A stretch of 64,000 bases of DNA from Streptomyces virginiae (GTDB lineage: Bacteria > Actinomycetota > Actinomycetes > Streptomycetales > Streptomycetaceae). This document shows, piece by piece, positions 1 to 64,000 of the stretch. Numbering within the stretch: the stretch's first letter is position 1; the number at the start of each line of letters is the position of its first letter. The notes under the pieces were generated by a model that saw nothing but the letters and a program-made list of their open reading frames with translations, had not been told where the DNA came from and searched no databases. The translations under genes and the position numbers were made by a program. The stretch covers positions 62,001-126,000 of the forward strand of contig NZ_JOAK01000015.1 of assembly GCF_000720455.1 (NCBI RefSeq). The letters run 5' to 3'.

Positions 1-48
1 CGGTGGCGGCTGCGCGCGGTCCTCCCGCTGGCCGGAGGCGACCGATGA
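1..48 (+). CDS. C-terminal end of a sensor histidine kinase (partial)
   Basis: Reading from base 1 gives 15 residues (RWRLRAVLPLAGGDR) and a TGA at 46-48. The stop overlaps the ATG of the response regulator as ATGA, the usual coupling of a two-component kinase and its regulator in Streptomyces. The tail resembles the last strand of a HATPase domain. Only the end of the gene is in the window, so the family is inferred from the neighbour. Confidence 0.55.
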   Translation, partial: RWRLRAVLPLAGGDR

Positions 49-728
49 CCGGGGCCCGACCGGCGGCCCGGCCGCCGCTGCGCATCGTGCTCTGCGACGA
101 CGAGCGGATGGTCCGCACCGCACTGCGGGTCATCCTGGAGGCCGAGGCCGACCTGGAGGTCGTCGGCGAGGCCGCCACCGGCGCCGAGGCGGTCCCGCTC
201 GTGAGGTCCCTCGCCCCCGACGTGGTGCTGATGGACGTCCGGATGCCCGAGATCGACGGCATCCGGGCCACCGAGCAGATCATCGCCACCATGGCCCGGC
301 CGCCCCGGATCGTGGTCGTCACCACCTTCGAGAACGACGCCCACGTCTACGACGCGCTGCGCGCCGGAGCGGCCGGCTTCCTCCTCAAGCGCGCCGACCC
401 CGACGAGCTGATCGGGGCGGTCAGGCTCGTCGCCCGCGGCGACTCGCTGCTCTTCCCGGCCGCCGTCCGCTCCCTCGCCGCCGCGCACGCGGCGGCCGCC
501 GCACCCGCCACCGCCCCCTGGATCGCCAGGCTGACCGACCGCGAGGCCGACGTACTGCGCCTGATGGCCACCGGGCTGTCCAACCACGAGGTGAGCGAAC
601 GCCTCGGCGTCGGACCGCAGACGGTCAAGACGCACGTCGCGTCGGTCCTCACCAAGACCGGCTCCCGCGACCGCACCCAGGCGGTCATCGCGGCCTACGA
701 GGGAGGTTTCATCATGAAGAAAGGCTGA
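45..728 (+). CDS. Response regulator, NarL/FixJ family with LuxR-type HTH
   Basis: A 227-residue two-component response regulator that should bind DNA when phosphorylated by the kinase ending just upstream. The receiver domain (about 12-130) has the acidic pair D18-D19, the phosphoacceptor D64 in VLMDVRMPE, the conserved Thr of VVTTF and K115. A LuxR/GerE helix-turn-helix follows at about 163-220 (LTDREADVLRLMATGLSN, then VKTHV). I chose ATG 45 over the upstream in-frame GTG at 3 because a GGAGG lies 6 bases in front and the ATG overlaps the kinase stop. The Ala-rich linker (about 142-157) is normal for the group. Signal and targets cannot be read from sequence. Confidence 0.93.
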   Translation: MTGARPAARPPLRIVLCDDERMVRTALRVILEAEADLEVVGEAATGAEAVPLVRSLAPDVVLMDVRMPEIDGIRATEQIIATMARPPRIVVVTTFENDAHVYDALRAGAAGFLLKRADPDELIGAVRLVARGDSLLFPAAVRSLAAAHAAAAAPATAPWIARLTDREADVLRLMATGLSNHEVSERLGVGPQTVKTHVASVLTKTGSRDRTQAVIAAYEGGFIMKKG

Positions 729-790
729 GAACTCGGCCACAATCGGGGCAGAGCGGAACGCCTGGCGCCCCCGGGACGTCCTTCCGGGGG

Positions 791-2239
791 ATGAACAAGA
801 CGATCAGGCGTGCGTCGGTCTTCTGTCTGCTCCTGGTGCTGGCCCTGCTGGTCCGCGTCACCTGGGTGCAGGCGTACCAAGGCCAGGCCCTCGCAGACGA
901 CAAGCACAACCGCCGCAATCTCATCGGGCAGTACGAGAACCCGCTGGGCAACATCATCGTGGGCGGGGAGGCGATCACCGGCTCGGAGAAGACGGGCGGC
1001 AAGGACTTCGGCTACAAGCGGACCTACGTCGACGGCCCCCTCTACGCGCCCGTCACCGGCTACAGCTCACAGGCCTTCGGCACCAGCATGCTGGAGGGCA
1101 TCTACAAGAACGTCCTCAACGGCTCCGACAACCGTCTGAAGACGGTGATGGACATGCTCACCAACAAGCGGGCCGACCCCGGCAACGTCCTCACCACCAT
1201 CGACAAGGACGTGCAGAAGGCCGCCTACGACGCGCTCCAGGGCAAGCAGGGCGCCGCCGTGGCCATCGACCCCGTGACCGGCGAGATCCTCGCCGTCGTG
1301 AACAACCCCTCCTTCGACCCGGGCAGCATCGCCGGCGCCACCGACCAGAAGGCCTGGGACGAGCTCTCCGCCGACAAGGGCAAGGCCATGGAGAACGTGG
1401 CGCTGCGCAAGCCCCAGGCGCCGGGCTCCACCTTCAAGCTGGTCACCCTCGCCGCCGCGGTCGAGAACGGCCTGGTCACCGACATCGACCAGCAGACCGG
1501 CATCCCCGACCCCTACACGATCCCCGGCACCCGGACGCCGCTGCCCAGCGAGGCGGGCTCCGCGGCCTGCAACAACGTCTCGGTGCGCACCGCCCTGCGC
1601 CTGTCCTGCAACAACGTGTTCGCCGAGCTGGCCTCCAAGCTCGGCCAGGACAAGATGCGCGCGACGGCCGAGAAGCTCGGCTTCAACACGCAGATCGACA
1701 CCCCGGTCCGCACCAACCCCGCGAGCAAGTACCCGTCCAAGAAGATGTCGGTCGACCAGGTCGCGCAGACGGGTATCGGCCAGTTCGACGTCCAGGCCAC
1801 CCCGCTCCAGATGGCGATGGTCACCGCCGCGATCGAGAACGGCGGCAAGCTCGTCGCCCCGCACATGGTCTCCGAGGTCACCGACGCCAACGGCAACGTG
1901 CTCGAAAGCTTCAAGGACCCGAAGTCCCAGCAGGTCATGAAGGAGAAGACGGCCTCCATGATCCGCGACGCCATGCGCACGGTGGCCACCGAGGGCGGCG
2001 GCAAGCCGGCCCAGGTGCCGGGCGCCGAGGTGGGCGGCAAGACCGGCACCGCCCAGCGCGGTGTCAACAACAGCCTCGCGCCGCTGGCCTGGTTCACCTC
2101 GTACGGCAAGGCGAACGGCAAGCAGATCGCCGTGGCCGTGGTGATCGAGAACTCCGACACCGACCGCTCCGAGATCGGCGGCGGCAAGCTGGCCGCGCCG
2201 ATCGCGCAGAAGATGATGCAGGCCTGGCTGAAGAAGTAG
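791..2239 (+). CDS. Penicillin-binding protein, class B-type transpeptidase (PbpA-like)
   Basis: A 482-residue membrane-anchored D,D-transpeptidase that would cross-link peptidoglycan outside the cell. An N-terminal membrane segment (about 7-28) is followed by a short dimerisation-type region and the penicillin-binding domain. The three active-site motifs are intact: SxxK at 213-216 (STFK), SxN at 272-274 (SCN) and KTGT at 417-420. The length and compact N-terminal region match Streptomyces PbpA-like proteins rather than long FtsI. No ftsW/rodA partner is adjacent, and a strong hairpin follows at once, so it is probably transcribed alone. The RBS is a G-rich stretch directly before ATG 791. 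Confidence 0.93.
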   Translation: MNKTIRRASVFCLLLVLALLVRVTWVQAYQGQALADDKHNRRNLIGQYENPLGNIIVGGEAITGSEKTGGKDFGYKRTYVDGPLYAPVTGYSSQAFGTSMLEGIYKNVLNGSDNRLKTVMDMLTNKRADPGNVLTTIDKDVQKAAYDALQGKQGAAVAIDPVTGEILAVVNNPSFDPGSIAGATDQKAWDELSADKGKAMENVALRKPQAPGSTFKLVTLAAAVENGLVTDIDQQTGIPDPYTIPGTRTPLPSEAGSAACNNVSVRTALRLSCNNVFAELASKLGQDKMRATAEKLGFNTQIDTPVRTNPASKYPSKKMSVDQVAQTGIGQFDVQATPLQMAMVTAAIENGGKLVAPHMVSEVTDANGNVLESFKDPKSQQVMKEKTASMIRDAMRTVATEGGGKPAQVPGAEVGGKTGTAQRGVNNSLAPLAWFTSYGKANGKQIAVAVVIENSDTDRSEIGGGKLAAPIAQKMMQAWLKK

Positions 2240-2260
2240 GCACGCGGGGGCCCTTGCCCG

Positions 2261-2293
2261 ACGCGCCGGGAACCGCCCGGGTTCCCGGCGCGT
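2261..2293 (+). terminator. Hairpin after the penicillin-binding protein gene
   Basis: Perfect 14-bp stem: acgcgccgggaacc (2261-2274) pairs with ggttcccggcgcgt (2280-2293) around a 5-base loop, starting 21 bases after the stop of the PBP gene. There is no T-tract, as is common for actinobacterial terminators. It ends only 10 bases before the start of the next gene, so part of the leader of that gene overlaps it. Confidence 0.7.
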
Positions 2294-2303
2294 TCCCCTG
2301 TCC

Positions 2304-2819
2304 GTGATCAGGACCGCGCACCCCGCCGACCTCGACGCCATAGCCGCCCTCCACACCAGGGCCCGCGCCACCTACTACCCGCGGCACATCCCCGAGCAGG
2401 CCTACGCGGGCGAGGCCGAGACGGGCGAGGCCGAGACGGCGCGGACCCGCGAGGGCTGGACCCTGGCCGTCGCCCGCGACGCGGCCGAGGGCCGGGTGCT
2501 GTGCGCCGAGGAGGACGGCCGGCTCACCGGGGTCGCCGCCTTCCGCACCCGGGACGGCGAGACCACCCTCACCCAGCTCCACGTCGACCCGGTCCACTGG
2601 CGCCGGGGCACCGGCGCCGCCCTGCACGCCGCCTGCCTGGAGGCCTGGCGCCGCGCCGGCGTCCGCCGGGTCCGCCTGGAGGTCTACGAGCACAACCTCC
2701 GGGCCCAGGCCTTCTACGCCGCCCAGGGCTGGCTCCCCGACCCGTCCGCCACCCCCTCGGGCAGCCACCGCACCCTCTGGCTGGAGGTCGCCCCGCCGCC
2801 CGCGGTGTCCGGGGAATGA
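2304..2819 (+). CDS. GNAT family N-acetyltransferase
   Basis: A 171-residue acetyltransferase of the GNAT fold, expected to move acetyl from acetyl-CoA to an amine of unknown identity. The acetyl-CoA loop is visible as VDPVHWRRGTGAALHAACLE (about 95-114, R/Q-x-x-G-x-G/A type), followed by the C-terminal strand and helix with VRLEVYEHNLRAQAFYAAQGW typical of RimI-like members. The GTG start lies 10 bases after the PBP terminator stem with no clear ribosome site, so the gene may be leaderless or start a little later. Substrate unknown. Confidence 0.88.
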   Translation: MIRTAHPADLDAIAALHTRARATYYPRHIPEQAYAGEAETGEAETARTREGWTLAVARDAAEGRVLCAEEDGRLTGVAAFRTRDGETTLTQLHVDPVHWRRGTGAALHAACLEAWRRAGVRRVRLEVYEHNLRAQAFYAAQGWLPDPSATPSGSHRTLWLEVAPPPAVSGE

Positions 2820-2899
2820 GACGGGCGGGCGGATGGTTCACACCACTGATGGTTGAACAGCAAACCGTCTCGTCATCGACCCCGGAGAGAAGAAGGATC

Positions 2900-3607
2900 A
2901 TGCGCGTCGAGATCTGGAGCGACATCGCCTGCCCCTGGTGCTACATCGGAAAGGCCCGTTTCACCAAGGGACTGGCCGAGTTCGCGCACCGCGACGAGGT
3001 GGAGGTCGTCTTCCGGTCCTTCGAGCTCGACCCGAACGGCCCCAAGGGCGTGACCGCCCCCGTCGTGGAGATGCTCGCCAAGAAGTACGGCCGCACCCTC
3101 GACGAGGCGCGCGGCATGGAGGAGCACGTCGCGGCCAGCGCCCGCGCCGAGGGGCTGACGTACCGGACCGAGGGGCGCGACCACGGCAACACCTTCGACA
3201 TCCACCGCCTGCTGCACCTGGCCGACGCCCGCGGCCGCCAGGAGGAGCTGCTCGACCTCGCCTTCCGGGCCAACTTCGGAGAGGAGCGCTCCGTCTTCGA
3301 CCCCGAGGTGCTGATCGCGCTCGCCGTCGAGGCCGGCCTGGACGAGGCCGAGGCCCGAGCCGTCCTGGCCGACGGCTCCGCCTACGCCGACGAGGTCCGC
3401 GCCGACGAGCGCGAGGCCGCCGAGCTGGGTGCGAACGCAGTGCCGTTCTTCGTCCTCGACCGCCGCTACGGGATCTCCGGCGGCCAGCCGGCCGAGGTGT
3501 TCACCCAGGCCCTGGAGCAGGCCTGGGCCGGGCGCGAGGTCGAGGAGCCCGCGGCCGAAGCCGACGCGTGCGAGCCCGACGGGGCCTGCGCCGTCCCGCA
3601 GGTATAA
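2900..3607 (+). CDS. DsbA family oxidoreductase, FrnE-like
   Basis: A 235-residue cytosolic thioredoxin-fold protein of the DsbA/FrnE group (polyketide-associated isomerases and disulfide oxidoreductases). The active site CPWC is at 11-14 in WSDIACPWCYIGK, with the helical insert in the middle and the cis-Pro region NAVPFFVLD near 180. There is no signal peptide. ATG 2900 is chosen because GAGAGAAGAAGG stands just in front and the family always begins with such a short strand before CPWC. The tail carries two extra cysteines (ACEPDGACAV), which could bind metal or resolve disulfides; this is inference. It may be co-transcribed with the aminotransferase gene 70 bases on. Confidence 0.9.
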   Translation: MRVEIWSDIACPWCYIGKARFTKGLAEFAHRDEVEVVFRSFELDPNGPKGVTAPVVEMLAKKYGRTLDEARGMEEHVAASARAEGLTYRTEGRDHGNTFDIHRLLHLADARGRQEELLDLAFRANFGEERSVFDPEVLIALAVEAGLDEAEARAVLADGSAYADEVRADEREAAELGANAVPFFVLDRRYGISGGQPAEVFTQALEQAWAGREVEEPAAEADACEPDGACAVPQV

Positions 3608-3677
3608 GTATTACTTGGAGTGGGCGAGTGAAACTCGACCATGGACTTTGGGTCGTTCCTGGCGCAGAGTTGACGGC

Positions 3678-4739
3678 ATGGATCTTCCGATCGACGAAGC
3701 GACCCGTGCCGAGTTCGCCCACTCCACCACCTATCTCAACTCCGCCACCTGCGGCGTCGTACCGCGCTCCGCCGTCGCGGCGGTAAGGGAACTGGCCGAG
3801 GCGGCGGGGGCCGGGATCCCCGCCGGATTCGGTGACTTCGACCGCGTGAACCGTGCCCGCGCCTCCTTCGCCCGCCTCGTCGGCGTGGACGCCGACCGGG
3901 TGGCCGTCGGCGCGGCCGTGTCCACCCATGTCGGCCTCGTCGCGGCCTCGCTGCCCTCCGGCGCCGAAGTGCTCTGCCCGGAGGGCGAGTTCGCCTCCGT
4001 GATCAACCCGTTCGTGGTGCGGGACGACCTCAAGGTGCGCTTCGCGCCCCTGGAGTCCCTCGCCGAGGCTGTCGGCCCGGACACCGCCCTGGTCTCGCTG
4101 AGCGCCGTGCAGTCCGCGGACGGGCGCAAGGCCGACCTGCGGGCGGTGCGCGCGGCGACGGCGGCGCACGGCGCCCGGATGCTCGTGGACGCGTCCCAGG
4201 CGGCGGGCTGGCTCCCCTTCGACGCCTCACCGTACGACTACACGGTCGCCGTGGGCTTCAAGTGGCTGCTCGGCGTCCGCGGGGCCTCGTTCATGACCGT
4301 GGCGCGGGAGGCCCAGCAGACCCTGACCCCGCTGCACGCCGGCTGGGTCGCGGCGGAGTCCATGTGGGAAGCCGTCTACGGCCCGATGCCGAAACTGGCC
4401 GACTCCGCCCGCCGGTTCGACGAGTCCCCGGCCTTCCTCGCCTACCACGCGGCCGAGGTCTCGCTGGCCCTGATCGAACGGATCGGCATCGAGGCCGTGC
4501 ACGCCCACGACACCGCCCTGGCCGCCCGCTACCGCGCCGGACTCGCGAGCCTCGGCCACGAGCCCGTGCCCGGCGACTCCGCCATCGTCTCCGTGCCGGG
4601 CCTGGCGGACCGGCAGCCCGCCCTGCAGGCGGCCGGCATCCTCACGTCGGCCCGCGCGGGCCTGCTGCGGGCCTCGTTCCACCTGTACAACACGGAGGCG
4701 GAGGTGGACCGGCTGCTGGACGCCCTCTCCGCCTCCTGA
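3678..4739 (+). CDS. Class V aminotransferase (PLP-dependent)
   Basis: A 353-residue PLP enzyme of the aminotransferase class V / cysteine desulfurase fold. Visible marks are the N-terminal substrate loop YLNSATCGVVP, the cofactor-binding VDASQAAGWLPFD (Asp-Ala-Ser-Gln) and the Schiff-base lysine in VAVGFKWLLG (about 195). It lacks the Cys loop expected for a true IscS/SufS desulfurase in the C-terminal part, so an aminotransferase or lyase is more likely. Substrate not predictable. Start chosen at ATG 3678, where family similarity begins; the longer upstream reading is only open because of base composition. The amidohydrolase gene follows after 30 bases, suggesting co-transcription. Confidence 0.88.
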   Translation: MDLPIDEATRAEFAHSTTYLNSATCGVVPRSAVAAVRELAEAAGAGIPAGFGDFDRVNRARASFARLVGVDADRVAVGAAVSTHVGLVAASLPSGAEVLCPEGEFASVINPFVVRDDLKVRFAPLESLAEAVGPDTALVSLSAVQSADGRKADLRAVRAATAAHGARMLVDASQAAGWLPFDASPYDYTVAVGFKWLLGVRGASFMTVAREAQQTLTPLHAGWVAAESMWEAVYGPMPKLADSARRFDESPAFLAYHAAEVSLALIERIGIEAVHAHDTALAARYRAGLASLGHEPVPGDSAIVSVPGLADRQPALQAAGILTSARAGLLRASFHLYNTEAEVDRLLDALSAS

Positions 4740-4769
4740 CGCGGCGGGGGCCGCGCGTACAGTGCCGCC

Positions 4770-5864
4770 ATGAGTGATGTGAGCGATGTGCTGCACGTGA
4801 AGGGGCGGGTGCTGGTCGGGCCCGACGAGGTCCGCGACGAACTCTGGGTCGTCGGCGGCCGCGTCTCCTACGAGCGCCCGCCCGGCGCCCGCGAGGTCAC
4901 CACGGTGACCGGCTGGGTCCTGCCCGGGCTGGTCGACGCGCACTGCCACGTGGGGCTGGACGCCCACGGCCCGGTCGACGCAGGGACGGCCGAGCGTCAG
5001 GCCCTCACCGACCGCGACGCGGGCACCCTCCTCATCCGCGACGCCGGATCGCCCTCCGACACCCGCTGGATCGACGACCGCGAGGACCTGCCGAAGATCA
5101 TCCGGGCGGGCCGGCACATCGCGCGCACCCGCCGCTACATCCGCAACTACGCCCACGAGATCGAGCCGGCCGACCTCGTCGAATACGTCGGCCGCGAGGC
5201 GCGGCGCGGCGACGGCTGGGTGAAGCTCGTCGGCGACTGGATCGACCGCGACGCCGGCGACCTGACGGCCTGCTGGCCGCGTGCCGAGGTCGAGGCGGCC
5301 ATCGCCGAGGCGCACCGGCTGGGCGCCCGGGTCACCGCGCACTGCTTCGCCGAGGACTCGCTGCGCGACCTCGTCGAGGCCGGCATCGACTGCATCGAAC
5401 ACGCCACCGGCCTCACCGAGGACACCATTCCGCTGTTCGCGCAGCGCGGGGTCGCGATCGTCCCCACCCTCGTCAACATCGCGACCTTCCCGAAGCTCGC
5501 GGCGGGCGGCGACGCGAAGTTCCCCCGCTGGTCGGCGCACATGCGGCGGCTCCACGAGCGGCGCTACGACACCGTCCGGGCCGCCTACGACGCGGGCATC
5601 CAGGTCTACGTCGGCACCGACGCGGGCGGTTCCCTGCCGCACGGGCTGGTCGCGGCGGAGGTCGCCGAGCTGGTGACGGCCGGGATCCCGGCACTGGACG
5701 CCCTCTCCGCTACCGCCTGGGCGGCGCGCGAATGGCTCGGCCGGCCGGGCCTCACCGAGGGGGCCCCGGCGGACCTGGTGGTCTACGACGCCGACCCGCG
5801 GGCCGACGTACGGGTCCTGGCGCAGCCGCGGCGCGTGGTCGTCGACGGAAGGGTCAGGGCATGA
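4770..5864 (+). CDS. Amidohydrolase family protein (imidazolonepropionase/prolidase-like)
   Basis: A 364-residue metal-dependent hydrolase with the composite amidohydrolase fold. The metal site can be followed: HxH at 58-60 in LVDAHCHVG, a His in VTAHCFAE, a second in CIEHATG, and the catalytic Asp in YVGTDAGGSLPHG. After the barrel the C-terminal beta sandwich is closed by VVVDGRVRA, as in imidazolonepropionase-like enzymes. No carbamylated Lys is obvious, although VKLVGDW in the middle may supply one (WVKLVGD). Substrate unknown; probably a cyclic amide or a dipeptide. It follows the aminotransferase closely on the same strand. Confidence 0.9.
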   Translation: MSDVSDVLHVKGRVLVGPDEVRDELWVVGGRVSYERPPGAREVTTVTGWVLPGLVDAHCHVGLDAHGPVDAGTAERQALTDRDAGTLLIRDAGSPSDTRWIDDREDLPKIIRAGRHIARTRRYIRNYAHEIEPADLVEYVGREARRGDGWVKLVGDWIDRDAGDLTACWPRAEVEAAIAEAHRLGARVTAHCFAEDSLRDLVEAGIDCIEHATGLTEDTIPLFAQRGVAIVPTLVNIATFPKLAAGGDAKFPRWSAHMRRLHERRYDTVRAAYDAGIQVYVGTDAGGSLPHGLVAAEVAELVTAGIPALDALSATAWAAREWLGRPGLTEGAPADLVVYDADPRADVRVLAQPRRVVVDGRVRA

Positions 5865-6052
5865 GCGCGGCGCGGTGAGCCGGGCCGCAAATCGAATCCC
5901 CGCGCGGAAACCACCCTTTGGGGTGAAGTGACGTCAGGTAGCTGCCCCGTCACCCACATTGAGTAAGGATTCCCAGGGTCGAAGCCGTCGGCGCGTGCGA
6001 TGTCCCCCATTGGCCGCGCGACGGCACCCAACTCCCCGGGGGTTCCACCACC

Positions 6053-6988
6053 TTGAACAGCAACACCTTCCGCATGCCCGCGGCCGCTCTGCTCGCCACG
6101 GGAGCGGTCGCCCTGCTCACGGCCCCGCCCGCCTCCGCCACGGGAGGCACCCCCGCAGGCGGAGAGGGCAAGTCCGGCGCCGTCGTCCTGCGCACCGGGC
6201 TGGACGTGGGCCTGCTCAACACCGTGCACATCCCGATGAAGGCGACCCTCAACGAGGTCAGCGCCCCCGCGACCGCCGAGAAGACGGCGCTGACCGTCAC
6301 CCTGGACGGGGTGGAGGGGAACCAGCCGGTCAGCGTCCTGCGCGCGGACGTCGCCACCTCCAAGGCGACCGCGGACAAGGCCGGGGCGCAGGCCGAGGCG
6401 AACCTGGCCAAGGCCCGCGTGCACGTCCCCGGGCTGCCGCTGCTCTCGCTGATCGAGGTGGAGAAGGTCACCTCCAAGGCGGTCTGCGAAGCCGGCAAGA
6501 AGCCGGTGGCCAGCGCGAACGTCCTCGGCACGGTGACCGTGCTGGGCAAGAAGGCGACCCTGTCGGCGGGCGGCCCCACCAAGGTCGAGGTCCCGGGCGT
6601 GGGCGCGGTCAGCCTGGAGCTGTCCAGTACGCAGACCACCTCCACCACGGCCGCCGCGGCGGCGCTGCGCCTGAAGGTGGCGCTGAACCCGCTGAACCTG
6701 AACGTGGCGAAGGTGGACGGCGAGATCGTGCTGGCCGAGGCGCACTGCGAGTCCCCGACGGGCCCGGCGCCGACGACGAAGGCGCCCGGTCAGCCCGACA
6801 TCAAGACCCAGACCGGGACGGGTACCGCCACCACCGCCGGTCCCGGCTCCGTCCCGGGCCCCACCGACGCCAACCTGGCCGAGACCGGCGGCGGTTCGCT
6901 CACCCCCTTCATCACGGGCGGTGCGCTGACGCTGCTCGCGCTCGGCGGCGGCGCGCTCTTCCTGACCCGGCGCGGCAAGGCCCAGTAG
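6053..6988 (+). CDS. SCO1860-family LAETGG-anchored surface protein
   Basis: A 311-residue secreted protein. It has a signal peptide (residues 1 to about 30, ending PPASATGG), a roughly 200-residue extracellular domain with two widely spaced Cys (VCEAG and AHCES), a Thr/Pro/Gly-rich wall-spanning stretch (about 238-275), then the sorting signal LAETGG, a hydrophobic segment and a basic tail RRGKAQ. LAxTG is the motif cut by class E sortases in Streptomyces. TTG 6053 is preferred to ATG 6074 because it gives the signal peptide an Arg in its n-region. Function of the ectodomain is unknown; the family is conserved in Streptomyces. Confidence 0.87.
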   Translation: MNSNTFRMPAAALLATGAVALLTAPPASATGGTPAGGEGKSGAVVLRTGLDVGLLNTVHIPMKATLNEVSAPATAEKTALTVTLDGVEGNQPVSVLRADVATSKATADKAGAQAEANLAKARVHVPGLPLLSLIEVEKVTSKAVCEAGKKPVASANVLGTVTVLGKKATLSAGGPTKVEVPGVGAVSLELSSTQTTSTTAAAAALRLKVALNPLNLNVAKVDGEIVLAEAHCESPTGPAPTTKAPGQPDIKTQTGTGTATTAGPGSVPGPTDANLAETGGGSLTPFITGGALTLLALGGGALFLTRRGKAQ

Positions 6989-7003
6989 GACCGCCGGGCG
7001 ACC

Positions 7004-7043
7004 GGGCCCGGCGCAGACCCGGGCCCGGCGCAGATCCGGGCCC
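7004..7043. repeat. 17-bp tandem repeat between convergent genes
   Basis: Two consecutive units, gggcccggcgcagaccc (7004-7020) and gggcccggcgcagatcc (7021-7037), then a partial third (gggccc). They lie in the 117-bp gap where the LAETGG gene and the CapA-like gene meet tail to tail. The units could fold as GC-rich hairpins and act as a terminator; nothing else is visible in the gap. Confidence 0.6.
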
Positions 7044-7105
7044 GCCGCGCGGCGCGGGTCGCGCCGGCGCCACCGCCACCCGGCGAGCACATCGGAGGGG
7101 AGTGC

Positions 7106-8338
7106 TCAACGGGTGGCGTGGGTCAGCCCCTGCCCCTCCGCGCCCCGGGACATCACGGCGTCGGTGACCTGCCGGTCGATCCGCGCGTACTCGTCGCGCT
7201 TCCCGGCCGCCAGCGCGCCGTCCGAGGCCGCGCAGGAGGCGCAGACGACACGGAACGGCGGACCCATGTCCGAGTACTGCGTGAGGTACTCGGCCTTCAC
7301 CACCTCCCACCGCCCCGGCCGGTCCGCCGCCGGGGCGAAGGTGAAGCGGGGGATCGAGGACTGGTTGCCGCGCAGCTTGTCGGCCGGGACGAAGCTGGCG
7401 ACCTGGTCGCCCATGCCGAAGACCACCCAGGTGCCGTTGATCTTCTCGTAGGGCTGCGGGACGTGGTTGTGCGTGCCGATGATCAGGTCGATGTCGGGGA
7501 GGCCGTCGGCCGAGCGGGACGCGGTCAGTGCCTGCGCCAGCTCCTTCTGCTGCTCGTCGGGCGCCGTCTGCCACTCGGTGCCCCAGTGGACGCTGAGCAC
7601 CACGACGTTCGCGCCGCCCGCCCGGGCCGCGCGGGCGTCCGCGATGATCCGGTCCTTGTCGATCAGGTTCACGGCCCACGGCTTGTCCTGGGGGAGCGGG
7701 ATGCCGTTCGTGCCGTACGTGTACGACAGCTGGGCGACCTTCGCGCCGCCCGCCGAGAGCAGGGCCGGCGCCTTGGCCTCCTCCGCGCTGCGGGCCGAGC
7801 CGACGTGCGGGATGCCGACCCGGTCCAGGTGCTCCAGGGTGCGGGCCAGACCCTCGTAGCCGTCGTCCAGGGTGTGGTTCGAGGCGGTGGAACACCCGTC
7901 GTACCCTGCGTCCTTGAGGGCGTCCGCCAGCTGGTGCGGGGCCTTGAAGGTGGGGTAGCCGGTGTAGGGGCCGCCGGGGCGCCCGTACGGTATCTCGTGG
8001 TGGCATATCGCCAGGTCGGCGGCGGAGACCAGGGGTTTGACCCCCGCGAGTATCTTCCGGAAGTCGTACTCCCCGGCCTTGCCGGCGTCGTCCCCCGCCC
8101 GCTGGATGATCGAGGGGTACGGGATGACGTCCCCGGTCGCCACCAGCGTGAACGGCTGCCCCGCCGGTGCGGCGGGAGAGGCCGGCGGTGACGTCGTCGC
8201 CCCGCCCGGTCCGCTCCCCAGCCGCTGCCGCGCGGCGGGCGCGTCGTCCCCGTCGAGCAGCTGCGGTACGGCGTACAGCGCGCCGCCGACGACCACCAGT
8301 GCGGCCAGCGCTGCGCCTGTCACGGCGGATGCCTTCAT
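7106..8338 (-). CDS. CapA-family (PGA_cap) metallophosphatase-like lipid- or membrane-anchored protein
   Basis: A 410-residue protein with an N-terminal membrane segment (about 5-28), a Ser/Pro/Gly linker, then a CapA/calcineurin-like domain from about 60 to the end. Metal and substrate motifs of the family are present: TLVATGDVIPY, STASNHTLDDGYEGL, SVHWGTEW and LIIGTHNHVPQP. The family includes poly-gamma-glutamate export proteins, but in Streptomyces the partner CapB/C genes are usually missing, and they are missing here, so the substrate is open. It acts outside the membrane. ATG 8338 is the start that yields a proper membrane anchor. Confidence 0.88.
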   Translation of the reverse strand: MKASAVTGAALAALVVVGGALYAVPQLLDGDDAPAARQRLGSGPGGATTSPPASPAAPAGQPFTLVATGDVIPYPSIIQRAGDDAGKAGEYDFRKILAGVKPLVSAADLAICHHEIPYGRPGGPYTGYPTFKAPHQLADALKDAGYDGCSTASNHTLDDGYEGLARTLEHLDRVGIPHVGSARSAEEAKAPALLSAGGAKVAQLSYTYGTNGIPLPQDKPWAVNLIDKDRIIADARAARAGGANVVVLSVHWGTEWQTAPDEQQKELAQALTASRSADGLPDIDLIIGTHNHVPQPYEKINGTWVVFGMGDQVASFVPADKLRGNQSSIPRFTFAPAADRPGRWEVVKAEYLTQYSDMGPPFRVVCASCAASDGALAAGKRDEYARIDRQVTDAVMSRGAEGQGLTHATR

Positions 8339-8442
8339 TCCCGACCCCCGTTGTTCCTCGCCCGATGCGGGGATCCTCGAACGGCCCCGCCCCCGCAGCC
8401 ATCGTAGGTGGGCCGTTCGGGTGAACCGGGGTCGGCGCGGGG

Positions 8443-9864
8443 TCAGGGCGAGGTCAGGGCGAGGGCGCGGTCCAGGGCCTGCAGCAGCCGGCCCGTCGTC
8501 GCCCGGTCGCGCACCGCCAGGCGGAGCCAGGTGCGGTCCAGCCCGGGGAAGGTGTCCCCGCGCCGGACGGCGAAGCCGAGGGCCCGCAGCCGGGTGCGGA
8601 CCTCCGCGCCGTCCGCCACCCGGATCAGGACGAACGGCCCCTCCGCGACCCCCACGACCTCGACCTCGTCGAACTCCGCGAGCCCGGCCAGCAGGTGCGC
8701 CCGGTCCACCGCGATCCGCCGCGCCGCCTCCTCCGCCTCGGCCAGCGCCGCCGGAGCCACGCAGGCCTCGGCCGCCACCAGGGCGGGCGTCGACACCGGC
8801 CACAGCGGCTGCGCCGCCGCCAGCCTGGCGATCACCCCGGGCTCGGCCAGCACGTACCCGATCCGCAGCCCCGCCAGGCCCCACGTCTTCGTCAGGCTCC
8901 GCAGCACCACCAGTCCCGGCAGGTCCGTCCGGCCCGCGAGGGCCTCCCGTTCGCCCGGGACGGCGTCCATGAACGCCTCGTCCACCACCAGGATCCGGCC
9001 CGGCCGGGCCAGCCGCGCCAGGACCGCCGCCGGGTGCAGCACGGACGTCGGGTTGGTCGGATTGCCGATGACCACGAGGTCCGCGTCCTCCGGCACGGCC
9101 GCCGGATCCAGCCGGAACCCGTCCTCGGCCCGCAGCACCACCCGCTCGACCCGGTGGCCGGCGTCCCGCAGGGCCGCCTCCGGCTCGGTGAACTGCGGAT
9201 GCACCACGACCGGCCGTTCGGCGCCCAGGGCCCTCGCGATCAGCACGAAGGCCTCCGCCGCCCCCGCCGTCAGCAGCACCCGCTCGACCGGCAGCCCGTG
9301 CCGGGCCGCCACCGCCGCGCGGGCGGCCCGCCCGTCGGGGTACGCGGCGAGGTCCCCGAGACAGGCGGCGATCCGCTGCCTGAGCCACTCCGGGGGCGTG
9401 TGCGCCCGTACGTTGACCGCGAGGTCCTCCAGAGCGGAGCCCGCGTCCACCACTTCGGCGTCCCCGTGGTGGCGCAGGTCGTGCGCCTGCGCCGTGGCGA
9501 CCGCGCAGGTCGCCGAGAGCGAGCGCCGCTTGGGCACGAGGAGTTCCCCGCCCGTCACGAGGGCGGCGGCCTCCGCCACCGAGGGGGTCCCGGTCGCTGC
9601 CCGCGCCGCCTCCGAGGGATGCGGTACGGGGACGTCGGCCAGCCGGTCCGCGGGATAGCCGAGGACGGGCACGCCGAAACGTTCCGCCGCACCGGCGATC
9701 CCCGCCTCGGCCACCTTCGAGTCCACCGTGGCCAGCGCCGTCACCGCCGCCGCGGTCAGCCCGGCGCCGCGCAGCGTCTCCTCGACCAGGGCGCAAACCT
9801 CCTCCACGGAGACCCCCGCGCGCCCGCCGACCCCGACCACCAGCCGCGTCGTGTACTCGCCCAC
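8443..9864 (-). CDS. cobC: CobC-type PLP enzyme fused to a CbiG C-terminal domain (Rv2231c family)
   Basis: A 473-residue cobalamin-pathway protein. Residues 1 to about 115 match the C-terminal domain of CbiG/CobE (LVVGVGGRAGVSVEEV, TVDSKVAEAG, GTPSVAEAAAL, GELLVPKRRS). Residues from about 150 on form an aminotransferase-fold domain like threonine-phosphate decarboxylase/CobC: GNPTNPTSVL, VVDEAFMD and the PLP lysine in LRSLTKTWGLAGLRIGY. CobC supplies the aminopropanol arm of B12; the CbiG part suggests a second role in ring contraction or delivery. GTG 9864 is chosen because GGAGGGAGG lies 7 bases upstream; an in-frame GTG at 9912 is possible. It lies downstream of the riboswitch-led cob genes but is separated from them by the opposite-strand ZIP gene. 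Confidence 0.88.
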   Translation of the reverse strand: MGEYTTRLVVGVGGRAGVSVEEVCALVEETLRGAGLTAAAVTALATVDSKVAEAGIAGAAERFGVPVLGYPADRLADVPVPHPSEAARAATGTPSVAEAAALVTGGELLVPKRRSLSATCAVATAQAHDLRHHGDAEVVDAGSALEDLAVNVRAHTPPEWLRQRIAACLGDLAAYPDGRAARAAVAARHGLPVERVLLTAGAAEAFVLIARALGAERPVVVHPQFTEPEAALRDAGHRVERVVLRAEDGFRLDPAAVPEDADLVVIGNPTNPTSVLHPAAVLARLARPGRILVVDEAFMDAVPGEREALAGRTDLPGLVVLRSLTKTWGLAGLRIGYVLAEPGVIARLAAAQPLWPVSTPALVAAEACVAPAALAEAEEAARRIAVDRAHLLAGLAEFDEVEVVGVAEGPFVLIRVADGAEVRTRLRALGFAVRRGDTFPGLDRTWLRLAVRDRATTGRLLQALDRALALTSP

Positions 9865-9992
9865 CGGGGGGCCTCCCTCCGTAGTCACGGTCACCGGCAC
9901 ATCACCGGACACCGGTCAGTCGTCAACACCGCTACGCCCGCCACCCGCGCGCGGACGTGCGCGCCGGGCGAGGAGTCTGTATCCAAGGGCAC

Positions 9993-10718
9993 ATGGCCGT
10001 GATCGTGGCGCTGGGCGCGTTCCTGATGACCCTGCTGGGCGGTTGGACGGCGCAACGCGTCACCGACCGCCGCCACCTCGTGCTGGGCCTGGCCGGCGGG
10101 CTGATGCTCGGCGTCGTCGGCCTGGACCTGCTCCCCGAGGCCCTGCACGCGGCGGGCGACGAGGTGTTCGGCGTCCCGCTCGCCCTGCTGCTCTTCGTGG
10201 CCGGCTTCCTCGTCGCCCACGTCGTCGAGCGGCTCCTGGCCGTGCGCCAGGCCGCGCACGGAGCCGAGAACGGCGCCCGCGTCCCGGAGGTCGGGCTCAC
10301 CGCGGCCGCCGCGATGGTCGGCCACAGCCTCGCCGACGGGGTGGCGCTGGGCGCGGCATTCCAGGTCGGCGGCGGGATGGGCGTGGCCGTGGCGCTGGCC
10401 GTCATCACCCACGACTTCGCCGACGGGTTCAACACGTACACGCTCACCAGCCTCTACGGCAACGACCGCCGCAAGGCCCTGATGATGCTGTTCGCGGACG
10501 CGGTGGCCCCGGTGGTGGGTGCGGCGTCCACTCTGCTGTTCACCCTTCCGGAGGAACCCCTCGGCGCGTACCTCGGCTTCTTCGGCGGCCTCCTGCTCTA
10601 CCTGGCCGCCGCCGAGATCCTGCCCGAGGCGCACCACAAGCACCCCGCCCTGTCCACGCTGATGTGCACGGTGGGCGGGGTGGCCGGGATCTGGCTCGTG
10701 GTGGGCATCGCGGAGTGA
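9993..10718 (+). CDS. ZIP family divalent metal transporter
   Basis: A 241-residue membrane protein with about seven to eight hydrophobic segments. The two ZIP metal-binding helices are clear: GHSLADGVALG (helix IV, HxxxDG) and THDFADGFNTY (helix V). The family moves Zn, Fe, Mn or other divalent ions into the cytosol. It stands alone on the plus strand inside the cobalamin locus, between cobC and cobB, which makes cobalt a candidate substrate; that is inference from position only. ATG 9993 is preferred over an upstream GTG because it begins directly at the first membrane helix. Confidence 0.9.
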   Translation: MAVIVALGAFLMTLLGGWTAQRVTDRRHLVLGLAGGLMLGVVGLDLLPEALHAAGDEVFGVPLALLLFVAGFLVAHVVERLLAVRQAAHGAENGARVPEVGLTAAAAMVGHSLADGVALGAAFQVGGGMGVAVALAVITHDFADGFNTYTLTSLYGNDRRKALMMLFADAVAPVVGAASTLLFTLPEEPLGAYLGFFGGLLLYLAAAEILPEAHHKHPALSTLMCTVGGVAGIWLVVGIAE

Positions 10719-10729
10719 GCCGGCAGGAT

Positions 10730-12226
10730 TCACGGCCGCGCTGCCGCGGCGCCTCGTACGGCCGCCGTCCGCGCGGCCGCGGCCTGCGCGAACCGGCGGG
10801 CGACGGACGGCTCCGCCGCCCAGTGAGTGTGCAGATAGCTGGCGTGCACACCCTGCCGGACGAAGCCCTCGACCCGGCGCTCCGGGTGCGTGAACCCCCA
10901 CGCGGGGGCCGCTCCGGCGCCCGGCTCGATCACCGTCCGGTGGAACTCGTGCCCGCGCAGCCGGGTCCCGGCCGCCGCGAGCGAGCTGTCGGACACGGCC
11001 ACCGCCTCGCGGTAGCCGAGGGTCAGCCGCTCCGACATCCGCGCGTCCGCGTCAAGCACCCCGCACATGGGCTTGCCGTCCAGCGACCGCGCCAGGTACA
11101 GCAGTCCGGCGCACTCGGCCGCCACCGGGCCGCCGGCCGCCGCGAAGGCCGAGACGGCCGCCCGCAGCGGTGCGTTGGCGGACAGCTCGGGCGCGTACAC
11201 CTCGGGGAACCCGCCGCCGATCACCAGGCCGCCGGTCCCCTCGGGCAGCGCCTCGTCCCGCAGCGGGTCGAAGGTGACGACCTCCGCGCCCGCCGCCTGC
11301 AGCAGCTCGGCGTGTTCGGCGTACGAGAACGTGAACGCGGCCCCGCCGGCGACGGCGACGACAGGTCGGTCGTACGGTGCGGCGCCGCTGCCGGGGGGCT
11401 GCCCCGGACCCCGCGCCTCGAACGCCGGAGAGGCCGGATCCGGCCGCTGCCGGCTGCCCGACGTGCCGGATTGCCCGGAGCGCACGTCAAGCCCCGCCGG
11501 CGACCACGGCTCGCAGGACAGCGGCGGAGCCGTCCGCGCCAGCGCCATCAGCGCGTCCAGGTCGCAGCCCGCCCGGACCTGCTCGGCCAGCGCGGCCACC
11601 GCGGCCAGCGCGTCGGCGTGCCGCTCGGCCACCGGCACCAGCCCCAGGTGGCGCGAGGGCGTGGCCACCTGCGGAGCCCGCCGCAGGACGCCGAGCACCG
11701 GCATCCCCGCCTCCTCCAGGGCCTCCCGCAGCATCACCTCGTGCCGGTCCGAGCCGACCTTGTTCAGGATCACGCCGCCCAGCCGGACCTGCGGGTCGAA
11801 GGAGGCGAAGCCGTGCACCAGCGCCGCCACCGACCGCGACTGCGAGGACGCGTCGACCACCAGCACCACCGGCGCCCGCAGCAGCTTCGCCACCTGCGCC
11901 GTCGACGCCAGCTCGCCCCGGCCCGCGGCCCCGTCGTAGAGCCCCATGACGCCCTCGACGACGGCGAGGTCGCACCCGGCCGCCCCGTGCGCGAACAGCG
12001 GAGCGATCAGCTCCGGCCCGCACATGAAGGCGTCGAGGTTGCGCCCCGGCCGGCCGGTGGCCAGCGCGTGGTAGCCGGGGTCGATGTAGTCGGGCCCGGC
12101 CTTGTGCGGGGACACGGCGAGGCCGCGCTCCGCGAAGGCCGCCATCAGGCCCGTGGCCACGGTGGTCTTGCCGCTGCCCGACGACGGCGCGGCGACGACC
12201 AGCCGGGGCATGTCGAACGCAGTCAC
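10730..12226 (-). CDS. cobB: Cobyrinate a,c-diamide synthase
   Basis: A 498-residue glutamine-dependent amidotransferase that amidates the a and c side chains of the corrin ring, an ATP-requiring cytosolic step. The N-terminal CbiA domain carries the P-loop APSSGSGKTT (about 11-20) and HKAGPDYIDPGYH; the C-terminal GATase1 domain has the nucleophile Cys in AAECAGLLYLARS and a catalytic His in RGHEFH. The linker between the domains (about residues 233-285) is unusually long and is encoded in part by a dispersed repeat (see 11391-11437). GTG 12226 overlaps the cobO stop as GTGA, so translation is coupled. The ATG five codons later is an alternative start. Confidence 0.93.
   Translation of the reverse strand: MTAFDMPRLVVAAPSSGSGKTTVATGLMAAFAERGLAVSPHKAGPDYIDPGYHALATGRPGRNLDAFMCGPELIAPLFAHGAAGCDLAVVEGVMGLYDGAAGRGELASTAQVAKLLRAPVVLVVDASSQSRSVAALVHGFASFDPQVRLGGVILNKVGSDRHEVMLREALEEAGMPVLGVLRRAPQVATPSRHLGLVPVAERHADALAAVAALAEQVRAGCDLDALMALARTAPPLSCEPWSPAGLDVRSGQSGTSGSRQRPDPASPAFEARGPGQPPGSGAAPYDRPVVAVAGGAAFTFSYAEHAELLQAAGAEVVTFDPLRDEALPEGTGGLVIGGGFPEVYAPELSANAPLRAAVSAFAAAGGPVAAECAGLLYLARSLDGKPMCGVLDADARMSERLTLGYREAVAVSDSSLAAAGTRLRGHEFHRTVIEPGAGAAPAWGFTHPERRVEGFVRQGVHASYLHTHWAAEPSVARRFAQAAAARTAAVRGAAAARP
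11391..11437. repeat. Dispersed repeat copy inside cobB
   Basis: The stretch ccggggggctgccccggacc followed by ccgcgcctcgaacgccggag and aggccgg is closely similar to 15018-15070. Both copies have a G/C-rich palindrome (ggggctg-ccccgg), then cccgcg-ctcgaacgccgg. I recall such segments as common intergenic repeats in Streptomyces genomes. Here the copy is read in frame and encodes part of the cobB inter-domain linker (PASPAFEARGPGQPP). Confidence 0.7.
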
Positions 12227-12822
12227 CACTCGATGCCCTTCTGGCCCTTCTGGCCGGCGTCCATCGGGTGCTTCACCTTGGTCATCTCGGTGACCAGGTC
12301 CGCGAACTCCACCAGCTTCTCCGGCGCGTTGCGGCCGGTGATCACCACGTGCTGGGTCCCGGGCCGGCTGCGCAGCACCTCGATGACCTCGTCGACGTCG
12401 ATCCAGCCCCAGTGCATCGGGTAGGCGAACTCGTCGAGCACGTACAGCTTGTGCGTCTCGGCGGCCAGGTCCCGCTTGACCTGCTCCCAACCCTCCTTGG
12501 CCGCCTGCTCGTTGTCGAGCTGCGCGTCCCGCTGGACCCAGGACCAGCCCTCGCCCATCTTGTGCCAGACGACGCTGCCGCCCTCGCCGGAGGCGCCGAG
12601 GACCTTGAGCGCGTTCTCCTCGCCGACCTTCCACTTCGCCGACTTGACGAACTGGAACACACCGATCGGCCAGCCCTGGTTCCACGCGCGCAGCGCCAGC
12701 CCGAAGGCCGCCGTGGACTTGCCCTTGCCGGGCCCGGTGTGGACGAAGACGAGCGGGCGGTTGCGGCGCTGGCGCGTCGTGAGTCCGTCGTCCGGAACGA
12801 CGGACGGCTGTCCCTGAGGCAT
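12223..12822 (-). CDS. cobO: Cob(I)yrinic acid a,c-diamide adenosyltransferase
   Basis: A 199-residue ATP:corrinoid adenosyltransferase that puts the 5'-deoxyadenosyl group on cobalt. It has the CobA/CobO P-loop FVHTGPGKGKSTAAFG (about 26-41), the substrate segment VFQFVKSAKW, and the Walker B-like LYVLDEFAYPMHWGW. The full length is normal for the family. Its ATG shares one base with the stop of the chelatase gene (TAATG) and its stop overlaps the cobB start, so the three genes form one translationally coupled block. Confidence 0.96.
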   Translation of the reverse strand: MPQGQPSVVPDDGLTTRQRRNRPLVFVHTGPGKGKSTAAFGLALRAWNQGWPIGVFQFVKSAKWKVGEENALKVLGASGEGGSVVWHKMGEGWSWVQRDAQLDNEQAAKEGWEQVKRDLAAETHKLYVLDEFAYPMHWGWIDVDEVIEVLRSRPGTQHVVITGRNAPEKLVEFADLVTEMTKVKHPMDAGQKGQKGIEW

Positions 12823-14948
12823 TACGCGGCCCTCCTGGTGATGTGGGAAGCGGGAGTTGTCACTGCGGTACGTACGTCCTTCACGAGCCCGGCCAGCGAG
12901 TCGGCCCGCAGCCCGTCGAGGGTGACGGCCGGCCCGCCGAGGTCGGCGGCCAGCGCTCCGGCGAGCCCCAGCCGCACCGGACCCGACTCGCAGTCCACGA
13001 CCACCGACGCGACCCCCTCGGCGGCCAGCAGCCGGGCACTGCGCGCCGTCAGCTCGCGCGGGTCTCCGCCGACGGCCCCGGCCGAGGTGGCCCGCCCGTC
13101 GGTGACCACGACCAGCAGCGGACGGCGGCTCGGATCCCGCAGCCGCTCGATCCGCAGCACCTCGTGGGCCTTGAGCAGCCCGGACCCGAGCGGGGTGCGG
13201 CCGCCGGTGGGCAGCTTCTCCAGCCGGGCGGCCGCCGCGTCCACCGAGGAGGTGGGCGGCAGCGCCAGCTGGGCGGCGGCGCCGCGGAAGGTGATCAGGC
13301 CGACCTTGTCCCGGCGCTGGTAGGCGTCCAGGAGCAGCGACAGCACGGCGCCCTTGACCGCGCTCATCCGCTGCCGGGCGGCCATGGAGCCGGAGGCGTC
13401 GACCACGAAGAGGACGAGGTTGCCCTCACGGCCCTCCCGGGTGGCCTGGCGCAGGTCGTCCTTGCGGATCACCAGGCCGCGCCCGGCGCGGCCGCGCGCC
13501 TTCTGGTGCGGGGCGGCCGCGTGCACGGTGGCCGCCAGGTGCAGCTTCGTCAGCTGGCCGCGGGGGCGCTGCGCGCCGGTGGTCCGGCCGTGGGCGGTCC
13601 GGGCGCGCGAACGCCGCCCGGCGGCGCCCTCACCCAGCCCGGGGACGCTCAGCATCTTGGTCCGGAACGGCTCGGCCGGCCGTACGGCGGCCTGCTCGGG
13701 CCCGCCGTCCTGGGCGGAGGGCTGCCGGGGCGCCTCGGGGGAGTCCGCGGGGGCCTCGGCGGGCTCCGCCGGGGGCTGCTCGTCCTGGGGGCCGCCGCCC
13801 TGCGGGGGCACTCCGCCGCCACCGTCGGGGCCGCCGTCGTCGTCCGGCCCCTGCGGGTTCTCGGGACCGCCGTCCGGGCCGGGCTCCGGGTCGGTGCCGG
13901 GATCAGGCTCCGGGTCCGGGTCGTTCTCCGGCTCCTCGTCGGGGAACCGGTCGAGGATCTCGTCCAGCTTGTCCTCGTCCAGGCCCGGCGCGTCGAAGGG
14001 GTTGCGGCGCCGCCGGTGGGGGAGCGCGAGCAGCGCGGCCTGCCGTACGTCCTCCTTCAGCACCGCCGTGCGCCCCGCCCAGGCGGCCAGCGCGGTAGCG
14101 GTCCGCGCCATCACGATGTCGGCCCGCATGCCGTCGACCTCGAAGCCGGCGCAGGTCGCGGCGATCTGCAGCAGCGCGGTGTCCCCGAGGCGGACCTGCG
14201 GCAGCAGCGCCCGCGCGGCCACGACCCGGGCGCGGACCTCGCTCTCGTCCCCCGACCAGCGGGCGGCGAAGCCCGCGGGGTCGTCCTCGTAGGACAGCCG
14301 GCGGCGGACCACCTCCACCCGCTGGGCGGGCTCGCGGGAGGCGGCGACCTCCACGGTCAGCCCGAAGCGGTCCAGGAGCTGCGGCCGCAGCTCGCCCTCC
14401 TCCGGGTTCATGGTGCCGACGAGCAGGAACCGGGCCGCGTGCCGCACGGAGACGCCCTCGCGCTCCACGTACGAGGCGCCCATCGCGGCGGCGTCCAGCA
14501 GCAGGTCGATCAGGTGGTCGTGGAGGAGGTTGACCTCGTCGACGTAGAGGATCCCGCGGTGGGCGTCGGCGAGCAGCCCGGGTTCGAAGGCCTTCACGCC
14601 CTCGGCGAGGGCCCGTTCGATGTCGAGGGCGCCGACGAGGCGGTCCTCGGAGGCGCCGACGGGCAGCTCCACCATGCGGGCCGGCCGGGCGCCGCCGGGG
14701 CCGGCCCCGTGCGGACCGTCGGGGCAGTCCGGGTCCGGCGCGGCGGGCGCGCACGAGAACCGGCAGCCGGGCACGACGTCGACCTGCGGCAGCAGTGCCG
14801 ACAGCGCGCGCACGGCGGTGGACTTGGCGGTCCCCTTCTCGCCGCGTACGAGCACACCGCCGACCGCCGGGCTCACGGCGTTCAGCAGGAGCGCCAGCCG
14901 CAGGTCGGTCTGGCCGACCACCGCGGTGAACGGATAGGGCGTGCTCAT
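12822..14948 (-). CDS. Putative cobaltochelatase, fused ChlI-ChlD type
   Basis: A 708-residue AAA+ protein joining a BchI-like ATPase (1 to about 330) to a BchD-like von Willebrand A domain (about 510-690). The Walker A is GEKGTAKST (36-44), Walker B is in GILYVDEVNLLHDHLIDLLL, and the VWA metal site reads VVDASGSMAARQRM. The middle (about 335-430) is a Pro/Asp/Gly-rich acidic linker as in other ChlD proteins. With the large subunit CobN, not in this window, such proteins insert cobalt into the corrin ring; the surrounding cob genes support cobalt rather than magnesium. The start lies 139 bases after the cobQ stop, a gap that holds a repeat. Confidence 0.92.
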   Translation of the reverse strand: MSTPYPFTAVVGQTDLRLALLLNAVSPAVGGVLVRGEKGTAKSTAVRALSALLPQVDVVPGCRFSCAPAAPDPDCPDGPHGAGPGGARPARMVELPVGASEDRLVGALDIERALAEGVKAFEPGLLADAHRGILYVDEVNLLHDHLIDLLLDAAAMGASYVEREGVSVRHAARFLLVGTMNPEEGELRPQLLDRFGLTVEVAASREPAQRVEVVRRRLSYEDDPAGFAARWSGDESEVRARVVAARALLPQVRLGDTALLQIAATCAGFEVDGMRADIVMARTATALAAWAGRTAVLKEDVRQAALLALPHRRRRNPFDAPGLDEDKLDEILDRFPDEEPENDPDPEPDPGTDPEPGPDGGPENPQGPDDDGGPDGGGGVPPQGGGPQDEQPPAEPAEAPADSPEAPRQPSAQDGGPEQAAVRPAEPFRTKMLSVPGLGEGAAGRRSRARTAHGRTTGAQRPRGQLTKLHLAATVHAAAPHQKARGRAGRGLVIRKDDLRQATREGREGNLVLFVVDASGSMAARQRMSAVKGAVLSLLLDAYQRRDKVGLITFRGAAAQLALPPTSSVDAAAARLEKLPTGGRTPLGSGLLKAHEVLRIERLRDPSRRPLLVVVTDGRATSAGAVGGDPRELTARSARLLAAEGVASVVVDCESGPVRLGLAGALAADLGGPAVTLDGLRADSLAGLVKDVRTAVTTPASHITRRAA

Positions 14949-15017
14949 GCGTTGCCTCTCTCTGTACGGGTTCGGGTGTGCGTGCGCGGGCTGTTGCCCG
15001 TGCCGGTGCGGGGCCGT

Positions 15018-15070
15018 GGCGGGGGCTGCGCCCCCGGAGCCCCGCGTCTCGAACGCCGGCCGGGCCGAAG
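15018..15070. repeat. Dispersed repeat copy between cobQ and the cobaltochelatase gene
   Basis: The segment beginning gcgggggctgcgcccccgga and running through gtctcgaacgccggccgggc is the second copy of the repeat in cobB. The palindrome gggggctgcgccccc (15021-15035) can form a hairpin on either strand. It fills most of the 139-bp gap between cobQ and the cobaltochelatase gene, so it may act as an operon-internal terminator or RNA-processing site; that role is inferred. Confidence 0.7.
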
Positions 15071-15087
15071 GCGCAGGGCCCCGCCGG

Positions 15088-16608
15088 TCACGGTGCGCCC
15101 GGCGGGAGGAACGGGAGTCCGGCCGGGGCCCCGGCCTCGATCAGCTTCAGCAGTGCGTCCGTGTCCGCGTGCTGTTCGATCAGGTCGCCCAGCAGGTCGA
15201 GCTGTTCCTCGCGCAGCGTGGCGAACGAGGTGTCGGGGGCCGGGACGAAGCGCCGACCGGCGGCGGCCGCCACCTCCCGCAGGAACGCCCGGCGGAAGCC
15301 GTCCGACTCCAGTGAGCCGTGCCAGTGCGTGCCCCACACCGAGCCCACCCGGCAGCCGTCCAGGAACGGCTCCCCGCCCAGGACCTCGGCCACCCCGTGG
15401 TGGATCTCGTACCCGTCCACGGGCTCGCCGAGCGCCGTCCCGGACGGCCGGGCCAGGGTCTTCTCGGGCGCGAAGCGCACCCGTACCGGCAGCAGCCCGA
15501 GGCCGTCGACCTCGCCCGCCTTCGACTCGACCTCGTCCGAGATCCGCTCGCCCAGCGCCTGGAAACCGCCGCAGATGCCCAGGACCGGCCGGCCCTCGGC
15601 GGCCCGACGCGCCAGCGCGTCCGCCAGCCCGCGTTCGCGCAGCCACGCCAGTGCCTTCACCGTGCCGCGGGTGCCCGGTACGACGACCAGGTCCGCGTCG
15701 GCCAGTTCCTCGGCGCGGTCCACGAAGCGCACCACGACGCCGGGCTCGGCCGCGAGCGCGTCGACGTCCGTGAAGTTCGACATCAGCGGCACCGCGCACA
15801 CCGCGACCCGCAGCACGTCCTCACCCACCGGCGGCGCCACCACGGACTCCCGTACGGCGCCCCGCAGGGAGACCCGCAGGCCGTCCTCCTCGTCGATGCC
15901 CAGCCCGTGCTGGAACGGCAGCACCCCGTACGTCGCCCGGCCGGTCAGCCCGCGCAGCATCTCCATGCCGGGCTCCAGCAGCGACACGTCGCCGCGGAAC
16001 TTGTTGACCATGTAGCCGGCGATCAGCTCCTGGTCCTGCGGGGAGAGCAGCGCCGTCGTACCGAAGAAGGACGCGAAGACCCCGCCGCGGTCGATGTCGC
16101 CGACCACGACCACCGGGAAGCGCGCGGCCCGGGCGATGCCCATGTTCACGATGTCGGTCCGGCGCAGGTTGATCTCGGCCGGACTCCCCGCCCCCTCGCA
16201 GATCACGGCGTCATACGTGCCCCGAAGCTGCTCCAGGCAGTCCGTGACGATGCCGAGCAGCTGCTCCTGGCGCCCGCCATGGTAGCCGCGCGCGCTCATC
16301 TCGCCCACGGGCTTGCCCAGCAGCACCACCTGGCTGCTGCGGTCGCTTCCGGGCTTGAGCAGCACCGGGTTCATCAGCGCGGTCGGCTCCACGCGGGCCG
16401 CCTGGGCCTGCATCGCCTGGGCGCGCCCGATCTCGGCGCCCTCCCGGGTGACGAAGGAGTTCAGCGACATGTTCTGCGCCTTGAAGGGCGCCACCTTCAC
16501 GCCCTGGCGGGCCAGCCAGCGGCAGATGCCCGCGGTGACCACGCTCTTGCCCGCGTCCGACGTCGTTCCCGCGACCAGCAGTCCGCCGCCGCGCTTCGTG
16601 CCGCTCAT
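15088..16608 (-). CDS. cobQ: Cobyric acid synthase
   Basis: A 506-residue glutamine amidotransferase that amidates side chains b, d, e and g of adenosylcobyrinic acid a,c-diamide. The N-terminal dethiobiotin-synthetase-like domain has [14 protein letters not shown] (P-loop, about 13-26), [13 protein letters not shown] and the ring-binding [13 protein letters not shown]. The C-terminal GATase domain has the nucleophile Cys in [12 protein letters not shown] and the His of YEIHHG. Length is normal. ATG 16608 overlaps the cobD stop as ATGA, so the pair is coupled. It belongs to the riboswitch-led transcript. Confidence 0.96.
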
Positions 16609-17561
16609 GCGCGTCCCCTCCGTACTCGTTCCGCCAGCGTCCGGGCGGCCACGCAGGCGCCCAGGGCCAGCCACGTCACCTGTCGTGACAGCCGTACAGC
16701 CCGTTCGATGTCGGCGACCTCCACCGGCCGTCCGGCCCCGCCGTTCAGCACGGCACGGTGCTCGACCCGGCCGCCGTAGGCCAGGGTTCCGCCCAGTCTG
16801 ACGCCGAGCGCCCCGGCGAAGGAGGCCTCGACGGGACCGGCGTTCGGGCTCGGGTGCGCGGCGGCGTCCGCGCGCCAGGCGCGAACGGCTCCGCGCCGGT
16901 CGGGGCCGGCCACCACGGCGGCCAGGGCCGTCAGCCGGGCCCCCGGCCAGCCCGCGAGGTCGTCGAGCCGGGCGGAGGCCCAGCCGTAGCGCAGGTGGCG
17001 GGGGGACTTGTGGCCGACCATCGCGTCCAGGGTGTTGACGGCGCGGAACGCCAGCAGTCCGGGGACCCCGGCGACGGCGCCCCACACCAGGGCCCCGACC
17101 ACGGCGTCGGAGGTGTTCTCGGCGACGGACTCCACGACGGCCCGGGCCATCTGCTGCCCGTCCAGGGAGTGCGGGTCGCGGCCGCACAGGTGAGGCAGCC
17201 GCTCGCGGGCCACCTCGACGTCCCCGGCGGCGAGCGCGCCGCCGATGGCACGGGCCTCACGGCCCAGCGAGGTGCCGCCCACGACGGCCCACGTGGCGGC
17301 GGCGGTCAGGGCGACACGGGCGGCCGCGGGCCGGGAGCGCAACGCGCGGGCGCCCAGCGCGCCGACGGCGGCCGCGCCCCCGGCGCACACCAGGGTGTGC
17401 AGGACGCCCCGGGCGCGGTCGTCACGCCACAGGGAACGCTCGACGGCGGCGGCGGCTCGTCCGAAGGCGGCCACGGGGTGCCCTCGGCGGGGATCACCGA
17501 GGATCCGGTCGCCGATCAGGCCCGCCGTGGCGCCGTACGCGAAGACGCGATCGGCACGCAT
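16605..17561 (-). CDS. cobD: Adenosylcobinamide-phosphate synthase (CobD/CbiB)
   Basis: A 318-residue integral membrane protein that joins the aminopropanol (phosphate) arm to adenosylcobyric acid. Family landmarks are [18 protein letters not shown] near the N-terminus, [18 protein letters not shown] in the centre, and the membrane-proximal [26 protein letters not shown]. Four to five hydrophobic helices are visible. It is the first gene behind the cobalamin riboswitch, with its ATG about 44 bases from the aptamer end. The name cobD follows Pseudomonas/actinobacterial usage; the same enzyme is CbiB in Salmonella. Confidence 0.95.
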
Positions 17562-17604
17562 GGTGGAAGGTATGTCCTCACTCAGGGTCCGCGCCCTGGT
17601 TCGA

Positions 17605-17745
17605 CGTGTCCGGCGGCGAGAGTTCCTGGCTCCCGGGGCGCACGCGCGGCGTGCGCTCCCCGGTGACAGTGGCGGGACCGCGCCGGAATCGCACCGGACT
17701 TCCTCTCCATGCCGCCGTATTGGCTCGGGCAGTCCACCACGCACC
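17605..17745 (-). promoter_or_regulatory. Cobalamin (B12) riboswitch upstream of cobD
   Basis: On the minus strand the leader of cobD contains the conserved elements of the adenosylcobalamin aptamer in order: GGAAGTCCGGTGCGATTCCG, CCCGCCACTGTCACC (complement of 17662-17676) and the B12 box AGCCAGGAACTCTCGCC (complement of 17615-17631). A GC hairpin lies between the last two, as expected. Binding of adenosylcobalamin should lower expression of cobD and the genes behind it. Outer limits are approximate; I cannot place the expression platform exactly, but the cobD start is within reach for sequestration. Confidence 0.9.
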
Positions 17746-17798
17746 CGGAAGGCCCGTCAACTCGCCGTTGACCTGCGGCGCGGCAGGGTCGGGAGATG

Positions 17799-17837
17799 CG
17801 AAAGCTCCCTCCGGGACGAACCCGGAGGGAGCTTTCG
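17799..17837. terminator. Strong hairpin terminator between the pit operon and cobD leader
   Basis: A perfect 17-bp stem (17799-17815 with 17821-17837; arm cgaaagctccctccggg) around the loop acgaa. It stands 36 bases after the stop of the small membrane gene and upstream of the cobalamin riboswitch, both on the minus strand, so it should end the phosphate-permease transcript and insulate the cob operon. With riboswitch 17605-17745 it accounts for the whole 312-bp gap. Confidence 0.85.
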
Positions 17838-17873
17838 CGAGCTTTCACGCCATACCCGCGCCGTGGCGGGGGA

Positions 17874-18095
17874 TCAGGCGACGATCAGGTAGATCCCGTA
17901 CGACACCGCCGCCGCGACGAGCGCGAAGCAGAGGTACGCGCCGCTGCGGGCCAGGGTGGCGCTGCCGCCCTGCTCGGTCGCGGCCTCGTGCTTGGACAGG
18001 CCCACCAGACCCAGGGTGAAGAGGGCCACGAGGGCGACGGTGGCGAAGAGGCTGACGCCGAAAACGGAGCCGAGCGCTTCCCAGTCGATCTTCAT
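17874..18095 (-). CDS. Small two-helix membrane protein downstream of phosphate permease
   Basis: A 73-residue protein with two hydrophobic segments (about 12-33 and 52-72) separated by a short polar loop KHEAATEQGGSATLAR. ATG 18095 is the start that matches the hydrophobic profile. It lies 31 bases after the pit stop on the same strand, so it is probably co-transcribed and may assist or regulate the permease. No enzymatic motif. I recognise it only as a conserved neighbour of pit in Streptomyces. Confidence 0.8.
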   Translation of the reverse strand: MKIDWEALGSVFGVSLFATVALVALFTLGLVGLSKHEAATEQGGSATLARSGAYLCFALVAAAVSYGIYLIVA

Positions 18096-18126
18096 ACTGC
18101 CGATTCCTCTTGTGTCTCTGTCTCGG

Positions 18127-19392
<1,266 letters not shown>

Positions 19393-19439
19393 TTACCCAG
19401 GCTTCTGTTTGGCGTCAGTGGCTCGGCGAACGTAGGCAA

Positions 19440-19461
19440 CCTGGATGAACGGAAGGTGAAC
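19440..19461 (-). promoter_or_regulatory. PHO box (PhoP binding site) upstream of pit
   Basis: Two 11-base direct repeat units on the minus strand, GTTCACCTTCC (complement of 19451-19461) then GTTCATCCAGG (complement of 19440-19450), match the Streptomyces PHO-box unit GTTCACC. They lie about 50 bases upstream of the pit start. The spacing and orientation fit activation or control of pit by PhoR-PhoP on phosphate limitation. The match is seen in sequence; regulation is inferred from known PHO boxes. Confidence 0.8.
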
Positions 19462-19701
19462 TGGCTCCGGCGGAGCGGTGTACGGGCACGGCGCGCGATC
19501 GGGACATTCGTCCTGATTCTTACGTAGATTTCGGCATTAATGCACGTCAAAGCCGGGTGAATGAACCCCTCCGCACGTCCCCGGATGCGCCCCCGGCCAC
19601 CCCTGCCGCCCCCCGAAAGAGACCCAGATCACTCTCCCCGCGTAGACCCGGAACGGCCCCCTCCAGTGGCCCGCCCGACTCTGCGCGACGACACTGGAAC
19701 G

Positions 19702-20832
19702 GTGCGTACCGTTACAGCGGCGGCAGCGGCCGTCACGACGACCCTCATCGGCGCGGGGGTGGCCGCCGTCGCGGCCGGCCGGTACGCCGCCGACGCCGCC
19801 CTGCGACCCCGCCCCGGCACGCCGCTACCCGGCGGCGCCCGGCTGAGCGTCCACTCCGCCGGGGACGGCCGGATCGCGCTGACCCGTTCCCTCGCCTCCC
19901 TGCGCCCCGGCACGTACGGCCTCGTCGCGCCCGGGGTGCACGCCGTCGTCGGGCCCGTGCTCCCGGACGCCGACCACGGCCCGGACACCGTCGTGCGCAG
20001 GCTCCTCTCCGTCACCCACGGCAGGCTCGACCCCGGCACCCGGGTCACCCTCACCTCCCAGGTGCACCTCGGGAACCCGCGCACCGCCCTCGGCCTCGAC
20101 CACGCCGACGTGGACGTCCCCGGCGAGCTCGGCGCGCTCCCGGCGTGGTTCGTGCCCGCCGCCCGGGACACCTGGGTGATCACCGTCCACGGCCTCGGCA
20201 CCAGCCGCGAGCACCCGATGGTGGTCATGCCCTTCCTGCACCGCCACCGGCTGCCCGTCCTCGACCTCGGCTACCGCGGCGACCTCGGCGCCCCCGAACC
20301 CCTCGACGGCCTCGGCCACCTCGGCGAATCCGAGTGGCGGGACCTGGACGCCGCCGTCCGCTACGCCCTGCGCTACGGAGCCCGGCGCGTGATCCTGCAC
20401 GGCTGGTCCACCGGCGCCACCATGGCCCTGCGCGCCGTCGAGCGCTCGGCGCTCGCCGACCGGATCGCCGGCCTCGTGCTGGACTCGCCCGTGCTCGACT
20501 GGCACACCACCCTGCGCGCGCTCGCCGCGGCGCGCGGCACCCCGGCCCCCGTGCTGCCGCTGGCGGTCCGGGCCGCCGAGGGTCGCGCGGGGCTGCGCGC
20601 CGACCGGCTGCCGCCGGGCGCCGACCCCGGGGCGCTGCGGGTCCCCGTACTGATCTTCCACGGGCCGGACGACGTGCTCGCCCCCTGGGAGCCCTCCCGC
20701 AGGCTCGCCGCCGCCCGTCCCGACCTGATCACCCTGCACACGGTGCGGGGCGCCGGGCACGGGGCGATGTGGAACGCCGATCCCGCCGGCTACGAGGAAG
20801 TCCTGCGCCGCTTCCTCACCCCTCTGATGTGA
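19702..20832 (+). CDS. Alpha/beta hydrolase family protein with N-terminal membrane segment
   Basis: A 376-residue serine hydrolase. A hydrophobic N-terminus (VTTTLIGAGVAAVAAG) suggests a membrane anchor or export signal. The fold begins with WVITVHGLGTSREHP (oxyanion region), the nucleophile elbow is GWSTGATM, the acid is in FHGPDDVLAPWE and the His in GAGHGAMWN. GTG 19702 is chosen because residues encoded upstream (from ATG 19561) are an arginine/proline-rich run typical of noncoding GC-rich DNA. Substrate unknown. The 309-bp gap in front (19393-19701) holds the pit promoter and PHO box and otherwise nothing I can identify. Confidence 0.85.
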   Translation: MRTVTAAAAAVTTTLIGAGVAAVAAGRYAADAALRPRPGTPLPGGARLSVHSAGDGRIALTRSLASLRPGTYGLVAPGVHAVVGPVLPDADHGPDTVVRRLLSVTHGRLDPGTRVTLTSQVHLGNPRTALGLDHADVDVPGELGALPAWFVPAARDTWVITVHGLGTSREHPMVVMPFLHRHRLPVLDLGYRGDLGAPEPLDGLGHLGESEWRDLDAAVRYALRYGARRVILHGWSTGATMALRAVERSALADRIAGLVLDSPVLDWHTTLRALAAARGTPAPVLPLAVRAAEGRAGLRADRLPPGADPGALRVPVLIFHGPDDVLAPWEPSRRLAAARPDLITLHTVRGAGHGAMWNADPAGYEEVLRRFLTPLM

Positions 20833-20949
20833 AGGCCGTGTGACGGACCGGGCCCTGCGGGCGGGTTGTCCCGGTCTGCCCCTCGGGCGAGTGGTGGAAG
20901 GAGCCGATTCCGTTTGGGCTTTCGGCCAGTGACGGGCGAGACTGCTTCC

Positions 20950-22374
20950 GTGACGTCCCGAAAGCCTGATGAGCAGTTGGCTCGCGACTCCAGACTCCGA
21001 CTCGTCTCCCCGCGCTCCGTCGCCGCGGCGCGCAAGGCGGTGACCGACCGCCGGACCCGCCCCGCCCCGCGGCCCCCGGCGGGCACCCCGGCCACGGCCG
21101 ACCTCGCGAACCGGGCCCGGGCCTCGCTGGCGGACGCCGTGCGCCTGACCCGCTGGGCCGAGCGCAACCTCGGTGCCGCGGACGGCGGCCGGCCGGCCCC
21201 GACGGGAGCCCTGCCCGCCCCCGACGTCGAACGCGCCGCCGACGAGCTGGGCCTGACGCACGGCCAGATCCGCGTCGGCTGGGACCGCGCCCGCCTCGCC
21301 GGCCTCGTCGAGGTGCACGGCGGCCACGCCCGCCCCGGCTGGCGGCTGCGCGCCTGGGACCGGGACGACACCGCCGTACTGCGCGGCTGGGTCGCCCTCT
21401 TCGACGCCTGGTCGCTGGTCCACCCGGCCCCCGCCGACATCGCCCCCGCGGCCGTCGCCGAGGTCGTCGAGGCCATGCCCCAGCTCCTCTCCCTGCTCCA
21501 GCTGTCCGCGGGCCCCGTGAGCGTCCCCGACCTGCTGGACCTGCTCGGGCAGCGCGTCACCGAACTGCGCGACGAGCGCTGCGAGATCCCCTACGAGGCC
21601 GAGCCCGCGACGGCGCTGACCTCCGCGGCCGGCGCCGCCGAGGCCCGCCCCGTCCCGCTCGCCCGGCTGCTGCGCTGGGCGCTCGGCGGCCTCGCCGCCG
21701 TGGACGCCGTCACCCTCGGACCCGCCCGGGCCACCCTCACCCCGCTCGGCAGCTGGGCCGTCTGGGTCAAGCTGGAGCAGATCTGCGTCGCGGCGCAGAG
21801 CCCCGCCGGGAACATCGAGCAGTCCGCCGCCGCCATGCTGCACGGCTGCGCCCGGCTCACCCCCGGACCGGCCCGCGCCGAGTACCGGGCCTGGCTGGCC
21901 GCCCGGCCCGTCGGCCACGCCGTGGCCGAACTCATCCAGGCGGCCCGCGGCGAGGACGCCCTGCTGCGCGGCCTGGCCTTCGAGGCGCTGCGCGTGGTCG
22001 GGGCCCCCGCGGAGCCCGAGGTGCGCGCCACCGTGCGCGAGCCCGCCCTGCGCCCGTACGCGCTGCTCTGGCTCGCCGAGCACGACGGCATCGACCCCGA
22101 CGAGGCCCAGGACGTGCTCACCGCCGAGGAGTCGACCTGGCTCTGGGTGGACACCGCCGCCGCCATCGCCGACCACGGCGAGGCCGAGCTGCTGGCCCGC
22201 CATCTGGACTCGGCCGTCCGCACCACCGTCCCCAGGCTGCTGGACGAGGTCCGCGCGGTCGGCCATCCGCGCACCGTGCAGGTGCTGGTCGCACTGGCCG
22301 CGGCCCACCCGGACCCGGCCCTGGCCAAAGCCGTCCGGCGGGCCGCCTTCCAGGTCCACACCGGCGGCGCTTGA
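20950..22374 (+). CDS. Uncharacterised actinobacterial protein, HEAT-like C-terminal half
   Basis: A 474-residue cytosolic protein I do not recognise by function. The first part (about 75-140) looks like a winged-helix unit, with PAPDVERAADELGLTHGQIRVGWDRARLAGLVEVH, and the last 200 residues are Ala/Leu-rich paired helices (EALRVVGAPAEPEVRATVREPALRP, LLARHLDSAVRTTVPRLLDEV) reminiscent of HEAT repeats. No catalytic motif, signal peptide or membrane helix. The start is uncertain: GTG 20950 and GTG 20929 are both in frame and neither has a strong ribosome site. Conserved position next to VOC and YpfJ genes suggests a core Streptomyces gene. Confidence 0.75.
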   Translation: MTSRKPDEQLARDSRLRLVSPRSVAAARKAVTDRRTRPAPRPPAGTPATADLANRARASLADAVRLTRWAERNLGAADGGRPAPTGALPAPDVERAADELGLTHGQIRVGWDRARLAGLVEVHGGHARPGWRLRAWDRDDTAVLRGWVALFDAWSLVHPAPADIAPAAVAEVVEAMPQLLSLLQLSAGPVSVPDLLDLLGQRVTELRDERCEIPYEAEPATALTSAAGAAEARPVPLARLLRWALGGLAAVDAVTLGPARATLTPLGSWAVWVKLEQICVAAQSPAGNIEQSAAAMLHGCARLTPGPARAEYRAWLAARPVGHAVAELIQAARGEDALLRGLAFEALRVVGAPAEPEVRATVREPALRPYALLWLAEHDGIDPDEAQDVLTAEESTWLWVDTAAAIADHGEAELLARHLDSAVRTTVPRLLDEVRAVGHPRTVQVLVALAAAHPDPALAKAVRRAAFQVHTGGA

Positions 22375-22449
22375 CGCGGCGCTACGCGCGTCCGCGCCGC
22401 GGGTCCGGCCGGGCCGGGCCGGGTCCGCGGCACGGGACGCGGGCCGGTC

Positions 22450-22845
22450 TCAGACCTGCGGCGCGTACGTGCCGAAGCTCCAGATGTTGCCCTCGCCGTC
22501 CCGGGCCATGTAGTCACGGGAGCCGTAGTCCTGGTCGGTGGGTCCCATGAGGATCTCCACCCCGTGCTCGACGGCCCGCCCGTGGTGGGCGTCCACGTCG
22601 TCGACCACGACGTAGACCCCCGAAGGGCCGGCGCCCTCCATGGCCTTGTCGAAGGCCCCGCCCGTGCCCTTGCTGCCCAGCATCACCACGCCGTTGCCGT
22701 ACGCCAGCTCCGCGTGCACCACCGAGCCGTCGTCCCCCTCGTACACCGCGACCTGGCTGAAGCCGAAGGCCTCGGTCAGCAGCTTGATCGCCGCCTTCGC
22801 GTCGCGGTAGACCAGCGTGGGACAGATGGACGGAACGCCTGCCAT
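22450..22845 (-). CDS. VOC superfamily protein (glyoxalase/bleomycin-resistance-like)
   Basis: A 131-residue single-module VOC protein. It begins with SICPTLVYRDAKAAIKLLTEAFGF and ends with the second beta-alpha-beta unit (YVVVDDVDAHHGRAVEHG, then YGSRDYMARDGEGNIWSFGTY), the arrangement of PhnB/YP_2-type members. Potential metal ligands are His in VVHAEL and the C-terminal acidic residue position, which is not clear here. ATG 22845 is chosen since GAGGGAG stands 8 bases upstream; the in-frame GTG three codons earlier lies inside that spacing. Substrate unknown. Confidence 0.87.
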   Translation of the reverse strand: MAGVPSICPTLVYRDAKAAIKLLTEAFGFSQVAVYEGDDGSVVHAELAYGNGVVMLGSKGTGGAFDKAMEGAGPSGVYVVVDDVDAHHGRAVEHGVEILMGPTDQDYGSRDYMARDGEGNIWSFGTYAPQV

Positions 22846-22907
22846 GACGATCACTCCCTCTCGTGACGGTGACCCGCGTCACACAGCATGGCAGGCGCCG
22901 CCGACGG

Positions 22908-23798
22908 TCAGCGGAAGGTGTTGCACCGGGCCATGTCGCCGGTCCGGTAGCCCTGGTAGAACCACTGCCGGCGCTGCTCGGCCGAGCCGTGCGTCCAGGC
23001 CTCCGGCGTCACCCGGCCCTGGAACTTCTCCTGGATGCGGTCGTCGCCGACCGCGGCCGCCGCGTCCAGCCCGTCCTGGATGTCCTCGTCGGTCAGGTTC
23101 GTGATCAGGGGACGCCCGGTCGACTCGTCCGGGGTCCGCGTCGCGTTGTGCGCCCACACCCCCGCGTAGCAGTCGGCCTGCAGCTCGACCTTGACCGCGT
23201 TGCTGTTCGCGCCCTGCTGTCCGTCCTGGGCCCGCTGGAGGGTGCCCAGCTGGTTCTGGATGTGGTGCCCGTACTCGTGGGCGACGACGTACGCCTGGGC
23301 GAAGGGGCCGCCGCTCGCGCCGAACTTCGTCCGCAGCTCGTTGAAGAAGCCCAGGTCCAGATAGACCTGCCGGTCGGCGGGACAGTAGAAGGGGCCGACG
23401 GCCGCGGTGGCGGCCCCGCAGGCGGTGTTCACCCGCCCGGTGAAGAAGACCGTCGACGCCGGACCGTACTGGCCCTGGCGCCGCGCGAACTCCTGCCGCC
23501 AGAAGTCCTGCGTGCTGTTCACCACGGCGACCAGCCGGCAGTCCTCGCGCGCGTTCGCGTCCTGGCCCGTCCTGCACGCCTGCTGGACCTGGTTGACGGA
23601 GGACGCCGCCGGGGCGGGCTCCTCGTCCCCGGAGGACAGCCCCAGCTGCTCCGGCCCCACGCCGAAGAGCAGGCCCATGATGAGCGCGATGATGCCGACG
23701 AGGCCGCCGCCGATGGTGGCCCTGCCGCCCGGGATGCGACTGCCACGCACGTCCTTGACCTCGGACGTGTCCAGATCGGCGTTGTCGTCGAACTGCAT
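22908..23798 (-). CDS. YpfJ-family neutral zinc metallopeptidase
   Basis: A 296-residue membrane-anchored zincin-like protein. A cytosolic N-terminus ([20 protein letters not shown]) leads into a single membrane helix (about 33-50), then an extracytoplasmic domain with the zinc motif HExxH in [12 protein letters not shown] and the downstream acid in [13 protein letters not shown]. The N-terminal signature MxFDD..D...V.D.RG is typical of the family. Four or more cysteines in the ectodomain could form disulfides. Natural substrate is unknown for the family. ATG 23798 is the start that restores this signature. Confidence 0.92.
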
Positions 23799-24000
23799 CC
23801 CGCACCGCCCTCCATCCGCCCGGCCGTGAAGCCGGTGCGGCCGCGTGACCGCCCCTGCGGTGAGTATCGACCCATTCGTCACGACCCGCGCCCCGGGGTG
23901 ACTGGGCCGGACGGGGGACACGGGGGAGCGGACCTCGGCGCCCGGGCGGCCCGGCCGCCGCCCCGGAAACCAGTTGCACACCCCCGGTAGAATGTCTCCC

Positions 24001-24024
24001 ATGGCAAATCTCCTCGCGGATTAG
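24001..24024 (+). CDS. Candidate leaderless 7-codon leader ORF (MANLLAD) upstream of the ABC-F gene
   Basis: ATG at 24001 opens MANLLAD and ends with TAG at 24022-24024, 62 bases before the ABC-F start. A good -10 hexamer TAGAAT (23988-23993) ends exactly 7 bases before the ATG, so transcription would start on or next to the A of the ATG, giving a leaderless mRNA. A short translated leader in front of an ABC-F gene recalls ribosome-mediated attenuation known for antibiotic-resistance ABC-F genes. The ORF is tiny, so this is a proposal from position and promoter only. Confidence 0.45.
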
Positions 24025-24086
24025 CGGCGTCGAAGCCTCGCGTTCCCGCCCCCTTCCGCCGTCCCCACCCGCCCTGGAGTATTTCC

Positions 24087-25683
24087 GTGATCACCGCCAC
24101 CGGCGTAGAGCTGCGCGCCGGCGCCCGCGTCCTCATCGAGTCCGCCTCTTTCCGCATCGCCAAGGGCGACCGCATCGGCCTGGTCGGCCGCAACGGCGCC
24201 GGCAAGACCACCCTCACCAAGTGCCTCGCGGGGGAGGGCCAGCCCGCCGGCGGCTCCATCACCCGTTCGGGCGAGGTCGGCTACCTGCCGCAGGACCCGC
24301 GCACCGGCGACCTCGACGTCCTGGCCCGCGACCGGATCCTCTCCGCCCGCGGCCTCGACGTCCTCATCAAGAAGATGCGGATGAACGAGGAGCGCATCGC
24401 CACCGGCTCCGGCGCCACCCGCGAGAAGGCGCTCAAGCAGTACGAGCGCCAGGAGACCGAGTTCCTCACCAAGGGCGGGTACGCCGCCGAGTCCGAGGCC
24501 GCGACGATCTCGGCCGCCCTCAGCCTGCCCGAGCGGGTCCTCGGCCAGCCGCTGCACACCCTCTCCGGCGGTCAGCGCCGCCGCGTCGAGCTGGCCCGGA
24601 TCCTCTTCTCGGACGCCGACACCCTGCTCCTCGACGAGCCCACGAACCACCTCGACGCCGACTCGATCGTCTGGCTGCGGGACTACCTCAAGAACTACCG
24701 CGGCGGCTTCGTCGTCATCTCCCACGACGTCGACCTCGTCGAGACCGTCGTGAACAAGGTGTTCTACCTGGACGCCAACCGCGCCCAGATCGACGTCTAC
24801 AACATGGGCTGGAAGCTCTACCAGCAGCAGCGCGAGGCCGACGAGAAGCGCCGCAAGCGCGAGCGCCAGAACGCCGAGAAGAAGGCCGCGGCCCTGAACT
24901 CGCAGGCCGACAAGATGCGCGCCAAGGCCACCAAGACGGTCGCCGCGCAGAACATGGCCAAGCGGGCCGAGCGCCTGCTGTCCGGCCTGGAGGCCGTCCG
25001 CGTCTCCGACAAGGTCGCCAAGCTGCGCTTCCCGGACCCGGCGCCCTGCGGCAAGACCCCGCTGACCGCCGAGGGCCTGTCGAAGTCGTACGGCTCCCTG
25101 GAGATCTTCACCGACGTCGACCTGGCCATCGACAAGGGCTCCCGCGTCGTCATCCTCGGCCTCAACGGCGCCGGCAAGACCACCCTGCCGCCTGCTGTCG
25201 GGCACGGAGAAACCCGACACCGGCACGGTCGTCCCCGGCCACGGCCTCAAGCTCGGCTACTACGCCCAGGAGCACGAGACCCTGGACCCGGAGCGCACGG
25301 TCCTGGAGAACATGCGCTCCTCCGCGCCCGACCTGGACCTGGTCGCCGTGCGCAAGACGCTCGGCTCCTTCCTCTTCTCCGGCGACGACGTCGACAAGCC
25401 CGCGGGCGTGCTCTCCGGCGGCGAGAAGACCCGTCTGGCCCTGGCCACGCTGGTCGTCTCCTCGGCGAACGTGCTGCTCCTCGACGAGCCCACGAACAAC
25501 CTCGACCCGGCCAGCCGCGAGGAGATCCTGGGCGCGCTGCGCACGTACAAGGGCGCCGTCATCCTCGTCACGCACGACGAGGGCGCCGTCGAGGCCCTCG
25601 AACCGGAGCGGATCATCCTGCTGCCCGACGGTGTCGAGGACCTGTGGGGACCGGACTACCGGGACCTGGTGGCCCTCGCCTGA
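24087..25683 (+). pseudogene. ABC-F family ATPase, reading frame broken near 25188
   Basis: A soluble twin-ATPase of the ABC-F family (ribosome-associated translation factors), about 530 codons if the break is repaired. The first half reads from GTG 24087 with Walker A GRNGAGKTT, signature LSGGQRRRVELAR, Walker B LLLDEPTNHLD and the Lys/Arg-rich interdomain linker (about 250-300). The second Walker A, GLNGAGKTT, is followed by CTG at 25185, after which the frame must shift at base 25188 to give RLLSGTEKPDTGTVVPGHG and then LSGGEKTRLALA and LLLDEPTNNLDP, ending at 25683. Two bases of a second CTG (Leu) codon appear missing. In the original frame reading runs on to 25769 with unrelated residues. 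Either a real mutation or a sequencing error. Confidence 0.85.
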
Positions 25684-25687
25684 CCGT

Positions 25688-25730
25688 CGCCCCGGCCGTG
25701 CCGGGGCGGTGCCGGGATGGCGTCCCGGCA
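25688..25730 (+). terminator. Tandem hairpins after the ABC-F gene
   Basis: Two adjacent stems directly behind the stop: cgccccgg/ccggggcg (25688-25708) and tgccggga/tcccggca (25710-25730). Together they form a plausible intrinsic terminator for the ABC-F transcript, without a T-tract. Confidence 0.65.
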
Positions 25731-25732
25731 CT

Positions 25733-25771
25733 GATCCAGTTCCTTATGGATCATTCGGCTCAGGGGTGATC
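25733..25771. promoter_or_regulatory. Cluster of three GATC sites upstream of gbn
   Basis: GATC occurs at 25733, 25749 and 25768, i.e. three sites in 39 bases, with another at 26027 just before the gene. Gbn is reported to bind GATC in Streptomyces, so this cluster is a candidate autoregulatory site. Such clustering is high for this base composition, although single GATC sites are common. The 386-bp gap 25684-26069 holds this cluster, the hairpins before it and the terminator at 25813-25864; after that I see nothing besides the gbn ribosome site. Confidence 0.45.
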
Positions 25772-25812
25772 CATCATCTGAGTGAGACGGTCTCGTACCG
25801 TTGCGCGTCGTA

Positions 25813-25864
25813 CGACGGCCCCGGCCGCACCAGCGAAGGTGCGCGACCGGGGCCGTCGGTTTTT
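25813..25864 (+). terminator. T-tract intrinsic terminator in the gbn leader
   Basis: cgacggccccgg (25813-25824) pairs with ccggggccgtcg (25847-25858), a smaller stem (gcacc/ggtgc) lies in the loop, and gttttt follows at 25859-25864. A true T-tract is unusual in this genome type. It lies about 205 bases before gbn and 130 after the ABC-F stop, so it ends either an ABC-F read-through RNA, a short RNA begun near the GATC cluster, or works as an attenuator for gbn. Confidence 0.75.
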
Positions 25865-26069
25865 CCCGGTCCGGCCCCTGACCTGGAGATTTCTGGGGCA
25901 GTCGGCGAAGTGTGACGGAAGTCATGCGGCGGAAGGGGAGATTCCGTTCTGCTCGGGTGTCCACGGCTCGGGAAATGCCGCCGTACCGACCTTGCTGAAT
26001 GGGTGGCCAGGAAGCCGGGGAGGGGTGATCATGAGAAGTCCAGAGCGCACTTCCCACGAGGAGGCACGG

Positions 26070-26291
26070 GTGGCCGAGACTCTGAAGAAGGGCAGCCGGG
26101 TTACCGGCGCCGCGCGCGACAAGCTCGCGGCAGACCTGAAGAAGAAGTACGACTCCGGTGCGAGTATCCGGGCGCTGGCCGAAGAGACCGGCCGGTCCTA
26201 CGGATTCGTCCACCGGATGCTCAGTGAGTCCGGGGTTTCGCTGCGCGGCCGCGGTGGCGCGACGCGCGGCAAGAAGGCGGCTACGGCCTGA
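26070..26291 (+). CDS. gbn: Nucleoid-associated GATC-binding protein Gbn
   Basis: A 73-residue basic DNA-binding protein. After a Lys-rich start (AETLKKGSRVTGAARDKLAADLKKKYDSG) comes a helix-turn-helix (ASIRALAEETGRSYGFVHRMLSESG) and a basic Gly/Arg tail (RGRGGATRGKKAATA). Size, sequence and position next to an enoyl-CoA hydratase gene agree with Gbn (SCO1839) of S. coelicolor, a small nucleoid protein reported to bind GATC and to affect sporulation and antibiotic production. GTG 26070 is chosen because CGAGGAGG lies 7 bases upstream; upstream in-frame ATGs would add an unrelated extension. Confidence 0.93.
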   Translation: MAETLKKGSRVTGAARDKLAADLKKKYDSGASIRALAEETGRSYGFVHRMLSESGVSLRGRGGATRGKKAATA

Positions 26292-26395
26292 CCCCGGGTC
26301 CATCGGTTCCAACGCTCCAACGGCTCCAAGGCTCACATGATCCGACGTTCCCTCCGGTGACCCCCGGTCGGCCTCCCGGCCGACTGGGTGGTTAC

Positions 26396-26434
26396 TGTGC
26401 AGTCACTTAGGCCGAGCTTGCGGCCGACTGCACA
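26396..26434. promoter_or_regulatory. Inverted repeat in the promoter region of the enoyl-CoA hydratase-like gene
   Basis: tgtgcagtc (26396-26404) and gactgcaca (26426-26434) are perfect 9-base inverted repeats separated by 21 bases, ending 15 bases before the gene start. The spacing of about three helical turns centre to centre fits two half-sites of a regulator or an RNA hairpin near the ribosome site. A smaller hairpin gtcggcc/ggccgac lies just upstream. Regulator unknown. Confidence 0.45.
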
Positions 26435-26448
26435 CCGGAGGCATACAG

Positions 26449-27228
26449 ATGGCTCTGCTCGACAAGGACGGCGTACGACTCACCGTCGACGACACGGTCG
26501 CCACGGTGACACTGACCAATCCGGCCAAGCGAAATGCCCAATCCCCCGCGCTCTGGCGGGCTTTGGCCGAGGCGGGAAGGTCGTTGCCGGGCACCGTCCG
26601 GGTCGTCGTGCTGCGCGGCGAGGGCAAGTCCTTCTCCGCCGGGCTCGACCGGCAGGCGTTCACCCCCGAAGGCTTCGAGGGCGAGCCGTCCTTCCTCGAT
26701 CTGGCGCGCGGTTCGGACGAACTGCTCGACGCCACGATCTCCGAGTACCAGGAGGCATTCACCTCGTGGAGGCGTAACGACATCATCTCCGTCGCCGCCG
26801 TGCAGGGGCACGCGATCGGCGCCGGTTTCCAGCTCGCACTCGCGTGCGACCTGCGCGTTGTCGCCGACGACGTGCAGTTCGCCATGCGCGAGACGAGCCT
26901 GGGACTGGTCCCCGACCTGGCCGGCACCCAGCCGCTGGCCTCCCTGGTCGGCTACGCCCGCGCGCTGGAGATCTGCGCGACGGGCCGCTTCGTGCACGCC
27001 GAGGAGGCGGAGCGGGTCGGCCTCGCCAACCTGGTCGTCCCGGCGGACGAGCTCGACGCCGCGGTCCAGGACCTGACCACGGCCCTGCTGGCCCCGCCGC
27101 GGGACGCCGTGATCGAGACGAAGACCCTGCTTCGCTCCGCGCAGGCCCGCCCCTACGACGACCAGCGCGCCGCCGAGCGCGCGGCCCAGGCCCGTCGCCT
27201 GCGGGACCTGGCGGGCCTTTCGGACTGA
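26449..27228 (+). CDS. Enoyl-CoA hydratase/isomerase family protein
   Basis: A 259-residue crotonase-fold protein. The two oxyanion-hole segments are present: KSFSAGLDRQAF (about 64-75) and VQGHAIGAGFQLALACDLRVV (about 122-142). One catalytic Glu position is seen in MRETSLGLVPDLAG, where the second acidic residue is replaced by Asp, so hydratase activity is likely but isomerase activity cannot be excluded. Probable role in fatty-acid or branched acyl-CoA breakdown. ATG 26449 follows CCGGAGGC by 7 bases. Position next to gbn is conserved in S. coelicolor; a strong terminator follows. Confidence 0.92.
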   Translation: MALLDKDGVRLTVDDTVATVTLTNPAKRNAQSPALWRALAEAGRSLPGTVRVVVLRGEGKSFSAGLDRQAFTPEGFEGEPSFLDLARGSDELLDATISEYQEAFTSWRRNDIISVAAVQGHAIGAGFQLALACDLRVVADDVQFAMRETSLGLVPDLAGTQPLASLVGYARALEICATGRFVHAEEAERVGLANLVVPADELDAAVQDLTTALLAPPRDAVIETKTLLRSAQARPYDDQRAAERAAQARRLRDLAGLSD

Positions 27229-27241
27229 CCCCCACTCCTAC

Positions 27242-27311
27242 CGCGGAGGCGAGAAGGCGCCCCGGGACCACGCCGACCGGCGTAGCCCTGGGGCGCCTTC
27301 TCGCCTCCGCG
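27242..27311 (+). terminator. Very long hairpin terminator after the crotonase gene
   Basis: 27242-27266 pairs with 27286-27311: 22 uninterrupted base pairs (arm begins cgcggaggcgagaaggcgcc) plus three more past a one-base bulge, with a smaller hairpin in the loop. It begins 13 bases after the stop and is the longest simple hairpin I see in the window. It also shields the downstream Asp23 operon from read-through. Confidence 0.85.
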
Positions 27312-27358
27312 CGCCTAACGTGGTGCGGAGTGAGTCCGTATACGTGAAGGGACACGCG

Positions 27359-27784
27359 ATGACCGACACCGCATCAGGGGGCTCCCACAAGGCACCCGGC
27401 GACCGGGGGCGCACGACCATCGCGGACGGGGTGGTCGAGAAGATCGCCGGCCTCGCCGCCCGTGAAGTGGTCGGCGTGCACGCCCTGGGCAGTGGCCTCT
27501 CGCGTACGTTCGGCGCCGTCCGCGACCGGGTTCCCGGCGGCGGGAAAGCCGCGGTCAGCCGCGGGGTCAAGGCGGAGGTCGGCGAGGTCCAGACCGCCCT
27601 CGATCTGGAGATCGTCGTCGACTACGGCGTGTCGATCCGTGACGTGGCACGGGCGGTCCGTGAGAACGTCGTCTCCGCGGTCGAGCGCATGACCGGCCTG
27701 GAGGTCGTCGAGGTCAACATCGCCGTGAGTGACGTCAAGCTGCCCGACGAGCCCGACGAGGAGCCGGAGTCCCGACTCCAGTAG
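27359..27784 (+). CDS. Asp23/Gls24 family envelope stress protein
   Basis: A 141-residue Asp23/Gls24 (DUF322) protein. It opens with RGRTTIADGVVEKIAGLAAREVVGVHALG, the family start, and has the amphipathic core LDLEIVVDYGVSIRDVARAVRENVVSAVERMTGLEVVEVNI, then an acidic tail. In staphylococci Asp23 coats the membrane through AmaP; an AmaP gene ends this operon. ATG 27359 has GAAGGGA in front. First of five tightly spaced genes (27359-29563) that are probably one operon. Confidence 0.92.
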   Translation: MTDTASGGSHKAPGDRGRTTIADGVVEKIAGLAAREVVGVHALGSGLSRTFGAVRDRVPGGGKAAVSRGVKAEVGEVQTALDLEIVVDYGVSIRDVARAVRENVVSAVERMTGLEVVEVNIAVSDVKLPDEPDEEPESRLQ

Positions 27785-27801
27785 CCGAAAGGAGCCCGTA
27801 C

Positions 27802-27987
27802 ATGAGCATGGCGGTCGCCGGCATGTTGGCCGGCATGGCCCTGGGGTTCGCCGGCTATTTCGGCGGTTTCGGCGCCTTCCTGCTGGTCGCTGCCCTCGGA
27901 GCCGTCGGCTTCGTCGCCGGTCGCTTCCTCGACGGGGATCTGGATCCCGGGGACCTGTTCCGCCGCCGCGACGACCGGCGGGGGTGA
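27802..27987 (+). CDS. Small membrane protein of the Asp23 operon
   Basis: A 61-residue protein with one long or two short hydrophobic stretches (AVAGMLAGMALGFAGYFGGFGAFLLVAALGAVGFVAG) and a charged C-terminus DLDPGDLFRRRDDRRG. It follows the first Asp23 gene after 17 bases with GAAAGGAG in front. It resembles the small DUF2273-type membrane proteins that accompany Asp23 in Firmicutes, in size and position only. Confidence 0.82.
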   Translation: MSMAVAGMLAGMALGFAGYFGGFGAFLLVAALGAVGFVAGRFLDGDLDPGDLFRRRDDRRG

Positions 27988-27993
27988 GCGGCT

Positions 27994-28401
27994 GTGAGCA
28001 GCCTGCCGCAGGCCACCCCGCCGGGCCCGGCCGCGCCGCACACCGGCGCACGCGCCACCCCGGCCGCGGTGGCCGCCGGCGATCGCGGGGCCACCCGGAT
28101 CGCCGACCGGGTCGTCGCCAAGATCGCCGCACAGGCCGCCCGGGAGGCGCTCGCCGGCACCTCCGGCGCGCCCCCGCACGCCACCGTCACCGTGCACCAC
28201 GACATCGCACGGGTCCGGGTGAGCCTGGAACTCGACTACCCGTCCGACCTCGCCGCCCAGTGCGCCGCCGTTCGCAGCAGCGTCGTACGCCGCGTCGAGG
28301 AGTGCGCGAACATGTCCGTCCCCGAGGTGGACGTCGACATCGAGCACCTGCACTCGATCCACACCCGGACCGGCTCCGGGCGGGACCGGCGGCTGCGGTG
28401 A
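27994..28401 (+). CDS. Second Asp23/Gls24-like protein
   Basis: A 135-residue protein. The core RGATRIADRVVAKIAAQAAREAL and VTVHHDIARVRVSLELDYPSDLAAQCAAVRSSVVRRVEECANMSVPEVDVDIEHL is a divergent Asp23 domain, preceded by an Ala/Pro-rich N-terminus. GTG start 6 bases after the previous stop. Its stop overlaps the next start as GTGA. Likely a partner or heteromer of the first Asp23 protein on the inner membrane face. Confidence 0.87.
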   Translation: MSSLPQATPPGPAAPHTGARATPAAVAAGDRGATRIADRVVAKIAAQAAREALAGTSGAPPHATVTVHHDIARVRVSLELDYPSDLAAQCAAVRSSVVRRVEECANMSVPEVDVDIEHLHSIHTRTGSGRDRRLR

Positions 28402-29009
28402 CGGCACGGCGCTTCCGCTCCGCCCGCCGCATCCCCGCGGCCCTCGTCGCCCTGCTCGTGCTCGCCGTGGCCGGCCTGTTCCTCTACGACCTGGCCGCCG
28501 TGCGGGCCGACCGCCCCGCCATGGCCTGGCGCCGCGAACTCGCCCACCGGCTGGAGGTCCACACCCCGGCCGACCCGGGGGTGCAACTGGCCGGCGTGGC
28601 CCTGGCCCTGGCCGGGGTGGTGCTCCTGCTGCTGGCCTTCACCCCCGGGATCCGCAGCATCCTGATGATGAGGAGCCCCGGCCAGGACGCCGGCCAGGAC
28701 ACCGGCCAGGACAGCGGCCATGAGGCCGGCCAGGACGCCGTCGAGGCGTCCCGCCCCCCGCTGCGGGCCGGGATCGGCCGCAAGGACGCCGCCCAGGTGC
28801 TGCGAGACCGGGCCATGGAAGTGCCCGGGGTACGGTCCGCCCGGGTCCGGATGGGCCGCTCCCGCGTCCGGGTGCGGGCCACGTCCCACTTCCGCGAACT
28901 GGACGAGGTACGCGCCGACCTGGACGCGGTGATCGCCGTCGGCATCGAGGAACTGGGCCTCGTGCACCCGCCGCGGCCCCGCCTACGGGTCAGGAGGCGA
29001 GCGGATTGA
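28398..29009 (+). CDS. DUF6286-type membrane protein of the Asp23 operon
   Basis: A 203-residue protein with two membrane helices (about 13-33 and 60-82), then a polar Gln/Asp/Gly segment with a short repeat (GQDAGQDTGQDSGHEAGQDA, about 97-116) and a C-terminal Asp23/AmaP-like module (RDRAMEVPGVRSARVRMGRSRVRVRATSHFRELDEV). GTG 28398 overlaps the previous stop. The GQD repeat comes from a 12-base tandem unit (ggccaggacrcc) and may vary in length between strains. Presumed scaffold at the membrane. Confidence 0.83.
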   Translation: MTARRFRSARRIPAALVALLVLAVAGLFLYDLAAVRADRPAMAWRRELAHRLEVHTPADPGVQLAGVALALAGVVLLLLAFTPGIRSILMMRSPGQDAGQDTGQDSGHEAGQDAVEASRPPLRAGIGRKDAAQVLRDRAMEVPGVRSARVRMGRSRVRVRATSHFRELDEVRADLDAVIAVGIEELGLVHPPRPRLRVRRRAD

Positions 29010-29563
29010 TCGGGACCGTGAACCGGATCCTGCTGGCGGTGGCCGGCGCGGTACTGCTGGCGGCCGGGGTCGTCCTGCTGACGGCCGTACGGCCGCTGGG
29101 CGGTCGGGCCGCGCCCCTGCTGAGCGCCGCCGACCGGCGCCGGTACCTGCACGCCGACGGCTGGTGGTGGTGGGTGCTGATCGCCGCGCTCGTCGTGTGC
29201 CTGCTGCTGGCCCTGTGGTGGCTGCTGTCCCAGCTGAAACGCGCACGGCTGCGGACGGTCGCCGTGGACACCGGGGACGGAGCCTTCGCCGTGCTGCGCG
29301 GCCGCGCCCTGGCGGACGCCGTCGCCGCCGAGGCCGGCGCCCTGGACGGGGTCGCCGGCTGCCGGGTCGTCCTGCACGGCAGGCGCGGCTCTCCCGCCCT
29401 GCGGGTGGCGGTGGAGCTGGAGCCCCACGCCGTCCCGGCCGACACGCTGGCCGGTCTGGCGGGGCCGGTCCTGACCCACGCCCGGACCTCCGCGGGCCTT
29501 GCCCACCTGCCGGCGGAGGCCCGCTTCAAGGTCACCTCCCACCGGGCCCGCCGCGTCAGCTGA
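29006..29563 (+). CDS. amaP: Alkaline shock response membrane anchor protein AmaP-like
   Basis: A 185-residue protein with two N-terminal membrane helices (about 7-27 and 52-74, the second after ADGWWWWV) and a cytosolic Asp23-like C-terminal domain. This is the AmaP architecture, which tethers Asp23 to the membrane in Staphylococcus. TTG 29006 overlaps the previous stop (TTGA) and has GGAGG upstream; GTG 29018 is a weaker alternative. Last gene of the operon. Confidence 0.87.
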   Translation: MIGTVNRILLAVAGAVLLAAGVVLLTAVRPLGGRAAPLLSAADRRRYLHADGWWWWVLIAALVVCLLLALWWLLSQLKRARLRTVAVDTGDGAFAVLRGRALADAVAAEAGALDGVAGCRVVLHGRRGSPALRVAVELEPHAVPADTLAGLAGPVLTHARTSAGLAHLPAEARFKVTSHRARRVS

Positions 29564-29609
29564 CGGCCGCCGCGGCAGCCGCCCGGCGGACGGCTGCCGC
29601 GACGTGGGG

Positions 29610-30365
29610 TCAGAAGCCGTGCCGGGAGCCGCCGTCGACCGGGAGCATCACGCCCGTCAGGTACGAGGCGGCAGGCGAGAGCAGGAACGCCGCCGCGCGG
29701 CCGAACTCCTCCGGAGAGCCGTACCGGCGCAGCGGGATGCGGGACTCGTTGCCCGCGCGGGCCGTCCCGGCGTCCCCGGACAGGGCGTCCAGCTCCCGTA
29801 CCCGGTCGGTGTCGATACGGGCCGGAAGCAGGCCGACGACGCGGATCCCGCGCGGACCGAGCTCCACCGAGAGGGACTTCGCGAAGCCGGCCAGGCCCGG
29901 ACGCAGGCCGTTGGAGATGGTGAGGCCCGGGATCGGCTCGTGGACCGAGCCGGACAGGACGAAGCCGATGACGCCGCCCTCGCCCAGCACCGCGGCGGCC
30001 GCCCGGGCCAGGCGCACCGCGCCGAGGAAGACCGACTCGAAGGCGGCCGACCACTGCTCGTCGGTGCTGTCGACGGCGAAGCCGGGGACGGGGCCGCCGA
30101 CGCTGATGAGGATGCCGTCGAAGCGGCCGAAGCGCTCGCGCGCGGTGGCGATGAGCCGGCCGGCCGCCGCCGGGTCGGCGTTGTCCGCTGCCGCACCCAC
30201 GGCGTTGGGGCCCAGTGCGGCCGCCGCTTCGGCCGTCCGCTTCTCGTCGCGGCCCGTCACGACGACCTTCGCGCCGTCGGCGATCAGTTCCCGGGCGGAG
30301 GCGAAACCGAGGCCGCGGCTGGCCCCGGTGACGATGTAGACACGGTCCTTCAGTCCAAGATCCAT
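29610..30365 (-). CDS. SDR-family protein lacking the usual Tyr-x-x-x-Lys pair
   Basis: A 251-residue Rossmann-fold protein. The cofactor motif TGASRGLG and the C-terminal YLTGVMLPVDGG are normal, and the catalytic Ser region is present (GSVHEP). At the place of YxxxK the sequence reads TISNGLRPGLAGFAKSLS, so the Tyr is replaced by Asn and the Lys by Arg or Pro. Either a Lys further on substitutes, or the protein binds cofactor without classical oxidoreductase chemistry. ATG 30365 is chosen; a GTG three codons upstream is possible. It follows the SURF1 gene by about 10 bases on the same strand. Confidence 0.87.
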   Translation of the reverse strand: MDLGLKDRVYIVTGASRGLGFASARELIADGAKVVVTGRDEKRTAEAAAALGPNAVGAAADNADPAAAGRLIATARERFGRFDGILISVGGPVPGFAVDSTDEQWSAAFESVFLGAVRLARAAAAVLGEGGVIGFVLSGSVHEPIPGLTISNGLRPGLAGFAKSLSVELGPRGIRVVGLLPARIDTDRVRELDALSGDAGTARAGNESRIPLRRYGSPEEFGRAAAFLLSPAASYLTGVMLPVDGGSRHGF

Positions 30366-30375
30366 GCCCGACACG

Positions 30376-31173
30376 CTACGCCGTCGCGGGCTCCTGTTCG
30401 ATGGCTTCGGCCCGGGCCGCCGCCTCCTCGCGGTCGCGCTTCTCGCGCCGGACGAGGACCAGCCAGCCCACCGGCACCGCCGAGGCGAACAGCCACCACT
30501 GGACCGCGTAGGCCATGTGGGCGCCGATCGAGTCGTGGTCGGGGTCGGTGACGGTCTCGGGACCGCCGTCGCCCGGATCCGGATCGGTCAGCTCCAGGTA
30601 GCCGCCGAGGACCGGCCGGCCCAGGTACTCCGCCTGCTGACCGCTGTTGATCAGCATCACCTGACGGTCGGGCAGGCCCTTGCGGTCCTTGATGCCGCTG
30701 CCGCCGCTCGTCTCGTCGGCCTTCAGCCGCCCGGTGACGGTGACCTCGCCCGCGGGCGCGGCCGGCACCGGCGGATAGGCGCGCGGGTCGTCGCCGCCCG
30801 GCACCCAGCCGCGGTCGACCAGGACCACCCGGCCGTCGCCGAGGACGAGCGGGGTCAGGACGTGGAAGCCGACCTTGTCGTCGTTCGAGGTGCGCATCCG
30901 TACGACGACCTCGTGCGCGGAGTCGTACGTGCCCGTCGCGGTGACCGCGCGCCAGAAGTCGGCGCGGGGGACCTTGTGGCCGGGGGAGGTGACCTCGGTC
31001 ATGGGGACGGGCTTCGCCCGCAGGTTCGCCTCGATCAGCTGGTTCTGCGCGACCCGGTGCACATGGCGGTGGTACTGCCAGAACCCCAGCTTGATCATCA
31101 CGGGGATGAGGACGAGGGCGACGAGGGTGAGGCACACCCACTGCCGGGTCAGCACAAAGCGGTACACGCCCAC
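30376..31173 (-). CDS. SURF1 family cytochrome oxidase biogenesis protein
   Basis: A 265-residue membrane protein with a helix at each end (about 10-29 and 228-246) around a periplasmic-side domain, the SURF1/SHY1 layout. Family marks are LGFWQYHRH near the start, TGTYD, and LVDRGWVPGGDD in the centre, with the final helix in YAVQWWLFASAVPVGWLVLV. SURF1 helps assemble heme-copper oxidase. GTG 31173 is the start; no closer Met fits. Neighbouring genes do not belong to the oxidase. Confidence 0.9.
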   Translation of the reverse strand: MGVYRFVLTRQWVCLTLVALVLIPVMIKLGFWQYHRHVHRVAQNQLIEANLRAKPVPMTEVTSPGHKVPRADFWRAVTATGTYDSAHEVVVRMRTSNDDKVGFHVLTPLVLGDGRVVLVDRGWVPGGDDPRAYPPVPAAPAGEVTVTGRLKADETSGGSGIKDRKGLPDRQVMLINSGQQAEYLGRPVLGGYLELTDPDPGDGGPETVTDPDHDSIGAHMAYAVQWWLFASAVPVGWLVLVRREKRDREEAAARAEAIEQEPATA

Positions 31174-31248
31174 GACGGTACCCCGGCCGACGAGGACCCC
31201 GGCGGCCGGGTGGCCCTCCGGGGTCGCGGGAAGGAGAAGGAGCGGCGG

Positions 31249-31482
31249 TCAGACGTGGTCGACGATGCCCACCTTCCCTTCCGCGCGGGCGCAGTGCCCG
31301 CCGCAGAACCACTGGCCCTCGACCTCGACGCCCTGTCCGATGATCTGGACCCGGCAGTGCTCGCAGATGGGCGCCATGCGGTGGATGGCGCACGAGAAGC
31401 AGTCGAAGACGTGCACCGCGCCCTGCGCGTGCACCTCGAAGGACATGCCGTAGTCGTTTCCGCAGACCTCACAACGTGCCAT
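31249..31482 (-). CDS. Small zinc-ribbon protein
   Basis: A 77-residue protein with three Cys pairs: CEVCGNDYG at 4-7, CFSC (about 27-30) next to AIHRMAPICEHC, and FCGGHC near the end. The arrangement looks like two treble-clef or zinc-ribbon knuckles joined by a short strand-rich segment (VQIIGQGVEVEGQWF). No catalytic residues. ATG 31482 is chosen as it begins immediately before the first knuckle. Probable metal-binding adaptor or RNA/DNA-binding protein, conserved in actinobacteria. Confidence 0.85.
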   Translation of the reverse strand: MARCEVCGNDYGMSFEVHAQGAVHVFDCFSCAIHRMAPICEHCRVQIIGQGVEVEGQWFCGGHCARAEGKVGIVDHV

Positions 31483-31581
31483 GCGCCGCATGCTGCGCAC
31501 GGCGGAGCGACGGAACAAGATCCACCCTGGTGAGTCGTCGCGCGGACACCCGCCCGGCTCAACGGGCGGCGGCCGGGCCGC

Positions 31582-32553
31582 TCACTCCCCGGCCGGGGCC
31601 ACGTCCCGCAGCAGCTGCGTGAAGGCCGCCTCGTCGACGACGGGGGTGCCGAAGGACTTCGCCTTGACCGTCTTGGAGGTCGCCGAGTCGGGGTCGTTCG
31701 TCACCAGGAGGCTGGTGAGCCGCGACACGCTCGTCGCGACGTGCAGGCCCGCCTCGACCGCCCGGTCCTCCAGCAGCTCCCGCTCCACCGAGGTGTCGCC
31801 GGAGAACGCGATCCGCATGCCCTGCTTCAGCGGCTTGCCGTCCTCGAACCGCCCCGGGTTGGGGTGCGGGCACGGCGGCCGCTTGCGCGAGGGCCGCCAG
31901 CTGCCGCCCCGGTACGACGCCTGGTGGCCCACGCGCGGGGTGGCGGCGGAGTCCGACCACTCCGTCAGCGGCCGGCATTCCAGCAGCGGCAGCCGTACGC
32001 CGCCCTGCGCCGCCGCGTGCAGCGACGGACGGAAGGCCTCCGCGAGCACGCGGGCGTCGTCGAGGGCGTGGTGGGCGCGCTGCTGGACCACACCGAAGTG
32101 CGCGGCGAGCGACTCCAGCTTGTGATTGGGCAGCGGGAGGTTCAGCTCCTTCGACAGGGCGATGGTGCACAGCCGCTGACGGACCGGCGCGGTCGTCTCG
32201 GCGCGCGCGTACTCCCGGGCGATCATCTGCCAGTCGAAGATGGCGTTGTGTGCGACCAGCACGCGGTCCGCGAGCCTGCCGGCGAACTCCTCGGCGATGT
32301 CCTTGAAGAGCGGCGCACCGGCGAGCACGTCACTGGTCAGGCCGTGGATCCACACCGGCCCCGGGTCCCGCTGCGGGTTGACCAGCGTGTACCAGTGGTC
32401 CTCCACGTTGCCCTGTGCGTCGAGCCGGTAGACGGCGGCGGAGACTATCCGGTCGTCGCGAGCGAGCCCGGTGGTCTCCACGTCGACGACCGCGTACCCC
32501 TGTGGGTACGCGGTCGGCCATGTCGTCTCTGCGGTCGTACGGTCGTCGAGCAT
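31582..32553 (-). CDS. DEDDh 3'-5' exonuclease with C-terminal BRCT domain
   Basis: A 323-residue DnaQ-type exonuclease. The four acidic residues and the His are in place: DVETTGL (Exo I), AHNAIFDWQM (Exo II) and HHALDDARVLAE (Exo III, HxxxxD). After a basic linker with CPHPNPGRF the C-terminal 80 residues form a BRCT-like domain (GMRIAFSGDTSVERELLEDRAVEAGLHV, LLVTNDPDSATSKTVKA). This exonuclease-BRCT pairing is known in actinobacteria and points to DNA repair or proofreading outside the replisome. ATG 32553 lacks a strong ribosome site; the upstream extension to 32595 looks noncoding. Confidence 0.92.
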   Translation of the reverse strand: MLDDRTTAETTWPTAYPQGYAVVDVETTGLARDDRIVSAAVYRLDAQGNVEDHWYTLVNPQRDPGPVWIHGLTSDVLAGAPLFKDIAEEFAGRLADRVLVAHNAIFDWQMIAREYARAETTAPVRQRLCTIALSKELNLPLPNHKLESLAAHFGVVQQRAHHALDDARVLAEAFRPSLHAAAQGGVRLPLLECRPLTEWSDSAATPRVGHQASYRGGSWRPSRKRPPCPHPNPGRFEDGKPLKQGMRIAFSGDTSVERELLEDRAVEAGLHVATSVSRLTSLLVTNDPDSATSKTVKAKSFGTPVVDEAAFTQLLRDVAPAGE

Positions 32554-32601
32554 GGTCACAGAGGATATCGGCACGCACTGACACCGCCGCCCCACCCTGG
32601 G

Positions 32602-33237
32602 TCAGCCCGGGGCCCGCGGCGCCGTCGCCAGCAGGGCCGTCACCAGGGCGCGTACGGACAGCAGGAAGAGCCGCTCCGGGTCGGCGGGCCGGGCCAGCGC
32701 GCGGGCGAGCGCCGGGTCGTGGGGGGCCGCGGCCGGGTCCCACAGCTCGCTCTCGGCCGGGGACTGGGCGGGGGAGCGCTCGCGGTTGCGCTCGACGAGC
32801 AGGAACCCGACGATCTGGAACTGCACCGCCCGCACCGCGTCGGCCGCCCGGGCACCGCGCAGGCCCGCGGCGTGCACCTCGTGGACGAGCGCCTGCTGCG
32901 CCGGAAGGAACATCCGCTCCGTGAGACCGCGTTCGTGGACCATCGCGATCAGGTGCGGGCGCTCGCGCAGCTCGCGGCGCAGGATCCGGGCGACCGACAG
33001 GATCCGCTCGGCCGGGGAACGTCCGGCGGGCCGGATCGCGCCCATCTCCTGCACGGTCCGCTCCACGAGGGCGTCCAGCAGCGACTCGCGGTTGCCGACG
33101 TGCCAGTAGATCGACGTCACCGCGGTGCCCAGCTCGGCGGCGAGCCCCCGCATCGTCAGGGCGGCCGGGCCGCGCTGCTTGACCAGGGACGCGGCGGCGT
33201 CCAGGACCTCGTCGCGGGTCAGCGAGGATCTGGCCAT
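32602..33237 (-). CDS. TetR/AcrR family transcriptional regulator
   Basis: A 211-residue TetR-type repressor. The HTH is at about 8-52 (DEVLDAAASLVKQRG, LTMRGLAAELGTAVTSIYWHVGNRESLLDALVE). The larger C-terminal domain contains ERILSVARILRRELRERPHLIAMV and resembles TetR_C members sensing hydrophobic or acyl-type ligands. It is divergent from the decarboxylase/SDR/amidohydrolase operon with a 115-bp gap that carries a perfect palindrome, so it most likely represses that operon and itself. Ligand unknown. Confidence 0.92.
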   Translation of the reverse strand: MARSSLTRDEVLDAAASLVKQRGPAALTMRGLAAELGTAVTSIYWHVGNRESLLDALVERTVQEMGAIRPAGRSPAERILSVARILRRELRERPHLIAMVHERGLTERMFLPAQQALVHEVHAAGLRGARAADAVRAVQFQIVGFLLVERNRERSPAQSPAESELWDPAAAPHDPALARALARPADPERLFLLSVRALVTALLATAPRAPG

Positions 33238-33310
33238 GTCAGCGGTCCACCGATCTGTTGATGCGTCAGTTCTGGTGCCTGCAGGGGTCTTTACCCTTCA
33301 TCGGCGGCGG

Positions 33311-33325
33311 TGTAACTGTGTTACA
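33311..33325. promoter_or_regulatory. Candidate TetR operator
   Basis: TGTAACtgtGTTACA is a perfect 6-base inverted repeat with a 3-base spacer. It lies 28 bases before the decarboxylase-like start and 74 after the TetR start, in the only intergenic space of the divergent pair. A second, imperfect one (tgatgcgtca, about 33259-33268) lies closer to the TetR gene. Binding by the neighbouring TetR is inferred from position. Confidence 0.6.
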
Positions 33326-33352
33326 GACCCGAACCGAGAGGTGGTGCGAGAC

Positions 33353-34150
33353 ATGGCACGCGTACGGTACGGAGCGCGGACCGAGGCCGAGATCGCCGCG
33401 TCGCGCGAGAAGAGCTCCAAGCTCCCCGACATCTGGTCCACCGGTGTGGTGGCCGTCTGGGAGACCGATCCGGACGTGGTCGCCGCGGTCCTCCCGCCCC
33501 CGCTCAAGCCGGCCGACCGGCCCCTCGTACGGGCGAACATCAGCAAGGTCGACCTGCCCGGCTACCCGCTCGGCGCCGGCTCGGTGGCCGTCGCCGCCCA
33601 GCACGACGGCGTGGCGGGCTGGTACCCGCTGGTCATGCCGATGACCCACGAACGCGCCCTGACCGGCGGCCGCGAGGTCTTCGGCGAACCGAAGAAGCTG
33701 GGCGAGGTCACCGTCGAGCGCGACGGCCTCGTCGTCCGGGCCGTCCTCGCCCGCCACGGCATCGCCTTCGTCGAGGTGCGCGGCGCCGTGGACCGCCCGC
33801 TCCCGCTGCCCGAGCCCACCCAGAAGACCGACTTCTACTTCAAGTTCCTGCCCGCCGTAGGCGGTTCGGGCTTCGACGCGGACCCGGTCCTCGTGCACTG
33901 CGTCCGCAACGAGAAGGTCCGCAAGCTGGATCACGTCACCGGCGACGTCGTCCTGCGCGAGTCCATGTTCGATCCCGTGGCCGACCTCCCCGTCCGCCGG
34001 ATCGTGGAGATCACCATCGGCGAGAAGACCACCGACCAGAAGGGCCGCGTCGTCGAACGGGTCAGTGCCCGGGCCCTCCTCCCGTACATCCACCAGCGCT
34101 ACGACGACCCGATGCAGATCCTCGACGGACCCCCCGAAGGGAGCCTGTGA
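33353..34150 (+). CDS. Acetoacetate decarboxylase family protein
   Basis: A 265-residue cytosolic enzyme of the ADC superfamily. The Schiff-base lysine and its pKa-shifting partner are K114-K115 in GREVFGEPKKLGEV, as in the clostridial enzyme (YPKKL). The surrounding acidic residue Glu (GREVFGE) is also present, and YPLVMPMTHERAL matches the hydrophobic pocket strand. The natural substrate is probably not acetoacetate, because members in actinobacterial catabolic operons vary widely. It is the first gene of a four-gene run; the SDR start follows one base after its stop. Confidence 0.87.
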   Translation: MARVRYGARTEAEIAASREKSSKLPDIWSTGVVAVWETDPDVVAAVLPPPLKPADRPLVRANISKVDLPGYPLGAGSVAVAAQHDGVAGWYPLVMPMTHERALTGGREVFGEPKKLGEVTVERDGLVVRAVLARHGIAFVEVRGAVDRPLPLPEPTQKTDFYFKFLPAVGGSGFDADPVLVHCVRNEKVRKLDHVTGDVVLRESMFDPVADLPVRRIVEITIGEKTTDQKGRVVERVSARALLPYIHQRYDDPMQILDGPPEGSL

Positions 34151-34151
34151 G

Positions 34152-35036
34152 ATGCGGCTCGAATCCGGACAGGTGGCCGTCGTCACCGGAGCCGCCGGCG
34201 GCATCGGCCTCGCCATGGCCCGCCGCTTCGCCGCCGAGGGGCTGAGCGTCGTCCTCGCCGACGTCGAGGAGGCCGCCCTGCGCAAGGCCGCCGACGAACT
34301 CGCCGCGGACGGGGCCCGGGTCCTCGCCCGGACCGTCGACGTCAGCGACCGCGCATCCGTGCTCGCCCTCGCCGACGCGGCGTACGACGCCTTCGGCGCC
34401 GTCCACGTGCTCTGCAACAACGCGGGCGTCGGCTCCGGCGCCGAGGGCCGGATGTGGGAACACGAGCCCAACGACTGGAAGTGGGCCTTCTCGGTCAACG
34501 TGTGGGGCGTCTTCCACGGCATCCAGGCCTTCGTCCCCCGCATGATCGCCGGCGGCGCCCCCGGCCACGTCGTCAACACCTCCTCCGGCGACGGCGGCAT
34601 CGCCCCGCTGCCCACCGCCTCCGTGTACGCCGTCACCAAGGCCGCCGTGGTCACCATGACCGAGTCCCTCTACGCCCACCTCAAGGCGGAGGGCGCCGCC
34701 GTCGGAGCCTCCGTGCTCTTCCCCGGCCCGCACATGCTGCGCACCGGATTGTGGGAGTCCCACCGCAACCGGCCCGAGCGGTACGCCAAGCAGCGCCCGC
34801 GCAGGACCCCGTACCGCAGCCTCGACCAGTACGAGGCCGCCATGAAGCAGGCCGGCCACGAGGTGCACTTCACCCCGGTCGAGGAGGTCGCCGAGCACGT
34901 CGTCGACGGCATCCGCGCCGGCCGTTTCTGGATGCTGCCCCCGAGCGAGCACAGCGACCGGCAGATCCGCGCCCGGTCGCAGTCGATGCTCGACCGCGCC
35001 AACCCCGCCTACCTGGAGAGCTTCATCCTCGACTGA
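34152..35036 (+). CDS. SDR family NAD(P)-dependent oxidoreductase
   Basis: A 294-residue classical/extended-size SDR. Motifs: TGAAGGIG (cofactor loop, about 13-20), NNAGVGSG, catalytic Ser in VVNTSSGDGG, and YAVTK (YxxxK). The C-terminal extension of about 40 residues (GHEVHFTPVEEVAEHVVDGI... RARSQSMLDRANP) is longer than in FabG-like enzymes. Presumed to oxidise or reduce an intermediate of the pathway of its operon. Translation is coupled to the decarboxylase-like gene upstream. Confidence 0.92.
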   Translation: MRLESGQVAVVTGAAGGIGLAMARRFAAEGLSVVLADVEEAALRKAADELAADGARVLARTVDVSDRASVLALADAAYDAFGAVHVLCNNAGVGSGAEGRMWEHEPNDWKWAFSVNVWGVFHGIQAFVPRMIAGGAPGHVVNTSSGDGGIAPLPTASVYAVTKAAVVTMTESLYAHLKAEGAAVGASVLFPGPHMLRTGLWESHRNRPERYAKQRPRRTPYRSLDQYEAAMKQAGHEVHFTPVEEVAEHVVDGIRAGRFWMLPPSEHSDRQIRARSQSMLDRANPAYLESFILD

Positions 35037-35048
35037 GGAGCGTCCGCA

Positions 35049-36341
35049 ATGAGCGACACACCGTACGAAGACCCGTACCTGATCATTTCCTCCGACTGCC
35101 ACGCGGGCCTGCCCACCGAGCTGTACCGCCCCTACCTCGACTCCCGCTTCCACCCGCAGTTCGACGAGTTCCTCGGCCAGCGCGACGCCCGCCGCGCGGA
35201 GGCCACCCGCCTGGGCGTGCGCAACGAGGCCTTCGCCGAGAAGTGGTTCCACGATCACGAGGAGGGCCTGCGGGGAGGCTGGGACGCGGGCCAGCGGCTG
35301 AAGGAGCTCGACGGCGACGGCGTCGCCGCCGAGGTCGTCTTCCCCGACGCGGACGCCGTCGACAGCCAGACCGCGGCCCCCTTCGGGGTGGGGCTCGGGC
35401 TCTCCGGCGACCAGGACCCCGAGCTCGGCATGGCGGGCGCGCAGGCGCACAACCGCTGGCTGGCCGAGTTCGTCTCGCAGAACCCCGAACGCCACTGCGG
35501 CGTCGCCCTCCTGCCCATCACTGGCGAGCCGTCGAAGGTCGTCGCCGAGATCCACCGGGCCAAGGAGTCCGGGCTGGGCGCGCTGATGATCCCCGCCATG
35601 TGGGTGGACAAGGCGCCCTACCACGACCGACGCTACGACCCCGTCTGGGCGGCGGCCGCCGAGACGCGGATGCCGATCGTCACCCACTCCGGGTCCTCAC
35701 CGCGCCACGAGTACGGCGACCACCTGGGCATCTTCGTCTCCGAGGTCACCTGGTGGCCGGCCCGTCCGCTGTGGTTCCTGCTCTGGTCGGGGGTGTTCGA
35801 GCGGCACCCGGGCCTGAGGTTCGGGGTCGCCGAGTCGGGCTGCTGGTGGCTGCCGAACCAGCTGTGGTTCATGGACCGGCTCTACCTCGGCGCGCACGGC
35901 GGCAAGAAGCTCTCGCCGTTCGAGGAGCTGAAGCGGCCGCCCAGCGAGTACCTGGACCGCCAGGTCTTCGTCTGCGCGACGAACACCAAGCGGCGCGAAC
36001 TGGCCCAGCGCTACGAGATCGGCGTGGACAACATCCTGTGGGGCTCGGACTTCCCGCACCCCGAGGGCACCTGGCCGGACACCCGCAACTGGCTGCGCAA
36101 GACCTTCCACGACATCCCGGTCGACGAGACCCGGCGGATGCTCGGGCTCGCCGCGGCGGAGGTCTTCGGCTTCGACACGGAGGAACTGGCCCCGGTCGCC
36201 CGCCGGATCGGCCCCACCCCGGCCGAACTGGGCCAGTCCCCGGACCAGGCGGCGGTGGCGGCCTCCTGGGCACGCTCGCGCGAGGTGGGCCGCCACTGGC
36301 TGACCGACCACGACTTCCCCGTCCTGGGGGTGTCGCGGTGA
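35049..36341 (+). CDS. Amidohydrolase family 2 protein, first of a tandem pair
   Basis: A 430-residue TIM-barrel hydrolase of the amidohydrolase-2/ACMSD group. Metal-site candidates are SSDCHAG near the N-terminus (Asp-x-His in place of His-x-His), IVTHSGSS, and the late Asp in WGSDFPHPEG. The length is about 80 residues more than ACMSD. Paralogous to the next gene product: both open with (I)IS(A/S)DCHAG, carry VAAEVVFP/IVAEVVFP and AHNRWLA, and end in a WGSD(F/Y)PH motif. It acts in the cytosol on an unknown, probably carboxylated or ring-cleaved, substrate. Confidence 0.88.
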   Translation: MSDTPYEDPYLIISSDCHAGLPTELYRPYLDSRFHPQFDEFLGQRDARRAEATRLGVRNEAFAEKWFHDHEEGLRGGWDAGQRLKELDGDGVAAEVVFPDADAVDSQTAAPFGVGLGLSGDQDPELGMAGAQAHNRWLAEFVSQNPERHCGVALLPITGEPSKVVAEIHRAKESGLGALMIPAMWVDKAPYHDRRYDPVWAAAAETRMPIVTHSGSSPRHEYGDHLGIFVSEVTWWPARPLWFLLWSGVFERHPGLRFGVAESGCWWLPNQLWFMDRLYLGAHGGKKLSPFEELKRPPSEYLDRQVFVCATNTKRRELAQRYEIGVDNILWGSDFPHPEGTWPDTRNWLRKTFHDIPVDETRRMLGLAAAEVFGFDTEELAPVARRIGPTPAELGQSPDQAAVAASWARSREVGRHWLTDHDFPVLGVSR

Positions 36342-37561
36342 CCGGCGACGACCGCTACACGGTGATCTCGGCGGACTGCCACGCGGGCGCCGACCTCCTG
36401 GACTACAAGCCGTACCTGGAGAGGCGGTACCACGACGAGTTCGACGCCTGGGCCGCCACGTACGTGAACCCGTACGAGGACCTCCTCGCGGACACCGCGG
36501 ACCGCAACTGGAACTCGGCGCGGCGCCTGGCGGAACTGGAGGCGGACGGCATCGTCGCCGAGGTCGTCTTCCCCAACACCATCCCGCCGTTCTTCCCCAA
36601 GGCCTCCCTGATGGCGCAGCCGCCGACGGCCGCCGAGTACGAGATGCGGTGGGCCGGCCTCCAGGCCCACAACCGCTGGCTGGCGGACTTCTGCGCGGAC
36701 GCCCCCGGCCGGCGGGCGGGCGTCGCGCAGATCCTGCTGAACGACGTGGACGCGGCGGTGCGGGAGATCCGCCGCGTCAGGGAGGCCGGCCTGACGGGCG
36801 GGATCCTGCTGCCCGGCGTACCGCCCGGCTCGACGGTCCCCGAGCTGTACTCGGCCGCCTACGACCCCGTCTGGGCGGTGTGCGACGAGCTCGACGTCCC
36901 GGTCAACCACCACGGCGGCTCGGCGTCGCCGCCGCTCGGCGACGAGCCGGCAGCCCGGGCCGTCTTCATGGTGGAGACCACCTGGTTCTCGCACCGCGCC
37001 CTGTGGCACCTCGTGTTCGGCGGGGCGTTCCGCCGCCATCCCGGCCTCAAGCTGGTCCTCACGGAGCAGGGCTCCGGCTGGATCCCGGGCGTGTTGGAGA
37101 TGCTGGACTACTACCACGGCCGTCTGGTCGCGGCGTCGGCCACGGCCGAGTCCAAGTTCGGGGCGGGCCTCGCCGAGGCGATGGGCAAGGGCCCCAGCGA
37201 GGTCTGGCGGGACAACTGCTTCGTGGGAGCGAGCTTCATGCGCCCCCACGAGGTCCCGCTGCGGGACCGGATCGGCCTCGACAAGATCATGTGGGGCAGC
37301 GACTACCCCCACGACGAGGGCACCACCCCGTACTCCCGCGAAGGCCTGCGCATCGCCTACGCGGGCCTGGCGCGGGACGAGATCGCGGCGATGGTCGGCG
37401 GCAACGCGGCCCGCGTCTACGGCTTCGACCTCCCCCTCCTGGACGCCCTGGCGGCCAAGCACGGCCCGCTGGTGTCGGAGATCGCCGAACCCCTGACCCA
37501 GATCCCGCCCGAGGCCACCAGCCCGGCCTTCGCCAAGGGCGGCTCGGTCCGGGTCTGGTAG
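36338..37561 (+). CDS. Amidohydrolase family 2 protein, second of a tandem pair
   Basis: A 407-residue paralogue of the preceding protein, probably arisen by tandem duplication. Metal-site candidates ADCHAG, VNHHGGS and WGSDYPHDEG are at corresponding places. GTG 36338 overlaps the previous stop as GTGA, so the two are translated together and may form a heteromer. Similar amidohydrolases accompany decarboxylase-like and SDR genes in actinobacterial degradation operons. Substrate unknown. The gene ends 23 bases before the end of the opposing NACHT gene, with no terminator visible between them. Confidence 0.88.
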   Translation: MTGDDRYTVISADCHAGADLLDYKPYLERRYHDEFDAWAATYVNPYEDLLADTADRNWNSARRLAELEADGIVAEVVFPNTIPPFFPKASLMAQPPTAAEYEMRWAGLQAHNRWLADFCADAPGRRAGVAQILLNDVDAAVREIRRVREAGLTGGILLPGVPPGSTVPELYSAAYDPVWAVCDELDVPVNHHGGSASPPLGDEPAARAVFMVETTWFSHRALWHLVFGGAFRRHPGLKLVLTEQGSGWIPGVLEMLDYYHGRLVAASATAESKFGAGLAEAMGKGPSEVWRDNCFVGASFMRPHEVPLRDRIGLDKIMWGSDYPHDEGTTPYSREGLRIAYAGLARDEIAAMVGGNAARVYGFDLPLLDALAAKHGPLVSEIAEPLTQIPPEATSPAFAKGGSVRVW

Positions 37562-37584
37562 CCGTGCACCTCCGCCGGGGCGGC

Positions 37585-40500
37585 TCAGTTCCACCGAGTC
37601 AGCCGCTCCGGCGGGATGGCTTCGATCCCGTTGAGCACCACGTCGCCGTACACCTCGATCGAGATCTGCTCCGCCCTCGCCAGCGGGGTGAGGTCCACGC
37701 AACCGCTGCGTTGGTTGAATACGAGGCGGCGGAGGTGCGGCAGGGAGCTGAGCGGCGCCAGGGAGTCCACGACAGCACACTGGTTCAGCGACAGGTCGGT
37801 GACGTGGTCGAATCGGGTCAGCAGAGCCGGTTCGATCGCTGCCTCGGTGATGTCAAGGTTGGTCACCGGCAAGTGGGGATGGTGCGCGGCAAGTTCCTGT
37901 ACCCGCTCGTCGCCGCTGATTGCGAGGGAACGGAGTTCCTGCCAGCGTTCCAAACCGACGAGGGGAATGTCGCGGGCGGTCAGGCCCAAGGACAGCGACT
38001 GCAAACCGTCGCTGACCGGCAGAGTGCCGACCCGGTCCACCGGGGCCCGGTAGCCCAAGTGCAGTGAATCGAGGGGGAGCATTTGCAGCGAACCCAGAGG
38101 CAGCCCGTCCTGGAGGCCGAAAAGGCTCAGATTGTGCAGCGGAAGGTCTGCGAGCGGACCCAAGTCGCCGATGGCCGGGCACATGGACAGGCCGAGGAAC
38201 TGAAGTCGGTCGAGCCGGCGCAGAGGGGCGAGATCCGTCAGTGTTTCGTTGCGGAAGACGAAAAGCCACTCCAGGTCGCTGCGGCTCGCGAGTATGTCGG
38301 CGAGGCCCGGCGCCCAGTGGAGGTTGACCCGCTTGAGGTGAGTGAGCCGGGCGAGCCATGCGGCCTGCTCGGCCGTGTTCACCAGCAGGCTCGCATTGCC
38401 CAGGTCGGCGCTGCTGAGCACGACCTCGGCGTATTCCGCAGTATCGAAGCGCCCCCAGCTTTCGCCTAGGGCGTGGGACACACGGAGCCGTGTGTCCGAC
38501 CGGAACCTGGTGATGACCTTCATGGCCGCGGAACCACCGATCCCGGCTGCGGTGAGGATAACCGCCTCGGCCGCATGGGCGTCCAAATCGCCGCTGCCGG
38601 GCAGCAGTTCCAGGACGATTTCCCCCGCCTTGGCCAGTGACTCGGCCTGGCGGCGGTTGCGCGGCGGCAGCAATTCCGCAGTACGGGACTGAATGTCGGC
38701 GCGGATCACAGGGTCCAGCTCCGGGGCGTGTTCCAGACAGGCAGCGGCCAGCAGGATCAGACGGCTGCGGGTGCCCTTGACCTTGTCCGCGCGTTTCAGC
38801 AGGCCGCGCAGGATGCGGGTACGTTCGTCCGGGCGGGCATGACCCACGGCCATTCGGACGACATCGTCCCACGTGTCGTCGTGCGCGTTCTTCACCAGGA
38901 CACCGAAGTCGCGGGCTTCCACTGCGGCCTTCGCAGCCAGGTAGTCCTGAAAGGTGCGGTGGACGAAGACGACCGTGCCCGGAGCCGGCTCCAGGAGCAG
39001 GCCGCTGCGGATCAGGAGATGGGTGAAGACCGGGTCGGCGCCTCCCTGAGCCCGTACCTGGGGCATCGAGTCCAGCCACCCGCCCACCAACTCGACGGCT
39101 TCGTCCCGGCCCGCCTCCAACTGCCCGTTGCGGATCAGCCAGTACGCGAGCCGCTGGAGCAGCGCGATCTGCTCCTCCCGGGTGAGGTAGACCCCCTCGA
39201 CCCCGCAGATCTCCCGCTCCGTGTCCCGCCGGACCAGCAGCATGTCCAGTGCCGCGTCGTACAGTTCCTTGCGCGCCCGGGGGAGCTGCATGCGCCGGTC
39301 CTGGTTGAGGGCGCAGAGCAGGGCGCACATCAGTGGGTTCGTCGCCAGTCGGGCCAGGTCCCGTCGGGAGGCGACCGCCTCCAGCAGTGAGGCCTCGTAC
39401 GCGTCCACCTCCTGCCCCTGCGCCCGCGCGGCCGCGTGCCAATGCTCCACGAAGGCCCGGATGTCGCGCTGTTCCATCGGCAGCATCGAGTGGGTGGCGA
39501 ACCCGAGGCCCGCGAGCCAGTCCTCCGGGACGGCAGAGGGGCGGGTCGTCACCACGTAACGGGCCTTCGGGAAGGCGGAGACGAGCGAGCGCAGCCAGGT
39601 CTCCGTGCGGGCGCGCAGCCGCTGCGGGACCTCGTCCACGCCGTCCACCAGGACCAGCGCCCGGCCGCTCAGCATGAGGTCGTCGACCCAGCCCGGCGGG
39701 GCGGACAGCGGTACGCCGCCCGCGCGCAGGAAGTCCTCCGGCAGGGGCAGGTCGCCCGATGCGGTGAAGGAGCGCAGGCGCAGCACGAACGGCACGCACG
39801 TGCTCCACGGTCCGTCGCTCTGCCGGGCCGCATTGAGGGCCAGCCATTGCACCAGGGTGGATTTCCCCGAGCCCGCCGGACCGCGCAGCAGGACCCGATC
39901 GGCGGAGGCGAGGGCCTGCTCGGCCCGGACCTGGGTCCGGTGCACCGCCGGTTCGCCCGGCAGGAGCTGCTCCGTGCCGCTGACCGACAGGCTGATGTAC
40001 GCCACGTCCAGCGGCCAGTCCTGGCGGGAGCGGCTGAGGGTGAGGCCGAAGAGCTGGAGGCGGCCGTGGGTCGCGGCGATGTACTGCGCGTAACGCTCCT
40101 CGAAGGCGTACGACGTCCCGTCCCCGGCGGCACCGAGCCGGTCCACCGCACGGGCCAGCTCCCCCGTCCGCCGGACCAGTTCCACGTCCGTCCGGGCGGC
40201 GAAGCCCGGCAGGGTCGTCAGGTACTCCACCGTGTGCTCGCAGCACAGCCGGACCAGCCGCCCGTACAGGGCCTCGGCCGCACCGCCCAGGCCGGGTGGG
40301 GCCGGCGGCAGTGTCGCCGCCAGGGCCGTCGGGTCCAGGTCCGCCGCGAAGAGGGCCTCCGCGTCCAGTGGGCCCAGCGCGGCGAAGGCGTCGCCGACCG
40401 CGGCAACCGCCGCCAGCCGTTCGTGTTCGGGGAGGCGGGCAGTGGCCTCGGTCATGCGGGCCGCGAGGGCCTCGGCCAGGCGGCGGACCTCCGGCTCGGC

Positions 40501-40650
40501 CAGTTCCGTCGGCGGCCGGCGCCAGCGCGGGACCGGGCGGGCGGGGTCCGCCGTCAGGCCCGCCCCCGGGGCCCGGGACAGCAGGGACCTGACCAGGGCG
40601 CTCGCCGCCGTGCCCGCCACGCGTAACAGAACCGTCTCGAATCCCGTCAT
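37585..40650 (-). CDS. NACHT NTPase with C-terminal leucine-rich repeats (bacterial NLR-like)
   Basis: A 1021-residue STAND NTPase. Residues 1 to about 200 are a helical N-terminal domain of the kind found on actinobacterial NACHT proteins. NACHT follows: Walker A GPAGSGKST (257-265), Walker B with acidic run VLVDGVDEVP (333-342), sensor TTRPS (368-372) and the winged-helix mark FVHRTFQDYLAA (about 562-573). From about 770 on lie irregular leucine-rich repeats (LTDLAPLRRLDRLQFLGLSM, LPHLRRLVFNQ). This is the domain order of eukaryotic NLR receptors. Related bacterial bNACHT proteins act in phage defence; the function here is inferred. ATG 40650 has GGAGGGCGGGG in front; the longer upstream reading is antisense to the next gene. 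The LRR half looks less GC-rich than its neighbours. Confidence 0.9.
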   Translation of the reverse strand: MTGFETVLLRVAGTAASALVRSLLSRAPGAGLTADPARPVPRWRRPPTELAEPEVRRLAEALAARMTEATARLPEHERLAAVAAVGDAFAALGPLDAEALFAADLDPTALAATLPPAPPGLGGAAEALYGRLVRLCCEHTVEYLTTLPGFAARTDVELVRRTGELARAVDRLGAAGDGTSYAFEERYAQYIAATHGRLQLFGLTLSRSRQDWPLDVAYISLSVSGTEQLLPGEPAVHRTQVRAEQALASADRVLLRGPAGSGKSTLVQWLALNAARQSDGPWSTCVPFVLRLRSFTASGDLPLPEDFLRAGGVPLSAPPGWVDDLMLSGRALVLVDGVDEVPQRLRARTETWLRSLVSAFPKARYVVTTRPSAVPEDWLAGLGFATHSMLPMEQRDIRAFVEHWHAAARAQGQEVDAYEASLLEAVASRRDLARLATNPLMCALLCALNQDRRMQLPRARKELYDAALDMLLVRRDTEREICGVEGVYLTREEQIALLQRLAYWLIRNGQLEAGRDEAVELVGGWLDSMPQVRAQGGADPVFTHLLIRSGLLLEPAPGTVVFVHRTFQDYLAAKAAVEARDFGVLVKNAHDDTWDDVVRMAVGHARPDERTRILRGLLKRADKVKGTRSRLILLAAACLEHAPELDPVIRADIQSRTAELLPPRNRRQAESLAKAGEIVLELLPGSGDLDAHAAEAVILTAAGIGGSAAMKVITRFRSDTRLRVSHALGESWGRFDTAEYAEVVLSSADLGNASLLVNTAEQAAWLARLTHLKRVNLHWAPGLADILASRSDLEWLFVFRNETLTDLAPLRRLDRLQFLGLSMCPAIGDLGPLADLPLHNLSLFGLQDGLPLGSLQMLPLDSLHLGYRAPVDRVGTLPVSDGLQSLSLGLTARDIPLVGLERWQELRSLAISGDERVQELAAHHPHLPVTNLDITEAAIEPALLTRFDHVTDLSLNQCAVVDSLAPLSSLPHLRRLVFNQRSGCVDLTPLARAEQISIEVYGDVVLNGIEAIPPERLTRWN

Positions 40651-40665
40651 TCCCCGCCCTCCCCG

Positions 40666-40700
40666 AACCGTCGGTAACCTCGATGGATACCGATCGGTAA
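40666..40700. promoter_or_regulatory. Paired pseudo-palindromes in the NACHT promoter
   Basis: AACCGTCGGTAA (40666-40677) and TACCGATCGGTAA (40688-40700) share ACCG-N1-2-CGGTAA; the second holds the perfect 12-base palindrome TACCGATCGGTA. Their centres are about 22 bases apart, two helical turns, as for a dimeric regulator binding twice. They lie between the divergent NACHT gene and the AGMO-like gene, nearer the former. The regulator is unknown. Confidence 0.55.
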
Positions 40701-40743
40701 CAACCTCTAGCGGCACCCCCGAAGGCGCCTCTATGGTGCGGAC

Positions 40744-41682
40744 ATGCCGAACCTGCCCGATGTCGTGCTGTGGTCCATACCCGCCTTCGTGCTGCTCACC
40801 GTCATCGAGCTGGTGAGCTACCGCCTCCATCCCGACGAGGACGCGGAGGGCTACGACTCCAAGGACGCCGTCACCAGCATCAGCATGGGGCTCGGCAGCA
40901 TCGGCTTCGACCTGCTCTGGAAGATCCCGGTGGTCGCGGTCTTCACCGCCGTCTACGAACTCACCCCGCTGCGGGTGCCGTTGCTGTGGTGGACCATCCC
41001 GCTGATGCTGCTCGCCCAGGACTTCCTCTATTACTGGCAGCACCGCGGCCACCACGTCATCCGCATCCTGTGGGCCTGCCACGTGGTCCACCACAGCAGC
41101 CGGAAGTTCAACCTCACCACCGCCCTGCGCCAGCCCTGGACCAGTGCCACGACCTACTGGTTCTACCTGCCGATGGTGGCCGTCGGGGTGCACCCGGCCG
41201 TGATCCCGTTCTGCTACGGCATCAACCTGCTCTACCAGTTCTGGGTCCACACCGAGCGCATCGGGAAGCTTCCCCGCGCCTACGAGTACGTCTTCAACAC
41301 CCCGTCCCACCACCGCGTGCACCACGCGTCCCAGGGCGGCTACCTCGACCGCAACTACGGCGGCATCCTGATCATCTGGGACCGGATGTTCGGCTCCTGG
41401 GTGGGGGAGACCGACAAGCCCGTGTACGGGCTCACCAAGAACATCAACACCTACAACCCGCTGCGCGTCGCCACCCACGAGTACGCCGCCATCGCCCGGG
41501 ACGTCCGCGCCGCCCGGAGCTGGAGCGAGCGGGCCGGCCGGGTCTTCCGCGGCCCGGGCTGGCAGCCCGCCCCCACTGCGGAGGCCGCGCCCGCCACCGC
41601 CACCGCAGCAGCCGTCCCCGCGCCCGCCACCGCGCCCGTCACCCCCGCCGCCGACCCGGCCGTACAGGAGACCCACGCGTGA
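40744..41682 (+). CDS. Fatty acid hydroxylase superfamily protein, alkylglycerol-monooxygenase-like
   Basis: A 312-residue integral membrane di-iron enzyme. The histidine clusters are HRGHH, HVVHHSS and HRVHHA, with extra His in WVHTE. The stretches SRKFNLTTALRQPW, GINLLYQFWVHTE, NTPSHHRVHHA, DRNYGGILIIWDRMFGSW and VYGLTKNINT correspond closely to what I remember of animal AGMO (TMEM195), which splits ether bonds of alkylglycerols to release fatty aldehydes, rather than to sterol desaturases proper. Four or more membrane helices. The C-terminal 40 residues are an Ala/Pro/Thr tail. Its stop overlaps the lysoplasmalogenase start. Confidence 0.88.
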   Translation: MPNLPDVVLWSIPAFVLLTVIELVSYRLHPDEDAEGYDSKDAVTSISMGLGSIGFDLLWKIPVVAVFTAVYELTPLRVPLLWWTIPLMLLAQDFLYYWQHRGHHVIRILWACHVVHHSSRKFNLTTALRQPWTSATTYWFYLPMVAVGVHPAVIPFCYGINLLYQFWVHTERIGKLPRAYEYVFNTPSHHRVHHASQGGYLDRNYGGILIIWDRMFGSWVGETDKPVYGLTKNINTYNPLRVATHEYAAIARDVRAARSWSERAGRVFRGPGWQPAPTAEAAPATATAAAVPAPATAPVTPAADPAVQETHA

Positions 41683-42362
41683 GCACCGAGTCCCCCGGCC
41701 GCCCCGCACCCTCCTGGGCCGCCCCGCGGGCGGCGGCCGGGCGGGCGCGCCTCGGCCGCCTCGCCCTCTACGGCTTCGCCGCCGCCACCGCCGTCGACCT
41801 CGGGTCGCTGCTGGCCGGCTGGCACCTCGGGCACGTCATCGCCAAGCCGCTGCTGATGCCGCTGCTCGTCGCCTACGCGATCACGCGCGGCGCGCCCCGC
41901 CTGCTGGTCGCCGCCCTGCTGTTCGGCTGGGGCGGGGACCTGGCCCTGCTCTTCGACGCCGAGGCCGCCTTCCTGGTCGGCATGGGCTCCTTCGCCGTCG
42001 GACACGTCTGCTACCTCGTCCTCTTCGGCAAGCGGCCCGCGAACCCCCTGCTCGGGGGCGCCTACGCCCTGGCCCTCCTCGGGACCGTCGCCCTGCTGTG
42101 GGCCGATCTGCCCGCGGACCTGCGGATCCCCGTGGCCGGCTACAGCCTGCTGCTCACCGCCATGGCCTTCCGCTCCAGCGCCCTCGGCCTGCGGGCCGGC
42201 ATCGGCGGCGCGCTGTTCCTGCTGTCCGACACCCTCATCGCCACCGGCGTCGCCGAGTGGCCGCAGCTGCCCCGCCCGGACTTCTGGATCATGGCCACCT
42301 ACCTGGCCGCCCAGTACCTGCTGGCCACTGGCGCGACCTCCCGGGAAGCAGGCGTACGGTAG
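41679..42362 (+). CDS. Lysoplasmalogenase (YhhN/TMEM86 family)
   Basis: A 227-residue polytopic membrane protein with about eight helices. YhhN-family marks are AKPLLMPLLVAYAI, LFGWGGDLALLFD, FLVGMGSFAVGHVCYLVLF, and GGALFLLSDTLIA near the end; the two Asp in membrane segments (GGDLALL and LLSDTL) are those of the family active site. Members hydrolyse the vinyl ether bond of lysoplasmalogens. GTG 41679 overlaps the previous stop as GTGA, so it is translated with the AGMO-like protein. Confidence 0.9.
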   Translation: MSTESPGRPAPSWAAPRAAAGRARLGRLALYGFAAATAVDLGSLLAGWHLGHVIAKPLLMPLLVAYAITRGAPRLLVAALLFGWGGDLALLFDAEAAFLVGMGSFAVGHVCYLVLFGKRPANPLLGGAYALALLGTVALLWADLPADLRIPVAGYSLLLTAMAFRSSALGLRAGIGGALFLLSDTLIATGVAEWPQLPRPDFWIMATYLAAQYLLATGATSREAGVR

Positions 42363-42418
42363 GACGGTTCCACAGTCGTACAAGACTGAACGATCTCGAA
42401 CCGGAGGACTGCACCACC

Positions 42419-43462
42419 ATGCGCGCCACCGTCATCCACGCCCCGCACGACATACGCGTGGAGGAGGTGCCCGACGCTGCGATCCAGCGCCCCGAGGACG
42501 CCGTCGTCCGCGTCCTGCGTGCCTGCATCTGCGGCAGCGACCTGTGGGCCTACCGCGGCGAGGCCGCGCGCCAGCCCGGCCAGCGCATCGGCCACGAGTT
42601 CCTGGGCGTCGTCGAGGAGACCGGCTCCGCCGTCTCCGGGCTGCGCGCGGGCGACCTCGTGGTCGCGCCCTTCATGTGGTCGGACGGCACCTGCGAGTAC
42701 TGCACCGAGGGCCTGTACACCTCCTGCGACCACGGCGGCTTCTGGGGCTCGGTCGGCCACGACGGCGGCCAGGGCGAGGCCGTGCGCGTCCCGCACGCCG
42801 ACGGGACGCTGGTGAAGCTGCCCGCCGAGGCCGTCTCCGACGACCACCTGCTGACCGGCCTGCTCGCCCTCTCCGACGTCATGGGCACCGGGCACCACGC
42901 CGCGCTGGGCGCGGGCGTGCGCGAGGGCTCCACGGTCGCCGTGGTCGGCGACGGCGCGGTCGGCCTGTGCGGAGTGCTCGCCGCCAAGCGCCTCGGCGCC
43001 GAGCGGATCATCGCGCTGGGCCGCCACACCGTCCGTACGGACATCGCCAGGCTCTTCGGGGCCACCGACGTCGTCGCCGAGCGCGGCGAGGCCGCCGAGG
43101 CGGCCGTGCGCGAGCTCACCGGCGGCCGCGGCGCGCACTGCGTCATCGAGGCGGTCGGCACCGAGCAGTCCATGCGCACGGCGGTCGGCATCACCCGTGA
43201 CGGCGGGGCCATCGGCTACGTCGGCGTCCCGCACGGCAGCGGCACCGGCCTCGACCTCGGCGTCATGTTCGACCGCAACATCACCCTGCGCGGCGGTGTG
43301 GCACCGGTCCGCGCCTACATCCCGGAGCTGCTGCAGGACGTCCTCGGCGGCGTGATCGACCCGGCGCCCGTCTTCGACCGCGCCGTGTCCCTGGACGAGG
43401 TCCCGGACGGCTACCGCGCGATGGACGACCGCAGTGCGCTCAAGGTGCTGATCAAGCCCTGA
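42419..43462 (+). CDS. Zinc-dependent alcohol dehydrogenase (MDR superfamily)
   Basis: A 347-residue medium-chain dehydrogenase. Catalytic zinc ligands are in RACICGSDLW and GHEFLG; a CxxC-type structural site is partly kept (CEYCTEGLYTSC). The Rossmann motif is VAVVGDGAVGLCGVLAAK. ATG 42419 has CCGGAGG 13 bases upstream. It lies 57 bases after the lysoplasmalogenase gene on the same strand and may convert aldehydes released by the two preceding enzymes; that link is inferred. A bidirectional terminator follows. Confidence 0.92.
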   Translation: MRATVIHAPHDIRVEEVPDAAIQRPEDAVVRVLRACICGSDLWAYRGEAARQPGQRIGHEFLGVVEETGSAVSGLRAGDLVVAPFMWSDGTCEYCTEGLYTSCDHGGFWGSVGHDGGQGEAVRVPHADGTLVKLPAEAVSDDHLLTGLLALSDVMGTGHHAALGAGVREGSTVAVVGDGAVGLCGVLAAKRLGAERIIALGRHTVRTDIARLFGATDVVAERGEAAEAAVRELTGGRGAHCVIEAVGTEQSMRTAVGITRDGGAIGYVGVPHGSGTGLDLGVMFDRNITLRGGVAPVRAYIPELLQDVLGGVIDPAPVFDRAVSLDEVPDGYRAMDDRSALKVLIKP

Positions 43463-43477
43463 CCCGGCCGCGGTGAC

Positions 43478-43516
43478 GGACGGGCCGGGCGGGGGTGCTC
43501 CCCGCCCGGCCCGTCC
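43478..43516. terminator. Bidirectional terminator between convergent genes
   Basis: A perfect 17-bp stem, ggacgggccgggcgggg (43478-43494) with its complement at 43500-43516, loop gtgct. It lies in the 69-bp gap where the alcohol dehydrogenase gene and the subtilase gene meet, and can serve both. Confidence 0.85.
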
Positions 43517-43531
43517 GCACGCGGTTCGGTC

Positions 43532-45076
43532 CTACTTCACGGCCTTGAGGGCGTCCACGACGCCGTAGCCGTAGTAGCCCGTCTGCCCCCACTTGGCCTG
43601 GCAGGTGGTGGCGTCGACCAGGGTGCCCGCGGCGTCGTAGATCTGCGTCGGGCAGGCCGCCTTGGTGGACTGCGCCTTCAGCATCGCCTGGAGCTGCGAG
43701 GGCGTGGCCCCCGGGTGGGCGCTCTTGAGCAGCGCCGCGACGCCCGCGACGTGCGGGGCGGCCATCGAGGTGCCCTGCTTGTACCCGTAGCCCCCGCCCG
43801 GGACGGTCGACAGCACGCGCCCGTTGGCGTCCGGCGTGGCCGGGACCTGCCACTTGTCGCCGCCGGGGGCCGCGACGTCCACGACCCCGAGGCCGTAGCT
43901 GGAGTAGTACGAGCGCAGGCCCTTGTCGCCGGTCGCGGAGACGGTGACCACGCCCGGCAGCTGCGTGGGCAGGTCCAGGCAGACCTTCGGGTCGATGGTG
44001 CGCGTCACCGGGGTGGTGTCGTTCGGGCTGGTGGTGTCCTCCAGGGAGTCGGCCGCCAGGTCCTGGTTGGAGTTGCCGGCGGACGCCACGTGCAGGGTGC
44101 CCTTGCGCTCCGCGTACTTGGTGGCCCGGCCGATGGCCTCCACCAGCGCCTTCTGGTCGTCGTCGGTCTTGCAGTTGAAGAGCCACGGGTCGACGTAGTA
44201 GCTGTTGTTGGTCACCTCGATCCCCTTCTCGGCGGCGAACATGAAGCCGCAGACGACCGCCTCGGTGTAGAAGAGGCTGGTCCCGGGCTCGCTCACCTTG
44301 ATCGCGGCGATCTTCACGCCGGGCGCCACACCGCTGATGCCGACGCCGTTGCGCGGGGCGCCGATGGTGCCGGCGACGTGCGTGCCGTGGTCGCTGCCGT
44401 CGGGGTACGGGCGCCAGGCGCCGTCGGTGGTGTCGGCGACCCCGCCGACGCAGTTGGCCGACTGGCCCTTGGAGAAGTTCGGGGCGAGATCGGGGTGGGT
44501 GTCGTCCACACCCGTGTCGATGATGCCCACCGTGACGTCCTGGCTGCCATCGTTGATCTTGTGAGCCTCGTCGGCCCTGATCGTCCGCAGGTCCCACTGG
44601 TTGGGTTCGAGCGGCTCCTGACCCTCCTGGGCACGCGCCGCCGCCTTGGCCGCGTCCGCCTCGCTCAGCAGCTGGGTCGCGCCCTCGTCGGTGGTCTGCA
44701 CCGCCTGCATCGGGGCCGTCCGGGTGGCGCCGACGGACACGAACAGCCCACGCTGGGCGCGCAGCTGCTTGGCGAAGTCCGGGTTCTGGGAGTGTGCGAC
44801 GACGACCCCGATCTGCTCATAGGCCGTCACCACCGTTCCGCCGGCCCGCTCGACGGCCTTCTTCGCCGCCTTCATCGTGGCGTAGGCGTTCAGGTTCGCC
44901 ACGTACGACAGCTTGGGGCCGGTGGTCGCCGCCTTCGGCGCCGTCGCCGCGTCCGCGGTGGTGCCCAGCGGGGCGGCGGAGGCCGACACCGAGGGCAGCA
45001 GGGCGAGCGAGGCGGTGAGCGCCAGGCCGACCGGTACGGCCAGGGCGCGCCGGCGGACGGATCCCAGATGAGCCAT
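43532..45076 (-). CDS. Secreted S8 family serine peptidase (subtilase)
   Basis: A 514-residue extracellular protease. A signal peptide (1 to about 35, LTASLALLPSVSASA-A) is followed by an inhibitor-type prodomain (about 50-160) and the S8 domain with catalytic Asp 187 (GIIDTGVDD), His 230 (SDHGTHVAG) and Ser in GTSMAAPHVAG. Four Cys in the catalytic domain and two near the end could form disulfides. There is no anchor, so the enzyme should be released. It stands alone, with a long 258-bp leader region shared with the divergent DUF485 gene. Confidence 0.93.
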   Translation of the reverse strand: MAHLGSVRRRALAVPVGLALTASLALLPSVSASAAPLGTTADAATAPKAATTGPKLSYVANLNAYATMKAAKKAVERAGGTVVTAYEQIGVVVAHSQNPDFAKQLRAQRGLFVSVGATRTAPMQAVQTTDEGATQLLSEADAAKAAARAQEGQEPLEPNQWDLRTIRADEAHKINDGSQDVTVGIIDTGVDDTHPDLAPNFSKGQSANCVGGVADTTDGAWRPYPDGSDHGTHVAGTIGAPRNGVGISGVAPGVKIAAIKVSEPGTSLFYTEAVVCGFMFAAEKGIEVTNNSYYVDPWLFNCKTDDDQKALVEAIGRATKYAERKGTLHVASAGNSNQDLAADSLEDTTSPNDTTPVTRTIDPKVCLDLPTQLPGVVTVSATGDKGLRSYYSSYGLGVVDVAAPGGDKWQVPATPDANGRVLSTVPGGGYGYKQGTSMAAPHVAGVAALLKSAHPGATPSQLQAMLKAQSTKAACPTQIYDAAGTLVDATTCQAKWGQTGYYGYGVVDALKAVK

Positions 45077-45334
45077 GGGTTCTCCAGATCATCGTGAAAA
45101 AGCCGTCCGCACGCGGTCGCGTCGGACGGGTCCATGACAAGTGAACCTAGTGCCGCCGTTCCCTTCTCCGCCATCAGTTCGAGAAATCAGTTTCCGAAGA
45201 ATCCACGGGTGTTGAACCGTCCCGACACGCCGGCCGTGCCGTTGACAGAGGGGGGTCAGCGCCATCGACCCCGCCACACGGAGGTTGTTTTGTCCGTCGT
45301 CCCCACCGCACCTGCGTCACAAGGAGATTCCCCC

Positions 45335-45700
45335 GTGACCACCGAAGCAGCGCCGCCTCCGGGCAGCACGGGAACGCCCCTGGCGGGCCCCACGGCCGAA
45401 GAGTTCGTGAGCGTCCAGCAGAGCCCCGAGTTCGCCGAACTCCGCCGCTCCTACCGCTCCTTCGCCTTCCCGCTCACCGTGGCCTTCATCGCCTGGTACC
45501 TGCTCTACGTCCTGCTGTCCAACTACGCGGGCGGCTTCATGGGGACCAAGGTCTTCGGCAACATCAACGTCGCCCTCGTGCTCGGCCTCGCCCAGTTCGC
45601 GACGACCTTCCTCATCGCCTGGCTGTACGCGCGCCACGCCGCGGCCAAGCTCGACCCCAGGGCGGCGGCCATCAAGGCGCGGATGGAGGCCTCCGAATGA
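45335..45700 (+). CDS. DUF485 membrane protein, partner of acetate-type symporter
   Basis: A 121-residue protein with two membrane helices (about 47-68 and 82-104) and the DUF485 features SPEFAELRRSYRSFAFPLT and ARHAAAKLDPRAAAIKARME. DUF485 proteins (YjcH type) almost always precede an ActP-like symporter and do so here, with the stop overlapping the next ATG (ATGA). GTG 45335 has AAGGAGA 8 bases upstream. A TTGACA hexamer at 45242-45247 may be part of its promoter. The 258-bp gap before it shows nothing else I can name. Confidence 0.92.
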   Translation: MTTEAAPPPGSTGTPLAGPTAEEFVSVQQSPEFAELRRSYRSFAFPLTVAFIAWYLLYVLLSNYAGGFMGTKVFGNINVALVLGLAQFATTFLIAWLYARHAAAKLDPRAAAIKARMEASE

Positions 45701-47325
45701 GCCGCACGCACCACCTGACGACGCTCGCCTCCGGCGCCTCCGAGCACCGCCCGCTCATCATCACGCTCTTCGGGCTGTTCGTCGTCGCCACCCTGATCAT
45801 CACGGTCTGGGCCGGTCGCCAGACCAAGGACGCCGCGGACTTCTACGCGGGCGGCCGCCAGTTCACCGGCTTCCAGAACGGCCTCGCCATCTCCGGCGAC
45901 TACATGTCCGCCGCGTCCTTCCTCGGCATCGCCGGAGCCATCGCCCTCTTCGGCTACGACGGCTTCCTCTACTCCATCGGCTTCCTCGTGGCCTGGCTGG
46001 TGGCCCTGCTGCTCGTCGCCGAGCCGCTGCGCAACTCCGGCCGCTACACGATGGGCGACGTCCTCGCGTACCGGATGCGCCAGCGGCCCGTCCGCACCGC
46101 CGCCGGAACCTCCACCATCGTGGTCTCGATCTTCTACCTCCTCGCCCAGATGGCCGGGGCCGGCGTCCTGGTCTCGCTGCTCCTGGGCATCACCAGCGAC
46201 GGCGGCAAGGTGGCGGTCGTCGCCCTCGTCGGCGTCCTGATGATCGTCTACGTGACCATCGGCGGCATGAAGGGCACCACCTGGGTCCAGATGATCAAGG
46301 CGGTCCTGCTGATCGCGGGCGCCCTGCTGATCACCTTCCTGGTGCTGGTGAAGTTCGACTTCAACGTCTCCGACCTGCTGGGCAAGGCCGCCGAGAACAG
46401 CGGACAGGGAGCCAAGTTCCTCGAACCGGGCCTCAAGTACGGCAAGGACTCCACCTCGAAGCTGGACTTCCTCTCCCTCGGCCTCGCCCTGGTCCTCGGC
46501 ACCGCCGGCCTCCCGCACATCCTGATCCGCTTCTACACCGTGCCCACCGCGAAGGCCGCCCGTAAGTCCGTGAACTGGGCCATCGGCATCATCGGCGCCT
46601 TCTACCTCATGACCATCGCCCTCGGCTTCGGGGCCGCGGCCCTGCTGGAGCGCGCGGACATCCTGGCCTCCAACAAGGCAGGCAACACCGCCGCGCCCCT
46701 GCTCGCCCAGGCGGTCGGCGGCGGCGCGGACTCCACCGGCGGCGCCGTCCTGCTCGCCGTGATCTCCGCGGTCGCCTTCGCCACCATCCTCGCCGTCGTC
46801 GCCGGCCTCACCCTCGCCTCCTCCTCGTCCTTCGCCCACGACCTGTACGTGAACGTGATCCGCAAGGGCAAGGCCACCGAGCAGGAGGAGGTGCGGGCCG
46901 CCCGCTGGTCCACGGTCGTCATCGGCGCCGTCGCCATCGGCCTGGGCGCGCTGGCCCGCGACCTGAACGTCGCCGGACTCGTCGCGCTGGCCTTCGCGGT
47001 CGCCGCCTCCGCCAACCTGCCGACGATCCTCTACAGCCTCTTCTGGAAGCGCTTCAACACCCAGGGGGCGCTCTGGTCCATCTACGGCGGACTGATCTCG
47101 GCGGTCGGCCTGGTGCTGTTCTCCCCGGTCGTGTCCGGCAAGCCGACCTCGATGTTCAAGGACGCGGACTTCTTCTGGTTCCCGCTGGAGAACCCGGGCA
47201 TCATCTCGATCCCCCTCGGCTTCCTCCTGGGATGGCTGGGAACCGTCCTCACCAAGGAGAAGGCCGACCCGCAGAAGTTCGCCGAGCTGGAGGTGCGCTC
47301 CCTCACCGGAACAGGGGCGCACTGA
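45697..47325 (+). CDS. Cation/acetate symporter, SSS family (ActP-like)
   Basis: A 542-residue transporter of the sodium:solute symporter family with about 13 membrane helices. Family marks: DFYAGGRQFTGFQNGLAISGDYMSAASFLG near the N-terminus, GYDGFLYSIGFLVAW, and GTAGLPHILIRFYTVPTAKAAR in the centre (ActP/PutP motif). Coupling to a DUF485 gene is typical of ActP, so acetate or another short monocarboxylate is the likely substrate. A long hairpin terminator follows at 47345-47378. Confidence 0.93.
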   Translation: MSRTHHLTTLASGASEHRPLIITLFGLFVVATLIITVWAGRQTKDAADFYAGGRQFTGFQNGLAISGDYMSAASFLGIAGAIALFGYDGFLYSIGFLVAWLVALLLVAEPLRNSGRYTMGDVLAYRMRQRPVRTAAGTSTIVVSIFYLLAQMAGAGVLVSLLLGITSDGGKVAVVALVGVLMIVYVTIGGMKGTTWVQMIKAVLLIAGALLITFLVLVKFDFNVSDLLGKAAENSGQGAKFLEPGLKYGKDSTSKLDFLSLGLALVLGTAGLPHILIRFYTVPTAKAARKSVNWAIGIIGAFYLMTIALGFGAAALLERADILASNKAGNTAAPLLAQAVGGGADSTGGAVLLAVISAVAFATILAVVAGLTLASSSSFAHDLYVNVIRKGKATEQEEVRAARWSTVVIGAVAIGLGALARDLNVAGLVALAFAVAASANLPTILYSLFWKRFNTQGALWSIYGGLISAVGLVLFSPVVSGKPTSMFKDADFFWFPLENPGIISIPLGFLLGWLGTVLTKEKADPQKFAELEVRSLTGTGAH

Positions 47326-47344
47326 CATCGTCCGAACACCCAGC

Positions 47345-47378
47345 GTGGCCGTGTCGTAGGGACCTACGACACGGCCAC
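47345..47378 (+). terminator. Terminator of the symporter operon
   Basis: gtggccgtgtcgtag (47345-47359) pairs with ctacgacacggccac (47364-47378) around a 4-base loop (ggac), beginning 20 bases after the symporter stop. It separates the transcript from moaA. Confidence 0.85.
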
Positions 47379-47469
47379 GTCACGTCTCGTTCATTCGGGC
47401 ATCACAGAACGACACACGCGTCCCGTAGTCTCGAAATAGAACGCGTGAAGTAGCTCCAATGTCGCGCGT

Positions 47470-48492
47470 ATGTCTACTTCCGGACAGGGGAGGGGGCCCA
47501 CAGTGCTTCTCGACACCTATGGCCGCGTGGCCACTGACCTGCGCGTCTCGCTCACCGACCGGTGCAACCTGCGCTGCACCTACTGCATGCCCGAAGAGGG
47601 CCTGCAATGGCTCGGCAAGTCCGATCTGCTGACCGACGAGGAGATCGTCCGGCTGATCCGCATCGCCGTCACGCAGCTCGGCATCACCGAGGTCCGCTTC
47701 ACCGGCGGAGAACCACTGCTCCGGCCCGGCCTGGTCGGGATCGTCGAGGAGTGCGCGGCGCTGGAACCCCGCCCCAAGATGTCGCTCACCACCAACGGCA
47801 TCGGCCTCAAGCGCACCGCCCAGGCCCTGAAGGCCGCCGGCCTGGACCGGGTGAACGTCTCCCTGGACACCCTGCGCCCCGAGGTCTTCAAGACCCTCAC
47901 CCGCCGCGACCGGCACAAGGACGTCATCGACGGCATGGCCGCGGCCCGCGAGGCCGGCCTGACCCCCGTCAAGGTCAACGCCGTCCTCATGCCCGGACTC
48001 AACGATGACGAGGCCCCCGACCTGCTGGCCTGGGCCGTCGAGAACGAGTACGAGCTGCGCTTCATCGAGCAGATGCCCCTCGACGCCCAGCACGGCTGGA
48101 AGCGCGACGGCATGATCACCGCGGGCGACATCCTGGAATCGCTGCGCACGCGCTTCATGCTCACCGAGGAGGGCGCCGACGAGCGCGGCTCCGCCCCGGC
48201 CGAGCGCTGGGTCGTCGACGGCGGCCCCGCCACCGTCGGCGTCATCGCCTCCGTCACCCGCCCGTTCTGCGGCGCCTGCGACCGCACCCGGCTCACGGCC
48301 GACGGCCAGATCCGTACGTGCCTGTTCGCCACCGAGGAGTCGGACCTGCGCTCCGCCCTGCGCTCGGGCGCCCCGGACGAGGAGATCGCCCGCCTGTGGA
48401 AGGTGGCGATGTGGGGCAAGAAGGCCGGCTCCGGCCTCGACGACCCGTCGTTCCTGCAGCCCGAGCGCCCCATGTCCGCGATCGGCGGCTGA
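47470..48492 (+). CDS. moaA: GTP 3',8-cyclase MoaA
   Basis: A 340-residue radical SAM enzyme for the first step of molybdenum cofactor synthesis. The SAM cluster is C32-C36-C39 (RCNLRCTYCM), the C-terminal second cluster is PFCGACDRTRLTADGQIRTCLF, and the protein ends in the typical Gly-Gly (MSAIGG). ATG 47470 is the long form. GTG 47503 (VLLDTYGRV) has a strong GGGGAGGGGG in front and coincides with where family similarity begins, so the shorter 329-residue form may be the real one. No other moa gene is adjacent. Confidence 0.95.
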   Translation: MSTSGQGRGPTVLLDTYGRVATDLRVSLTDRCNLRCTYCMPEEGLQWLGKSDLLTDEEIVRLIRIAVTQLGITEVRFTGGEPLLRPGLVGIVEECAALEPRPKMSLTTNGIGLKRTAQALKAAGLDRVNVSLDTLRPEVFKTLTRRDRHKDVIDGMAAAREAGLTPVKVNAVLMPGLNDDEAPDLLAWAVENEYELRFIEQMPLDAQHGWKRDGMITAGDILESLRTRFMLTEEGADERGSAPAERWVVDGGPATVGVIASVTRPFCGACDRTRLTADGQIRTCLFATEESDLRSALRSGAPDEEIARLWKVAMWGKKAGSGLDDPSFLQPERPMSAIGG

Positions 48493-48540
48493 CCCGCACC
48501 GGCTGACCCGCCGGCTGGTCCGTGGCGGCCGGTCCGTGCC

Positions 48541-48566
48541 GGCCGGTCCGCACCCGCGGACCGGCC
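48541..48566. terminator. Hairpin between moaA and opposing small gene
   Basis: ggccggtccg (48541-48550) pairs with cggaccggcc (48557-48566), loop cacccg. An overlapping alternative left arm lies at 48524-48536. It lies in the 85-bp gap between convergent genes and can end both transcripts. Confidence 0.7.
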
Positions 48567-48577
48567 GCCGCGCCGGA

Positions 48578-48829
48578 TCAGCGCCGGCGCTCCGAGCCCT
48601 CGGGCTGCACCCACTCCTCCAGCTTCACGACGTCCTTGAGGAAACCGCGGACGCCCAGGAACTGGGAGAGGTGCTCGCGGTGCTCCTCGCACGCCAGCCA
48701 CGTCTTGCGCCGCTCCGGCGTGTGCAGCGTCGGGTTGTTCCACGCGAGGACCCAGACGGCCGCGTCACGGCAGCCCTTGGCCGAGCAGGTGGGGATTTCG
48801 TCGGGAGTGGGGGAGTCGGAGGAAGTCAC
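48578..48829 (-). CDS. Small Cys/His protein, probable zinc-binding
   Basis: An 83-residue protein with a potential zinc knuckle C15-x4-C20 (TCSAKGCRDAAVWVL) and C-x2-H (ACEEHREHL) about 25 residues later. The central strand VWVLAWNNPTLHTPERRKTWL and the tail VVKLEEWVQPEG are conserved as far as I recall in Streptomyces next to moaA. No function known. GTG start with AGGGTGAG in front. Confidence 0.8.
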   Translation of the reverse strand: MTSSDSPTPDEIPTCSAKGCRDAAVWVLAWNNPTLHTPERRKTWLACEEHREHLSQFLGVRGFLKDVVKLEEWVQPEGSERRR

Positions 48830-48975
48830 GATCTCACCCTAGGGGTCTCTCGAACGGAAAGGCGACGCCGAGCAGCCACGGGGGGAGCTGCCCGGCGTCG
48901 GTCCGTCGCTCCGACGGGGGATGCGGAGCGCGTGAGCAGTATGTCACGCAGGACCCGGTGCAGTGCACCGGAACT

Positions 48976-49317
48976 TCATGATTGATCTGAGCTTTTCTTG
49001 AGGTTTCCCGCGTCCAGGGCCGGCCGGACCGGAGCCGGGATGAAATGCGAGGGCAGCGACGGAGTCGACTCGCGCCCCGCGTTGGCGATGACCACGGCCA
49101 CGTAGGGCAGCAGGGCGCCCGCGACGAGCGTCACGACGGCCACGGGGCGGGACACGTTCCACAACAGCACGGTCGCGATGACCGACAGGGTCCTGACCGT
49201 CATCGAGATCACGTAGCGGCGCTGGCGGCCCCGCACGTCCTCGGCGAGTCCCATCCGGGCGCCGGTGATCCGGAAGACCTCGGCCCCGTTCCGCTTCTGT
49301 CGGTTCACCCGTTCCAC
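48976..49317 (-). CDS. DUF3099 domain-containing membrane protein
   Basis: A 113-residue protein with two membrane helices (about 38-56 and 61-80). The DUF3099 pattern is clear: EVFRITGARMGLAEDVRGRQRRYVISMTVRTLSVIA, then PVAVVTLVAGALLPYVAVVIANAG. The polar C-terminus (RESTPSLPSHFIP) is cytosolic. GTG 49317 start. Unknown role, widespread in actinobacteria. Confidence 0.88.
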   Translation of the reverse strand: MERVNRQKRNGAEVFRITGARMGLAEDVRGRQRRYVISMTVRTLSVIATVLLWNVSRPVAVVTLVAGALLPYVAVVIANAGRESTPSLPSHFIPAPVRPALDAGNLKKSSDQS

Positions 49318-49492
49318 GTCCTACCACCCGATCGCCGGCCGGGCGTTCCCCGGCCCGGACCCCTCCACGGTACGCGGCCCCCTCCGCCACGGGTACAGGG
49401 GGACCCCGGACGGCGCCGCCCGAAATGCGCGCTGTGCCGGACGGGCCGACACTGGGCCCACGTGCGCACACCGCGCCAGGAGGAGGCTGGAC

Positions 49493-49771
49493 ATGAGCTG
49501 GTTGTGGGCGATCGTCGTCGGTTTCGTGCTGGGGCTGATAGCCAAGGCCATCCTGCCGGGCAAACAGCACCAGCCCCTGTGGCTGACCACGCTGATGGGC
49601 ATCATCGGCAGCGTCCTCGGCAACGCCGTCGCCGCCTGGATCGGGGTCGCCGACACCCGCGGCATCGACTGGACCCGCCACCTGCTGCAGCTCGCGGGAG
49701 CGGTCCTCTTCGTCTTCCTCGGCGAGATGGCCTACAAGGCGATGCGCGGAGGCAGCCGCCAGATGACCTAG
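49493..49771 (+). CDS. GlsB/YeaQ/YmgE family small membrane protein
   Basis: A 92-residue protein with three hydrophobic segments, SWLWAIVVGFVLGLIAKAILPG, LTTLMGIIGSVLGNAVAAWIG and LQLAGAVLFVFLGEMAYKAM, the classical transglycosylase-associated (YeaQ) pattern with G-x-x-G packing motifs. Such proteins are often stress-induced; the enzymatic name is historical. ATG 49493 has AGGAGGAGG 7 bases upstream. Confidence 0.9.
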   Translation: MSWLWAIVVGFVLGLIAKAILPGKQHQPLWLTTLMGIIGSVLGNAVAAWIGVADTRGIDWTRHLLQLAGAVLFVFLGEMAYKAMRGGSRQMT

Positions 49772-49796
49772 GTGCGTGTCACCCCCCGGCGCATGA

Positions 49797-49839
49797 CGGA
49801 GGGGCCGGCCGGACCGTGAAGTCCGAACCGGCCCCTCCG
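49797..49839. terminator. Bidirectional terminator between YeaQ-like gene and tyrS
   Basis: cggaggggccgg (49797-49808) pairs with ccggcccctccg (49828-49839), with an inner ccggac/gtccg stem. It lies between two convergent genes and should end both. Confidence 0.8.
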
Positions 49840-49876
49840 CCGTGTGCCGTACGGGTCCGACGCGCCCCGGGACGCG

Positions 49877-51145
49877 TCAGGCGCCGGTGACCTCGACCGC
49901 CGCCAGGTTCTTCTTGCCCCGGCGCAGGACGAGCCAGCGCCCGTGCAGCAGGTCCTCCGCGGCGGGGACCGCGTCCTCGGCGGTGACCTTCGCGTTGTTC
50001 ACGTAGGCACCGCCCTCCTTCACGGTCCGGCGCCCGGCCGACTTGCTCGCGACCAGACCCGTCTCCGCGAAGAGGTCCACCACCAGGGCAAGCTCCGACA
50101 CCTTGGCGTGCGGCAGCTCCGACAGGGCCGCGGCCAGCGTGGCCGCGTCCAGCTCCGCCAGGTCGCCCTGGCCGAAGAGCGCCCGCGACGCGGCGATCAC
50201 GGCGGCGCACTGGTCGGCGCCGTGCACCAGCGTGGTCAGCTCCTCCGCCAGCGCCCGCTGGGCGGCACGCGCCTGCGGCCGCTCGGCGGTCTGCGCCTCC
50301 AGCTCCTCCAGCTCCTCACGGGACTTGAAGGAGAGGATCCGCATGTAGGTGGAGATGTCCCGGTCGTCCACGTTCAGCCAGAACTGGTAGAACGCGTACG
50401 GGGTGGTCATCTCCGGGTCCAGCCAGACGGCCCCGCCCTCGGTCTTGCCGAACTTGGTGCCGTCCGCCTTGACCATCAGCGGGGTCGCCATCGCGTGGAC
50501 GTGCGCGTCCGGCTCGACGCGGTGGATCAGGTCCAGGCCGGCCGTCAGGTTGCCCCACTGGTCCGAGCCGCCCTGCTGGAGGGTGCAGCCGTGGCGCCGG
50601 TACAGCTCCAGGAAGTCCATGCCCTGGAGCAGCTGGTAGCTGAACTCCGTGTAGCTGATGCCCTGGTCCGACTCCAGCCGCTTGGCGACCGAGTCCTTCG
50701 TCAGCATCTTGTTGACGCGGAAGTGCTTGCCGATGTCCCGCAGGAACTCGATGGCGGACATGCCCGCCGTCCAGTCCAGGTTGTTGACCAGGACCGCGGC
50801 GTTCTCGCCCTCGAAGGACAGGAACGGCTCGATCTGCGAGCGCAGCCGGTTCACCCACTCCGCGATGACCGCGGGGTCGTTCAGGGTGCGCTCGGCGGTC
50901 GGACGGGGGTCACCGATCTGACCGGTGGCCCCGCCGACCAGCGCGAGCGGCCGGTTGCCCGCCAGCTGCAGCCGCCGCATCGTGAGCACCTGCACCAGGT
51001 GGCCGACGTGCAGCGAGGCGGCGGTCGGGTCGTAGCCGCAATAGAACGTGACCGGACCGTCCGCGAAGGCCTTGCGCAGCGCTTCTTCGTCGGTGGACTG
51101 GGCGAAGAGCCCGCGCCACTTCAGTTCGTCGACGATGTCCGTCAC
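49877..51145 (-). CDS. tyrS: Tyrosyl-tRNA synthetase
   Basis: A 422-residue class I aminoacyl-tRNA synthetase. The HIGH-like motif is HVGH (46-49), the KMSKS counterpart is KFGKTE, and the tyrosine-binding segments [12 protein letters not shown] and [10 protein letters not shown] are typical of bacterial TyrS. An S4 RNA-binding domain closes the protein (about 355-420, [18 protein letters not shown]). Housekeeping, single gene; no T-box leader is visible in the 52 bases before the start. Confidence 0.97.
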
Positions 51146-51197
51146 GGTCTCTCGACTCCTTACGTTTTGTGGAAATGCCGCGCTCAGTCTAGGTGGG

Positions 51198-52589
51198 TCA
51201 GACGCCCTTGCTCACCGAACTCATGTTGAAGTCCGGGATGCGGACAGCCGGCATCGCCGCCCGCGTGAACCAGTCGCTCCACTCGCGCGGCAGGGTCTTC
51301 TCCGTGCGGCCCGCCTCGGAGGCCCGCGACAGCAGGTCCACGGGGGACTCGTTGAAGCGGAAGTTGTTCACCTCGCCCACGACCTGCCCGTTCTCCACCA
51401 GGTAGACCCCGTCCCGGGTCAGGCCCGTCAGCAGCAGCGTGGCCGGGTCCACCTCGCGGATGTACCACAGGCAGGTCAGCAGCAGGCCCCGCTCGGTGTC
51501 CGCGACCATCTCGTCGAGGGACTTCTCGCCGCCGCCGTCCAGGATCAGGTTCCCGAAGCCGGGGGAGACCGGCAGGCCGGTCAGGCCGGCCGTGTGCCGG
51601 GTCGTCGAGAGCCGGGCCAGCTCGCCGTCCCGGATCCACTCGGTCGCCGGGACCGGCAGGCCGTTGTCGAAGGCCGAGACGTCGTCGCCGGAGCTGTGGG
51701 CGATGACGAACGGCGCGGACTCCAGGCCCGGCGCGTTCGGGTCGCTGCGCAGCGTCAGCGGCAGGTCGGTCAGCCTCTCGCCGAGCCGGGTGCCGCCGCC
51801 GGGCTTGGAGAAGACCGTACGGCCCTCCACCGCGTCCCGGGCCGACGCCGACCACATCTGGTAGATCAGCAGGTCGGCCACGGCCGTCGGCGGCAGCAGC
51901 GTCTCGTAGCGCCCGGCGGGCAGGTCGATCTTCCGCTCCGCCCAGCCCAGCCGTACGGCGAGCTCCGCGTCGAGCACGGTCGGGTCCACGTCCTTGAAGT
52001 CCCGGGTGGAGCGGCCGGCCCAGGCCGAACGCTGGCGGTCCGGGGACTTCGCGTTGAGCTCCAGGGTGCCGTTGGGCTGGTCGTGGCGCAGCCGAAGCCC
52101 CGTCGAGGTGCCGACGTACGTGGAGACCAGCTCGTGGTTGGCGAAGCCGTACAGCTCCCGCCCGCCCGCGCGGGCCCGGGCGAAGGCCTCGCCGAGGGCC
52201 GGGGCGAAGTCCGCGAACACGGCGGAGGTGGTCTCGGCCGGGGCGTCGGTGAAGTCCGGCGACACCGGGGTCCCGGTGACCAGCGGCTGGGCGTCCTCGG
52301 CGGGGCCGGCGCCCCGGGCGGCCGCCTCGGCAGCGCGTACGAGGGGCTCCAGGTCCTCGGCGGTGACGGCGGAACGCGACACGACCCCCGAGGCCGTGCC
52401 CTCCTTGCCGTCGACCGTGGCGATGACGGTCAGGGTCCGGCCACGGGTGACGCCGTTGGTCGTCAGGGCGTTGCCGGCCCAGCGCAGGTTGGCGCTCGAC
52501 TCCTCGTCCGCGATGACGACGCATCCGTCGGCGGTGGACAGCTCCAGGGCCCGCTCGACGATCTCGTGCGGCTTGGTCGATCGGCTCAT
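51198..52589 (-). CDS. TldD/PmbA family metallopeptidase partner (TldE-like)
   Basis: A 463-residue protein of the TldD/PmbA family lacking the HExxxH motif, so it is the non-catalytic TldE/PmbA-like subunit. Matches include [25 protein letters not shown] near the start and [45 protein letters not shown] towards the end. In E. coli TldD and TldE form a heterodimeric protease that trims unfolded or modified peptides such as microcin B17. ATG 52589 overlaps the tldD stop (ATGA), supporting a 1:1 complex. Confidence 0.92.
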
Positions 52590-54109
52590 CGGCCGGCCTC
52601 CTGCGTGGTGTTCAAGATGTTCACGTCGCGGAACAGCGCGGACGGGCAGCCGTGCGAGACCGCCGCGACCTGGCCCGGCTGGGCCTTGCCACAGTTGAAG
52701 GCGCCACCGAGGACGTAGGTCTGCGGACCGCCGACCTTCTCCATCGAGCCCCAGAAGTCCGTGGTGGTGGCCTGGTAGGCGACGTCGCGCAACTGCCCGG
52801 CCAGCCGGCCGTTCTCGATCCGGAAGAACCGCTGCCCGGTGAACTGGAAGTTGTAGCGCTGCATGTCGATCGACCACGAGCGGTCGCCGACCACGAAGAT
52901 GCCGCGCTCCACGCCGCCGATCAGGTCCTCGGTCGACAGCCCGCCGGGATCCGGCTGGAGGGACACGTTCGCCATCCGCTGGACCGGCACGTGCCCGGGG
53001 GAGTCGGCGAAGGCGCAGCCGTTGGACCGGCCGAGGCCGGTCAGCTTCGCGATCCGCCGGTCCAGCTGGTAGCCGACCAGGGTGCCGTCCTTGACCAGGT
53101 CCCAGCTCTGCGCCTGGACGCCCTCGTCGTCGAAGCCCACGGTGGCCAGCCCGTGCTCGGCGGTCCGGTCGCCCGTCACGTTCATGATCGGGGAGCCGTA
53201 CCTGAGCTTGCCCAGCTGGTCGAAGGTGGCGAAGGAGGTCCCCGCGTACGCCGCCTCGTAGCCCAGCGCCCGGTCGAGCTCGGTGGCGTGGCCGATGGAC
53301 TCGTGGATGGTGAGCCACAGGTTGGACGGGTCCACCACCAGGTCGTAGCGCCCGGCCTGCACGCTCGGCGCCCGCATCTTCTCGGCGAGCAGGCCCGGGA
53401 TCTCCTCCAGCTCGGCGTTCCAGTCCCAGCCGGTGCCCGTCAGGTACTCCCAGCCGCGGCCCGCGGGCGGGGCGATGGTGCGCATCGAGTCGAACTCGCC
53501 GGTGGTGCCGTTGACGGCGACCGCCGTGAGCTGCGGGTGGATCCGGACCCGCTGCTGCGTGGTCGTGGTGCCCGCGGTGTCGGCGTAGAACTTGTTCTCG
53601 TGCACGGCGAGCAGCGATGCGTCCACGTGCGCGACGCCGTCGGCCGCCAGCAGCCGGGAGCTCCAGTCGGCGAGCAGCGCCGCCTTCTCGGTGTCCGGCA
53701 CCTCGAAGGGGTTCACCTCGTAGGAGGAGATCCACGTCCTGTCCGCGTGCACCGGCTCGTCGGCGAGCTCCACGCGCTCGTCCGAACCGGCGGCCTTGAT
53801 CACCTGGGCGGACAGCTTCGCCATGGCCACGGCCTGCGAGGCCACCTTGGCGGCGCCGTCCATGGTCAGGTCCACGCCGGAGGCGAACCCCCAGCTGCCC
53901 CCGTGCACGACCCGGACCGCGTAGCCGAGGTCGGTGGTGTCGGACCCGCCGGAGGGCTTGGCGTCGCGCAGCCGCCACGAGGCGCTGCGGATCCGCTCCA
54001 GCCGGAAGTCGGCATGGTCGGCGCCCAGCGCGCGGGCCCGGGCGAGCGCCGCGTCGGCGAGCGCCCGCAGGGGCAGCGCGGTGAAGGCCGCGTCGATGGA
54101 ATGGGGCAC
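52586..54109 (-). CDS. tldD: TldD metallopeptidase, catalytic subunit
   Basis: A 507-residue protein with the TldD zinc motif HExxxH in TIHESIGHATELDRALGYEAAYAG, the glycine-rich GCAFADSPGHVP and a late Cys (NCGKAQPGQ). This is the catalytic half of the TldD/TldE protease. GTG 54109 is chosen because GGAGGAC stands 6 bases in front; the frame is open up to 54148 without a better start. No RiPP precursor gene is nearby, so this is the ubiquitous housekeeping pair. The 184-bp divergent space to fabG holds the promoters and a few palindromes. Confidence 0.94.
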   Translation of the reverse strand: MPHSIDAAFTALPLRALADAALARARALGADHADFRLERIRSASWRLRDAKPSGGSDTTDLGYAVRVVHGGSWGFASGVDLTMDGAAKVASQAVAMAKLSAQVIKAAGSDERVELADEPVHADRTWISSYEVNPFEVPDTEKAALLADWSSRLLAADGVAHVDASLLAVHENKFYADTAGTTTTQQRVRIHPQLTAVAVNGTTGEFDSMRTIAPPAGRGWEYLTGTGWDWNAELEEIPGLLAEKMRAPSVQAGRYDLVVDPSNLWLTIHESIGHATELDRALGYEAAYAGTSFATFDQLGKLRYGSPIMNVTGDRTAEHGLATVGFDDEGVQAQSWDLVKDGTLVGYQLDRRIAKLTGLGRSNGCAFADSPGHVPVQRMANVSLQPDPGGLSTEDLIGGVERGIFVVGDRSWSIDMQRYNFQFTGQRFFRIENGRLAGQLRDVAYQATTTDFWGSMEKVGGPQTYVLGGAFNCGKAQPGQVAAVSHGCPSALFRDVNILNTTQEAGR

Positions 54110-54247
54110 GGAAGTCCTCCCGGGGTCGGGGACGGTCGCCCCGATCATGTCGCGATCGGGGCCCTTGTGCCTACATCTTTCTGTAGGGACTCGACAGAGC
54201 CCGCTGCGAGGCCCTGTCGGGGCTCGATTCTCCGTACGAGCGATGCG

Positions 54248-54257
54248 ACCTATAGGT
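54248..54257. promoter_or_regulatory. Short palindrome in the fabG promoter region
   Basis: ACCTATAGGT is a perfect 10-base palindrome 36 bases before the fabG start, with AT-rich sequence (ttttcggtattc) just after it that could hold the -10 region. Longer imperfect hairpins lie upstream (gccccgatc/gatcggggc, 54139-54166). Any regulator is unknown. Confidence 0.35.
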
Positions 54258-54293
54258 TTTCGGTATTCAGACCGCTAGCGAAAGGGTGATCCG

Positions 54294-55013
54294 TTGAGCC
54301 GCTCGGTTCTCGTCACCGGAGGAAACCGGGGCATCGGCCTCGCCATCGCCCGAGCCTTCGCGGAGGCCGGCGACAAGGTCGCGATCACGTACCGGTCGGG
54401 TGAGCCGCCGCAGGCCCTCACCGAGCTCGGTGTCCTGGCGGTGCGGTGCGACATCACCGACTCCGAGCAGGTGGAGCAGGCCTACAAGCAGATCGAGGAC
54501 GCGCACGGCGCCGTCGAGGTGCTCGTGGCCAACGCCGGCATCACCAAGGACACCCTGCTGATGCGCATGTCCGAGGAGGACTTCTCCTCGGTGCTCGACA
54601 CCAACCTCACGGGCACCTTCCGGGTGGTCAAGCGCGCGAACCGCGGCATGCTCCGTGCCAAGAAGGGCCGCGTCGTCCTGATCTCCTCGGTCGTCGGCCT
54701 CATGGGGTCGGCGGGGCAGGCCAACTACGCCGCCTCCAAGGCCGCGCTGGTCGGCTTCGCCCGCTCGCTCGCCCGCGAGCTGGGCTCCCGCAACATCACC
54801 TTCAACGTCGTCGCGCCCGGATTCGTGGACACCGACATGACGAAGGTCCTCACCGACGAGCAGCGCGCGGGCATCGTGGCGCAGGTGCCGCTGGCCCGCT
54901 ACGCGCAGCCCGAGGAGATCGCGGCAGCCGTCCGCTTCCTGGCGTCCGACGACGCCGCGTACATCACCGGAGCCGTCATTCCCGTTGACGGCGGATTGGG
55001 CATGGGTCACTGA
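54294..55013 (+). CDS. fabG: 3-oxoacyl-[acyl-carrier-protein] reductase
   Basis: A 239-residue SDR reducing beta-ketoacyl-ACP in fatty acid synthesis. The cofactor loop TGGNRGIG (8-15), NAG at 80-82, catalytic Ser in ISSVVG, and Y145-K149 (YAASK) are intact. The TTG start 54294 follows GAAAGGGTG. The stop is six bases before the fabI start, so the two reductases of the elongation cycle are co-expressed, the same pairing as in S. coelicolor (fabG-fabI, SCO1815-1814) and mycobacteria (mabA-inhA). Confidence 0.96.
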   Translation: MSRSVLVTGGNRGIGLAIARAFAEAGDKVAITYRSGEPPQALTELGVLAVRCDITDSEQVEQAYKQIEDAHGAVEVLVANAGITKDTLLMRMSEEDFSSVLDTNLTGTFRVVKRANRGMLRAKKGRVVLISSVVGLMGSAGQANYAASKAALVGFARSLARELGSRNITFNVVAPGFVDTDMTKVLTDEQRAGIVAQVPLARYAQPEEIAAAVRFLASDDAAYITGAVIPVDGGLGMGH

Positions 55014-55018
55014 TCACC

Positions 55019-55789
55019 ATGAGCGGAATTCTCGAGGGCAAGCGCATCCTCATCACGGGTGTGCTGATGGAGTCCTCCATCGCCTTCCACACGGCCAGGC
55101 TGGCCCAGGAGCAGGGCGCCGAGGTCATCCTCACCGCGTGGCCGCGTCCGTCGCTGACGGAGCGCATCGCGAAGAAGCTGCCCAAGCCGGTCAAGGTGAT
55201 CGAGCTCGACGTCAGCAACGACGAGCACCTGGCCCGCCTGGAGGGCCTCGTCCGTGAGGAGCTCGGCGGCCTCGACGGCGTCGTGCACTCCATCGGCTTC
55301 GCGCCGCAGGACGCCCTCGGCGGCAACTTCCTGAACACGCCGTTCGAGTCGGTCGCCACCGCCATGCACGTCTCGGCGTTCTCGCTGAAGTCGCTGACCA
55401 TGGCCTGCAAGCCGCTCTTCCCGGCGGAGGGCGCGGCCGTCGTCGGCCTCACCTTCGACGCGCAGTTCGCCTGGCCGCAGTACGACTGGATGGGCCCGGC
55501 CAAGGCCGCGCTGGAGGCCACCAGCCGCTACCTCGCCCGCGACCTGGGCAAGGAGAAGATCCGCTGCAACCTGGTCTCGGCCGGTCCGATCGGCTCCATG
55601 GCCGCGAAGTCCATCCCGGGCTTCGGCGAGCTGGCCGAGGTCTGGAACACCCGCTCCATGCTGGAGTGGGACATGAGCGACCCGGAGCCGGCGGGCAAGG
55701 GCGTCGTCGCCCTGCTGTCGGACTGGTTCCCGAAGACCACCGGCGAGATCGTCCACGTGGACGGCGGCGTGCACGCGATGGGCGCCTGA
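55019..55789 (+). CDS. fabI: Enoyl-[acyl-carrier-protein] reductase (InhA-like)
   Basis: A 256-residue NADH-dependent enoyl-ACP reductase. It has the InhA/FabI opening ILEGKRILITGVLMESSIAFH with the modified glycine loop, the SIGFAP segment, and the catalytic pair Y155 and K162 (YDWMGPAK, Y-x6-K). It closes each round of fatty acid elongation and is the target class of triclosan and isoniazid-type inhibitors. Coupled to fabG upstream. Confidence 0.97.
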   Translation: MSGILEGKRILITGVLMESSIAFHTARLAQEQGAEVILTAWPRPSLTERIAKKLPKPVKVIELDVSNDEHLARLEGLVREELGGLDGVVHSIGFAPQDALGGNFLNTPFESVATAMHVSAFSLKSLTMACKPLFPAEGAAVVGLTFDAQFAWPQYDWMGPAKAALEATSRYLARDLGKEKIRCNLVSAGPIGSMAAKSIPGFGELAEVWNTRSMLEWDMSDPEPAGKGVVALLSDWFPKTTGEIVHVDGGVHAMGA

Positions 55790-55976
55790 CCCCCGGTCAG
55801 GACCCCGTGTCCGTACGGCGGCGGGGCCGGGGCGGCGCGGGAGCAGGGGGTCCGCGGGGGCGGCTTCGCTCGCATGTTCACCGGCTGACCGGATCTTCCC
55901 GAGTCGAAAACCGGGACGGATGCCTGCAAACTGGCCAGGTCGGGATCTTCCCGGCTCCGGCGGGGAGGAGGCAGGA

Positions 55977-56408
55977 GTGCGCACCAGGCCGAGCCGAGCG
56001 GTATCGATACTGGTCACATCGGTGATCGTGACCGGACTCCTGATCCCGGCCGTCGCCGCGCAGCCCTCCGGAGAAGAGGCCGCCCCCGGCCCCGAGGTGG
56101 CGGCCCCGGCCGTAGTGGAGTTCTCCGACATCCCCGCCGAACCCCCCGTGCAGCCCTCGCCGCCCGCCACCCGTGACCTCTTCGGCGCCGACTGCGCCAC
56201 CTCGATCGAGGGCTCCCAGGTGACCGCGCACTGCCACAACGCCTACCCGGAGACCGACCTGGTGAGCCTGCACGTGGAGTGCGACCGCTGGTGGGACCTG
56301 GACGGCGACGGCGCGGCCGTGGCCGTGGGCCCGGCCGGCCGGACCGAGCTCACAGGCCGCTGCTGGAAGGAAGTCCGCGCGGCCTGGGTCAGCCACCGAC
56401 GGGCGTGA
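55977..56408 (+). CDS. Secreted hypothetical protein
   Basis: A 143-residue protein with a signal peptide (RAVSILVTSVIVTGLLIPAVAA-Q, cleavage near 27) and a short mature part: acidic Pro/Ala-rich stretch (about 30-65), then a domain with four Cys (ADCATSIEGSQVTAHCHNAYPETDLVSLHVECDRWWD and RCWKEV) that probably makes two disulfides. No known family recognised. GTG 55977 has GGGGAGGAGG in front. Its 3' end overlaps the end of the opposing GntR gene by 20 bases. Confidence 0.78.
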   Translation: MRTRPSRAVSILVTSVIVTGLLIPAVAAQPSGEEAAPGPEVAAPAVVEFSDIPAEPPVQPSPPATRDLFGADCATSIEGSQVTAHCHNAYPETDLVSLHVECDRWWDLDGDGAAVAVGPAGRTELTGRCWKEVRAAWVSHRRA

Positions 56409-57174
56409 CCGGGGCCCCCTGCGCGTCCTTGCCGCCCCTGCCGTCCTTGCCCTCCCCGCATTTCCCGCCGCCCTTGCCGCCCTTGCCGTCCTTGCCGTGC
56501 TCGTCGTCCCTGCCGAGACAGACGAAGGGGTAGCCCGAGGCCTCCGAGGCCGCCGCGTCCCCGTCCCCGCGCCGGATCGCCTCGATCAGCCGGGCGTGGT
56601 CGACATGGGCGGCGGGATCCAGCACGGTGCCCACGTCGGCCCGCAGCCAGTCGGCCACCAGTTCGCCGAGGTCCGCGTACAGCTCGATCAGCACGTCGTT
56701 GTGCGAGGCCGTCACCACCGCCATGTGCAGGCTCACGTCCGCCGCGACGAAGACCTCGGCGTCCCCGCCCGCCCAGGCCTCCTCGCGGCGCGCCAGCAGG
56801 GCGTCCAGCTGGACCAGGTCCCGCTCCGTGCGCCGCTCGGCCGCCAGCCGGGCCGCCGAGGACTCCAGCGTGGAGCGCAGCTCGGCGATGTGCCTCGGCT
56901 CGGCCCCGGCGAAGCGCCGGTGCATGACCCCGGCCAGCTCGCTGGTCGCGATGACGTACGTGCCCGAGCCCTGCCGGATGTCGAGGAGGCCGTTGTGCGC
57001 CAGGGCCCGCACCGCCTCGCGCACGGTGTTGCGGGCGACGCCCATCAGCTCCACCAGCTCCGGCTCGGTGGGGATGCGCGAGCCGACCGGCCACTCGCCG
57101 GAGGTGATCTGGTTGCGCAGCTGGGCGATCACCTGATCGACGAGCGCGGAGCGCCGGGGCGAGGTCAGCGGCAT
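56389..57174 (-). CDS. FadR/GntR family transcriptional regulator with Gly/Lys-rich tail
   Basis: A 261-residue GntR regulator, FadR subfamily. The winged HTH is at about 9-75 (IPTEPELVELMGVARNTVREAVRALAHNGLLDIRQGSGTYV); the FCD ligand domain follows with metal-type ligands (HxxxD-like VSLHMAVVTASHNDVLIELY and late VDHARLIEAI). The last 35 residues are an unusual run of Gly, Lys and Asp (DGKGGKGGGKCGEGKDGRGG) coded by a degenerate triplet-type repeat. Divergent from a CynX-type transporter gene whose promoter carries a palindrome, so it likely controls that gene. Confidence 0.92.
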   Translation of the reverse strand: MPLTSPRRSALVDQVIAQLRNQITSGEWPVGSRIPTEPELVELMGVARNTVREAVRALAHNGLLDIRQGSGTYVIATSELAGVMHRRFAGAEPRHIAELRSTLESSAARLAAERRTERDLVQLDALLARREEAWAGGDAEVFVAADVSLHMAVVTASHNDVLIELYADLGELVADWLRADVGTVLDPAAHVDHARLIEAIRRGDGDAAASEASGYPFVCLGRDDEHGKDGKGGKGGGKCGEGKDGRGGKDAQGAPVTPVGG

Positions 57175-57201
57175 GGGTTCCTCTCACGTGCGGAATGCGA
57201 C

Positions 57202-57232
57202 TGGACAACCAATCATCCCATGATTCTATGAT
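57202..57232 (+). promoter_or_regulatory. Leaderless promoter with embedded operator before the MFS gene
   Basis: TGGACA (57202-57207) and TATGAT (57227-57232) form a -35/-10 pair with 19-base spacing; the ATG lies 6 bases after the -10, so the mRNA is probably leaderless. AATCATcccATGATT (57211-57225), a perfect 6-base inverted repeat, sits between them, ideal for repression by the divergent GntR protein. Elements are seen; the regulatory role is inferred. Confidence 0.65.
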
Positions 57233-57238
57233 GGTTCA

Positions 57239-58531
57239 ATGTCCGACGAAGAAACCAAGACGCTCGACCGGCCCGCCGCAGACCGCGCCACGCTGACCAC
57301 CCCGCACGCGACGGCACGGCCGACCTGGCTCGGCCCGGTGCTCATCGTCGGAATCGTGCTGGCCGCCCTCAACCTCCGCCCCGCCATCACCAGCCTCGGC
57401 GCCCTCTTCGAGGAGACCCGCACCGGCCTGGGCATGAGCGGCACGGTCGCCGGACTGATCACCTCCGTCCCGGCCCTGTGCTTCGCCGTCTTCGGCGTCA
57501 CCGCACCCCGGCTCTCCCGCCGCTTCGGCCCGGTCGCCGTCGTCTGCGCCGGCATGGCCGCCGTCGCCGCCGGACTGCTGATCCGCCCCTTCGCCGACGG
57601 CGCCGCGGGCTTCCTCGCCGCCAGCGCCCTGTCCCTGGCCGGCATAGCGCTCACCAACGTCCTGCTCCCGGTGATCGTCAAGCGCTACTTCCCGGACCGG
57701 GTCGGCACCATGACCGGCCTCTACTCCATGGCCCTGGCCGCCGGCACCTCGCTCGCCGCCGCCGCGACCGTCCCGCTGACCGACGCCCTCGGCGGCAGCT
57801 GGCGCACCGGCCTGCTGATGTGGGCCTCCCTCGCCGTCGTCGCCGTCCTGCTGTGGCTGCCCATCGCCCGCGCCGCCCGGCGCGCCGACCGGGCCGCCGC
57901 CGGGCCGGGCGCGAGCGCCGCCGTACGGACCGACGCGGGCCCGCGGGTCGCCCGTAGCCGTACCGCCTGGGCCCTGGCCTGCTACTTCGGCCTCCAGGCC
58001 ACGGGCGCGTACATCACCATGGGCTGGCTCCCGCAGATCTTCCGCGACGCCGGCGTCTCCGCCTCCACCGCCGGTGTGCTCCTCGCCGTCACCATGGTCA
58101 TGGGCGTCCCGCTCGCCTTCGTCATCCCGGGCCTGGCCGGCCGCATGCGGAACCAGGGGGCCATCGCCGTCACCCTCGGCGTCTTCGGCCTCACCGGCTA
58201 CCTCGGGCTCTACTTCGCCCCCGCCGCCGGAGCCTGGGCCTGGGCACTCCTGCTCGGCGTCTCCAACTGCGCCTTCCCCCTCGTCATCACCATGATCGGG
58301 CTGCGCGCCAAGTCCCCGGCCGGCGTGGTCAAGCTCTCCGCCTTCGCCCAGAGCACCGGCTACCTCATCTCCATCCCCGGCCCGCTCGTCATCGGCACCC
58401 TCTACCAGCACAGCGGCGGCTGGGACCTGCCGCTCGCCCTGATGGCGGGCCTGCTCGTGCCGCAGATCGCCCTCGGCGTCCTGGCGGGACGGGACCGCAC
58501 GATCGAGGACGAATGCGGCGTGCGAGACTGA
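57239..58531 (+). CDS. MFS transporter, CynX/NimT family
   Basis: A 430-residue major facilitator protein with 12 predicted helices. The family mark is LNLRPAITSLGALFEETRTGLGMSGTVAGLITSVPALCFAVFG near the N-terminus, followed by LPVIVKRYFPDRVGTMTGLYSMALAAG (the CynX-type motif). Members take up or export cyanate, nitroimidazoles and other small solutes; the substrate here is unknown. There is no ribosome site before ATG 57239, in line with a leaderless mRNA. A micropeptide gene follows after 4 bases. Confidence 0.92.
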   Translation: MSDEETKTLDRPAADRATLTTPHATARPTWLGPVLIVGIVLAALNLRPAITSLGALFEETRTGLGMSGTVAGLITSVPALCFAVFGVTAPRLSRRFGPVAVVCAGMAAVAAGLLIRPFADGAAGFLAASALSLAGIALTNVLLPVIVKRYFPDRVGTMTGLYSMALAAGTSLAAAATVPLTDALGGSWRTGLLMWASLAVVAVLLWLPIARAARRADRAAAGPGASAAVRTDAGPRVARSRTAWALACYFGLQATGAYITMGWLPQIFRDAGVSASTAGVLLAVTMVMGVPLAFVIPGLAGRMRNQGAIAVTLGVFGLTGYLGLYFAPAAGAWAWALLLGVSNCAFPLVITMIGLRAKSPAGVVKLSAFAQSTGYLISIPGPLVIGTLYQHSGGWDLPLALMAGLLVPQIALGVLAGRDRTIEDECGVRD

Positions 58532-58535
58532 CCGC

Positions 58536-58655
58536 ATGTCGCCCGTACTCGAACCGAACCCCCAGGACGGCCGCAAGAAGCTCGGCCTCGTCCTCGGCGC
58601 CTTCCTCGGCATCACCGTGATCATCTCCGTCATCGCGACGATCGCCTCGCCCTGA
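58536..58655 (+). CDS. SGM_5486 family transporter-associated micropeptide
   Basis: A 39-residue protein: a polar start (MSPVLEPNPQDGRKKLG) and one membrane helix (LVLGAFLGITVIISVIATIAS). It begins four bases after the stop of the MFS gene. Sequence and position agree with the SGM_5486 family of small transporter-associated proteins in Streptomyces, thought to work with the neighbouring transporter. Too short for usual ORF cut-offs, but the family pattern is distinct. Confidence 0.85.
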   Translation: MSPVLEPNPQDGRKKLGLVLGAFLGITVIISVIATIASP

Positions 58656-58661
58656 CGCCGG

Positions 58662-58706
58662 CCGCCTCCCCGGTGACCGCCTCCCCGGTGACCGCCTCCC
58701 CGGGGG
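58662..58706. repeat. 15-bp tandem repeat, three units
   Basis: ccgcctccccggtga occurs at 58662-58676 and 58677-58691, with a third, partly changed unit at 58692-58706 (ccgcctccccggggg). It begins seven bases after the micropeptide stop. Probably a small minisatellite; no coding sense. Confidence 0.7.
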
Positions 58707-58737
58707 TGGGGATATCCCCACCGACCCCTAGGGGGTC
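58705..58737. terminator. Two adjoining palindromes downstream of the transporter operon
   Basis: ggtggggatatccccacc (58705-58722) is a perfect 18-base palindrome and gacccc/ggggtc (58723-58728 and 58732-58737) forms a second one directly after. Without a loop the first is more like a protein site than a hairpin, but the pair may also end the transporter transcript. The gap 58656-58842 shows nothing else apart from the 15-bp repeat. Confidence 0.45.
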
Positions 58738-58842
58738 AGGCTCAGGGTGAAGTGGGGTGTGCCCCGGATGGGAACCGCCGTCCCGGATCCATAGATTCGT
58801 AGGCAGCGAGCCAGTCCGGTCCACACACCCACGGAGGCGGCC

Positions 58843-59064
58843 ATGTCGGCCCCCACGCACACACGGTCCCTCCCGTCCGCCCGCCGGGCGAGCGCCACCA
58901 CCGCGGCGAGCACCCGGCTGCACTGGTGGGCCCTGGCCCTGCCCGCACTCGCCTTCGGCCTGCTCCTGCTGCTCCTCGCCGGCTCCGGCGAGGCCCACGC
59001 GGCCACCGGCGAGGTCTCCGGTCTCGTCCAGGTCGCCGAACAACTCCTGCGCGCCGTCGGCTGA
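58843..59064 (+). CDS. Small membrane protein of unknown function
   Basis: A 73-residue protein with a basic, Ser/Arg/Thr-rich N-terminus and one helix (LHWWALALPALAFGLLLLLLAGSGEAHA), which ends in an AHA-like signal-peptidase site. It might therefore be a tiny secreted peptide (ATGEVSGLVQVAEQLLRAVG) or a single-pass protein. GGAGG lies about 11 bases before ATG 58843. No family recognised. Confidence 0.65.
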   Translation: MSAPTHTRSLPSARRASATTAASTRLHWWALALPALAFGLLLLLLAGSGEAHAATGEVSGLVQVAEQLLRAVG

Positions 59065-59146
59065 CCCCCGAGCGCCCCTCACCACCTGGGACGAGCCCCC
59101 TCAACACCCTGCGCCCCATGGCCCGTTTCATGCGAAGCTGGGAGCC

Positions 59147-59668
59147 ATGAGCGCAGACACACCCCGCAGGATCGCCCTCCTCCGGCACGCCAAGGCCGAC
59201 TGGCCCGAGGTGTCCGACCACGACCGTCCGCTGGCGGAGCGGGGCCGCAAGGACGCGCCGGCCGTCGGTCTGAAGCTCGCCGAGACCGGCATCGCCTTCG
59301 ACCTGGCCCTCTGCTCCACCGCGGCCCGCACCCGCGAGACCTGGAAGCTCGCCGTCCAGGAGATGCCGCACCGGCCGAAGACCCACTACGAGGAGCGGAT
59401 CTACGACGCTTCGCCGGGCGAGCTCATCGCCCTGCTGAACGAGACCTCCGACGAGGTCCGCGACCTCCTCGTCATCGGCCACAACCCCGGCATGCACGCC
59501 CTCGCCGACGCCCTCTCCGGGCGCGCGGAGGGCGACACCCTGGCGCGGATGACCCGCACGGGTTTCCCGACCGCCGCGCTCGCCGTCGTCTCCTTTACCG
59601 GCTCGTGGAAGTCCCTGGAGCACGGGGTGGGCACCCTGCTGGACTACTGGACCCCCAAGGGCCACTGA
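59147..59668 (+). CDS. SixA-type histidine phosphatase family protein
   Basis: A 173-residue phosphohistidine-phosphatase-like protein of the branch-2-like SixA group. The active site RHG motif is LLRHAKADWP (His 14 or so), with AERGRKDAPAVG, the Arg in CSTAARTRETW, and the second catalytic His in LVIGHNPGMHALA. SixA removes phosphate from His of signalling or PTS proteins; the target here is unknown. The start is ATG 59147 with a GGGAG just before it. Confidence 0.92.
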   Translation: MSADTPRRIALLRHAKADWPEVSDHDRPLAERGRKDAPAVGLKLAETGIAFDLALCSTAARTRETWKLAVQEMPHRPKTHYEERIYDASPGELIALLNETSDEVRDLLVIGHNPGMHALADALSGRAEGDTLARMTRTGFPTAALAVVSFTGSWKSLEHGVGTLLDYWTPKGH

Positions 59669-59686
59669 CCGGCGCCGCACGCGAAG

Positions 59687-59719
59687 GGGCCCCGGCGGCC
59701 GCACCGGCCGCCGGGGCCC
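59687..59719. terminator. Bidirectional terminator between SixA-like gene and serB
   Basis: gggccccggcggccg (59687-59701) pairs with cggccgccggggccc (59705-59719), a 15-bp stem with loop cac, in the 91-bp gap of two convergent genes. Confidence 0.85.
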
Positions 59720-59759
59720 ACTCATGTCCGGGACCGGGTGCCCCGGGCACCGACGGGGG

Positions 59760-60959
59760 TCAGGCCAGGTCGGCGGCCTCGACCTCCTCGCGGGTGATCC
59801 CCAGCAGGTACAGCACCGCGTCCAGGAAGGGCACGTTCACCGCCGTGTGCGCCGCCTCGCGGACCACCGGCTTGGCGTTGAAGGCCACGCCCAGCCCGGC
59901 CGCGTTCAGCATGTCCAGGTCGTTGGCGCCGTCACCGATGGCCACCGTCTGGGCCAGCGGCACACCGGCCTCCGCGGCGAAGCGGCGCAGCAGCCGGGCC
60001 TTGCCCGCCCGGTCCACGATCTCCCCGGTGACCTTGCCCGTCAGCTTCCCGTCGACGATCTCCAGGGTGTTGGCGGAGGCGAAGTCCAGCCCCAGCCGCT
60101 CCCGCAGGTCGTCCGTCACCTGGGTGAAGCCGCCGGAGACCACGCCCACCTGGTAGCCGAGCCGCTTCAGGGTACGGATCAGGGTCCGCGCACCCGGGGT
60201 CAGCTGCACCTCGGCGCGCACCTTGTCCACGACGGAGGCGTCCAGGCCCGCCAGCAGCGCCACCCGGGCGTGCAGCGACTGCTCGAAGTCCAGCTCGCCG
60301 CGCATGGCCCGTTCGGTGACCTCGGCGACCTCGGCCTCGCACCCGGCGTGGGCGGCGAAGAGCTCGATGACCTCGTCCTGGATGAGGGTCGAGTCCACGT
60401 CCATGACGACCAGGCGCTGCGCCCGGCGGTGCAGCCCGGCCGAGACGACGGCGATGTCCACGCCGATGTGCGCGGCGGCCGTGGCCAGCGCGGTGCGCAG
60501 CGGCTCGGTCTCCACACCGGAGACGGCGAACTCCACCGCGGTCACCGGATACTTGGCGAGCCGGAAGATACGGTCGATGTTGCCGCCGGCCCCGGTGATC
60601 TCCGCGGCGATGGCGGCCGTGGACTCGGCGGTGAGCGGGTGGCCGAGCACGGTGACGTGGGACCGGCCGCTGCCGCGCGGCCGGTTGTCACCGGTACCGG
60701 AGAGGATCTCGGCCTGCAGCTTGAGCGATTCGGCCCAGCTGTGGACGGTGGCCCGCAGGTCGCCCTCGGTGCTGCCGACGGGCTTGGTGACGAGGGCGCA
60801 CAGGACGATGCGGCCACGGGTGACGACCTGCTCGATGTCGACGACGTCGACGGAGTAGGCGGCGAGGGTGTCGAACAGCCCGGCGGTGATCCCGGGACGG
60901 TCCTTGCCGAAGATCTTGACGAGGAGGGTGGGGACGTCGGAGGTCTGCGATGCGCTCAT
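59760..60959 (-). CDS. serB: Phosphoserine phosphatase
   Basis: A 399-residue HAD phosphatase for the last step of serine synthesis. Two ACT-type domains occupy the N-terminal half (VKIFGKDRPGITAGLFDTLA and VTVLGHPLTAESTAAIAAEI), then the HAD core: motif I VMDVDSTLIQDE, motif II VVSGGFTQV, Lys in NTLEIVDGKLTGKV, motif IV IGDGANDLDML. The two-ACT layout is typical for actinobacterial SerB2, where ACT domains bind serine for feedback. Single gene. Confidence 0.96.
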   Translation of the reverse strand: MSASQTSDVPTLLVKIFGKDRPGITAGLFDTLAAYSVDVVDIEQVVTRGRIVLCALVTKPVGSTEGDLRATVHSWAESLKLQAEILSGTGDNRPRGSGRSHVTVLGHPLTAESTAAIAAEITGAGGNIDRIFRLAKYPVTAVEFAVSGVETEPLRTALATAAAHIGVDIAVVSAGLHRRAQRLVVMDVDSTLIQDEVIELFAAHAGCEAEVAEVTERAMRGELDFEQSLHARVALLAGLDASVVDKVRAEVQLTPGARTLIRTLKRLGYQVGVVSGGFTQVTDDLRERLGLDFASANTLEIVDGKLTGKVTGEIVDRAGKARLLRRFAAEAGVPLAQTVAIGDGANDLDMLNAAGLGVAFNAKPVVREAAHTAVNVPFLDAVLYLLGITREEVEAADLA

Positions 60960-61061
60960 GGTGCCCTCACCGTATCTTCCCGGCCCCCGGGACAGGACCC
61001 CCGTCCCATTTCCTGAACGCGCCGCGTCCCGCTCGTGAACGTGCCGCGTCCTGCCCGGCCG

Positions 61062-62666
61062 TCACCGCGGCGGAACCGGTGGCTCCGGCGGGTTCGGCGG
61101 GTTCGGCGGTTTCGGCGGGGGCGGGGCGCCCGGCGGGGGCGGCGGGGTGAAGGGTGGCCGCTGCGGGGGCCGGGTACGCCGCGGCGGGTGCGGCGGCACG
61201 CCGGTGACCGTCACGTCCCAGGAGACGTCCGGATCCAGGTACGGCACGGCCCACTCGGGCGGCGGACCCTGCCCGCCACGGCCCCCGCGCCCGCCCCGGC
61301 CGCCGGGGCCCGCCGCGTACGGGCCCGCCGGGTACGGGGCCGTGGGCGCGCCGGGATCCACCGGGCCCGGCCCGCCGGGCCCGCCCGCGGCCGGGCGACC
61401 CGCCGCGACGGCAGCCGCCCGGCCGCGGCCCGCCAGCAGCGCACCGGCCGCGCCGGCCACCGCACCCCACACCGAGCCCAGCAGCAGGGCGTAGGGGACG
61501 TCACCGCGCAGCTCCACCCCGGCGTCCACCATGTCCACGCCCAGCACCGCCAGCGAGGCGTCCGCCGACAGCCGCGTCAGCCGCACCAGCACCGCCAGCG
61601 CCACCCCGGTCACCGCTCCCAGCCGCACCGCGCATCCCGCGACGCCGAGCCCGGGAGACCGTACGGCCGCCAGCACGCCCGCGGCGAGCAGCAGCAGGAA
61701 CACCCCCACCACCAGCAGCCAGACCCGCCCGTCGTACTCCGCGAGCCGGGCCACCGTCACCGGCTCCCGCGGGGACGCCGACAGCAGGTCGTCCAGCGGA
61801 TCCGGCAGCAGCCGCGCCGGCTCGCCCGTGGCCCCGCCGCGCACCGGCACGAACAGCCCCAGCAGCACCCCCAGCCAGCTCCCGTTCGGAGCGCCCAGCA
61901 GCGCGGCGCCCAGCACCCGCCCGGGACGTTCGTCGCCCAGCGCCGCCCACACCGCCGCGGCCAGCCCCGCCGCCACCGCGACCAGCCCCGCCGTCACCAC
62001 CGCGGAGGCGGCGGGCCGCACCCGGGCGAGCCCGGCCGGCCCGCGCCGCGAGACCAGCAGCGCCACCGCCAGCACCGCGAGCGCCCACAGGCCCGCGCCC
62101 AGCAGGGTCGGCCCCGGTTCCACGGAGAAGCCCACCCGGGTCCGCGCCTCGACCAGGTCCCCCACCCGGTCCGGGAGCAGCCCGCCGATGTCCCCGATCC
62201 CCGGCACCTCGACCTTCACCGGGGTCCTCGGCAGCGCCGTGCCGTCGAGGGTGACCACGTCGTGCCCGGCCCACGCCAGGCCTCCCGCCGTCGCGACGAG
62301 CAGCGCGGTGAAGGCCACGACCCTGGCGGCCGTCTCGCCCCCGCCCGCTCCGGCTCGCAGCGAGCGCAGGAACAGCCCGGCCAGCACCAGGGCCCCGGCC
62401 AGCGACACCCCCAAGGGCATGACGTCCAGGGAGGTTTCGGCCCCCGCTCCGGCAACTCCGAAGACCGAGACGTCACCCGAAGGGTCCACGGTTCCACCGA
62501 CCGCGAGGACCACCACGGCAGCCGTCATCGGCCCGAGCGAACCCCCGGCGGCGTCCGCGCCCAGCAGGTGCAGCCCCAGACCGGCCACCCCCGCCATCAC
62601 GATCAGGGACCAGCCCACGGCGGCCACGGCGGACAGGAACACGTCTCCCCAGCGGATGCGGCGCAC
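61062..62666 (-). CDS. Streptophobe family membrane protein
   Basis: A roughly 534-residue protein with about ten hydrophobic helices in its first 420 residues (IRWGDVFLSAVAAVGWSLIVMAGVAG, LALGVSLAG-type segments, LLVVGVFLLLLAAGVLAAV) and polar loops with GEPARLLPDPLDDLLSASPREPV. The last 110 residues are low complexity: Gly/Arg/Pro (GGRGGRGGRGG) then a nearly pure proline stretch PPPPPGAPPPPKPPNPPNPP. This is the streptophobe group, known only from Streptomyces and relatives, without known function. The start is uncertain: GTG 62666 begins at VRRIRWGDVF; the frame stays open to 62801. The 232-bp gap to the FHA gene shows nothing I can name. Confidence 0.82.
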   Translation of the reverse strand: MRRIRWGDVFLSAVAAVGWSLIVMAGVAGLGLHLLGADAAGGSLGPMTAAVVVLAVGGTVDPSGDVSVFGVAGAGAETSLDVMPLGVSLAGALVLAGLFLRSLRAGAGGGETAARVVAFTALLVATAGGLAWAGHDVVTLDGTALPRTPVKVEVPGIGDIGGLLPDRVGDLVEARTRVGFSVEPGPTLLGAGLWALAVLAVALLVSRRGPAGLARVRPAASAVVTAGLVAVAAGLAAAVWAALGDERPGRVLGAALLGAPNGSWLGVLLGLFVPVRGGATGEPARLLPDPLDDLLSASPREPVTVARLAEYDGRVWLLVVGVFLLLLAAGVLAAVRSPGLGVAGCAVRLGAVTGVALAVLVRLTRLSADASLAVLGVDMVDAGVELRGDVPYALLLGSVWGAVAGAAGALLAGRGRAAAVAAGRPAAGGPGGPGPVDPGAPTAPYPAGPYAAGPGGRGGRGGRGGQGPPPEWAVPYLDPDVSWDVTVTGVPPHPPRRTRPPQRPPFTPPPPPGAPPPPKPPNPPNPPEPPVPPR

Positions 62667-62898
62667 GCGGTGGACCCCCGATGCCTGCCGAGCGGTACGC
62701 GACGGAACCCCCGGGCGAGAAGTCCCGTATCTCACTCTCCGGGTGACTTTCGCCCCCGTCAACGGGCGGACGTAGACGCCCCGGCAAGGCCCGGATTCCA
62801 CATACGGCTGCAGGCCTGAAATAGTTCCCCCGGATGTTCGCCATCCCTAGACTCCCTGACGTCATGGGGGATTCTCGGGGGACTTAAGTGGGGCTGGA

Positions 62899-64000
62899 GT
62901 GCCGGAACTCGTACTGGAATTGAATGGCAGGACCTGGACGCTCGATCCGTCCAGGTCGTACTCGCTGGGGCGCGATCCCCAGGGAGACGTGGTGATCGAC
63001 GATGCGCGGGTGTCGTGGCGGCACGCCACCATCGCCTGGAACGGCCAGGGTTGGGGGCTCGAGGACCACGGCAGCACCAACGGCACCTACGTGCAGGGGG
63101 CGAGGGTCCAGCAGACCGCGCTCGTGCCCGGCACGCCGGTCCACCTGGGCAACGCCACCGACGGCCCGCGACTGAACCTGAGCGCCGCCGCCGCGCCGCA
63201 GCCCGCCGTGGCGCAGCAGCAGGCGCAGCAGACCCCGGCCCAGGCGTACGCCCAGCCTCAGGCCGCGGCCTACCAGGCTGCGCAGCAGCCCCAGCAGGCC
63301 TGGAACCAGCAGCAGCACCAGCCGCAGCAGCCGCAGGTCCACGTCCCGCAGCAGCAGGGCGGCGGCGCCGCGCCCCGCCAGCCGCAGGCCGCGGCTGCGG
63401 GCTACGGCGGCGACCGCAGCCCGACGACGTTCCACCAGCTCTCGCTGGGCCACGTCATGCGGATCGGCCGTGCGCTGGAGAACGAGCTGGTGGTCTCCGA
63501 CCTCCAGGTCTCGCGCCACCACGCCGAGTTCCACTCGATGCCCGGCGGCCGCTTCGAGATCCGCGACCTCGGCAGCCACAACGGCACCTACGTCAACGGC
63601 CAGCCGCTGGCGAAGTCCGGCACCCAGCTCCTCGGCCCGAACGACATCGTCGGCGTCGGCCACTCGACGTTCCGCATCGTCGGGGACCGGCTCGAGGAGT
63701 TCGTCGACACCGGCGAGGTCTCCTTCTCGGCCCGCCACCTCACCGTCACGGTCGACGGCGGCAAGCAGATCCTCAAGGACGTCACCTTCGGCGTCCCGGA
63801 GAAGTCGCTGATCGGCGTCATCGGCCCGTCCGGCTCCGGCAAGTCCACCCTGCTCAAGGCGCTGACCGGCTACCGGCCCGCCGACCAGGGCGACGTCCTC
63901 TACGACAACCGCAACCTGTACAAGCAGTTCGCGGAGCTCCGCCAGCGCATCGGCCTGGTCCCGCAGGACGACATCCTGCACAAGGAGCTGCGGGTCAACA
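62899..64000 (+). CDS. Double-FHA ABC transporter ATPase, 5' part (partial)
   Basis: The first 367 codons of a gene that runs past the window end. Two FHA domains: about 1-95 (YSLGRDPQGDVVIDDARVSWRHATI, HGSTNGTYVQG) and about 175-260 (MRIGRALENELVVSDLQVSRHHAEF, GSHNGTYVNG), joined by an 80-residue Gln/Ala/Pro-rich linker. An ABC ATPase then begins (LTVTVDGGKQILKDVTF, Walker A GPSGSGKSTLL). This matches the layout of mycobacterial Rv1747, whose FHA domains bind phosphothreonine, so control by a Ser/Thr kinase is likely. GTG 62899 is the only start that includes the whole first FHA domain. Confidence 0.93.
   Translation, partial: MPELVLELNGRTWTLDPSRSYSLGRDPQGDVVIDDARVSWRHATIAWNGQGWGLEDHGSTNGTYVQGARVQQTALVPGTPVHLGNATDGPRLNLSAAAAPQPAVAQQQAQQTPAQAYAQPQAAAYQAAQQPQQAWNQQQHQPQQPQVHVPQQQGGGAAPRQPQAAAAGYGGDRSPTTFHQLSLGHVMRIGRALENELVVSDLQVSRHHAEFHSMPGGRFEIRDLGSHNGTYVNGQPLAKSGTQLLGPNDIVGVGHSTFRIVGDRLEEFVDTGEVSFSARHLTVTVDGGKQILKDVTFGVPEKSLIGVIGPSGSGKSTLLKALTGYRPADQGDVLYDNRNLYKQFAELRQRIGLVPQDDILHKELRVN

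Follow-up and report, generated by a model that had tools for sequence, protein, structure and literature searches.

The window, a stretch of 64,000 nucleotides from Streptomyces virginiae, carries on its reverse strand a gene for a protein in which a helical NNH1 domain is followed by a NACHT NTPase and C-terminal LRRs. The features of this NACHT-LRR gene and its immediate surroundings are as follows (aa, residues of the protein).

36338-37561 (+): left neighbour, amidohydrolase (Pfam PF04909, synteny)
37585-40650 (-): NACHT-LRR gene, 1021 aa
37588-38700 (-): exchangeable C-terminal sensor module, aa ~651-1021 (identity change points and the drop in DNA identity between L043 and L045)
37588-38397 (-): LRR solenoid of ~13 strands, aa 752-1021 (DSSP of the model and internalin A match)
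38701-40125 (-): conserved NTPase core (linker, NACHT, HD, winged-helix region), aa 176 to ~650
38959-38961 (-): His564 in FVHRTF, invariant in 117 aligned proteins
39430-39897 (-): NACHT domain, aa 252-407 (Pfam PF05729, E 6.7e-25)
39631-39654 (-): Walker B, aa 333-340 (translation and alignment)
39856-39882 (-): Walker A GPAGSGKST, aa 257-265 (translation and alignment)
40135-40629 (-): NNH1 helical N-terminal domain, aa 8-172 (Pfam PF22733, E 9.7e-37)
40651-40743: divergent promoter region between the NACHT-LRR gene and the fatty acid hydroxylase gene
40744-41682 (+): right neighbour, fatty acid hydroxylase family (Pfam PF04116)

The gene starts with an ATG at 40650, just after a purine-rich stretch, and its stop lies at 37585. 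The Pfam scores of NNH1 (127.2 bits, curated cut-off 27) and NACHT (88.3 bits, cut-off 26.7) are above their thresholds, while an LRR_4 match at aa 793-834 is marginally below (25.6 of 27 bits); in addition, phmmer matched internalin A over aa 766-996 (E 6.9e-8). An earlier reading made from the sequence alone had described the NACHT domain as intact, which is confirmed by Walker A, by a Walker B motif embedded in LVLVDGVDE at aa 332-340, and by TTRPS at aa 368-372. The residues K263, T265, D336, D339, E340, T368, R370, and H564 do not vary across the 117 aligned proteins. The HD and WH labels of the core are ones that we take over from NLRs, and His564 is the likely equivalent of the winged-helix histidine of these proteins. 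The N-terminus had been regarded as only helical; it is helical, and Pfam recognises no enzyme domain there, but it belongs to the named family NNH1 and is thus not just helices. Pfam gave no CARD or PYD match at the N-terminus, and it matched neither NCH1 nor SNaCT, for which its library may be without one or both models. The score for EruA (NCBIfam NF058535) was 19.1 bits at a cut-off of 1000, the best match of the protein in PADLOC 2023 had an E value of only 0.0018, and no NCBIfam model was over its cut-off.

The AlphaFold model of the protein (pLDDT 83.6) adopts a predicted NLR fold. In a fold search, its best matches were NLRC4, NOD2, and NLRP3, which covered ~aa 180-1021 (NLRC4 4kxf, E 2.5e-17), and between aa 755 and 1017 it contains ~13 beta-strands spaced by 19-23 residues. 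In the model, both features that define NLRs in the broad sense are found, namely a C-terminal LRR solenoid and an NLR-type NACHT-HD-WHD fold. Together with the Pfam evidence for NNH1, NACHT, and LRRs, this bears out the NLR-like domain order and fold proposed from the sequence. The animal proteins share the fold but only 13-20% identity in structural alignments, and they differ from the Streptomyces protein, which is without a CARD or PYD match in Pfam and diversifies by cassette exchange at one locus. With the NNH1 domain alone, the fold search reached a best E value of 0.98, and no solved effector resembled it.

PMC12169576, which covers the bNACHT proteins and bacterial NLRs of Kibby et al. 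(2023), refers to bacterial proteins with NACHT and LRRs as 'bona fide bacterial NLRs', and other bacterial NACHT proteins (bNACHT), with which our protein shares the NACHT module, protect against phage according to the same text. The tested bNACHT proteins of clades 6 and 14 contain either NCH1 together with a DNase or SNaCT (PMC12169576), whereas the Streptomyces protein has NNH1 and LRRs. The NACHT-LRR architecture itself is already known in bacteria; what is distinctive is how the gene varies.

Two amidohydrolases lie to the left of the gene. On the right, the divergently read genes encode the fatty acid hydroxylase, a YhhN protein, an alcohol dehydrogenase, and an S8 subtilase, the last of which (43532-45076) is the fourth gene rightward and also occurs in L073 and L075, where the NACHT gene is absent. 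The view that no toxin, protease, or nuclease sits beside the gene holds for the immediate neighbours, which include no protease, but not for the wider surroundings with this subtilase. A PADLOC scan of 10 nearby genes (E 1e-5) gave nothing except the subtilase, which matched subtilase models and, weakly, IetS. This agrees with the sequence-only view of a protein that would act alone; the lack of defence neighbours among the genes scanned at the same time weakens an immune reading. The divergent promoter region contains the palindrome TACCGATCGGTA at 40688-40699, which is perhaps used as an operator by a TetR-type regulator, for example that encoded at 32602-33237. The same palindrome is present at the empty sites L073-L075 and is therefore not specific to the NACHT-LRR gene.

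A full-length orthologue (at least 53% identity and at least 912 bits) was found in 22 of the 150 Streptomyces genomes drawn. The next match had 638 bits, and the lower matches listed were 36-51% identical, many of them over part of the query. The gene has a mostly fixed address, as one of the two immediate neighbours adjoins it at 23 of 26 distinct loci; L055 and L072 are orthologues in the same neighbourhood. Only L048 (G145:C35) lies elsewhere, with none of the usual genes around it, which suggests that the gene can move. As the genome also contains NNH1-NACHT paralogues, it was in principle conceivable that different paralogues were compared as one gene, but the constant neighbours and the gap between 912 and 638 bits already disfavour such an artefact, which we consider the most improbable of all explanations.

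Occupancy was followed in 33 genomes that have both neighbours close together on one contig. The site held the NACHT gene in 10 genomes, only 117-261 bp in seven, 0.8-1.1 kb in 13, and other lengths in three. Six of the 13 sites of 0.8-1.1 kb were read (L076-L079, L081, L082), and in L076, which is from another clade, a VIT family gene (6897-7619) occupies the same intergenic site in the place of the NACHT gene. The empty sites include those of G053, G045, and G038, with flanks that resemble the window about as closely as do the flanks of the close occupied sites. Inspection of empty-site junctions by eye revealed neither an insertion element nor a site duplication. At its usual site, the gene also undergoes loss, as the copy in L055 (G128) has an internal stop and L090 (G074) retains only a short remnant matching aa 129-195.

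Regulators of the STAND type such as MalT exist, and MalT and AfsR represent STAND transcription regulators. The NACHT-LRR gene lies among housekeeping genes and shares its divergent promoter region with a lipid gene, and it could likewise encode a regulator of the STAND type that acts in metabolism or development and binds a cellular or extracellular ligand with its LRRs. A DNA-binding domain is, however, absent from the Pfam scan of the protein (18 families listed up to E 1). The orthologue is also restricted to the 22 of 150 genomes and missing from otherwise intact sites, and a housekeeping regulator would not normally be expected to undergo the cassette exchange described below. We regard such a regulatory role as distinctly unlikely.

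Variation along the protein was analyzed with alignment A1 of 117 proteins, which derives from the best 120 of 1668 matches with P0061, P0077, P0097, and P0120 omitted; a further alignment, A3, covers P0122-P0200 (79 proteins, seven omitted, 72 kept). Among the 117 orthologues, the LRRs had the highest mean column entropy (1.97 bits), followed by the helical part (1.14), NNH1 (0.80), NACHT (0.57), and HD/WH (0.36). The comparison of the window with L044 (G039) gave identities of 93% in the flanks, 96% in NACHT, 90% in HD/WH, 78% in NNH1, 56% in the helical part, and 37% in the LRRs. LRR identity to the window was 28-40% in 23 of the 24 relatives measured and 52% in L043, at flank identities of 73-94%. 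LRRs as conserved as housekeeping proteins, which the sequence-only reading had named as its own refutation, are thus not what is found. LRR identities between pairs have a bimodal distribution, and with a threshold of 50% single linkage divides the 117 proteins into 10 groups, one of them a singleton. Within the LRRs of these proteins, variability is greatest at exposed positions on the concave sheet, with 2.69 bits in comparison to 2.15 at other exposed and 0.88 at structural positions (p 7e-6). A register-shift control peaked at zero, and slides of 1-21 positions gave at most 2.42 bits. Within the gene, GC content is, as the earlier reading had stated, lower in the LRR half (65-69%) than in the N-terminal one (71-77%). 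However, values down to 65% also occur in the right-hand neighbour, and low GC is therefore not specific to the LRRs.

The mosaic structure of the gene is most evident in L043 and L045, which are 97.0% identical in the flanks, 96% in the core, and 95% in NNH1, but only 40% in the LRRs. Measured in 100-base steps, their DNA identity lies at 87-99% over the first ~600 codons, which also argues against an unnoticed comparison of paralogues, drops at ~aa 630-730, stays at 49-65% to near the gene end, and returns to 91-99% in the next gene. The DNA of the window and L044 behaves similarly, except that its identity declines more gradually from ~aa 600 onward and is also lower within parts of NNH1. 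Among the 34 protein pairs with cores at least 96% identical, 23 had LRRs below 50% identity, and in all of these 23 pairs, which share members and are not independent, the identity change point lies at aa 611-685. In the pair P0034/P0036, every 50-residue block of aa 1-650 is at least 96% identical, while the LRRs share 36%.

Trees were calculated for 24 loci with a quick procedure without mixture models. Before divergence and tree counts, the duplicates L063, L064, and L070 (of L044, L045, and L050) and the paralogues L068, L069, L083, and L084 were dropped; L048, which has no flanks, and the truncated L055 were also left out of the trees. Flank and core trees both unite L043 with L045, and L042 with L044 and L062, whereas the LRR tree unites L042 with L043, L045 with L046, and L062 with L067. 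In AU tests, the LRR data rejected L043+L045 (p 5e-7) and L042+L044+L062 (3e-5), and weakly L042+L044 (0.015), whereas the core data rejected L045+L046 (2e-7), L042+L043 (2e-30), and L062+L067 (0.003), groups that the flank data rejected as well; as the groups were chosen after viewing the trees of the other partitions, these p values are optimistic.

Synonymous divergence gives an indication of the age of the differing ends. Their dS is 2.3-4.4 times that of the flanks, and as dS of the core is also raised (1.5-2.5 times), the whole gene and not the LRR end alone is older or more recombining than its neighbours. Between the window and eight relatives with LRR identities of 34-52%, dS was 0.72-0.96 in the LRRs, 0.35-0.80 in NACHT and HD/WH, and 0.23-0.35 in the flanks, with an LRR dN/dS of 0.57-0.98. 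Two pairs at 60% LRR identity had dS values of 0.59-0.66 in the LRRs and 0.15-0.22 in the flanks (dN/dS 0.46-0.49). The four pairs with close LRRs (L057, L058, L060, L066) had an LRR dS of 0.16-0.23 and a dN/dS of 0.25-0.42 and are under purifying selection; omega of the LRRs was below 1 in 14 of 14 pairs tested. In 29 disjoint pairs with close LRRs, the concave face was not enriched for change (11.3% in comparison to 13.8% at other exposed positions, Fisher p 0.014, in the opposite direction), which gives no hint of ongoing positive selection at this face. The raised dS of differing LRRs and the low omega of close ones argue against rapid point mutation as the chief origin of LRR diversity; together with the conflicting trees, they lead to the view that the sensor changes mainly via exchange of old cassettes. 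The earlier expectation of a fast-changing sensor was hence correct in that the LRRs are far more variable than the neighbouring housekeeping genes, but the change comes by cassette exchange, with close LRRs under purifying selection. In our reading of these sequences, each LRR class would keep one binding specificity under purifying selection, and change would come from exchange.

The absences of the gene, the copy with the internal stop (G128), and the remnant (G074) could also be taken to mean that the gene is dispensable and under relaxed constraint, with drifting LRRs. This explanation is very improbable and already disfavoured, as the structural leucine positions are kept (0.88 in comparison to 2.69 bits), dN/dS between close LRRs is only 0.25-0.42, and the motif residues of the NTPase are invariant.

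In one pair of relatives, L060 and L066, NNH1 appears to differ in the manner of an exchanged module. Flanks (97.5%) and LRRs (93%) are highly similar, but NNH1 is only 43% identical (dS 0.44, dN/dS 1.20), and DNA identity is low from the gene start to ~aa 170. The core of this pair is also more diverged than its flanks (dS 0.27 in comparison to 0.07).

NNH1 was over the cut-off in 63 of 101 Streptomyces genomes, but in only three of 149 genomes of a phylum-wide draw, two of which were Streptomyces, including that of the window itself. This genome has two NNH1-NACHT paralogues, one of which (L088, 8892-11852) lies as a single gene beside a ClpC-type gene (Clp_N and AAA_2). By eye, apparently the same Clp gene also stands next to groups of genes that match the window protein, four in G127 and three in G122 (L083, L084), and the vicinity of the ClpC-type gene is possibly a second fixed address of the NNH1-NACHT family. 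In the family of the Clp-adjoining paralogue, the C-terminus is variable too (1.6-2.1 bits). Core and LRR divergence correlate with 0.70 in this family and with 0.19 in the NACHT-LRR family, a difference that may in part be due to sampling, as both sets are top matches by score and the choice of the 117 proteins by similarity to the window protein biases such correlations. The genome further encodes, at 5375-11227 (-) of L089 (G000:C40), a protein of 1950 aa with TIR, NACHT-associated (NA-iREase3), and WD40 matches and a NACHT match over the cut-off, which represents another type of NLR-like protein. A reservoir of silent donor cassettes within this genome (a draft of 132 contigs) was considered and rejected: only the two paralogues match the LRR end, with 30-32% identity, and the donors should therefore be other strains. 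Carriage by phages or plasmids was likewise rejected, as the search gave two weak Vibrio phage matches and 90 matched plasmid records, 21 of them from Streptomyces, all below 60% identity.

Taken at the level of sequence, the invariant NTPase residues, the conserved motor, and the exchanged sensor ends form the pattern that would be expected of an NLR-type recognition receptor. We consider it probable, though by no means certain, that the gene encodes a stand-alone, single-gene intracellular immune receptor of the NLR type in Streptomyces, with a sensor that is exchanged between strains. In the proposed mechanism, the resting receptor would be bound to ADP and folded on itself. Binding of a specific molecule, derived from or altered by an invader, to the LRRs would cause NACHT to swap its nucleotide and a ring to assemble, in which the clustered NNH1 domains would act as the effector or recruit one, so that growth of the hyphal compartment stops. 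A new specificity could arise when homologous recombination swaps the LRR end for an old alternative cassette, with the conserved NTPase core and a conserved neighbouring gene, possibly the left amidohydrolase as a homology arm, serving as anchors.

The target need not be a phage, as the pattern would look no different if the receptor served allorecognition or acted against conjugative DNA. A receptor that distinguishes self from non-self between Streptomyces strains, or acts against incoming conjugative DNA, would resemble the fungal het NLRs and be in line with the recombining LRR classes, with LRR relationships that cut across the flank phylogeny (L045 with L046), with the presence or absence of the gene, and with the multicellular host. 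Anti-phage immunity fits the mosaic pattern equally well, and no partner locus was noticed; we judge this alternative to be unlikely.

The LRR resistance genes of plants and the het NLRs of fungi combine a polymorphic sensor with a conserved NTPase and presence/absence variation, and these three properties are shared by the Streptomyces gene. Unlike them, it is bacterial, its LRR end is replaced with edges near the domain junction, and its concave face is without excess recent change. The STAND sensors of multicellular bacteria that are diversified by DGRs rely on a CLec domain together with a reverse transcriptase (PMC10907252). They likewise carry a diversified sensor on a NACHT/STAND protein in a multicellular bacterium, but in the Streptomyces gene, which has no CLec-like Pfam match, the whole module differs, synonymous sites included. 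LRR-module exchange is unmentioned in the accessible part of PMC12169576, and our literature search, which left most subscription papers outside and is thus weak evidence of novelty, found no description of LRR exchange in bacterial NLRs, of how these gain specificities, or of a phage test of the present family.

Our data suggest that bacteria trade ready-made recognition modules. More tentatively, with the chances in our estimation slightly against it, this one Streptomyces address may be a population-wide polymorphic immune locus, at which inter-strain homologous recombination equips a constant NLR motor with discrete LRR sensors of old origin and, independently of these, with N-terminal output modules. 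If true, the locus, from which some ten LRR classes have been seen so far, would represent modular innate immunity in bacteria and be comparable to plant resistance loci. Sensor exchange on a constant NTPase has been proposed for eukaryotic NLRs. With natural pairs such as P0034/P0036, which have a near-identical motor and output but different sensors, the target of each bacterial LRR becomes directly testable, and such allele pairs would show whether this exchange is a bacterial strategy as well.
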